From assembly GCA_023247035.1 (NCBI GenBank), contig JAHFHG010000017.1:1-40300 (forward strand): a stretch of 40,300 nucleotides of DNA, read 5' to 3'. The notes under the pieces were generated by a model. It saw only the letters and a program-made list of their open reading frames with translations, ran no database searches and was not told the origin of the DNA. The translations under genes and the position numbers were made by a program. This stretch comes from Candidatus Omnitrophota bacterium (lineage in GTDB: Bacteria > Omnitrophota > Omnitrophia > Omnitrophales > Aquincolibacteriaceae). Shown one piece after another: positions 1 to 40,300 of this stretch (the stretch's first letter is position 1; every line of letters starts with the position of its first letter).

Positions 1-31
1 CGCAATCCTAATTTCGTTGGGTAGAGAGCGC

Positions 32-574
32 TTACTGAACGGCCTTTTTATCCGCCGAAGGCTTTAACTTTTCGAAAGTTCTCTGATAAATTTCATAATC
101 ACTCTTGGAGAAGCAAACAAAAATGACCTTTTCGATTCCGCTCATTGTTTCAAGGCATTGCAGGACGGTCTTGAGGGCGATCTCGCAGGCGGATTCGATC
201 GGAAAACGGTAAGCGCCTGTGCTGATCGAAGGAAAGGCGATTGTCTTCGCACCGTTTTCCGAAGCCAGCTTTAAAGATTGGCGGTAACAATCGGCTAAAA
301 GCCCTGCCTCATTGCGGCCTCCGCCGTTCCAAACCGGGCCTACCGCATGAATGACAAATTTCGCTGACAAGCGGTAACCTTTGGTAATCCGTGCCTCACC
401 CGTCGGGCAGCCGCCTAAAGTCCGGCATTCCTGGAGAAGTTCAGGCCCGGCCGCGCGGTGAATCGCCCCGTCCACTCCCCCGCCTCCAAGGAGCGCCGTG
501 TTCGCGGCGTTGACAATCGCGTCAACCTTTTGCTGAGTAATGTCGCCTTGGATGATTTGGATTTTGTGTTTCAT
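32..574 (-). CDS. Macro domain protein (O-acetyl-ADP-ribose deacetylase-like)
   Basis: 180 aa [39 protein letters not shown] and [14 protein letters not shown] macro-domain motifs. Confidence 0.93.
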
Positions 575-610
575 ATAATGGAATCTTTTCAGACGGAGAC
601 GATAGACCGT

Positions 611-1186
611 CTAAGGGCGTATAAACTCCTTCAGCATCTTCCTCACCAGCTTGCGCGGCAGCCCCATCACATTGGAATGAGAACCCGAGATCCGCCGGAC
701 AATCCGGGGGTTTTCCTGAATGGCGTAAGCGCCGGCCTTGTCAAAAGAATGCACGCGTTTCATATAATCCAAAATTTCAGCGTCGGAAAACTTGTGAAAA
801 ACGACCTTGGTTTTGGCAACTCCGGTCGCAATCCTTTTTGTCCTTTGATCCCAAAGCGCGGCGCCGGTATAAACCCAGTGCGTTTTCCCCGAAAGTGTTT
901 TCAGCATTTGAAAAGCTTCGCGATGATTCTTGGGCTTTCCAAAAATACGATGACAGCGCCACACGATCGTATCGGCCCCCAACACCAGCCCTTTACGAGG
1001 CGCGAGCGCCCGCTTGGCTTTGCCGACGGCGTGGCGCAAGGCCAATTCCTCCGGAGAAAGCCCGGGGATTTTTTCCTCGCGGTAAAGAGATTTCACCTGC
1101 CGGAAAGGGATCCGCATTTCCCGGAGGATCTCACAGCGCCGGGGCGAGGCTGAAGCAAGATAAAGGAATTGGAATTTTTTTGACAC
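611..1186 (-). CDS. maf: Maf-like nucleotide pyrophosphatase
   Basis: LASASPRRCEILREM N-terminal motif, GADTIV motif, SGKTHWVYTG. Confidence 0.92.
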   Translation of the reverse strand: MSKKFQFLYLASASPRRCEILREMRIPFRQVKSLYREEKIPGLSPEELALRHAVGKAKRALAPRKGLVLGADTIVWRCHRIFGKPKNHREAFQMLKTLSGKTHWVYTGAALWDQRTKRIATGVAKTKVVFHKFSDAEILDYMKRVHSFDKAGAYAIQENPRIVRRISGSHSNVMGLPRKLVRKMLKEFIRP

Positions 1187-1238
1187 GTGGTTCGCGCTTG
1201 ACCTCTATGAAGCCGTCATCTGCCTTCATTGTCATTTT

Positions 1239-1275
1239 AACCTGCGTCCGCCGAAGAACCAGCGGCGGACAGGTT
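1239..1275. repeat. Imperfect inverted repeat aacctgCgtccgccg-N9-cggcggacaggtt
   Basis: Arms pair with a single bulged base; lies between valS stop and maf start. Confidence 0.75.
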
Positions 1276-1346
1276 CAGATGCTGGGTTCCGGCTCGCGCT
1301 TCGCTTGGCCGGAGGACAACTTATAGTTCTTTTTTCTACCTTAGAA

Positions 1347-4106
1347 TTACGAGGCGCTCAAAAGTTCCAGCAATTCTTTTTGGGCCTGAAAAACTTTCTC
1401 GGCGGCCTCGAGTTTTTCTTTTTCCTTCTGAACGACTTCCTCCGGGGCGCTGCGGACAAACGCTTCGTTGGAGAGTTTCTTGGACAAAGATTCGATCCAT
1501 ATCTTCGTTTCCACAATTTTCTTTTCAATCCGCTCTTTTTCTTTGACGGGATCAATCACGCCTTCGATGAGGATAAAAACTTCCAAGTCCGGAAACGCAT
1601 TCACAATATAGAAAGGGCTTTTTTTAAAGCTTACACGGACGTCCGCTTCTTCCAGGCGCGCCAGGTTTTGAATTTCTTTTTTATATTCACTTAAAATATT
1701 GCGGATTTCGGCGCGCGGCGAAACTAAAACCGCTCTTAACGGCCGGCCGGGAGACAGCGCCAGCCGGGCCCGGATATCCCGGACTCCCGCGACGCTGGTC
1801 TGAAGCCACTGAATTGCCTCTTCGGCTTTTTGATCCTGAATCTTTTGATCATCCGGCCAACGGCTTATCATAATTGTTTCCGGCCAGGCAGAGTGGTCTT
1901 GGGCCGCGGCTTTGAGCTTTTGCCATATTTCTTCGGAGATAAAAGGCATAAACGGATGAAGCAGCCGGAGAATGCGTTCGAGAAGATAAAAAAGAACCTT
2001 TTGGGTATTTTCCCGCGCCACGGCGCCGGTTTGGAGAAAACTCGGCTTGGCCAGCTCGATAAACCAATCGCAGAAATCGTTCCACACAAAATGATAAAGA
2101 ACAGTCGCGGCCTGGCTCAGATTAAAATTGGAAATGAGCCCATTGATTTCTTGAGTCACTTGGCCGAGCCGGGAAAGAACCCAGCGGCAGGGCAAAGAAA
2201 GCGCGCTGCGGTCTAAGTCAAGCGCCGCCTTTCCTTGGGCGAAATCTTCTAAATTTATAAATGCGAACCGCGCGGCGTTCCAAATTTTATTGGTGAAGTT
2301 ACGGCCCACTTCGAATTTTTCGCGCGACAAATAAACGTCCTGCGCGCTCAGCATCACCATACTGAAACGAAGGGCGTCGGCGCCCATTTCGTCAATCACC
2401 TCAATTGGATCGATCGCGTTGCCTAAGGACTTGGACATTTTGAGGCCGCTTTGAGCGCGAACGGTTCCGTGAATATAAATCCGGCTGAAAGGGACTTCCC
2501 CCATAAATTCAAGGCCGGCCATAATCATTCGTGCCACCCAGAAGAAAATAATTTCAGGGGCCGTGATCAAATCTGAAGTGGGATAAAAATATTTTAAATC
2601 TTCAGTCTGGTTTGGCCAACCGAGAGTCGAAAACGGCCAGAGCCAGGAAGAAAACCAGGTGTCCAAAACATCGGGATCCTGTCTTAAATTTTTGGACCTA
2701 CACACAGGACACTGCTCGGGCGTTTGCCGGCTCACAATAGGTTTTTTACAATCCGGAAAACACAGTTTATCTCCTTCACAGTACCAAACCGGAATCTGAT
2801 GCCCCCACCAGATCTGCCTTGAAATGCACCAGTCGCGGATTTCTTCAAGCCAGTTCGTGTAAACCTTGGTCCAGCGGTCCGGATAAAATTTTGTCTTGCC
2901 CTGGCGGTGCGCAGTGAGCGCTTTTTCCGCAAGCGGTTTCATTTTCACAAACCACTGCTCGGAAAGATAAGGCTCGACCATTGTATTGCAGCGGTAGCAG
3001 TGGCCGACCGCGTGCGAGTGCGAATCGCGGCGGACGAAAAGGCCCTGGGCTTCAAGATCAGCCACGACTTTTTTTCTTGCTTCTAACCGGTCAAGACCTT
3101 GGTAGGATCCGCCCTTTTCATTTATCGTTCCGTCCGGATTCATCACATTAATCTGAGGAAGATTGTGCCGGCGGCCCATTTCAAAGTCGTTAGGGTCGTG
3201 AGCCGGAGTGACCTTGACCAAGCCTGTCCCGAATTCCGGATCCACGAACGGATCTGCAATAATGGGAATCAGGCGATTCATTAAAGGAAGGATTAATTTT
3301 TTTCCGATCAAGTGTTTATAACGCGGATCCTCAGGATGGACTGCGACGGCTGTGTCTCCGAGCATTGTTTCCGGGCGCGTGGTCGCAACGACAATGTGGT
3401 CCTCGCCGATTTTTTCGAGCGCGGATTTTTCAAATCCGGCGAGCTGAGGTTTGGCGAGTGGATATTTAATATGATAAAGGCCGCCTTGAATTTCTTTATG
3501 GGAGGATTCTTCATCGGAAAGCGCGGTCTGGCAGCGCGGGCACCAGTTAATAATGTAACTGCCTCGGTAAATAAGGCCGCGCTCATAAAGCGTGACAAAG
3601 GCCTCGCGGACGGCGCGTGAAAGCCCCTCGTCCATCGTGAATCTTTCGCGGGACCAATCACAGGAAGCGCCGAGCCGCCGGAGCTGGCGGGTGATCGTGC
3701 TGCCGTGTTCCTCTTTCCACTTCCAGACCTCTTCCAAAAATTTTTCGCGCCCGAGATCGCAGCGGGTTTTCTTTTCTTTGGCGAGCTTGCGCTCCACCAC
3801 ATTCTGCGTCGCAATGCCCGCGTGATCGACTCCCGGAATCCACAGCGCGTCCTTTCCCTTCATCCGCTGCCAGCGCGTTAAAATATCCTGAATGGAATTG
3901 TTGAGCGCGTGCCCCATATGCAGGATTCCCGTGACATTCGGCGGCGGGATTACAATCACGTACGGTCTTTTGTCATTCTGAGTGCGAAGTGCGAAGAATC
4001 TCGGATCGTCACTTTTCGGACGAAAATATCCCTTGGATTCCCACAAGGAATACCATTTGGATTCAATATCTTTTGAATTGTAGCGAGGGGTTAATTCTGA
4101 AGACAT
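1347..4106 (-). CDS. valS: Valyl-tRNA synthetase (start likely at MSSELTPRYN, 4106, rather than 4154)
   Basis: PPPNVTGILHMGHALN (HIGH) and KMSKSLGNAIDP (KMSKS) motifs; C-terminal coiled-coil arm. Confidence 0.97.
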   Translation of the reverse strand: MSSELTPRYNSKDIESKWYSLWESKGYFRPKSDDPRFFALRTQNDKRPYVIVIPPPNVTGILHMGHALNNSIQDILTRWQRMKGKDALWIPGVDHAGIATQNVVERKLAKEKKTRCDLGREKFLEEVWKWKEEHGSTITRQLRRLGASCDWSRERFTMDEGLSRAVREAFVTLYERGLIYRGSYIINWCPRCQTALSDEESSHKEIQGGLYHIKYPLAKPQLAGFEKSALEKIGEDHIVVATTRPETMLGDTAVAVHPEDPRYKHLIGKKLILPLMNRLIPIIADPFVDPEFGTGLVKVTPAHDPNDFEMGRRHNLPQINVMNPDGTINEKGGSYQGLDRLEARKKVVADLEAQGLFVRRDSHSHAVGHCYRCNTMVEPYLSEQWFVKMKPLAEKALTAHRQGKTKFYPDRWTKVYTNWLEEIRDWCISRQIWWGHQIPVWYCEGDKLCFPDCKKPIVSRQTPEQCPVCRSKNLRQDPDVLDTWFSSWLWPFSTLGWPNQTEDLKYFYPTSDLITAPEIIFFWVARMIMAGLEFMGEVPFSRIYIHGTVRAQSGLKMSKSLGNAIDPIEVIDEMGADALRFSMVMLSAQDVYLSREKFEVGRNFTNKIWNAARFAFINLEDFAQGKAALDLDRSALSLPCRWVLSRLGQVTQEINGLISNFNLSQAATVLYHFVWNDFCDWFIELAKPSFLQTGAVARENTQKVLFYLLERILRLLHPFMPFISEEIWQKLKAAAQDHSAWPETIMISRWPDDQKIQDQKAEEAIQWLQTSVAGVRDIRARLALSPGRPLRAVLVSPRAEIRNILSEYKKEIQNLARLEEADVRVSFKKSPFYIVNAFPDLEVFILIEGVIDPVKEKERIEKKIVETKIWIESLSKKLSNEAFVRSAPEEVVQKEKEKLEAAEKVFQAQKELLELLSAS
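3971..4005. repeat. Dispersed repeat (gtcattctgagtgcgaagtgcgaagaatctcgg) embedded in frame in valS
   Basis: Same type of sequence as the copies around 20436-20560; encodes the extra PRFFALRTQND segment just before VIVIPPPNVTG. Confidence 0.75.
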
Positions 4107-4286
4107 GGAACTGCGATTGGAACGTTGGATTTCCGCTTCTCTTCCTTCAAGCAAAATGAAAATAATCTATTTTTAACCCAGGGGGCGGATTCAAACGATT
4201 TTAATGCTTTGGATAAAGCTTTATTTTGCATTTTTATTTCAAATCCAAATATTTGGGATCATAAGTTAACTTCATTTGATCCTTTT

Positions 4287-5846
4287 TTACCCCTTCCAGA
4301 GTTTGTACTCGATTGCCTCGACAAGGGCCCGCCAGCTGGCCTCGACCACATTCTCGTGGACTCCGACCGTGGTCCAGGTTTTGTCTTGATCCTGGAATTC
4401 AATAAAGACCCGGACCTTGGCGGCCGTGCCGGCTTCGGAATTGACGACGCGGACCTTGTAATCGGTAAGATGAATCTGATCGATAACGGGATAAAAATTT
4501 CGAAGCGCCTGCCGCAGCGCGCTGTCCAGAGCATTGACCGGGCCGTCTCCTTCGGCGGCGACAAGTTCTTCTTTCCCCTTGGCCACAAGTTTGACCTCCG
4601 CAATCGAAGTGGGCCTCGCGTCGCCGATATTTTCCGCGCGGACAGCGGCTTTCTTGACCTCAAAAAACGGTTTGTATCTGCCCAAAAGTTTTTGGACCAG
4701 AAGCTCAAAACTCGCTTCGGCGGCCTCGAATTGGTACCCCTCATTTTCGAGACGCTGAATCTCAGAAAGAATTTTTCGAGTCTCGGGAGATTCCTTGGCC
4801 AAATCCAGTTGAAGCTCTTTGGCCTTCAGCATAATATTGGTTTTGCCTCCCAGCTCGGAAACCAGAAAACGCCTGTGATTGCCGATCAACCGCGGGTCCA
4901 TGTGCTCGTAAGTGCGGACGTTTTTCATCATCGCATTAATGTGGACGCCGCCTTTATGCGCGAAAGCGGAACGCCCGGTAAAGGGCTGATTGTTCTCAAG
5001 CGGCATATTGCAAATTTCCGCGACGTAGTGAGAAAGCGCCGTAAGCTCGCGGCTTTTTTTTCCGGGGAAACACGCGAGCCCCATTTTAAATTGAAGGATC
5101 GCAATGATGCTGACAAGGTTCGCGTTGCCGCACCGCTCGCCGTAGCCGTTGATCGTTCCCTGAATGAGCGCGCATCCTTCGCCCGCCGCCTGGATCGAAT
5201 TGGCCGCCGCAAGTTCAGCGTCATTGTGGCAGTGAATCCCGAGCGGGACCTTGACGGAACGTTTGACGCGCAGGATCGCGCGCCGGATTTCGTGAGGAAG
5301 CGTGCCGCCGTTGGTGTCGCACAGGGTAATGTTGTCCGCGCCGGCCTTCGCAGCCTGCTGCAGAGTTTTGACCGCGTATTCCGGATTTTCCTTAAATCCG
5401 TCAAAAAAGTGCTCCGCATCATAAATGACTTCAAGTTTTTTAGACTTGAAGTAATCCACGGTTTCATAAATCATCTGCAGATTTTCTTTCAAGGAGGTCC
5501 TAAAAACTTCCGTGACGTGAAAATCCCAGGATTTCCCGAAAATCGTGACGGCTTTCGTGCGCGCTTCAAGGAGCGCCTTCACATTCTGGTCCTCGCTGAC
5601 CTTGATATGCGCGCGGCGCGTCGCGCCGAACGCAACGACCTTGGCGCGGCGGATCCTCGCCTTTTTGATTTCCTTAAAAAAAGCCAGGTCCTTGGGGTTC
5701 GAGCCCGGCCAGCCTCCTTCAATATAATGAATGCCGAATTGGTCAAGGCGCTTGGCGATCAAAATTTTGTCGCGCAGAGACAGGCTGATCCCCTCCGATT
5801 GCGTGCCGTCTCGTAAGGTTGTATCGTAGAAAAGAATTTTTTTCAT
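4287..5846 (-). CDS. cimA: (R)-citramalate synthase
   Basis: FYDTTLRDGTQSEGISLSLRDKILIAKRLDQFGIHYIEGGWPGSNPKD; HMGL-like TIM barrel; HCHND motif; C-terminal regulatory domain. Confidence 0.94.
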   Translation of the reverse strand: MKKILFYDTTLRDGTQSEGISLSLRDKILIAKRLDQFGIHYIEGGWPGSNPKDLAFFKEIKKARIRRAKVVAFGATRRAHIKVSEDQNVKALLEARTKAVTIFGKSWDFHVTEVFRTSLKENLQMIYETVDYFKSKKLEVIYDAEHFFDGFKENPEYAVKTLQQAAKAGADNITLCDTNGGTLPHEIRRAILRVKRSVKVPLGIHCHNDAELAAANSIQAAGEGCALIQGTINGYGERCGNANLVSIIAILQFKMGLACFPGKKSRELTALSHYVAEICNMPLENNQPFTGRSAFAHKGGVHINAMMKNVRTYEHMDPRLIGNHRRFLVSELGGKTNIMLKAKELQLDLAKESPETRKILSEIQRLENEGYQFEAAEASFELLVQKLLGRYKPFFEVKKAAVRAENIGDARPTSIAEVKLVAKGKEELVAAEGDGPVNALDSALRQALRNFYPVIDQIHLTDYKVRVVNSEAGTAAKVRVFIEFQDQDKTWTTVGVHENVVEASWRALVEAIEYKLWKG

Positions 5847-5878
5847 TTTATGTTTTGTAATTGTATCCAGTGAGCGTT

Positions 5879-6010
5879 GTCATTGCGGGGAGCCCCCAAG
5901 GGACACGTGGCAATCTGACACAAAGTGTCATTCCCGAATGATTCTATCGGGAATCCAAGTCCTGGATTCCCGCTTCCGCGGGAATGACAAACTTGGTCGC
6001 TCGCAATGAC
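5879..6010. repeat. Nested palindromic repeat cluster: outer gtcattgcg...cgcaatgac enclosing gtcattccc...gggaatgac
   Basis: Outer arms 5879-5887 and 6002-6010; inner tgtcattcccg...ggattcccgcttccgcgggaatgaca. Confidence 0.8.
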
Positions 6011-6020
6011 GGACTTGCTA

Positions 6021-7259
6021 CTACCTTTTCTTTACCGAATTCTTCCCGAGCTTGAATTCCCTGTGGATCGCGCGGACCGCTTCCTTTCCTCTTTTGCCGT
6101 CGATCACGCAGGAAATTTTGATCTCGGAGGTGGAAATCATTTGGATATTAATCTTTTTGCGCGCCAGGGCCGCGAACATCCTGGCCGCAATGCCGGAATG
6201 CGACCTCATGCCTATTCCCACGACGCTGACTTTCGCGATATTTTCGTCGCAAACCACTTGTTGGGCTTGAAGTTCTCGGGCGGCTTTCTTGACAACGTGA
6301 AGGGCCCGCGCAAGTTCGTTTTTAAAGACCGTAAAGGAAATATCCGTAGTCTTGGTCTGCGTCTTGTTTTGAATAATCATATCAATATTAATATTGGCTT
6401 TGGCCAGCCGGGCGAAAATTTTTGCGGCGACGCCGGGCCGATCCGGAACCTGATAAATCGTCACCTTCGCTTCGTCCTCGGTCAGGGCCACGCCGCTTAC
6501 CGTAATGTCTTCCATTTTTTGGGTCTCCTTTGTAATCAAAGTGCCTTCTCCGTTGTGCATGGAGTTGCGCACATAAATCGGAACGTTGAACTTTTTGCCC
6601 ACCTCCACCGAGCGCGAGTGCATGACCTTGGCGCCGAGCGAGGCCAGCTCGAGGATCTCTTCGTAGCTGATTCGCTCAATCTTGCGCGCGTCCCGGACGA
6701 TGCGTGGATCCGCGGTAAAAACGCCGTCCACATCCGTGTAAATTTCACAGTGTCGCGCTTTGAGGGCCTTCGCCAGAGCAACGGCCGTAAGGTCCGAACC
6801 CCCGCGGCCGAGCGTCGTGATTTCTTCGGAATCGGTTTTGCCCTGAAAACCGGCCACAATCACGACGTAGCCTTCCTTCAATGCCTTTTGAATGCGCTCC
6901 GTGTTGATATCCAGGATCCGGGCCTTGGTGTGAAATTTATCGGTGATGATGCCGACTTGAGGGCCGGTAAAGGAAATCGCTTTGACGCCAAGCCGGTCAA
7001 CGGCGATCGCCAGCAGCGCGACGGAAACCTGCTCGCCCGTGGAAAGCAGCATATCCATTTCGCGCTCATTGGGTTCCTTCGCAATCTTGTGCGCCAGCTC
7101 AATCAGATCATCAGTGGTATCGCCTAAAGCCGACACCACAACGACAAGCCTGCAGCCTGCTTTCCTTGCCTTCACAATGCGCCGGGCAACGCGCTGGATG
7201 CGCCGCGCATTTGCGACCGAGGACCCGCCGTATTTTTGCACAATCAAAGGAATGCTCAT
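6021..7259 (-). CDS. lysC: Aspartate kinase
   Basis: VQKYGGSSVANARRIQRVA N-terminus, GRGGSDLTAVALA, two C-terminal ACT segments. Confidence 0.96.
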   Translation of the reverse strand: MSIPLIVQKYGGSSVANARRIQRVARRIVKARKAGCRLVVVVSALGDTTDDLIELAHKIAKEPNEREMDMLLSTGEQVSVALLAIAVDRLGVKAISFTGPQVGIITDKFHTKARILDINTERIQKALKEGYVVIVAGFQGKTDSEEITTLGRGGSDLTAVALAKALKARHCEIYTDVDGVFTADPRIVRDARKIERISYEEILELASLGAKVMHSRSVEVGKKFNVPIYVRNSMHNGEGTLITKETQKMEDITVSGVALTEDEAKVTIYQVPDRPGVAAKIFARLAKANINIDMIIQNKTQTKTTDISFTVFKNELARALHVVKKAARELQAQQVVCDENIAKVSVVGIGMRSHSGIAARMFAALARKKINIQMISTSEIKISCVIDGKRGKEAVRAIHREFKLGKNSVKKR

Positions 7260-7271
7260 GACCGGCCACTC

Positions 7272-8471
7272 TTAAGATTTGGAGATGAAAAACTTCAGGA
7301 GCTCCGCCCCCTTGTTCATCTTAAGGGACGAGGCCTTGGAGGCGGTCTCGGAAAATCGCTCGATATCATCGGGCATGATATTTTTTCCGGCAACCACGAA
7401 AGGGACAAAATCGCGGGTCTGTTTTTTTGTCTTCCAAGGAAAACTGTAGCAAGGAGTAATCAAAATCCGGACATCCTTATAAGACTCCATATAATCCTTG
7501 ACCTTCGAAAGGATAAAAAAATCAACGGCCTCGAGGAACGAAACCTTGGCCTTGCAATCTCCTTTTCGGGAAGCCTCGTCGCACTCGTCCAGATAAAGCC
7601 CCACGAAATCCTTTTCTGCCATCGAGCTTGAGATCATCTTGCCGATTTTTTCATACTTCGTTTGTTCGCTCTCCAAGGCCCCGTTGGTTTCGAAAACGCT
7701 TAATCCCGCAATCCGCCCGATCCCTTTGGCGTATTCGGCCTCGGCAAGCAGCGCGCCCGTCAGTCCGAAACGCTCGCTGAATTTTTCAAGCCGCGGCGGC
7801 CGGCCTTGCCCCCACAGCCAAATCATATTGGCGGGATTTTCTTTGAGGTCCACGCGAACCTGATTGATCTCGTGGTCCTGAAGCAGAAGTTTTGTATCGC
7901 ACATTAACTTTTTCAAGAGTTCCTCGCCCGGCCCCTTCGGCCAATAAGCTTCCAAACGCTCGCCCACAATCGTATCCGGAGAATTTGTTTTCGCAGAAAG
8001 CGCCTCAAATCCGTGGGCGTCTTTGATCACGGTAACGTGCCGGCACTCGGCGCCGGCAAAAAAGCGGATAAACTCATTGGCCACTTTTTTATTGAGGAAA
8101 TTGATAAGGGCTTTGGCTTCGCGCGTGGTGATCTTTCCGGCCGTAGGGTCCGCAAGGATCCCGTTGGCCTCGGTAATAAAATTCATCCGAAAGGCGATCT
8201 CGTTGTCCTCAAGTTTCAGTTCCAAATTCGCGGCCTCAAGCGGGCCGCGGCCCGTGTAAACCTTGTCGGCTTCGTAACCCAGAAGGTTCAAGAGCGCCGT
8301 ATCGGCGGAAGGTTCGAGCCGCTCTGCGGCAAGCTTGGCCTGCCCGACCTTGCCCATTTTCGCGAAAAAGTTCAGATGAGGGATCTTCGCCACCTCAAAC
8401 GGAGTTTTCCCTCCGAATTCTTCGGCGGGAGAATCTGCCGCCCCGGGAAGCGCAATCAATAAATATTTCAC
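7272..8471 (-). CDS. ApgM/phosphoglycerate-mutase-like protein (proposed homoserine kinase family in threonine operons), apparently lacking catalytic residues
   Basis: GGKTPFEVAKIPHLNFFAKMGKVG, VYTGRGPLEAANLEL, NPANMIWLWGQGRPP are family hallmarks; GTG start at 8471 (MKYLLIALPGAADSP) fits the family start better than TTG at 8480; located between thrC and lysC. Confidence 0.85.
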   Translation of the reverse strand: MKYLLIALPGAADSPAEEFGGKTPFEVAKIPHLNFFAKMGKVGQAKLAAERLEPSADTALLNLLGYEADKVYTGRGPLEAANLELKLEDNEIAFRMNFITEANGILADPTAGKITTREAKALINFLNKKVANEFIRFFAGAECRHVTVIKDAHGFEALSAKTNSPDTIVGERLEAYWPKGPGEELLKKLMCDTKLLLQDHEINQVRVDLKENPANMIWLWGQGRPPRLEKFSERFGLTGALLAEAEYAKGIGRIAGLSVFETNGALESEQTKYEKIGKMISSSMAEKDFVGLYLDECDEASRKGDCKAKVSFLEAVDFFILSKVKDYMESYKDVRILITPCYSFPWKTKKQTRDFVPFVVAGKNIMPDDIERFSETASKASSLKMNKGAELLKFFISKS

Positions 8472-8513
8472 AAGGAGCAACCTTTCTATTCAAGCTTTGG
8501 ATAGTTTTAGGAT

Positions 8514-8553
8514 TGTCATTCCCGCGTCCGCCAATAATCGGACGGAATGACAA
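8514..8553. repeat. Palindromic repeat ttgtcattcccgcgtccg-N8-cggacggaatgacaa
   Basis: Complementary arms in the thrC/apgM-like intergenic region. Confidence 0.75.
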
Positions 8554-8565
8554 TGGAAATACCTT

Positions 8566-9651
8566 TTACCTCGAAGCGAAAACAACTTTGCTCACAGCCT
8601 CAAAGGTAGGTTCCACAGCCTCAATCTTATCCTCAAAGCTGAGCGCGTAATCCGGATCTTTAAGGCCCGAACCCGTCAAGGTAATGACGATTCTGGTATT
8701 TTCCTCAAAATAATTCCGTCTCGCAAGCTTTATCATTCCCGCAACAGCCGCTGCAGAAGCAGGCTCGGCGAAAACACCTTCCCGTTCCGCAATAAAACGG
8801 TAAGCCCAGCTTATTTCCGGGTCGGTGACCGCTTCGATGAGCCCGCCCGATTCATCCCGGGCCTGGACCGCCCCCTTCCAGCTTGCCGGATTTCCGATCC
8901 GGATGGCGGTGGCAATGGTCTCAGGCTTCTCAACAGGCTTCCCGTAGACAATCGGGGCTGCTCCTTCCGCTTGAAAGCCAAGCATTTTCGGAAGGACTTC
9001 GCATTTTCCCGCACGCCGGTATTCTTTATAACCTCTCCAATAGGCCGTAATATTGCCGGCATTTCCCACAGGGATCGCGTGATATTCAGGCGCGTCGCCA
9101 AGATCATCTACAATTTCAAAGGCGGCGGTCTTTTGGCCTTCAATCCGGTAAGGATTGATGGAATTAACAAGGGTGATCCGGTTGTCCTGCGTCACTCTTT
9201 TGACCAGCTCCAGCGCCTGGTCAAAATTTCCCGGAATCATCAACACCTTGGCCCCGTAGCGGTACGCCTGAATCAGCTTGCCCTTGGCGATTTTTCCTTC
9301 AGGGATCAGCACAAAACACCGAAGCCCGCAGCGCGAGGCAAAAGCAGCCGCCGAAGCCGAGGTATTGCCCGTCGAAGCGCAAATCACGGCGCTCGCCTTT
9401 TCCTCAAGGGCCTTGGAAATGGCCATTGTCATTCCGCGGTCCTTGAAAGAGCCCGTAGGATTCAAGCCCTCAAACTTGTAATAAATTTTTATATTCTTCA
9501 GGCCTAAGTAAACGGGAAGCGCCTCGGCCAGGATCAAAGGGGTATTGCCTTCATTCAGGGAAATGATCGGCGTATTGTCCGTGACGGGCAGAAATTCCTG
9601 GTACCGCTCAATCACACCGATTTTTTTGACTGCGAATTTTTTATGGACCAT
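8566..9651 (-). CDS. thrC: Threonine synthase
   Basis: SLNEGNTPLI, FEGLNPTGSFKDRGM PLP-lysine motif, GNAGNITAYW. Confidence 0.96.
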   Translation of the reverse strand: MVHKKFAVKKIGVIERYQEFLPVTDNTPIISLNEGNTPLILAEALPVYLGLKNIKIYYKFEGLNPTGSFKDRGMTMAISKALEEKASAVICASTGNTSASAAAFASRCGLRCFVLIPEGKIAKGKLIQAYRYGAKVLMIPGNFDQALELVKRVTQDNRITLVNSINPYRIEGQKTAAFEIVDDLGDAPEYHAIPVGNAGNITAYWRGYKEYRRAGKCEVLPKMLGFQAEGAAPIVYGKPVEKPETIATAIRIGNPASWKGAVQARDESGGLIEAVTDPEISWAYRFIAEREGVFAEPASAAAVAGMIKLARRNYFEENTRIVITLTGSGLKDPDYALSFEDKIEAVEPTFEAVSKVVFASR

Positions 9652-9663
9652 ATTAAAAACTCA

Positions 9664-9735
9664 AATATCAAAACGCAAAGATTGAAATGACAAAGCAAAA
9701 TTCAAAATTTCGAATTATCTTTGCGCTTTGATATT
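9664..9735. repeat. 17-bp inverted repeat (aatatcaaaacgcaaag / ctttgcgctttgatatt), one mismatch
   Basis: Arms 9664-9680 and 9719-9735 between hom and thrC. Confidence 0.85.
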
Positions 9736-9737
9736 AT

Positions 9738-11033
9738 TCATTGTTCGATTCTTATGACCTGCGAGTGCCCGCTCACGGCATCCAAACGGTCAATCCGCCG
9801 GATCGCATTCCTCACGTCCCGTTCGTGCGCGCCGTGCGTCAATAAAATCAGCGGCACCACGTTGCCCGCGCTTCTTTCTTTCTGAACGCAATCGGAAATG
9901 CTGATCCTGTGCTTTCCGAGGACCTGCGCGATCTTCGCAAGAACGCCCGGACGGTCGACCACATGAAAGCGAAGGTAATAGCGCGATAAAATGGAACTGA
10001 TGTTCTTGATCTTTAAAGGCCGCCGGATCGCCCGCATCGGCAGCGCTTCTTCGTTCAGCCGGCCCGCTTCGCGCATTGCAATATCAATCAGATCGCTCAT
10101 CACGGCGCTGGCGGTGGGCGCGGGGCCGGCGCCTTTCCCGTACAAAAGGACATCGCCGACTTGATCGCCGCGGATCAAAACCGCGTTAAAAGCGCCGTTG
10201 ACGTTGGCCAAAATGTGAGATTCCGGAAGAAGCGTGGGCTGGACCCTTGCTTCAATGCCTTCCTTTGAAGCCTTGGCAATCGCAAGGAGTTTCACCCGGT
10301 ACCCGAATTCATGAGCAAAAGCGATGTCTTCGCTGCGGATCCTGGAAATCCCCTCGCAATAAATATCCTTGAACCGGACATTTCCGCAAAACGCAAAACG
10401 CAAAAGAATCGCGAGTTTGTGGGCCGCGTCGATTCCCTCGATATCTAAAGTCGGGTCCGCCTCAGCGTAGCCTTTTTCCTGCGCCTCCCGCAAGGCCTCG
10501 CGGAAATCACTTTTATCTTCCGTCATCCGGGTCAAGATATAATTGCTGGTTCCGTTGATGATCGAATAAATGGATTCAATCCGGTTCGCGACAAGCCCCT
10601 CGCGCAGGGCCTTGATCACAGGAATGCCGCCCCCCACACTGGCCTCGAAAAAAATCCAGCGCTTCTTCCGGTCCGCCAGATCGAAAATTTCATCTCCCGC
10701 CTCGGCCAGAAGCGCCTTATTTGCCGTAACCACGTGCTTGCCGCGCGTTAACGCCTCGCCAATGAGGGCCTTTGCCTCCCGGATTCCTCCGATAAGCTCG
10801 ACCACGACATCCACGGAGGGATCGCGCACCACTTCAAAAGCATTCTCGGTAAGCAGGGATTTCGGGACGGATTTTTTTCTTTTTTTATCCTTATTCCGGA
10901 CCGCAACTTTGACCAAATCGATCGAAATGCCGATCTCGCGCCTGAAAAAATCCCGTTTGGACGCAAGCAGACTGTAAAATCCGGCCCCAATTTGTCCGAG
11001 CCCCAATAATCCTACCCTGAGTGTTTTCATCAA
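9738..11033 (-). CDS. hom: Homoserine dehydrogenase with C-terminal ACT domain
   Basis: VGLLGLGQIGAGFY Rossmann motif; GTSNYILTRMTEDKSDFREALREAQEKGYAEADPTLDIEGIDAAHK; C-terminal RFHVVDRPGVLAKIAQVLGKHRISIS. Confidence 0.97.
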   Translation of the reverse strand: MMKTLRVGLLGLGQIGAGFYSLLASKRDFFRREIGISIDLVKVAVRNKDKKRKKSVPKSLLTENAFEVVRDPSVDVVVELIGGIREAKALIGEALTRGKHVVTANKALLAEAGDEIFDLADRKKRWIFFEASVGGGIPVIKALREGLVANRIESIYSIINGTSNYILTRMTEDKSDFREALREAQEKGYAEADPTLDIEGIDAAHKLAILLRFAFCGNVRFKDIYCEGISRIRSEDIAFAHEFGYRVKLLAIAKASKEGIEARVQPTLLPESHILANVNGAFNAVLIRGDQVGDVLLYGKGAGPAPTASAVMSDLIDIAMREAGRLNEEALPMRAIRRPLKIKNISSILSRYYLRFHVVDRPGVLAKIAQVLGKHRISISDCVQKERSAGNVVPLILLTHGAHERDVRNAIRRIDRLDAVSGHSQVIRIEQ

Positions 11034-11123
11034 TAATCCGAAATCATCCGAGCCTTAATGAAAAGGAATCCCTTGTCGCTGCAACTGTTGAAGAATAGTG
11101 AAGTTAGATTAAAGCGGGGCGTA

Positions 11124-11152
11124 GTATATCCCAGCCTACCCTAAAAAGCAAA
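11124..11152 (-). promoter_or_regulatory. Candidate sigma-70 promoter TTGCTT-N17-TATACT for hom operon
   Basis: Near-consensus hexamers, 17-bp spacer, about 90 bp upstream of hom. Confidence 0.6.
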
Positions 11153-11248
11153 CTCCGCAATCCTCCGCAATCCTTGGACGGCCGAAGCTTATCAGGGCGA
11201 CCTTCGGATTTCATCAATCGCAGGGAATGGAGAATCGATTGAATCATT

Positions 11249-11277
11249 TTGAGCAAAGAGGCGGCTTGAGGTATACT
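11249..11277 (+). promoter_or_regulatory. Candidate sigma-70 promoter TTGAGC-N17-TATACT for the 11323 ORF
   Basis: Near-consensus hexamers, 17-bp spacer, about 45 bp upstream of ATG. Confidence 0.6.
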
Positions 11278-11322
11278 AGCCTTTGAAATTATTTATCGTC
11301 TGAATTAACAACGGAGATTCTC

Positions 11323-11751
11323 ATGAAAAAAAAGTGGATCCTTTTTCTGATTTTAACGATAAGCGCTTTTCAATACGGGATGGCAAACCGCGGCCAGTAC
11401 GATGAAGAGGCCCGCGAGCAGGAACGGCTGGAAAAGGCGGCCGGGAAGGCGGCCAAAAAATCGGGCGTCAGTCCCGCTAAAAGATTTGCCGGCGGCATCA
11501 AAGAGGCAACCCTCGATTCCACCGTTGCCGTCCTTTCGGAAACCTCCGAGTCCACTCAAGAAGAAGGCCTTCTGGTCGGCCCGCTCGAAGGAGCAAGACG
11601 CAGCAGCGGGAAAATCCTCGACAGCACCGTAAAAGGGGCCGTCAAGGTTGCGACGCTCGGCTACGGGGAAGTGGAAAATTACGAAATTGTGGAACCCGAA
11701 AAGAATTCCGGCGAACCTACGAAGATCAAGATCAAAATCCCGGGAACTTGA
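11323..11751 (+). CDS. Small secreted hypothetical protein (possibly related to the TIGR04073-type family)
   Basis: N-terminal signal peptide MKKKWILFLILTISAFQYGMA; promoter and SD (ggag) upstream; C-terminal YEIVEPEKNSGEPTKIKIKIPGT. Confidence 0.7.
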   Translation: MKKKWILFLILTISAFQYGMANRGQYDEEAREQERLEKAAGKAAKKSGVSPAKRFAGGIKEATLDSTVAVLSETSESTQEEGLLVGPLEGARRSSGKILDSTVKGAVKVATLGYGEVENYEIVEPEKNSGEPTKIKIKIPGT

Positions 11752-11840
11752 ACTTCAAAGATCAAAAATCAAACTGATCGTTTTTGTTCGGCGCTTTTTG
11801 TAGAGATAAGGCTCGGTAATCTATTCAACTTAGAATAAGT

Positions 11841-11880
11841 CGTCATTGCGAGCAAAGCGAGCGAAGAGCAAGCCAATCTC
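11841..11880. repeat. gtcattgcgagc-type repeat (cgtcattgcgagcaaagcgagcgaagagcaagccaatctc)
   Basis: Resembles the outer element at 5879 in sequence. Confidence 0.65.
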
Positions 11881-11937
11881 AAACCGATCGCCCCGCAAGC
11901 CCCTTTCGGAAAGCCCTTAGGAACACATGGATTATCC

Positions 11938-11957
11938 CCCCGCCTTTACAGGCGGGG
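11938..11957. repeat. GC-rich hairpin ccccgcctttacaggcgggg
   Basis: 8-bp arms, 4-nt loop. Confidence 0.7.
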
Positions 11958-11974
11958 AGCTCCCGCTAAATTAG

Positions 11975-12352
11975 ATGGAAATATGTATTCGGCAAGTTCT
12001 GTTAGATTGTCGCAATTTATTTTTTTCCCGCAAGGAACGAACACAACCTACTAAGAATCATGTGATCACACTAGACAATAGCAACATTCAGATCAAAATA
12101 ACTTTTGGCAAAACACGGTTTAAGGAAAAACTAGGGGTTGATTTAGGCGCGCATTTGGAAAGAGATTACGGGCCAGGTTTATACGCTCATTATTTTACAG
12201 TCGAATGGGTAATTAATACCAAACGGCTAAGACGATGGTCAACGCGAACTAAAGAACAAATTGGATGGGCTAAGGAAGTTGGCGAATCGTACCAGACAGC
12301 ATTTTCGTTTTCCTTGCTTGAACAGGCGCTTAACAAACGATACCTTAGTTGA
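11975..12352 (+). CDS. Hypothetical protein (orphan)
   Basis: 125 aa ORF in an otherwise unexplained intergenic interval; no recognised motif. Confidence 0.35.
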   Translation: MEICIRQVLLDCRNLFFSRKERTQPTKNHVITLDNSNIQIKITFGKTRFKEKLGVDLGAHLERDYGPGLYAHYFTVEWVINTKRLRRWSTRTKEQIGWAKEVGESYQTAFSFSLLEQALNKRYLS

Positions 12353-12469
12353 CACGAGAAAGACGCGATCAATTCAGGCTAATCAGCCTCGCTCCTCCTG
12401 CCCCGCGCCGCCTTTCTCATTCCCACAAGTAGCCATAATCTGCAATGGAGATTTTCGAAATTTTAATTT

Positions 12470-14221
12470 TTACAGGTTGAACTGCAGATCGTAGAGTTTT
12501 TTGTAGGCCCCGCCCTCGCGGAGAAGCGTTTCATTTGTTCCGTCCTGAATAATCCGCCCTGCCTCAAGAACGAGGATCCGGTCGGCGCGCTGGATCGTCG
12601 ACAGCCGGTGCGCAATCACAAAGACCGTTCTGCCCTGCATTAAATTTTCAAGCGCGCTTTGCACTTCCCGTTCGCTTTCGGTATCCAAATGAGAAGTGGC
12701 TTCGTCCAAAATCAGAATCGGAGGATTTTTCAATAGGGCGCGGGCAATCGCGATACGCTGCCTCTGCCCGCCCGAGAGCTTCAGGCCTCGTTCGCCCAGA
12801 GGGGTGTCGTAACCTTTGGGCAGGGCCTGAATAAAATGATCCGCATAAGCGGCCTCGGCGGCCTGCTCGATTTCTTCAAGACCCGCTTCGGGTCTTCCGT
12901 AGGCAATATTCTCCCGGACGGTGGCATTGAAAAGAATCGTGTCCTGGGACACGATCCCGATGAATTCGCGTAACGACTCCAGCGTAAAATTGCGGATATC
13001 GATTCCGTTCAGCTTAATCGATCCCTGCGTGGGATCATAAAAACGCAGCAGCAAATTCATAAGCGTGGTCTTCCCGGAGCCGCTGACTCCCACAAGCGCC
13101 AAAATTTCCCCGCGCCGGACCTGAAAATCAATGTCCTGCAGCACGTTTTTTCCGGGCTCGTATTGAAAACTCACCTTTTCGTAGCTTGCCGTTTCAGGCG
13201 AGCCTGAAAAAACAATCGCGCTTTCACGGTCACGGATGCTCGGGACAGCGTCCAGAATTTCGAAAATCCGGCCCCCCGAGGCAATGGATTGCTGGACCGT
13301 GCTGTTGACTTTGCTGACCTTTTTCAGGGGTTCGAAAAAAATAAAAAGCGAGCCGACGAAGGCGACAAAACGATCCGGTGGAAGGCTCTTGAGCCCAAAC
13401 CACACCGCAATGGCCGCGCCGACCGCTCCCATAATTTCGATCAAGGGGCGCTGGATGAGCGTGATCCGGATCGTCTTTTTGAAGAAATCAAAAACGTTCT
13501 TGTTGATCTCGCGGAATTTTCCGATTTCTCTTTCTTCTTGGCAGAAGGCTTTCACAATATGAATCCCGGCCAGGGTCTCCGCGATAAACGCCGTAATGTC
13601 CGCAGCGCGTTCCTGCATTTTTTTCGTGATACGGCGCAAATTCCTGCCCAGCAGAGTAATCGGAACGGCGACAAGCGGGAAAATCATGATCGCAAACGCC
13701 GCATTCGGGCCACCCCAAATAAAAACCCACGGAATATTGAAAAGGATGACCATCGGCTGTTTGATCAGGTCGACAATCACGTCCGTCACCGCGCCTTGGA
13801 TCGAGCCCACGTCATTGACGATGCGGCTTAAGAAATCGCCCGTCCTGCCCTTGGAATAAAAATCGCTTGAAAGACGGACAAGGTGTTCGTACAAATCGTC
13901 GCGGATTTTTCTGACGATCCGGATCCCGATGCTCGACATTTGATAATTGGACACGTAATCAAAAAAACCGCGGAGAAAAAAAACAACGACCATAATAAAA
14001 GGGATCCAAAAGGCAGGGAAGCTCAGCGAGGATGCGAAAGGAATATACTCAAGGTCGTTAATCACAACGGCGCTTTTGTTGTGAAGGCCGTTTACAATGA
14101 TATAGAGCGTGGCGGAAACAAGCGAATTGGCGATCGAATAAAAAAACATGCACAAAACCGCCACAGCCAGGCGGCCCCGGTGAGGCCGGATATAATTGAG
14201 GAGCCTTCGGTAAATATTCAT
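12470..14221 (-). CDS. ABC transporter, ATP-binding/permease fusion (MsbA-like lipid exporter)
   Basis: TM domain plus Walker A GVSGSGKTTL, LSGGQRQRIAIARALL, ILDEATSHLD. Confidence 0.93.
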   Translation of the reverse strand: MNIYRRLLNYIRPHRGRLAVAVLCMFFYSIANSLVSATLYIIVNGLHNKSAVVINDLEYIPFASSLSFPAFWIPFIMVVVFFLRGFFDYVSNYQMSSIGIRIVRKIRDDLYEHLVRLSSDFYSKGRTGDFLSRIVNDVGSIQGAVTDVIVDLIKQPMVILFNIPWVFIWGGPNAAFAIMIFPLVAVPITLLGRNLRRITKKMQERAADITAFIAETLAGIHIVKAFCQEEREIGKFREINKNVFDFFKKTIRITLIQRPLIEIMGAVGAAIAVWFGLKSLPPDRFVAFVGSLFIFFEPLKKVSKVNSTVQQSIASGGRIFEILDAVPSIRDRESAIVFSGSPETASYEKVSFQYEPGKNVLQDIDFQVRRGEILALVGVSGSGKTTLMNLLLRFYDPTQGSIKLNGIDIRNFTLESLREFIGIVSQDTILFNATVRENIAYGRPEAGLEEIEQAAEAAYADHFIQALPKGYDTPLGERGLKLSGGQRQRIAIARALLKNPPILILDEATSHLDTESEREVQSALENLMQGRTVFVIAHRLSTIQRADRILVLEAGRIIQDGTNETLLREGGAYKKLYDLQFNL

Positions 14222-14383
14222 AAGATATTAGAGATTACGGATAATCAACTTTTAAGGAAGCCTGCCTAGGAAGGCTTTAAGACGAATGGTTTTATAACAT
14301 ATCCATTGACACTGCTCAAGGTAATTTGTTACGATGGCGTTGTTTTTAATTAGCTTTAACTCCCTTTAAAGAAAAGAGTTACG

Positions 14384-15331
14384 GTGGAAAAAGTGTTAAA
14401 AGCAGCCGTTGTCGGCATTGGACATTTAGGCAAGGAGCATGCCCGCATTTATAAAGAATTGGCGGAGCAATGCCAGCTTCTGGGGCTCTGCGATATCGAC
14501 TTTAGTAAAAAGGTCCAGGCCGAGGCCTTGGGCCTGCCTTTCTTTGAAGACTATAAAGATCTCATCGGGCGGGTGGATGCCGTAAGTATCGCAACGCCCA
14601 CCTCGGCGCATTACTCCATTGCTAAAGAATTTCTCAAAGCCGGCGCCCATACTCTCATCGAAAAACCGATCACCCTCCGCCTGGAGGAAGCCGAGGAGCT
14701 TCTGGAACTGGCCCGGCTTCACCGCTGCGTGCTCCAAGTGGGCCACGTGGAACGGCACAATCCCGGCTTCAAACGGATCGAAGAAATCGTGAAAAATATC
14801 CGTTTTTTTGAAATCCACCGGCTGGGGCCGTTCACGGGCCGGATTAACGATTGCGGGGTCGTGCTGGACCTTATGATTCACGATCTGGATATCGTGCTGA
14901 GTTTAGTGAAATCCGAAATCGCAAGTTTTGATGCCGTGGGAATCAACGTGCTGACTCCATTTGAAGACATTGCCAATGTGCGGATCAAATTTAAAAACGG
15001 CGCCGTGGCCGATCTCACCGCCTCGAGGCTGACTTTCGAAAAGCAGCGCAAAATACGCATCTTTCAGGAAGACGCCTACATTTCGCTGGATTATGAGGCC
15101 CAGAGCGCAAAAATTATCCGGAAAGAAAACGGCCGGATCATCCAAGAAGTCGTGAATGTCGAAAAGGCCGAACCGCTGAAAGAAGAAATCCGGCATTTCC
15201 TTTCGCAGATTCAAAACGGAAAAAACTTTGGATGCCCCGATGAGGCGGCCCGGAACGCCCTCCGTTTTGCCCTCGATATTGTGCAAGCCATTCAGAAAAA
15301 CCAGAGCGAAGCCCTGAAAGTCCCCTCCTGA
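14384..15331 (+). CDS. Gfo/Idh/MocA family oxidoreductase (candidate UDP-GlcNAc 3-dehydrogenase, GnnA-like)
   Basis: AAVVGIGHLGKEHARIY; EKPITL; VGHVERHNPGFKRI; VVLDLMIHDLDIVL; directly upstream of lpxB; GTG start. Confidence 0.85.
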   Translation: MEKVLKAAVVGIGHLGKEHARIYKELAEQCQLLGLCDIDFSKKVQAEALGLPFFEDYKDLIGRVDAVSIATPTSAHYSIAKEFLKAGAHTLIEKPITLRLEEAEELLELARLHRCVLQVGHVERHNPGFKRIEEIVKNIRFFEIHRLGPFTGRINDCGVVLDLMIHDLDIVLSLVKSEIASFDAVGINVLTPFEDIANVRIKFKNGAVADLTASRLTFEKQRKIRIFQEDAYISLDYEAQSAKIIRKENGRIIQEVVNVEKAEPLKEEIRHFLSQIQNGKNFGCPDEAARNALRFALDIVQAIQKNQSEALKVPS

Positions 15332-15335
15332 TTTT

Positions 15336-16472
15336 ATGCCTCCGAAGATTTTTATGATCGCCTGTGAACCTTCGGGCGACATTCACGGCGATTCTCTGGC
15401 GCGAGAGCTGAAGAAGCTCAGCCCTTCTTGCGAACTCAGCGGCCTCGGCGGCCCTCGGATGAAAGAAGCCGGCGTCGCTTTGCTCTATGATATGACCCGG
15501 ATTTCGGCGCTCGGATTCGGGGATGTCGTCCGCCAGTATTTCACTTACCGAAAAATTTTTTACCAGGCCTTGAACGCGGTGAACCGAAGCCGGCCTGACG
15601 TCCTTATTTTGATTGACTCGCCTGCTTTTAATCTCAGGTTCGCCAAAAAAATAAAAAAGGAACTGCCCGTCATTTATTACATTTCACCGCAAATCTGGGC
15701 GTGGGGAAAGCGGCGGATTCATACGATCAAAAAGACCGTATTCAAAATGCTCGTGATTCTCCCCTTTGAGACCGCGCTTTATGAGGCGGCGGGGATTCCT
15801 TGTGAATTTGTCGGCCACCCTTTGCTCGATCATCTGGATTTGCCCGAAGACCGTACCGCCCTTCGCCAAAAATTGAATATCCATTCCAATGAGACCGCTA
15901 TCGGCCTGCTGCCCGGCTCGCGCGCAAGCGAAGTCCGGCGTATTCTCCCTTCAATGCTGGAAAGCGCACAGCTTCTTCAAAAAAATTTACTGAATGCCGT
16001 CTTTTTTCTCGCTCACTCTCCGAATGTGAGTCCGGATATTTATGAGACTCTAAAAAAGGAATACCCGCAAATCCGGCTGAGGTCTCATAAAGACTCCATC
16101 CATTCCCTGCTGGCGGCAATGGATTTTGCGCTGATCGCTTCGGGGACGGCAACGCTTGAAGCCGCGCTGATCGGAACTCCCTTTTTCCTTCTCTACAAAA
16201 CAAACTGGTCGACCTATTGGTTAGGAAGATGTTTGATCCGCGTTCCCTATTTGGGAATCGTGAATCTTCTGGCCGGGAAACGGGTCGTCCCGGAATTCAT
16301 TCAAAGAATTTCTCCTGCAAAGATTGCGCACGAAGCGGAAGCGCTTTTAAAGAATGCTGAGCTTTATCAGAAAATGAAAAAGGAATTTGCCGCGGTGCGC
16401 GGAAAATTAGGAGACAAGGGCGCAAGCTCCCGCGCCGCTTGCGCCATTTTGAAGGGGATTAAGCAGCTCTAG
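15336..16472 (+). CDS. lpxB: Lipid-A-disaccharide synthase
   Basis: ACEPSGDIHGDSLARELK, SPQIWAWGKRRIHTIKK, VGHPLLD, LLPGSRASEV. Confidence 0.96.
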   Translation: MPPKIFMIACEPSGDIHGDSLARELKKLSPSCELSGLGGPRMKEAGVALLYDMTRISALGFGDVVRQYFTYRKIFYQALNAVNRSRPDVLILIDSPAFNLRFAKKIKKELPVIYYISPQIWAWGKRRIHTIKKTVFKMLVILPFETALYEAAGIPCEFVGHPLLDHLDLPEDRTALRQKLNIHSNETAIGLLPGSRASEVRRILPSMLESAQLLQKNLLNAVFFLAHSPNVSPDIYETLKKEYPQIRLRSHKDSIHSLLAAMDFALIASGTATLEAALIGTPFFLLYKTNWSTYWLGRCLIRVPYLGIVNLLAGKRVVPEFIQRISPAKIAHEAEALLKNAELYQKMKKEFAAVRGKLGDKGASSRAACAILKGIKQL

Positions 16473-17183
16473 CGAACGCGACGGTTCGCTCGTAGCGATC
16501 CCGCCACGAATCCGTCACGGAGCGACGAATAATGACAACCCGCCTTTGATTATCGAAAGCCGCGTAAGGGGGCAAGTCCTTATATTTGCCGTAAAAAGAA
16601 ACGGCCTCTAATCCCGCGCCAACCGTCCCAGCTTGACCAACTTCATCAGCCAAAAGATAGGTTCGGTCTTCGTCAATGCCGGCTTTTCTCAATTCCGACC
16701 GGAGCAGAGCAGCTTCAGCCGGAGAGGCCTTATCGGAAAGTACGACGACTTTTCCTTGATCGCCTGTGAGATATTTTCGAAATGCCTCCGCCAAGCCGCC
16801 GGATTCGGTAATGAGCCGACCCTTTAACTTTGGATCATTCGATAAAAGCTTTCCCACCGGATCAGTCGTGTTGACGTTATAAACAATAACTTGCCTGCCC
16901 TGAACCGCAGCCGTATAAATGAGCTCTCTAAGCTTGCCGTCAGAGCCTTGGATACGGTTGAAATCCGCAACCACTCTCTCAACGCCGAACGATTGCCGCG
17001 TTGTTTGCTCTATACGTCGCACTTCTTCAGACCTTCGACGCAGCGCCTCTGGCGCTTTGCTCAGGTCAAGAGCACTCAGCCCTGGGTCCGACAAGCTCGG
17101 GATTGAACCCTCCACTGATTCGTTGGCAGGCTCGCCTACAACCTGGCGGGCAAGCAGGCGGACTTGCTTGCCTTCTTTTTGGC

Positions 17184-17199
17184 TAGCTTCGGAGCGGGC
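17184..17199. repeat. Partial copy of gcacttcggagcggg repeat (encodes ARSEAS)
   Basis: agcttcggagcgggcg; compare 17841, 18671, 19690. Confidence 0.5.
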
Positions 17200-17240
17200 G
17201 ACAGCTGATTTTGGCTTTCGTCCTTGGGGAGAAAATGTGG

Positions 17241-17246
17241 TATACT
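17241..17246 (+). promoter_or_regulatory. Extended -10 (TGgTATACT) upstream of antitoxin
   Basis: gtggtatact 24 bp before the antitoxin ATG; aggaggt SD between them. Confidence 0.45.
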
Positions 17247-17269
17247 TCGGTTTGTCAGGAGGTAAAGAA

Positions 17270-17530
17270 ATGTCGCTTTTAAAAGGATTATCCGATGAAA
17301 AAGTCGTTGTGTTGGGACGACGGAAACTGCCTTTTGCTTTAGAAGGGATTGTGCGGCTTGTGGACAGCAAAGGTCGTACACTTGGCATTGTTTTAGATCC
17401 TCGGATTCTTTCTGATATTGAAGAAGAAATAGAAGTATCCTCGCCTGAATTTTTGGAATCGCTTGAGCGTTCCAGGGCCTCAGGCCGAGTGGCTGGTGGA
17501 TTAGTCAGAAAAAAATCCGGCTTGAAATGA
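17270..17530 (+). CDS. Putative antitoxin of a RelE-type TA module
   Basis: ATG at 17270 preceded by aggaggt SD; 86 aa; overlaps the toxin start by ATGA; family not identified. Confidence 0.75.
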   Translation: MSLLKGLSDEKVVVLGRRKLPFALEGIVRLVDSKGRTLGIVLDPRILSDIEEEIEVSSPEFLESLERSRASGRVAGGLVRKKSGLK

Positions 17531-17784
17531 CCCCATATGATTTTACCCGCCAGGCGGAGCAAATGTTCCTGAAACTTCCCAGAGATCTCCAGCAGCGAAT
17601 CCTGCGTAAAATCGAACATTACCTTGCCCAGCCCAATCCCCTGGTCTTTGCGAAACGCATTGTAGGAAGCTCTGTCCCCGCTTACCGTTTTCAAGTTGGA
17701 GACTATCGCGTCGTTTTCGACTGGGAAGGTGACCGTATTTTGATCACGAAGGTTGGACACCGGCGCGAGATTTACCGCGGTTAA
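17527..17784 (+). CDS. RelE/ParE superfamily toxin
   Basis: FTRQAEQMFLKLPRDLQQRILRKIEHYL ... YRFQVGDYRVVFDWEGDRILITKVGHRREIYRG. Confidence 0.9.
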   Translation: MTPYDFTRQAEQMFLKLPRDLQQRILRKIEHYLAQPNPLVFAKRIVGSSVPAYRFQVGDYRVVFDWEGDRILITKVGHRREIYRG

Positions 17785-17840
17785 GTCAGAAACTGGACTC
17801 TCAACTGCAGACGGCCTTCCGCCTTCGGCCTGCTTTTGTA

Positions 17841-17860
17841 TCCGCACTTCCGAGCGGGAT
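17841..17860. repeat. gcacttcggagcggg repeat copy (encodes SRSEVR on minus strand)
   Basis: tccgcacttccgagcgggat. Confidence 0.6.
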
Positions 17861-18670
17861 TGGGGAGGAGTTACCGTTATCTGGAACGGCCGTCTACCCG
17901 CTCGTACATAACTCGAGTCTCTCTCACGCCTGTCCTGCACATAACTCGGCTGAATTCTTTCGTGAATTTCGTAGTGGAGACTAGGCATGATTGTTAATCC
18001 AAAATCTCCATATTGTTGTTCCATCTTTTTAACATCCGTTACCACTTGCCGTATCGTTTCAAGTGAAAGCCCGTCGATTTCTTTGATTAAATCTGGCTCT
18101 TCCCGGATTTCTACTTTTTTCTGCCTGAGTTTCTTCCCTATTTTTTTTCCTAGTCCCAGTTTGGTTGTGGTTAACCGTATGAATTTACCTTGAGTCACTC
18201 TTCTTTTAATTTCTCGCAGCACTTCTGCACTTTTATGAAAGAACGGCAATGATGACCCTTCCGAACTTACCGAAGTCTCAGTTCCCATATCGATGGAATC
18301 AGATTGTTCTTGCGCAAATTCCAGGCGATCGATCAATGCTAATGCCTGCTGCAAATGATTCTGAGCTTGTTGGATATGGGAGACTTCTTTCTTTATCTCT
18401 CCTGCTTTCTTCAAGATTTTTGCCAGGAGCTCCACAATTCCTGTCAGAAACTCTGTAACCTCTCGGATATCTCCGACAGTCATCGTGTGGTCTGGAGGGA
18501 AAAGCCCGTACGCAAGTCTTTGAGCTAAACGCTCTGAAAGAGAATCAATCTCATTGCCATAACCCTTTTCATATATTCCCCATTCGTGCGCATCAAAAGC
18601 GCGTCGAAGTTCATCGTAAGTCTCCGAAGCCTTTTGTGTAATGAAAAGAAGCGCTTTCTTAATTTTTGCC

Positions 18671-18687
18671 CGCACTTCGGAGCGGGA
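18671..18687. repeat. gcacttcggagcggg repeat copy (encodes SRSEVRA)
   Basis: cgcacttcggagcggga. Confidence 0.6.
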
Positions 18688-19689
18688 GGCGACGATTTGA
18701 AAGGACTCTTCTCTGAAATCCCATTTTCTTTCTTCCAAAATTTGATCCCCATTTCTGAAAACAAGCTGAATTTCTAGGCCAGAAACTTCCTCCGAATAAT
18801 CCCCGCTCAGAGAGGCAACTGCTTGAGGGTGTGTTTTGTCAAATTCCTGTTTCTGCCTGAGCGCCAGTTCTAACACGCGGAGAAAGGAAACTAACGACCT
18901 TTCGGTAAGTCCAAACCGATCTCTAAGCGTTCTCCAAACATCCCTAAGACCGATTTCTTTATAGCCGGCTTCTACAAGCTAAATTATCAACTCACGAGTT
19001 TCTCTATAGTTTATGAAGTCATAATGAATAATACTTGTGAAAGAGTGCAACTTTTTATGATCCCAATCATAATGGCGAATCTCAACGGAAAGATCTTTTG
19101 CTGTAAGCGGTTCCTTCTTGTCTTCGTCCGCAGAGAAAATAATTTCGACAATCCTATCTTCCTCACCCATTCCATGCCAAAGAATCTCTTGCACGAAATC
19201 GAACATAAGATCGCGCGTATTCGAATCATGAGAAAAATAATCGAATACCCTTCTTAAGATGAGAATTTTTGCTTCTTTTGGTTCAGTTTGTCCCTTAACC
19301 CCATAAGGCATCCAGACAACCTCAAAGCGGGTCTTATGGGTTTCTATCTCTTGGATGGTCTCTTTTTTTTCCTGGCTGGTTTCGGCAAATAAGACGGCGT
19401 TAAGATATCTGGGCGCAAGTCCTGACAAAAAATGATCTCCGGCTAAAAGGAGGGCCAGTTCTTCAAGCTCTTCATCTGGAAGTTCGGCTAACTTGGATAA
19501 AACAGGATGGATGATTGCGAACTCGCCTTGCTTTTCTGGAAGGTGAGTTCTATTGAAATTTAACCATCTTATAAATACTCCTTTAAGCGTCTCCCGGTCG
19601 TAGGCAAATTCTTCCCCATCAATGGCTCCTAAAAACCGCTCCAACGTCTCTTTTTCTAATGGGTCCATCCATTCAGGCCATTCTTGCGT

Positions 19690-19705
19690 CCGCACTTCGG
19701 AGCGC
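19690..19705. repeat. gcacttcggagcg repeat copy (encodes LRSEVRT)
   Basis: ccgcacttcggagcgc. Confidence 0.6.
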
Positions 19706-20435
19706 AAAGCGGCCGGCGGCGGTTTGAGTTGTTCGTCCACGAGCCTATTCAATAGCGGCAAGGCCAAATCTTTATTTCTTGCGACGATTGAACTCAAAGC
19801 ACGAAGTTCTGCCTGGACGGGCCGCGGGCCTAAAATTCTCCCCCTCAAAAAATCAGACGGAGCTCTTCTTGCTCTTGCCAAATTCACCGCCACTTCAAAA
19901 GGATAAGAACCCATCGACATTAAATTTTTATAGTAATCCTGATGCCTGGGGCTGACCGAAGTAATTGCAGGCGTAAGAATGAGGTAGGATAAATTTTTGG
20001 CCCTGAGAATCCGCTTAATTCCGTCTTTATGGAAGCCGCCGAAGACTAAGACCGCAGCCTCTTCATTTTTATTCTTCAAAAATTCATCCAAGGCCTTTCC
20101 AAGGGACTGTTCCCCCGCTTGGGCTAATTCGTAGAATTTGATCGCGTTTCGAATATTCCGCTCCCAGCGCTTGAAGAGAACGACCGGCTTGTTCGCCGTC
20201 TTGGCAACAAAATCGGCCAAATCATCGGTATTTAATTTTTGGAGATTACCTTTAACGGCCTCAAACTCTGTGGGTGTCAGTTGGATTTCTTCCAGGCGCC
20301 TGAGAAGCTCGAAACCTTTGTAGTATTGAAATATCTTTTTGTCTTGCTCGTTTTTGAGCTGCGTACTTGCGTAATCATTTTCCAGCCGCTCAATTTCTTG
20401 AAATAAAATTTTGGGATCAACGGCCAAGCGTACGT

Positions 20436-20560
20436 CATCCTGAGGCGCAGTCGAAGGATCTTTCTTTTGAGATTCTTCGTGGTTCGACAGGCTCACCACC
20501 CTGAGCGAAGTCGAAGGGCTGAGCGTTTTGGGTCGAAGGACTTCGCTCAGAGTGACGCGG
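20436..20560. repeat. Composite repeat: cgtcatcctgaggcgcagtcgaaggatc ... gtcgaaggacttcgctcagagtgacg with inner ggttcgacaggctcaccaccctgagcgaagtcgaaggg
   Basis: Terminal inverted arms, inner related palindrome; coincides with the frame change. Confidence 0.75.
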
Positions 20561-20870
20561 ATGAGGAGATAGAATTAAATCGACATTAGGGTAACGGGTT
20601 TGAAACTCTTGAGTAGGAATGTGCTTTGCCGAGAGGTCTTGAATACGTTTAAGGTAGCCCCGCAAGTCGAGCTGGCTTGCAACGAGTCTTTCTTTGAGCT
20701 TCATCCATTCCTTGAGTTCTTTGGAAAAGCGTTGATTCGCCAATTTTGAAATTTCACTTTGGCCAGAGCCTAGGTCTTGCCGGGTTTCCCGGCTAAGCGC
20801 TGCAGCTTGGCGGTAGCGCTCAATGCTCTCCAGATGCAGCTTAATATTGTCCACACCGATGAGTCTCCAA

Positions 20871-20921
20871 TCTCCCCTCACCCTTCCCTCTCCCCCACGG
20901 AGAGGGTTGGGGTGAGGGTGA
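20871..20921. repeat. Palindromic repeat ctcacccttccctctcc...ggagagggttggggtgag, in frame in coding sequence
   Basis: Nearly complementary arms; encodes PHPNPLRGGEGRVRGD. Confidence 0.8.
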
Positions 20922-21506
20922 AAGCGATTGATATGCGCGTACTCGGCGCCGCCGATCCTAAGTTTATCCATTAAAAAGTAAGAGACCTTTTCTTTGACCA
21001 CAGGATCTTTAATGAATCCAAAATACTCATCCGTAGGAACGGGGCCTTCGTAGCCTTCTTCGTAGACCGTCTTGATGCCGTACGTTTCGACAAGGTGCGT
21101 GATCGTCTTGGCGATATTCTCTTGAGCTTCGAGGGAATCGTGGGCGTCTTGGATATAAAGGATTGTTTTGCCGGAGGAGCCTTGAAAGGATTCTTCGATC
21201 TCGCCTAATTCTTGGGGAAGGGAAATATCAGAAGGTGAGAAAGCAGGAATATTTCTTTCTGCATAAGCCGGCGTTTGTGAAAAAATTAAGGAGCAGGACA
21301 GAACAAAAGAAACGAACTGATTCCAAGAAGAATTTTTTTTATGGCTCGGCATTTGGGATAGACCCTCCGAAAGAATTCGGGCAGCAAAATTTAACCGATT
21401 GCCTTTTAAATTGCAATCCTTTTAAAGAGGGAAAAAGCACTTCGGTGAGAGATTCAATAGCGATGACTTGGAATGCTCAAAAATGCTAGGAAAAGTAATG
21501 CGCTAC

Positions 21507-21923
21507 TTATCCGCCGGCCTCGGAAGAAGGAAAATGTTCCCAGAGAAATTCCGGATTCAAAAGCGGCGCGTATCGACGCGGCAAGGGCAGAGGAAAAGTA
21601 ATCATTTCATAGGCGCCGGTGAGGATTCTGGCGCCGGCACAAGAAACCCCTTTCACGGATCCGGTAATCCATTGAGGTATCAAATTTTCCCGCCGTTTTT
21701 TTTCTTCCGCAAGCTGGTTTGAAAATTCAATGCCTGAAAGGGCAATGTTTAAAAACCCACGCTGCAATTTCCGGGCGGGAGTGACGGGAGCCTCGAGCTC
21801 AGCGGCAAAAAGCTTCCAGGGAATGACGCCGACGATCATGAGGAAAATGCCGATCCATAAAAAAATTTTCGTCATTTCGAGCGGGTTCTTTTTGTGTGAA
21901 GCGTTAGTTATTGGGATGGACAA
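21507..21923 (-). CDS. Small secreted protein resembling the exosortase-system-associated TIGR04073 family
   Basis: Hydrophobic N-terminus, RKLQRGFLNIALSGIEF, GARILTGAYEMITFPLPLPRRYAPLLNPEF. Confidence 0.7.
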   Translation of the reverse strand: MSIPITNASHKKNPLEMTKIFLWIGIFLMIVGVIPWKLFAAELEAPVTPARKLQRGFLNIALSGIEFSNQLAEEKKRRENLIPQWITGSVKGVSCAGARILTGAYEMITFPLPLPRRYAPLLNPEFLWEHFPSSEAGG

Positions 21924-21984
21924 AAACCCTAAAGGCAGAGCCGGTCGAAAGCTATTCCTTTAGGGCAACCCTTGCAAGCGAGAT

Positions 21985-24096
21985 TTAAAGTTTGAATAAC
22001 ATCTCCGCATAAGAAGGCACGGGCCACAATCTTGCCGGCGCCAGTGTTTCCAAGGCGTCAATATCCTTGCGAAGTTCGCCCATTGCAGGAAAAACTTTGT
22101 CCCGATACGCTTCAGCCCGGTGGAGGGCTTCATGGACGGATTGCGCTTTCTTAAGGACGGCGTCGAGGACGTCGAGTTTCTTGCTTGCAGACTCAAGGAG
22201 CTCCGAGATCCGCGTCAGTAAATTCTTTTGAACGCTTGCGGAAGCTGAAACGGCCTTGAGCTTTGAAACCGTCTCGGCGAGCTCTGCGGTATACATAATG
22301 ACCGAGGGGATATAAAGCCTCCGCACCATATCCATCGCGGCCAAGGCCTCAATATTGATGTGCTTCGCGTACTGCTCAAGGTAAATTTCGTAACGGGAAT
22401 GCAGTTCCTCTTTCGTGAGGACTTTATATTTTGTGAAAAGTTTGACGGCAGACTCATTCGCCATATAACCCAGGGCTTCAACGGTCGACTTAATGTTAGG
22501 GAGCCCCCGCCTCTTGGCCTCTGCGACCCATCCTTCAGCATAATTGTTCCCGTTGAAAATGACCCGGCTGTGCTTGCCGGCCACGTCTTTCACAATGGCC
22601 GCGGCTTCCTTGTTGATATCCTTCGCCTTTTCAAGCCGCGCCGCCACCTCATCAAGCGCCTCCGCCACGATCGTATTGAGCACCACATTCGGCCCGGAAA
22701 TAGACGCCGAAGAAGGGACCATTCGAAACTCAAACTTGTTTCCCGTGAATGCAAAAGGAGAAGTCCTGTTCCGATCCGTATTGTCTTTGGGAAGCTCAGG
22801 CAGTGTGTCCACGCCGATATTCAGACAGCTCTCGCCCCTCGATTGAGCTTTTTTGCCTTTCGCCAGATTCATTAAAATTTCAGTCAACTCTTCGCCGAGG
22901 AAAATCGAAATGATCGCGGGCGGGGCCTCATTGGCGCCCAGCCTCAAATCATTTCCGGGATTGGCGGCGCCGGCCCTGAGTTTGTCCGCATGTTTGTCGA
23001 CCGCCATAATAAGGGCGGATAAAAAAAGAAGGAACTGCTCATTGTCGTGCGGCGTGTGGCCCGGATCCAATAAATTAGTCCCATCGTCCGTCATCAGCGA
23101 CCAGTTGTTGTGCTTTCCCGATCCATTGACGCCGGCATAAGGTTTTTCGTGAAGAAGGCACACGAGATCATGCCTCAAGGCGACCTTCTGCATACTTTCC
23201 ATCACAAGCTGATTGTGATCCGTTGCAATGTTCACGCTGGTGAAAACAGGCGCCATCTCAAACTGTGCGGGCGCAACCTCGTTGTGCTTTGTCTTGGCCG
23301 AAACGCCCATTTTCCAAAGTTCGGTATCGAGGTCCTTCATGAATTTTGAGATCCGGTCCTTGATCGCCCCAAAATATTGGTCTTCAAGTTCCTGGCCCTT
23401 AGGGGCAGGCGCGCCAAACAAAGTACGCCCGGACGTGATCAAATCCAGGCGCTGATCGTAATACTTTTTATCGATCAAAAAATATTCCTGTTCCGGACCC
23501 ATCGTGGGGAAAACCCGTCTTGAGGTTTTATCTCCCAACGCCTTTAAAACCCGCAGGGCGTGCTTGGAGACAGCTTCCATCGAACGCAGAAGCGGCGTCT
23601 TTTTATCCAAAGCTTCGCCGGTATAAGAGCAAAAAGCCGTGGGAATCGTCAGCGTCAAATTGCCTGCCGCGTCTTCTTTAAGAAAAGCAGGCGAGGTGCA
23701 GTCCCAAGCCGTGTAACCACGCGCTTCAAAAGTGGCGCGGAGACCGCCGCTTGGAAACGAAGAGGCGTCCGGCTCGCCCTTGATAAGCTGCTTGCCGGAG
23801 AACTCCATAATGACGCTGCCTTCCGGTGTGGGAGAAATGAAAGAGTCGTGTTTTTCCGCGGTCTTTCCCGTGAGCGGCTGAAACCAATGAGTATAGTGCG
23901 TCGCGCCTTTCTCAATCGCCCAGTCCTTCATAGCATTAGCCACGACATTGGCCACTTCAAGAATCATGGGCGCGCCCCTTTCAATCGTTTCGCGAAGGGC
24001 TTGGTAGGTTTCCTTGGGAAGCCTTTCTTTCATTGTTTTGTCATTGAAAACATTGGAACCGAATATTTTTGTTGCGTCCATCGTGCCGTTATTCAT
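21985..24096 (-). CDS. glnN: Type III glutamine synthetase (GlnN family)
   Basis: 703 aa; [53 protein letters not shown]. Confidence 0.96.
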
Positions 24097-24354
24097 AAAA
24101 GTCTTATTTCTCCTTTTTTTATTTATTTTGACCTGAACTTTTAAACTCTAAAGCCGGCGGCCTCTCATCCGAACTGCTTGAGATCCGGAAGCGGAAGAAA
24201 ACGTGGGGGAATTTAACCCTGCAAAGCCAAGCTTGTCAAGCCTATCTTAATGCGCCGCGCGCGAGCAAGGGAAATCTTCTTCGGGCTGCCTTTCCTTTGC
24301 AAAACCTGCTTCCTTAATCCTGAAATCCTGAATACTGCTTAATCCTGATTCTAG

Positions 24355-24437
24355 TTACTGAAGTTTCGGCAGTTAAACAAGGATACACGCTTTCACCTCT
24401 GGGAAAGCGTATTCATTGGATTCCGAAACTTCAGTAA
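24355..24437. repeat. 15-bp perfect inverted repeat (ttactgaagtttcgg) with inner hairpin
   Basis: Arms 24355-24369 and 24423-24437; inner atacacgctttc/gaaagcgtat. Confidence 0.85.
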
Positions 24438-24442
24438 GGATG

Positions 24443-24784
24443 CTAAACCAGGGCCTTTTCTCCCCGTTCACGGGTCCTGATGCGCACGGCTTCCTCAACC
24501 TCATAAACGAAAATCTTGCCGTCGCCCACACCGCCCGTAAAAGCCGAGGCCTGGATGGTCCGAAGGATTTTTTCCACATCCTGATTGAGAGCGACGATTT
24601 CCACCTTGACTTTGGGAAGGAAATCCAGCTTGTATTTCTCCCCCCGCCATTGCTGGATCGTCCCTTTCTGCATCCCGTGGCCTTCGATTTCCGTAATCGT
24701 AATGCCGGGATATCCGGAAGACTCCAGGCCGTGGCGCACGGCATCTAATTTTTCCGGTCTGATAATCGCCTCAATTTTTTTCAT
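24443..24784 (-). CDS. glnB: Nitrogen regulatory protein P-II
   Basis: MKKIEAIIRPEKLDAVRHGL; T-loop YKLDFLPKVKVEIV; GDGKIFVYEVEEAVRIRTRERGEKAL. Confidence 0.96.
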   Translation of the reverse strand: MKKIEAIIRPEKLDAVRHGLESSGYPGITITEIEGHGMQKGTIQQWRGEKYKLDFLPKVKVEIVALNQDVEKILRTIQASAFTGGVGDGKIFVYEVEEAVRIRTRERGEKALV

Positions 24785-24855
24785 TAGAATGACCCTATTT
24801 TTACATCTACGCAGGCTGAACTGTTATTTCTCAATATAAGGATTTGTTTATTGTT

Positions 24856-24872
24856 TGCAATTGAAATGCCAA
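24856..24872 (-). promoter_or_regulatory. Candidate sigma-54 promoter TTGGCATTTCAATTGCA
   Basis: GG and GC separated by exactly 10 nt; about 70 bp upstream of glnB. Confidence 0.7.
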
Positions 24873-24993
24873 TTTCAAAAAAGAATCTGAACTAGAGAAT
24901 AAATTATTTTTGTTATAAAAGATATGAATGTCGGCTTACTATTTTGTAATTATATTCAAACCTAAACGTTTTTGTAGTATCCAAACAGAACGT

Positions 24994-26604
24994 TTATTTA
25001 ATCTCGTAGTTTTTAATTTTGTAGCCCAAGATACGTTCGGTTAATCCCAAAACTTGGGCCGCCTTGCGCTGATTGCCGCCTGTTTTCTCGAGGGCCTGCC
25101 GGATCATTTTTTTCTCCATTTCAGCGATCAGTTCAGGAAGAGGCCCCTCAAAACCTTCAGCCGCGGCCTTTGGAGATTGCGGGGATACCGGATTTTCAGA
25201 AGAACCCTGAAAATTCTTCTTGATTCCCGGAATGGGAAAAATATCCGGCGTAAGCGTGTCTGTTGTGGAAAGAACGACCGCCCGCTCCACTGCATTTTCA
25301 AGCTCGCGGACATTTCCCGGCCAGGAATAATTCATGAGATATTGCATTGCGGCATCGGAAATATACTTCACATTTTTCCGGTTTTCTTGATTCGCCTTTT
25401 GAAGAAAATGGTTCACGAGCAGAGGAATGTCTTCCTTCCTTTCCCGTAAGGCGGGCATAAAAATGGGGATCACATTTAACCGATAGTAGAGGTCTTCGCG
25501 AAAGTGCCCCACCTGAACCTCGGCCTCTAAATCTTTATTCGTCGCCGTAATCAACCGGATATTCACGCGGACGGTGTGCGTCCCCCCGAGCCTTTCAAAT
25601 TCTTTTTCTTGAAGCACGCGCAGGAGCTTGACTTGAGTGCTCGCAGGGATATCTCCGATCTCATCCAAAAATAAAGTCCCGCCGTGGGCCATTTCAAAGC
25701 GGCCGATTTTGGTCGCGCCGGCGCCCGTAAAGGCCCCCTTTTCGTAGCCGAACAGTTCACTTTCAAGGAGGTTCTCGGGAAGGGCCGCGCAGGAGATCTT
25801 GATAAAAGGGCCGTCGGCGCGGTCGCTGTTGTAATGAATCGCGTGAGCCACAAGCTCTTTGCCCGTTCCGCTTTCGCCGCGGAGGATGACGGTAGCGCGC
25901 GTTTGGCTCACAAGCTCAATGGAAGCATAAACGTCGGCCATCCGCTTGCTTTCACCGATAATATTGGCGGGATGGAATTTTTTCTTAAGCTCCTGCTTCA
26001 GGAGAATGTTCTCATTGGCGAGCTTCTCTTTTTCCTTTTCGTGAAGCTGGTGGATCCGGACGGCCTGGGCGACCATCGAACTGATAATCGTAAGAAGGCG
26101 GACATCCTCCTCAAAGGAAATATTTTCCTGAAAAAGGCGGTCGACGCTCAGCGCCCCAATGGCTTTCTGGTCCAGCTTGATGGGGATACAAATGAAAGAA
26201 ATATTGCTTCGTTTAAGGTCCCCGCGCGAGCGCGTGCGGTTCAAAAAAAGAGGCTCATTGCCGACGTTGGGGACCACAATAGGCTCACCGGCCTCAATCA
26301 CTTTTCCCGTAATCCCTTCGCCGATCCGGTAGCGCCCGCGCCCGATGGCCTCTTTATCCAAGCCGTGCGCCAGCTCAATCACACACTCGCCCGTCTTCGC
26401 GTCTAAGAGCGTCAAAGTTCCCCGCTCCATGCCCATCTTCTCGTGGAGAATTTTCATCACCTGGCGCATTACGCCTTCGAGATTCACCGAAGAGTTTATA
26501 GCTTTGGAGATTTCATAAAGAGTGCCCAGTTCGGCAAGCTCGCGTTTCAGGCCCGTGACGGAATCCTTATGATTCTGGGCCTCCGAAGATGTCTTTTTCA
26601 TCAT
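24994..26604 (-). CDS. NifA-like sigma-54-dependent activator (GAF-AAA+-Fis HTH)
   Basis: N-terminal GAF region; Walker [23 protein letters not shown]-terminal [27 protein letters not shown]. Confidence 0.95.
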
Positions 26605-26619
26605 TTGAATACGCCCTTC

Positions 26620-27450
26620 TTATAAATCCCGGAAATCGTTTCCCTCTTTTAAACCGACAAGGGCGATCGCTTTTGCATTGGCACCGCGGATAAATTCCTC
26701 TTGATCGATAAAAATTGTCTTTTCAGCCTCGAATCCAAAGGCCTCGGCTTTGACTTCCACCAGGGATTTAAGCGTCCTTAAACCGACGGCCGGGACATCA
26801 AAACGCATATCTTGATTGGGCTTGGCCACTTTGACGACCACCACCCTGCCCGCGCCCAGCCGGCCGCCGCGCTGGATTGTGTGATCGGTTCCCTCAATCG
26901 CCTCAACCGCGAGAACAGCCCTTTTCTTCACCACAACCGTTTGACCGATATCCAAGGCGGCGATCGACTTCGCCATCCGGAATCCGAACTCAAGGTCTTC
27001 AGCGGTTTCCTTGGAAACCGCTCTTTTTCCGAGAATGCCGGGACCGGGCATCACGCGTTTCATAAAGCAGGTGGAATCGACCAGATCAATGCCTTGATCG
27101 TGGAGGTAGGCGGCGATGCCGGAAAGAAGGGAGTCGTCCTTGAAATCTTTTGTTTTCATAAGCACCTTGACCATTCCCAAATCCGGCCGCACATTTTCCT
27201 GAAAGAGCCTCACCTTTTCTATTTTTCCGGCCATCACCGCCTCGTGCACGCCTTCCGAACGGAAAAATTTAACGAGCCTTTTCAACTCCCCGATCTTGAT
27301 CCACCGGCAGGCATCCGCCATTTTTTCCAAAGCCGGGTCCGCTTCCTTCTGAAGGGCGCAGACCACGACACGGTAGGATTCCTGCCTCGCCTCTTTTAAC
27401 GCTAAAATGGGAAAACGGCCGCCGCCTGCAATAATTCCTATTGTTTTCAT
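26620..27450 (-). CDS. lpxI: UDP-2,3-diacylglucosamine pyrophosphatase LpxI family
   Basis: IGIIAGGGRFPILALKEA; RAVLAVEAIEGTDHTIQRGG; lpx neighbourhood. Confidence 0.93.
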   Translation of the reverse strand: MKTIGIIAGGGRFPILALKEARQESYRVVVCALQKEADPALEKMADACRWIKIGELKRLVKFFRSEGVHEAVMAGKIEKVRLFQENVRPDLGMVKVLMKTKDFKDDSLLSGIAAYLHDQGIDLVDSTCFMKRVMPGPGILGKRAVSKETAEDLEFGFRMAKSIAALDIGQTVVVKKRAVLAVEAIEGTDHTIQRGGRLGAGRVVVVKVAKPNQDMRFDVPAVGLRTLKSLVEVKAEAFGFEAEKTIFIDQEEFIRGANAKAIALVGLKEGNDFRDL

Positions 27451-27504
27451 CGTCTGGAAAGGATCCGCCCTTTTTGAGGTCGACCTGGTCGAAGGGCGCG
27501 CCTC

Positions 27505-28311
27505 TTAGCGGCAAATGCCGCGTTCGGAGGACGTTAAAAATTCTATCAAAGCGATAAGGGAAGGAGAAAGGATGCCGGTTTTTTCTAAAACGGCTAGAGC
27601 CTTTTTTAGGGTCTGCCCGCTGCGGAAAATAATCTTGAAAGCCTTCCGTAAAGCATTTTTTTCCTCCTTAGAAAAACCTGCTCGATCCAGCCCTACATTA
27701 TTGACTCCAAAAACGCGCGCGGGATGCCCGTCGGCAATCATAAAAGGGGGGACATCTTGAACGACTTTCGAACAGCCGCCGATCAGCGCAAGCTTTCCAA
27801 TGCGGACAAATTGATGAACGGCGCTGAGCCCCCCGATAATGGCCTTGTCTTCGACGATCACGTGGCCGGCAAGCGTCGCCGAATTGGCGAGAATCGTATC
27901 ATCCTGAAGAATACAATCGTGGGCCACGTGAGAATAAGCCATCAACAAATTGCCGTCGCCGATGATCGTTTCCGTCCCGTCCTTGGTGCCCGGATTAATC
28001 GTCACGTATTCGCGGATTTTGTTGCGGTCGCCGATCCTGAGAAAAGTGACGCCGCCGGAATATTTTTTATCCTGCGTCGGGCTGCCGATCACGGCCCCGG
28101 TAAAGATCTCATTGTCACAACCGATCACCGTGCGGCCTTCGATCGTGACACGGGCGCCGATCCTTGTCCGCGCGCCGATCCTTACGGCCCCGCCGATGCA
28201 GGAAAAAGGCCCGACCTCGACGCCCTCCCCCAGCTCCGCTTCGGGATCGACAAGCGCGCTGGGATGAATAATTACTTGTCCACCACTGCGAACTTCACTC
28301 CAGCCTCGCAT
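27505..28311 (-). CDS. lpxA: UDP-N-acetylglucosamine acyltransferase
   Basis: [23 protein letters not shown] left-handed beta-helix hexapeptides; NLLMAYSHVAHDC. Confidence 0.96.
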   Translation of the reverse strand: MRGWSEVRSGGQVIIHPSALVDPEAELGEGVEVGPFSCIGGAVRIGARTRIGARVTIEGRTVIGCDNEIFTGAVIGSPTQDKKYSGGVTFLRIGDRNKIREYVTINPGTKDGTETIIGDGNLLMAYSHVAHDCILQDDTILANSATLAGHVIVEDKAIIGGLSAVHQFVRIGKLALIGGCSKVVQDVPPFMIADGHPARVFGVNNVGLDRAGFSKEEKNALRKAFKIIFRSGQTLKKALAVLEKTGILSPSLIALIEFLTSSERGICR

Positions 28312-29567
28312 ACGAGTTTATCTCCCACATAGGCCCGCCCCTCGCACTGGCCAGTCCGAGCCCGTATTTTCCGGACTTCCACTTCCATACGGAGCTCATC
28401 GCCAGGGACAACAGGCTGCCTGAATTTGGCATAATCCATACTCATAAAATAAGCGATTTTATTCTGATTTTCAGGCTTGCTGAGCATGATCACTCCACCG
28501 ACCTGGGCCATGGCCTCAATGATAAGGACGCCCGGCATGACAGGGTGCCCGGGGAAATGGCCTTGAAAAAAATAATCGTTGATACTGACCTGTTTGTAGC
28601 CCACCGCACGGAGGCCGGGTTCGAATTTTTCAATCCGGTCTATAAAAAGAAAAGGGTAGCGGTGAGGAATAATTTTTTGAATTTCCTCAACGTGCAGCAC
28701 GGAAGAAAAATTTTTCTGCTTTTCTTTTTTCTGCTTTGACATATACAGTTCCTTTACAAATTCTAAATTCAGCGCGTGCCCGCTGCGGGCCGCAATAATG
28801 TGGCCGCGCACAACGCCGCCCGCTAAAAACAGATCGCCCAAAAGATCCATTATTTTATGGCGGCACGCCTCATTTTCAAAACGCAGGCTATTGTCAAGCG
28901 GAGCATTCCGCTCAAAGACAAGGGTATTGCTGAGATTGGCCCCCTTGCCGAAGCCTTGCGCTAAAAGGGCATTGGCCTCTTCCTTCAGGCAAAACGTCCT
29001 TGCGGACGCGAGTTCTCTTTCAAAGATCTCCGGAATGATTCGCAGCGACAAGAATTGATCCCGCAAATCTTCGTGGGCATAACTTAAAGTATAGGAGATG
29101 GTCAGATGAGGCGAGGGAAGAATAATCAGGGACTGATCCCCTTTGTCTACGAAAAGCGGCCTCTCAACCTCGATCCAGTGACGTTCCGCCTCCTGCTCCA
29201 CCAAGCCGGTCCGCAAAAAGGCTTCCGTAAAATCACGCGCGCTGCCGTCCATGGCCGGCAATTCCTCGCCGTCCACGTCCACGATCGCGTTGTCGATCCC
29301 GAGCCCGTGAAAAGCGGCCATGAGATGCTCGATCGTGCGCACGACGCCCGACCCGACGACCAGCGCGGTCTGGCGCATTTCATCGCTTCGGACATTTTCT
29401 ACGGAGGCGCGGACCCGGAGATTGGGATCCATATCCAATCTCGAAAAAAGGATTCCCGTATCTTCAGGGGCCGGGTGGACGCCTAACTTGACGGCACGGC
29501 CCGTATGAAGGCCCTGTCCTTGAAAATGGACGCTTGCTGCGATTGTTTTTTGCCGTACAGGATTCAT
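28272..29567 (-). CDS. lpxC/fabZ: Bifunctional LpxC deacetylase / FabZ dehydratase fusion
   Basis: Lpx[41 protein letters not shown]; Fab[34 protein letters not shown]. Confidence 0.97.
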
Positions 29568-30088
29568 CTCCTCTTTGACGTATATTCCTTATTTAATTCA
29601 TTCAGAACATCTTGCGTAATGTCCATCTTGGGATTGTGATAAAGAAGCGCCCGCTCGTTGAAAACCAGCTCAAGCCCTTTGCGTTCCCCGTAGCGCTGGA
29701 CGGTGTTGTCAATGTCTTTAAAGATATCCTGGACAACTTTATTCCGGTCCTCCCCCAGAGCCTGGCGGGTATCGCGGTCAAAATCGGACAATTTTTTTAC
29801 TTGCCCCTGCAGGACATCCTGCTTTTTTGCTTTTGCCTCGTCGCTTAAAAGCAGCAATTCATCTTTCAATTGACGGATTTCATTGACAAGGACATCGCGC
29901 TCCTGCTCCTTTTTCTTGCCTGCCTGCTGAAGCAGCTTGTCATTGTCTTTTGTCTTTTGATACTGGTCGAAAACTTTCGCGACATCCACATAGGCGTATT
30001 TCCCCCCGTCCGCCAATGCGGGCGCGGGCACGATTCCTAAGAAACTTAAGAATATAAACGCCGCTGCAAACAACATCCCTTTTTTCAT
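29564..30088 (-). CDS. OmpH/Skp family periplasmic chaperone
   Basis: Signal peptide; YAYVDVAKVFDQYQKTK; coiled-coil; C-terminal VFNERALLYHNPKMDITQDVLNELNK. Confidence 0.92.
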   Translation of the reverse strand: MKKGMLFAAAFIFLSFLGIVPAPALADGGKYAYVDVAKVFDQYQKTKDNDKLLQQAGKKKEQERDVLVNEIRQLKDELLLLSDEAKAKKQDVLQGQVKKLSDFDRDTRQALGEDRNKVVQDIFKDIDNTVQRYGERKGLELVFNERALLYHNPKMDITQDVLNELNKEYTSKRR

Positions 30089-30258
30089 ACCCTTTTTCCT
30101 CCTGTATAGGACTTCTTATTGCTGGAATATTAACTTGAGTTCCGCAGATTTTGCTTTTCTTTCCGTCATTGAATGTTTTTATCGGGAATGACAACCGCTT
30201 GTCTCACAAAGAGCGATACTCCATGAATTCGGAAATTCGCAGGACTCAAAATATTAAA

Positions 30259-32670
30259 TTAAAAGCCGCGGCTTAAACTGAATTCAAACCGCCCATTGCG
30301 GTTTTTAGTGTCGCGGTTCGCAATGGGAAAACCATAATAAAACACAACCGGTCCGATCGGCGTTTTGATTTTAAGCCCGGGCCCCATGCTGACGGAAAAT
30401 TTTCCAAAATCGATATTGTAGGAGTTCTTGTTCACGTGGCCGGCATCGATAAAGGCCGCAAACCGGAAGGCATCAAGCTTCATAATCGGAAACGTGTACT
30501 CCAAATTGGTCAAGGCAATGGTTTGACCCCCAATGGCATTGCCCGCTTCGATAGGGCCTACGCGGCGGTAGTCAAAGCCTCGCACACTCCCGAGTCCGCC
30601 TGCAAAAAACCGGTCAAAAATCGGGACCTCAGGGGAATCTCCAAACTCCTGAGAGGAGCCCAGCCGAATCTTATATTCTAGAAGATGTTTTTTAAAAAAG
30701 GACCAGTATTTCGTAGCGCTGGTTTGCAAAACATAAAAATCTTGATCTCCCCCAAGGAAAGAGCCGACCAAATCGGCGTTAAAAGTAATGAGCATTCCCT
30801 TGGTGGGATTGAAGATATTGTCCCGGCTGTCGTAGGAACTCAAGAACCTCCAGCGCGAAAGCCAGTTTACTCCGTCAAGCCGGCGGATGGTCAGCGGCGC
30901 GTCTGAAGAAATTTTGTCAAGCTCGACGCGTTCAAGGGTGTATCCCGTGCCCAGGCGGAAAACGTCCCGAAAGAGTCTTGAAAAGGTGATGTTAACTCCA
31001 CGGCGGGTCTCTTCAAAATCCACATTTTTATTATCGTGGTGAGTGTTAAAAAGGTCGGTAGCAAGCGAAATCGGTTTATTAAAAATATACGGCTCGACGA
31101 AACTCAAGTTGAAATCCTGAGTGATCGAACCGATCCGCGCGCGCAGCGAAAGGGACTGGCCGCCTCCCGTAAAACGGGGCCAGTTCAGCAGATCAAAGTT
31201 ACGCTGGGAAATTTCCGCAAAACCCACGAAACGGTCGATCGAGCTGATGCCGCCGCCGAAAGAAAGCTCCCCGGTTCTTTTTTCTTTGACCCTGAAAATC
31301 AAATCTTTCCTGTTCGGCTCGGTGCCGGGCTCGGTATCGTAGGTGATTTCCTCGAAATAATCCAAGTTTTCCAAACGCTGTTTGGATTTTTCAATTTTTT
31401 CCCCGTCAAAGCGCTCGCCGGGACGAATCCTCAGCTCTCTTCGAATGACGAGATCTTTGGTCTTTGTATTCCCCCGAACAACGACCTTTTCGACAAAATA
31501 AAGATCCCCCTCTTCGATTTGATAAGTCACGTCCACTTTTCCCGTATCACGGTTGAGGCGCACGTCGGGCGCCACACGGGCATCCATATAGCCGCGCTTA
31601 TGGTAATAATCGATGATTTTCTGGATATCTTTGGAAAGATAGTACTGGGAATAAGTCAAACCCGGAAGCATCTCGAGCTCCTGCCAGATTTCGGATTCCG
31701 GGAAAAGCTGGTTGCCCTGGATCTTGATTTCCCCGCTGACGTAATGCCGGCCTTCCTCCACAAGAATATTGATAAAAATCCACTGTTCCTTTTGATTGTA
31801 ATCAAAGATAGGCTCCACTTTCACATCCAGGTAGCCTTCCTGCTGATAAAAAAGCTTGAGCCTTTCCAAATCCTTTTGGAACACGTCTTCTTTAAAAACG
31901 CCGGAGCGGAACCAGCCCTTGGCCTTGGTCTTCATAAGGCGGCGAAGTTTCGCGGGCTTGAAAGCCTTGCCCCCGTCAAAATGGAGGGATTTGATTTTGT
32001 ATTTCTTTCCTTCGTTGATTTTAATGCGCAGCGTGGCTTCTCGGGTCACGGGATTGACGTCAATTTGCGGCTGAATGTCCACAAAACGGAACGCCTTGTC
32101 TCCGTATAGTTTTTGGATGGCGTCGACGCCCTTTTTGACGGCCTTGCGGTCCAGAATCTGGCCTTCAAGAATTTTCAATTCCTTGCGCAGTTTATCTTCC
32201 TTAAAAGAAATCGCGCCTTCAAAAATAATTTCCCTTACGATCGGCTTTTCGGTGACCGCCACAATCAGTTTGTACCCTTGCGGTTTCTCTTCGACTTCCA
32301 TTTGGATGTCCTGAAAAAATCCCGTCGAGTAAAGCCTTTGGATATCATCGTTGATCGTTTCCTGCAGGATCGCCTCCCCTTTGCGGAGCTTCATCTTGCT
32401 TAGGATGGTATGGGTGCTGACGATTTGGTTGCCGCGCACCTCCACGTCTGCGATCCGGATGGGCTGCTTGGGGCGCGGGGCTTTTTCTGTTTCTGCCGGA
32501 CTTGTTGAATCTGCGGCGGGGCTTTTCTCAGGAGCCGGAGAAGCGGAAGTCGCCGAATGTTCCGATTCGCCGGTTTTCTGCTCCTGGGCAAGGGAAGGAT
32601 ATGTTTTGAAAAAGGAGAAAAAAAATAAAAGCCCGCTGATTAATACGATTCTGAAACTCAAAAAATTCAT
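30259..32670 (-). CDS. bamA: Outer membrane assembly factor BamA
   Basis: POTRA repeats, surface antigen domain, FFAGGLGSVRGFDYRRVGP, C-terminal FEFSLSRGF. Confidence 0.96.
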   Translation of the reverse strand: MNFLSFRIVLISGLLFFFSFFKTYPSLAQEQKTGESEHSATSASPAPEKSPAADSTSPAETEKAPRPKQPIRIADVEVRGNQIVSTHTILSKMKLRKGEAILQETINDDIQRLYSTGFFQDIQMEVEEKPQGYKLIVAVTEKPIVREIIFEGAISFKEDKLRKELKILEGQILDRKAVKKGVDAIQKLYGDKAFRFVDIQPQIDVNPVTREATLRIKINEGKKYKIKSLHFDGGKAFKPAKLRRLMKTKAKGWFRSGVFKEDVFQKDLERLKLFYQQEGYLDVKVEPIFDYNQKEQWIFINILVEEGRHYVSGEIKIQGNQLFPESEIWQELEMLPGLTYSQYYLSKDIQKIIDYYHKRGYMDARVAPDVRLNRDTGKVDVTYQIEEGDLYFVEKVVVRGNTKTKDLVIRRELRIRPGERFDGEKIEKSKQRLENLDYFEEITYDTEPGTEPNRKDLIFRVKEKRTGELSFGGGISSIDRFVGFAEISQRNFDLLNWPRFTGGGQSLSLRARIGSITQDFNLSFVEPYIFNKPISLATDLFNTHHDNKNVDFEETRRGVNITFSRLFRDVFRLGTGYTLERVELDKISSDAPLTIRRLDGVNWLSRWRFLSSYDSRDNIFNPTKGMLITFNADLVGSFLGGDQDFYVLQTSATKYWSFFKKHLLEYKIRLGSSQEFGDSPEVPIFDRFFAGGLGSVRGFDYRRVGPIEAGNAIGGQTIALTNLEYTFPIMKLDAFRFAAFIDAGHVNKNSYNIDFGKFSVSMGPGLKIKTPIGPVVFYYGFPIANRDTKNRNGRFEFSLSRGF

Positions 32671-34037
32671 GGAACGTTTTCCCCCGCGCGTTGAAATTCA
32701 GGATTGTCAAACCGGGTCCATTCTTTTAAAAAGATAAGTTCGATCGAGCCGACGGGCCCGTTGCGCTGTTTGGCGATAACGGCCTCGGCCTTGTTCCGGT
32801 TTTCTTCGCTCGGATTGTAATATTCTTCGCGAAAAAGAAAAACCACAAGATCGGCATCCTGTTCAATGGCGCCCGACTCGCGCAAATCGGAAAGCTGCGG
32901 CCGGTTTCCGGTCCTGCTTTCCACGGCGCGGGACAGCTGGCTGACCGCAATGACCGGGACGGAAAGTTCGCGGGCCAGTGCCTTCAACGAGCGGGAAATT
33001 TCCGAGATTTCCTGCTGGCGGCTCTCTGTTTTTCCCACTCCCCGCATCAGCTGAAGGTAGTCGACCACGACCAGCTGAATATTGTGCTGCATTTTCAAAC
33101 GCCGCGCCTTGGCGCGAAGTTCCAGGACACTCTGGGCCGGCGTGTCATCAATAAAAATGGGCGCCTCGGAGAGCTTTCCGGCTGCGCTCGTGAGCTTGGG
33201 CCAATCCTGGTGGGAGAGGTATCCGGTTCTGACTTTTTGGGCGTCCACGCGGGCGTGGGAACAAAGCATTCGTTGGACAAGCTGTTCCTTACTCATCTCT
33301 AAAGAAAAAAAGGCGATGGGTTTTTTCAAAATAATTCCAACGTGCTCGCAAAGGCACGAGACAAAAGCGGATTTGCCCATCGAGGGCCGGCCCGCGATAA
33401 TAATGAAATCCGAAGGCTGCAGGCCTGCGGTCCGGGTATCAAAATCGTGAAATCCGGTCGCAAGGCCGGTGACGTGTTCCTTGCGCTGGTAAAGCTTATC
33501 GATCGTCTCCATACTGTTGTGGATGATTTCTTTGAGCGAAAAAAATTTCCCTTCGATCCGGTGCTGGCTGATATCGAAAATCATTTTCTCGGCCTGATCC
33601 AGGACATTCGCGGCATCGTTTTCATTTTCAAAACAATGCTGGACAATCTGCGTCGAATTCTGAATCAGTGCCCGGAGGATCGCCTTTTCCTTCACCATAT
33701 GCGCGTAATGCTCGACATGGGCTGCGGTCGGGACCATCGCCGTAAGCTGGGTCAGGTAGCTGGCGCCGCCGGTCTGCTCTAAAAGATTTTTTTTTCGGAG
33801 CTCGTCGGCAACGCTCACAAGATCCACGGGGCGGTTGTGCTCAAAAAGAGTCACCATGCTTGTGAAAATCCGGCGGTGGTTTTCATCGTAGAAATATTCG
33901 GGATGAAGAAGCTCGATGGCCCGTACAAGAGCGGCCTCTTCAAAAAGCATTGAACCCAGCACGCTCATTTCAGCTTCTCGGTTTTGAGGCGGGATTTTTT
34001 CGAGAAGGTTTACTGTTTCACTTGAAGGGCTTGCCAC
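32667..34037 (-). CDS. dnaB: Replicative DNA helicase
   Basis: PPQNREAEMSVLGSML; IIAGRPSMGKSAF Walker A; VVDYLQLM; DLRESGAIEQDADLV. Confidence 0.97.
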   Translation of the reverse strand: MASPSSETVNLLEKIPPQNREAEMSVLGSMLFEEAALVRAIELLHPEYFYDENHRRIFTSMVTLFEHNRPVDLVSVADELRKKNLLEQTGGASYLTQLTAMVPTAAHVEHYAHMVKEKAILRALIQNSTQIVQHCFENENDAANVLDQAEKMIFDISQHRIEGKFFSLKEIIHNSMETIDKLYQRKEHVTGLATGFHDFDTRTAGLQPSDFIIIAGRPSMGKSAFVSCLCEHVGIILKKPIAFFSLEMSKEQLVQRMLCSHARVDAQKVRTGYLSHQDWPKLTSAAGKLSEAPIFIDDTPAQSVLELRAKARRLKMQHNIQLVVVDYLQLMRGVGKTESRQQEISEISRSLKALARELSVPVIAVSQLSRAVESRTGNRPQLSDLRESGAIEQDADLVVFLFREEYYNPSEENRNKAEAVIAKQRNGPVGSIELIFLKEWTRFDNPEFQRAGENVP

Positions 34038-34072
34038 AATTTTCTCTAAGGCCTTGTACTTGGGATTTCCAG

Positions 34073-34519
34073 TTAGGACTTTCGAACCACTTCCACAGTC
34101 ACAGCGGCTTTGATCTGGGGATAAATTTCCACCGTCACCTGATGGGCCCCCAGAGAACGAATGGACTCTTTGAGAAGAATTTGTTTGCGATGAAACTCAA
34201 AGCCTTGACGCTTTAAAGATTCGCAAATGTCTTCGGCCGTTACGGAACCAAAAAGCTTTTCATTTTCTCCCGCACGGGCTTCAAGGACGGCTTTGGTCTG
34301 GGCCAACCGGTCGGCTAAAGTTTGGGCATTTTGCCTGTCTTTTTCCTGCCGGCGCAGGGATCTTTCCCTTTGCTCTTCCACGAATTGTTGGTTCATCCGC
34401 GTCGAGGGGACTGCAAGCTTCCGTGGCAATAAAAAATTGCGGGCAAATCCGTCGCGAACCTTCACCACATCCCCTTTTTGACCGACTTTTTCAACGTTTT
34501 GAACTAATATGATTTCCAT
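34073..34519 (-). CDS. rplI: 50S ribosomal protein L9
   Basis: MEIILVQNVEKVGQKGDVVKVRDGFARNFLLPRKLAV. Confidence 0.98.
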   Translation of the reverse strand: MEIILVQNVEKVGQKGDVVKVRDGFARNFLLPRKLAVPSTRMNQQFVEEQRERSLRRQEKDRQNAQTLADRLAQTKAVLEARAGENEKLFGSVTAEDICESLKRQGFEFHRKQILLKESIRSLGAHQVTVEIYPQIKAAVTVEVVRKS

Positions 34520-34535
34520 CGGGGTGAGCCTTTAT

Positions 34536-34868
34536 CTAATCGATTTGAAAAGCCAAAAATGCGGCGTGCCGCGCCCTCTTAATGGCCTTGCGAAGAACTC
34601 TCTGGTGCTTCGCGCAATTGCCCGTAATGCGGCGGGGCATGATTTTCCCTTTTTCCGTCAGAAACCGTCTCAGGCGTTCCATATCTTTATAATCGATCAA
34701 AGCCGAGCGGTCGGAACAAAAACGGCAGACTTTTTTCTGAAAAAAACGCGGGCCGCCGGGACCGCCCGGCCCCCGCCCTTCCCTTTTTTTATCGCGGTCG
34801 CCGCCACGGCCGGGCCCTCTCGTTCCTGATTCGGATCTTGATTGCATCCTGTTATTTCTGATCATCAC
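34536..34868 (-). CDS. rpsR: 30S ribosomal protein S18 with Gly/Arg-rich N-terminal extension
   Basis: [45 protein letters not shown]. Confidence 0.97.
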
Positions 34869-34884
34869 TCGTCATCCTTTAAAA

Positions 34885-35364
34885 TTAAAAAGGAACTTCG
34901 CCGTCCGGCCGGAGTTCCCCCTCTGAAACAGACACGGGGCCTTTTGATTTCTGGATTCCCTGGGAAAGGTCGGAGGATTCTTCAGGCAGGCTCGCATCTG
35001 CCGCCTCTTCTTCCCCTTCATTGACCCGCGGCCCCCGGGAAAGGAATTGAACATTCTGCGCAATGACTTCCAAAGCAGAACGCTTTGTCCCGTCCTGGGC
35101 TTCCCAGCTGCGGCTTTGAAGGCGCCCCTCCACAAATACTGGGCTGCCTTTTTTCAGGTATTCATTGCAGACTTCCGCTCTTCTGGCCCAGACCACGATA
35201 CGGACAAAACTGACTTCTTCTTTTTTTTCGCCGCTTTGGGAATTGTAAGTGCGGTTGACGGCAATCGTAAAAGTCGTCACGGCTTGGCCCGAAGGAATGT
35301 AGCGAAGCTCCGGATCACGGGTCAAATTTCCCATCAACATCACTTTATTAAAACTGGCAGCCAT
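34885..35364 (-). CDS. ssb: Single-stranded DNA-binding protein
   Basis: NKVMLMGNLTRDPELRYIPSGQAVTTFTIAVNR; acidic C-terminal tip DGEVPF. Confidence 0.97.
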   Translation of the reverse strand: MAASFNKVMLMGNLTRDPELRYIPSGQAVTTFTIAVNRTYNSQSGEKKEEVSFVRIVVWARRAEVCNEYLKKGSPVFVEGRLQSRSWEAQDGTKRSALEVIAQNVQFLSRGPRVNEGEEEAADASLPEESSDLSQGIQKSKGPVSVSEGELRPDGEVPF

Positions 35365-35391
35365 TCCATTTTTCCCTTCTGTGCAAGAGCT

Positions 35392-35766
35392 CTAAGAAGT
35401 CGCCGATTGCGCAGGCAACTGAGTTGAGGAAGGGGGTTTGGAGGCCTCATGAACTTTGGTGGAAGCCTTTGGGTCAAGTTTATGGCTTTTGGTCACAACC
35501 ATAAATTTGATCACGCCCTCCTGTAATGGAAGTTCTTTCTGAAACTCTACGGCTTTTTGGGGATTCATACGAAAATCAATCACAAGGAAATGGCCTTCCC
35601 TGAACTTCCGAACCTTATAACCCAAAGGTTTTTTGCCCCACTCTTCCCTGTGAAGGATTTCCCCCTGAAACCTTGAAAATAAATCTTCTAAATTTTTGAA
35701 TTGATTTTTACGGTTTTCCGCTGTCTCTTCGGGAGGAAATATAAAAACTCCCTCATATAAATTCAT
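35392..35766 (-). CDS. rpsF: 30S ribosomal protein S6
   Basis: YEGVFIFPPEE, WGKKPLGYKVRKFREGHFLVIDF. Confidence 0.95.
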   Translation of the reverse strand: MNLYEGVFIFPPEETAENRKNQFKNLEDLFSRFQGEILHREEWGKKPLGYKVRKFREGHFLVIDFRMNPQKAVEFQKELPLQEGVIKFMVVTKSHKLDPKASTKVHEASKPPSSTQLPAQSATS

Positions 35767-35869
35767 AAAAAAATAACTCCTTTGTCAGAAAATTTCGACG
35801 CTAAATTTCAACACTGTAACACAAAAAAAAGGGATAGGCAAGCTTTGTTATGATTTTATAACTCCTGAT

Positions 35870-36451
35870 TTAATAGGTATTTATAACATTCATCGCCCGG
35901 GATAAAGGCTGTTCAATCCAAAGCCTCAAAGCGTTCAGTCCGCGATCTAAGACCCGCTGCAATCCCGCTTCTTCCTCGGGCAGAAAGGGAGACAAAACGT
36001 GTTCTTTAAGTCCTGCCTCTTTTTCCGGCCGCCCCTGAGGACGTCCAATCCCTACCCGCAGCCGCGGATAATGGATCGTATTCAGAGCCGCGTGGATGGA
36101 TCGCAGGCCGTTATGCCCGCCGTCAGTCCCCCGGCTTCTTAACCGGAAACGGCCAAAAGAGAGCGCGGCATCGTCTACGACAACGAGAAGTTCCTGGCGA
36201 ATGTCCGCTGACAGGGAGGCTGCCAGACGCCTTACCGATTCGCCTGAAGCATTCATATAGCATTCAAGATAGGCCAGAATGACTTCAGTTTTGTTCCACG
36301 TTAAAGACGCCAGGGAAACTTGAAGGGCTTTGTTTTTCCGAAACTTGGCCTTATGGAAATCCGCGGCATTTTCAACGATCAAACGCCCGATATTGTGGCG
36401 TGTCTGAGCGTACTCAATCCCGGGATTGCCAAGCCCGACAATCAGCCGCAC
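35870..36451 (-). CDS. pth: Peptidyl-tRNA hydrolase
   Basis: LIVGLGNPGIEYAQTRHNIG; GGHNGLRSI; LRVGIGRP. Confidence 0.96.
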   Translation of the reverse strand: MRLIVGLGNPGIEYAQTRHNIGRLIVENAADFHKAKFRKNKALQVSLASLTWNKTEVILAYLECYMNASGESVRRLAASLSADIRQELLVVVDDAALSFGRFRLRSRGTDGGHNGLRSIHAALNTIHYPRLRVGIGRPQGRPEKEAGLKEHVLSPFLPEEEAGLQRVLDRGLNALRLWIEQPLSRAMNVINTY

Positions 36452-36456
36452 AAGCT

Positions 36457-37185
36457 TTACTCTTTCTTCTCCGATTTCTCGGGTTTCTCAGGCTTCGCGG
36501 GCGCCGCTTTCTCAGCCTTCAAAGCAGGGACAGCTCCCTCTTCGCCCTCAACCTTCTTTCCTTTTTCAATCACTTCAGGCTCCGCCGCCGCTTCTTCTTC
36601 GCTGACTTCCTTTTCTTTCGCCGGAGGATGGAGCGCGATCACAACCTCTTCGGGAGAAAACCGGCAGGTGATCCCTTTAGGAATAGCCAAGTCCTTTGCC
36701 GAAATGGAATCGCCGATCTTCATATTTTTGACGTCCACTTCAAACCTTTCCGGGATCTCGGTAGGCAGGCACTCCACCTCGATTTCGTGGTGAATGATAT
36801 CCAAGATACCGCCTTCCTTCGTTCCGAGGGCCTCCTCGGCGTGGGAAACAAGAAGCGGCACCTTGACCTGGATCTTTTCGGTAAGAGAAATGACGGTAAA
36901 ATCAATGTGTGAAATTTCATCGGTGACAGGATTGTGCTGAATTTCTTTAATGAGACAGGTGGATTCGGCCAGCTGAACGCCGTCAACTTTTAGATTGATC
37001 ACCGCGTTTTCACCCGCTTTGGTGTGAATGACCCGATTAAAATCCTTGACCCCGACGGCAAGGGACAGGGGTTTCATCCCGTGCCCATAAACCGTCGCAG
37101 GAATAAAACCGGCCCGCCTTTGTTTTTTTGCGGATTTTTTTCCTGTTTCTTGACGAACCTGCGCGATAAGATTCATTCGTTCCAT
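36457..37185 (-). CDS. rplY: 50S ribosomal protein L25/Ctc with charged C-terminal tail
   Basis: LIAQVRQETGKKSAKKQRRAGFIPATVYG; HIDFTVISLTEKIQVKVPL. Confidence 0.95.
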   Translation of the reverse strand: MERMNLIAQVRQETGKKSAKKQRRAGFIPATVYGHGMKPLSLAVGVKDFNRVIHTKAGENAVINLKVDGVQLAESTCLIKEIQHNPVTDEISHIDFTVISLTEKIQVKVPLLVSHAEEALGTKEGGILDIIHHEIEVECLPTEIPERFEVDVKNMKIGDSISAKDLAIPKGITCRFSPEEVVIALHPPAKEKEVSEEEAAAEPEVIEKGKKVEGEEGAVPALKAEKAAPAKPEKPEKSEKKE

Positions 37186-37223
37186 TTTTAATTACCTCCA
37201 GAATTAAACTTGAAATGAAAAAA

Positions 37224-37316
37224 GAAAAAGGTGAACGTAAAAGGAAAAAATTAAAAGCGGTTTTATTTCAAATCGGCTTTTACTTTTTCCTTCCGGCTTG
37301 CGGTTTTACCTTTTTC
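37224..37316. repeat. Large imperfect inverted repeat (purine-rich arm / pyrimidine-rich arm)
   Basis: gaaaaaggtgaacgtaaaaggaaaaaattaaaagcgg versus cggcttttactttttccttccggcttgcggttttacctttttc. Confidence 0.65.
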
Positions 37317-37335
37317 GTTTTGACTTTTTCCTTCC

Positions 37336-38316
37336 CTAGGCCTCCACCCTTACCTGCGAAAAAAGAGAGCTTACGGATTCATTCCGGTGGATCCTGGAAA
37401 TCGCTTCGGCCAAAAGAGGCGCGACGGAAATCTGTTTGATCTTTTCCATCCGCTTCTCGCTCGCAAGAGGGATCGTATTCGTAACGATCAACTCGTTAAG
37501 CTCGGAATTTTTTATCCTCTCAATCGCCTGCCCCGCCAAAACGGGGTGAACGATGACCGCGTGAATGTCCAAAGCCCCGGCTTCTTTCAAGGCGCGGACC
37601 GCTTCGACCAAAGAGCCGGCCGTCGAGATCAGATCGTCCACAATCACCACATTTTTTCCCGACACCTCGCCGATGATGTTCATCACGTGGGTCTGCGACG
37701 CGCTCTCACGGCGTTTGTCCACAATGGCAAGCGGGGATTCCAGAAGCGTCGAATAAGCCCGCGCCATTCTCGTGCCTCCGACATCGGGGCTGACCACCAC
37801 AAGATTTTTAAGCCTCTTGTGGCGGAGATATTCTCCCAAAATATTAATGGAATAAAGGTGGTCCACGGGAATATCAAAAAAACCTTGGATCTGGCCCGCG
37901 TGCAGGTCCATAGTCAGCACGCGATCCGCGCCGGCTTTGGTGATGAGATTCGCAACCAGCTTTGCTGTAATCGGAACCCTCGGCTTGTCTTTCCGGTCCT
38001 GGCGGGCGTAGCCGAAAAAAGGGAGCACCGCAGTCACGCGTTTGGCCGAAGCGCGGCGGGCCGCATCGATCAAAATCAAAAGCTCCATCAAATTATCATT
38101 CGGCGGCGTGGAGGTCGACTGGACGATAAAAAGGTCCTTGCCCCGGATATTTTCCCTGATCTGGACCTGCACTTCGCCTTCCGGGAACCTTCCGACCAGG
38201 GCATCGGCCGGCTGTTTTCCCAAAAGCTCGGCGATTTCCTTCGCTAATTCCGGATTTGAATTTCCCCCCAGAACGACCAGTAAATCATCGCTGCGTTTTG
38301 AACTGATTCCAAACAT
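37336..38316 (-). CDS. prs: Ribose-phosphate pyrophosphokinase
   Basis: FPEGEVQVQIRENIRGKDLFIVQST; YARQDRKDKPRVPITAKLVAN; VVIVDDLISTAGS. Confidence 0.97.
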   Translation of the reverse strand: MFGISSKRSDDLLVVLGGNSNPELAKEIAELLGKQPADALVGRFPEGEVQVQIRENIRGKDLFIVQSTSTPPNDNLMELLILIDAARRASAKRVTAVLPFFGYARQDRKDKPRVPITAKLVANLITKAGADRVLTMDLHAGQIQGFFDIPVDHLYSINILGEYLRHKRLKNLVVVSPDVGGTRMARAYSTLLESPLAIVDKRRESASQTHVMNIIGEVSGKNVVIVDDLISTAGSLVEAVRALKEAGALDIHAVIVHPVLAGQAIERIKNSELNELIVTNTIPLASEKRMEKIKQISVAPLLAEAISRIHRNESVSSLFSQVRVEA

Positions 38317-38318
38317 AA

Positions 38319-39587
38319 TTACCCCTTTTTATTTTTTGCCAAAGGACGGGCAGGAACTCCTGCGACGACTTGACCTTTTTTAATTTTAGTCCCGCGCGGG
38401 ACCACGGAACCGGCCCCTGTCCTCGCCCGATCCGCCACCGCCACCGGAGCGATCAGAACGGTATTGGAGCCGATAAGGACTTTTTTTCCGATCTGCGTGA
38501 CGTGCTTATTTTTTCCGTCAAAATTGGCGGTCACCGCGCCGGCGCCGATATTCGTTCCCTCCCCGACTACGGCGTCCCCCAAATAAGCAAGGTGCTTGAC
38601 CAAGACCTTACTTCCGATACGGGAGCGGCTGACTTCCACAAAACTTCCAATCACCGCCTCGTCTCCGATTTTCGTTCCTCTTCTGATTTTCGCAAAAGGC
38701 CCGATCTTGCACCGCTTTCCGATCTTGACCCCGGCCTCGATATAGCACCACGGATAAATGACGGTATCCCGGCCGATTTTCACGTCCGGTTCAACAAAAG
38801 TTTGATCCGGAGCCACAAACGTGACTCCCCGTTCCTCGTGATATTCCACTTCCCTTTTTTTCATAATCTGAATCCCCGCGGCCAGATCCTGCCTTGAATT
38901 GATCCCCCGGGCTTCTTCCTCCGAAGCCAGCGCGAAAGCCTCCAAGCGCCGGCCTTCCTTGGATAAGATTTCTATCGTATCCGTAAGATAAAATTCTTTT
39001 TTCCGATTGGCCGGCCTTATTTTCTTGAGCGCGTCAAAAAGCGGTTTCGTTTTAAAAAGGTAGATCCCGGAATTGACTTCCTGGATCTTTTTTTCAGCCG
39101 CTGAGGCGTCGAGCTCTTCGCGGATCGCGTAAAACCGGCCGCCCGCCCTTAAAATTCTCCCGTAGCCTGCCGGGTCGGTTTGAAGCGAGGAAAGCGCGCT
39201 CGCCTCCGCGCCGGATTCTTTGTGCCGCTTTATAAACTCGCGAACGGTTTGCCTTTTAAGGAACGGCATATCGCCCGGCCAAATCAGGATCTCCTCCTGC
39301 GTACCGGGAAAATATTTCCGGGCCATTTCAACCGCGTGGCCCGTGCCCTTTTGCTCGCGCTGAAGGATAAAAACCGGATTCCTCCGGCCTTTCCCTCCTG
39401 CCTCTATAAAAGAACGAACCTGCGCAGCCCCGCTTCCAATCACGACTTTCGGACTTGTAATGCCCAGCTCTTCCAAAATTTCCAGCACATATCCCGCGAG
39501 CGGGCGGCCCAAGATTCCGTGCAAAACTTTGGGGAAATCGGAACGCATTCGCGTTCCCTTCCCCGCCGCCAGGACCAGGGCTTGCAT
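38319..39587 (-). CDS. glmU: Bifunctional UDP-GlcNAc pyrophosphorylase / GlcN-1-P acetyltransferase
   Basis: LAAGKGTRMRSDFPKVLH; KHLAYLGDAVVGEGTNIGAGAVTANFDGKNKHVT. Confidence 0.95.
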   Translation of the reverse strand: MQALVLAAGKGTRMRSDFPKVLHGILGRPLAGYVLEILEELGITSPKVVIGSGAAQVRSFIEAGGKGRRNPVFILQREQKGTGHAVEMARKYFPGTQEEILIWPGDMPFLKRQTVREFIKRHKESGAEASALSSLQTDPAGYGRILRAGGRFYAIREELDASAAEKKIQEVNSGIYLFKTKPLFDALKKIRPANRKKEFYLTDTIEILSKEGRRLEAFALASEEEARGINSRQDLAAGIQIMKKREVEYHEERGVTFVAPDQTFVEPDVKIGRDTVIYPWCYIEAGVKIGKRCKIGPFAKIRRGTKIGDEAVIGSFVEVSRSRIGSKVLVKHLAYLGDAVVGEGTNIGAGAVTANFDGKNKHVTQIGKKVLIGSNTVLIAPVAVADRARTGAGSVVPRGTKIKKGQVVAGVPARPLAKNKKG

Positions 39588-39598
39588 ATCCGATTATC

Positions 39599-39713
39599 AA
39601 CGCCTCAGAATATCCGAAGATCCGATTTAAAATATCGACCGCAAAAAGAATCTGATGTTCCGGCCCTCTGATAATCTGAGGCGTTTATTTTTTGATCGCC
39701 TGATAATCTGAGA
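39599..39713. repeat. 16-bp inverted repeat aacgcctcagaatatc/gataatctgaggcgtt plus a third partial copy gataatctgaga
   Basis: Arms 39599-39614 and 39670-39685 (1 mismatch); third copy at 39702. Confidence 0.75.
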
Positions 39714-39717
39714 GTCT

Positions 39718-40300
39718 TCATCCTTTAATTCCCGTCAGCTTAATGCCTTCCACAAAAAATCGCTGGTTGAAAATAAAAATCAGCAGGATCGGCAGAATCA
39801 TCATCACCGAGGCGGCCATCAGGAGCGTCCAGTCCGTATGATGAAGGCTCTGGAAATAAGCGAGGCCGACCGGCAGCGTAAACTTATTTTCCGTATTCAT
39901 GACAATAAGAGGCCACATAAAATTCATCCACGATCCCATAAAGGTAAAGGTCGTCAGCGTGGCCAGCGCCGGCTTGGACAAGGGAAGAATGATCCGCCAG
40001 AAAATCCCGAGATAAGAACAGCCGTCGATTTTCGCGGCATCTTCAAGCTCTTTCGGCAGGGTCAAAAAAAACTGCCTGAGCATAAACGTCCCGTACGCCG
40101 TAAAAATACCGGGCAGGATCAAGGCCTTGTACGTATCGATCCATCCGAACATCCGCAGCAAAATGAAAACAGGAATCATCGTCACCGCGCCGGGCACCAT
40201 CATCGTCGCCAAATAGCCGAAAAAAATTCTGTCGCGGCCCGGAAATTTCAGCCTTGCAAACGCGTAAGCGGCCATTGCGCTCGTGGCCACTTGACCGAAG
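39718..40300 (-). CDS. Carbohydrate ABC transporter permease (MalG-type), truncated by window edge
   Basis: AAYAFARLKFPGRD; ELEDAAKIDGCSYLGIFWRIILPLSKPALAT EAA motif; reading frame continues past the window end. Confidence 0.92.
   Translation of the reverse strand, partial: FGQVATSAMAAYAFARLKFPGRDRIFFGYLATMMVPGAVTMIPVFILLRMFGWIDTYKALILPGIFTAYGTFMLRQFFLTLPKELEDAAKIDGCSYLGIFWRIILPLSKPALATLTTFTFMGSWMNFMWPLIVMNTENKFTLPVGLAYFQSLHHTDWTLLMAASVMMILPILLIFIFNQRFFVEGIKLTGIKG

Follow-up and report, generated by a model that had tools for sequence, protein, structure and literature searches.

A Threonine-Operon Protein of the ApgM Type with a Dismantled Active Site in Omnitrophota: Probably a Retained Pseudoenzyme

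Gene order and reading frame

The window (the whole stretch of DNA analysed, 40,300 nucleotides of a Candidatus Omnitrophota genome) was found to carry on its minus strand the gene order hom-thrC-X-lysC-cimA-valS, in which X (7272..8471) encodes a degenerate ApgM-type protein (PGMx). The genes for homoserine dehydrogenase (hom; 9738..11033), threonine synthase (thrC; 8566..9651, next upstream of X) and a monofunctional aspartate kinase (lysC; 6021..7259, next downstream) were assigned by profile matches. Those for citramalate synthase (cimA; 4287..5846) and valyl-tRNA synthetase (valS; 1347..4154), both conserved neighbours, were assigned by a profile match together with locus comparison. A preliminary description of this DNA had given the order hom-thrC-X-lysC and an open frame for X; both were borne out, the minus-strand frame being uninterrupted from its best start, GTG at 8471 with AAAGG upstream, to the stop codon at 7272-7274. 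An in-frame TTG upstream at 8480 is a possible alternative start. The gap between thrC and X is larger in the window than in most relatives; a palindromic repeat (TTGTCATTCCGTCCG...GCGGGAATGACAA) lies in it at 8512-8562, and a similar core is present at 5976-5988.

As a replacement kinase beside the operon, the recurrent ORF directly upstream of hom was considered and rejected, since it is small, divergently read and carries no kinase hallmark; no other recurrent candidate kinase was found next to the operon. Elsewhere in the window, three adjacent minus-strand ORFs (805, 506 and 305 aa; 16459-21352) gave no Pfam match. A type III glutamine synthetase (21985-24096) is adjoined by a GAF-sigma54 activator (24994-26604), and an LpxC-FabA/FabZ-type fusion (28272-29567) is located in a lipid A cluster with an LpxA-like acyltransferase, LpxI and Omp85 nearby.

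Profile matches, catalytic residues and predicted structure

The window protein matched TIGR00306 (apgM) over its full length (positions 1-403 of 403) with 347.5 bits against a cut-off of 320. It missed the cut-offs of TIGR02535 (337.1 vs 446.3 bits) and NF003242 (347 vs 426 bits); intact slot proteins from two other loci (L029 and L039) scored 545 and 564 with TIGR02535, above its cut-off. No nucleotide-binding family was recognised in the window protein by Pfam or NCBIfam.

Seven residues, the six metal ligands and the nucleophilic Ser, were scored by alignment to PDB entries 2zkt, 3kd8 and 3idd and to 56 intact orthologues of the phylum; window numbering is that of the 402-residue protein. 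Every substitution listed in the preliminary description was confirmed, six of the seven residues being replaced. The metal-ligand Asp of the DGM motif is P12 (codon at 8445..8447, like all following on the minus strand) and the nucleophilic Ser is A59 (8304..8306). D301 (7578..7580) is the sole residue retained, and the DExGH motif of the intact family reads DEASR, with R305 (7566..7568) in place of a metal-ligand His. The metal-ligand Asp-His pair is replaced by C344 and Y345 (7446..7451), and the last metal-ligand His by Q354 (7419..7421). The two-metal site (Asp, Asp/His, Asp/His, His) is incomplete in the window protein, with five of its six ligands replaced, and the nucleophile is absent.

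AlphaFold (AF2) models reached a mean pLDDT of 93.3 (window protein) and 95.7 (its intact sister). The best PDB match of the window protein was 2zkt_B (TM 0.79/0.83), and 2zkt was also the best match of the sister. The catalytic positions fall on corresponding secondary-structure elements in the two models, so the substitutions are no alignment slip. The earlier suggestion of an intact fold with lost catalytic residues is supported by these values, and by profile and fold the window protein is, by descent, a member of the ApgM subfamily TIGR00306.

Passing of the TIGR00306 cut-off is also what would lead automatic annotation to name the protein a phosphoglycerate mutase. That it works as one is hardly credible, however, with the nucleophile gone, a single metal ligand left and a separate dPGM (TIGR01258) matched above cut-off in 27 of 27 genomes of the window's family; a glycolytic role was rejected on account of this dPGM. 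The mutase name transferred via TIGR00306 is almost certainly wrong for the degenerate proteins. The dPGM of the window's own genome (G000, contig C19, 2570-3166) appears as two adjoining match pieces with a profile gap and a stop in the second, and represents either a short-form protein or an assembly error.

Distribution and phylogeny of the degenerate proteins

By contig scanning, 80 loci were collected, nearly all of them labelled Omnitrophota, from genomes that appear to be metagenome-assembled; the gene order was alike in most loci with enough sequence. The loci split in two: L005-L028 were 52-70% identical with disturbed motifs, and L029-L084 were ca. 40% identical with intact motifs. 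Within the window's taxonomic order (48 genomes), four families (f1, f2, f5 and f62) have a degenerate slot gene; an intact one occurs in f3, f4 and a single genome of f7. The degenerate gene stands between thrC and lysC in those clade loci that reach far enough to show both.

From the four families, 34 degenerate slot proteins were counted, which keep 0-4 of the seven residues. All seven are present in 56/56 of the intact slot orthologues sampled elsewhere in the phylum, in 5/5 intact orthologues of the order and in 13/13 of the second copies described below. In the tree the 34 proteins are monophyletic (100/100) and sister to the intact slot protein of one genome, G044. The preliminary description had proposed a search of related genomes for the same substitutions; catalytic loss proved common to the 34 slot orthologues. 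It had also named neutral decay of a single copy among intact close relatives as the outcome that would speak against its reading; this was not what was observed, since the close relatives too have lost their catalytic residues and are constrained.

In the numbering of an intact protein (L151, the slot protein of G044), Asp341 is missing from 34/34 degenerate proteins and His302 from 33/34, with Arg in its place in 30. Loss of the first Asp is confined to f1 and f62, and the Ser was lost in 19/34 (it is present in the other 15). From this unevenness, the losses look stepwise. The replacing residues vary: the first Asp column holds A, D, P, S or Q, the second G, L, C, A or N, and R305 (30/34) is the only newly fixed residue among the former catalytic columns. 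Other residues invariant in the intact proteins, presumably of the pocket to judge from the fold, were kept rarely (H113 in 5/34, H166 in 2/34 and K276 in 9/34). Arg144 was retained in 30/34 and Arg206 in 34/34. Ser, Asp298, His342 and His351 are all still present in 6/34 proteins, and some members of the clade may have weak residual chemistry on this account.

A separate slot loss was placed on the tree in family f7 (G080, L170), where one of the seven residues is left in a protein sister to an intact f7 protein. Further independent losses may exist among other low-scoring members of the phylum.

Selection and shift of constraint

For close pairs of degenerate proteins, dN/dS (Nei-Gojobori) was 0.03-0.11, within or near the range seen in those genomes for hom, thrC and lysC; single ratios are rough, as dS exceeds 1 in many close pairs. 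Between the window gene and its nearest relatives, pN was 0.20-0.23 and pS 0.74-0.80. The dN/dS comparison, a check proposed in the preliminary description, indicates purifying selection on the protein. With essential residues lost across 34 orthologues that are under purifying selection, the degenerate protein is probably a pseudoenzyme; the earlier reading to this effect gains support from the clade-wide loss of residues, the retained fold and these ratios.

A pseudogene or an assembly artefact in the window's genome was also considered, and one relative (G025, L204) does have a slot gene whose match is interrupted by a TAG close to the end of the contig, together with an apparently frame-broken hom, by decay or assembly error. 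We regard this explanation for the window gene as extremely improbable, and rejected it, since similar substitutions recur in many independent assemblies with open frames and strong purifying selection; it is contradicted by the clade-wide loss, the tree and dN/dS.

Ten genomes contain both a degenerate slot protein and an intact second copy. Overall the degenerate copy has diverged faster among them, with a mean identity of 0.58 against 0.67 for the intact copy and the lower value in 45/45 (non-independent) pairs. In the cap domain the degenerate protein had the higher identity (0.68 vs 0.56), and in the core the intact copy (0.52 vs 0.71). The cap/core boundaries were set by us, and the Ser-helix region was merged into the core after a first look; in an exploratory circular-shift test, 13/395 shifts equalled or exceeded the contrast. 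Intact proteins have 90 invariant positions, of which the degenerate clade retained 43 and did not retain 47. The best conserved stretch of the clade is a near-invariant hinge/cap segment, DHEINQVRVDLKENPANMIWLWGQG (residues 202-226; 7803..7877, minus strand, by alignment). By this exploratory comparison, it is now the cap domain and hinge, and no longer the catalytic core, that are the better conserved in the degenerate clade.

Homoserine kinases in the genomes

The preliminary description had remarked on the absence of a GHMP thrB from the window. This absence extends to the whole genome, in which the two weak GHMP matches are IspE (L003, by profile) and an HddA-type kinase (L004). Neither GHMP ThrB (TIGR00191) nor ThrB_alt (TIGR00938) was found above cut-off in any of the 27 genomes of the window's family. 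A hidden GHMP ThrB was rejected on the weak TIGR00191 matches that were classified, namely the two just named and six in relatives that are IspE-like by reading of their sequences. ThrB_alt was rejected likewise, with weak matches only, mostly inside giant ORFs; those in relatives (L207-L212) lie in open frames of ca. 2,600 to 14,300 residues, i.e. giant proteins.

Across 342 genomes of the phylum, an ApgM-type match was present in 336 and a GHMP ThrB above cut-off in 3, a co-occurrence pattern which supports the ApgM-type enzyme as the probable homoserine kinase of the phylum. One of these 3 is G055 (family f6; L169, L206), which alone among the surveyed genomes of the order has a GHMP thrB above cut-off. 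Its slot protein shows another separate loss, with 5/7 residues kept (TTDHDHH) and the first Asp and the Ser gone, as would be expected if the slot enzyme was a homoserine kinase.

Second intact copy and degenerate-only genomes

A second TIGR02535 copy (L001) was found on contig C52 of the window's genome, with 7/7 residues and a score above the TIGR02535 cut-off. It belongs with the window protein to the ApgM-type family, is 32% identical to it, falls in a separate clade (100/100) and, unlike it, lies outside the threonine operon. The intact second copies form one clade (100/100) found in f1, f2 and f62; the 13 copies are from the ten degenerate genomes with both copies (the window's included) and three further genomes of the same families. 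They mostly adjoin the same aldo/keto reductase gene. Membership of another threonine cluster was considered and rejected, as the neighbours, this gene included, indicate no clear pathway.

The original activity in the window's genome may thus be covered by the intact paralogue. One alternative builds on this: the L001-type paralogue (elsewhere an unrecognised kinase) would have taken over the activity, leaving the slot protein a minor part such as stabilising other operon products. In its favour is the intact paralogue (7/7 residues, and for L001 a score above the TIGR02535 cut-off) of the 13 genomes just listed. A function that matters is indicated instead by the preservation of 400-codon frames in 34 sequences and by dN/dS as low as that of thrC and lysC, and we consider this alternative quite unlikely.

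Cover by the paralogue does not apply to the 24 genomes in which the degenerate copy occurs alone. As 12 degenerate-only genomes of f1 are at least 90% complete, missing data are unlikely to explain all of the absences. One of the 24, G020, is without the usual second copy, and its contig C22 carries another ApgM-type protein (L185), which is very divergent and has 7/7 residues; in the others the degenerate protein is the sole ApgM-type homologue. These genomes pose the chief problem for the interpretation, since phosphohomoserine must be made in them either by a kinase that escaped recognition or by the degenerate protein itself.

According to a further alternative, the degenerate protein would still be a homoserine phosphotransferase, acting by a direct transfer that needs neither metal nor phosphoserine, with the intact copy dispensable or otherwise employed. 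In its favour, the 24 genomes retain hom, thrC and lysC wherever their contigs cover these genes, and no ThrB or ThrB_alt passes its cut-off in the window's family. Altered substrate use by ThrC was rejected: its residues at three sites set it apart from most of the phylum, but they are also found in eight sequences of the intact lineage, and with no clade-specific change ThrC presumably still uses phosphohomoserine. In the old active site Arg305 is newly fixed, and Arg144 and Arg206 are kept. The former catalytic columns, on the other hand, mostly drift, and no new set of residues emerges from them; most members have lost H113, H166 and K276, and Pfam and NCBIfam recognised no nucleotide-binding family. 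We hold this alternative to be unlikely, and the narrower proposition that in the 24 degenerate-only genomes the protein is a homoserine phosphotransferase without two-metal site or phosphoserine intermediate to be slightly less likely still. If true, metal- and phosphoserine-free homoserine phosphotransfer would be a mechanism new to the alkaline phosphatase superfamily.

Proposed explanation

The reading preferred here, with a probability of roughly 0.68, is that the gene is a vertical descendant of the ApgM-type enzyme of the slot, that its active site was dismantled and that it is kept as a pseudoenzyme probably acting by binding. The ancestor would have been an ApgM-type (TIGR02535-like) enzyme of the hom-thrC-X-lysC slot, widespread in Omnitrophota and likely a maker of O-phosphohomoserine. 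As alignment and tree show, its two-metal, phosphoserine active site was dismantled in the common ancestor of the four families. The intact TIGR02535 paralogue at the second locus was probably present early, since it is common to three of the four families, and probably relieved the slot copy of catalysis. The slot protein would then have been retained under purifying selection as a pseudoenzyme.

We infer that phosphotransfer activity was lost in the degenerate slot protein. Because constraint is found on the cap and hinge, not on the catalytic cleft, the protein most likely acts by binding, either to a neighbouring enzyme of the aspartate pathway (ThrC, Hom or LysC), which it would scaffold or influence allosterically, or to a pathway metabolite as its sensor; the role and the partner are proposed from sequence comparison. 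That the catalytic columns drift, that H113, H166 and K276 are mostly lost and that constraint lies on cap and hinge makes a non-catalytic role likelier than new chemistry. The preliminary description had offered a regulator or scaffold and a kinase with different chemistry as possible functions. The former would fit; the latter received no positive support, as R305 alone is newly fixed among columns that mostly drift.

The clade bears on the debated question of whether TIGR02535 proteins serve threonine synthesis as homoserine kinases or in another role. A slot orthologue that is dismantled and still constrained suggests that a non-catalytic role beside ThrC and LysC is possible for the family, and the clade supplies a natural catalytic-null version for testing such a role. 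It also exposes a pathway gap, namely about two dozen genomes with hom and thrC and no recognised homoserine kinase.

Comparison with known systems

No prior report of a degenerate TIGR02535/ApgM slot protein was found in the openly accessible literature that was searched. A known relative is BT2402 of Bacteroides thetaiotaomicron (TIGR02535), which is needed for threonine-free growth, yet does not complement E. coli thrB (GapMind, PMC7311316), and which was named ThrB2 from genome context (PMC9026213). A TIGR02535 protein was also proposed as the threonine kinase of cobamide synthesis (PMC4285132), so more than one function is conceivable for the intact second copy.

With the "proposed homoserine kinase" family TIGR02535/PRK04200 (NF003242), of which BT2402 is an example, the window protein shares the fold, full-length homology and a threonine-gene context. 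The intact slot orthologues of Omnitrophota exceed the TIGR02535 and NF003242 cut-offs, whereas the window protein lies below both, and the zinc sites conserved in BT2402 (PMC9765024) are lost in it. The archaeal ApgM phosphoglycerate mutases (2zkt, 3kd8, 3idd; TIGR00306) are its best sequence and fold matches; unlike them, the window protein is without a complete metal site or nucleophile, and its organism has a separate dPGM. GHMP ThrB (TIGR00191) carries out the pathway step proposed for the intact slot orthologues with an unrelated fold.
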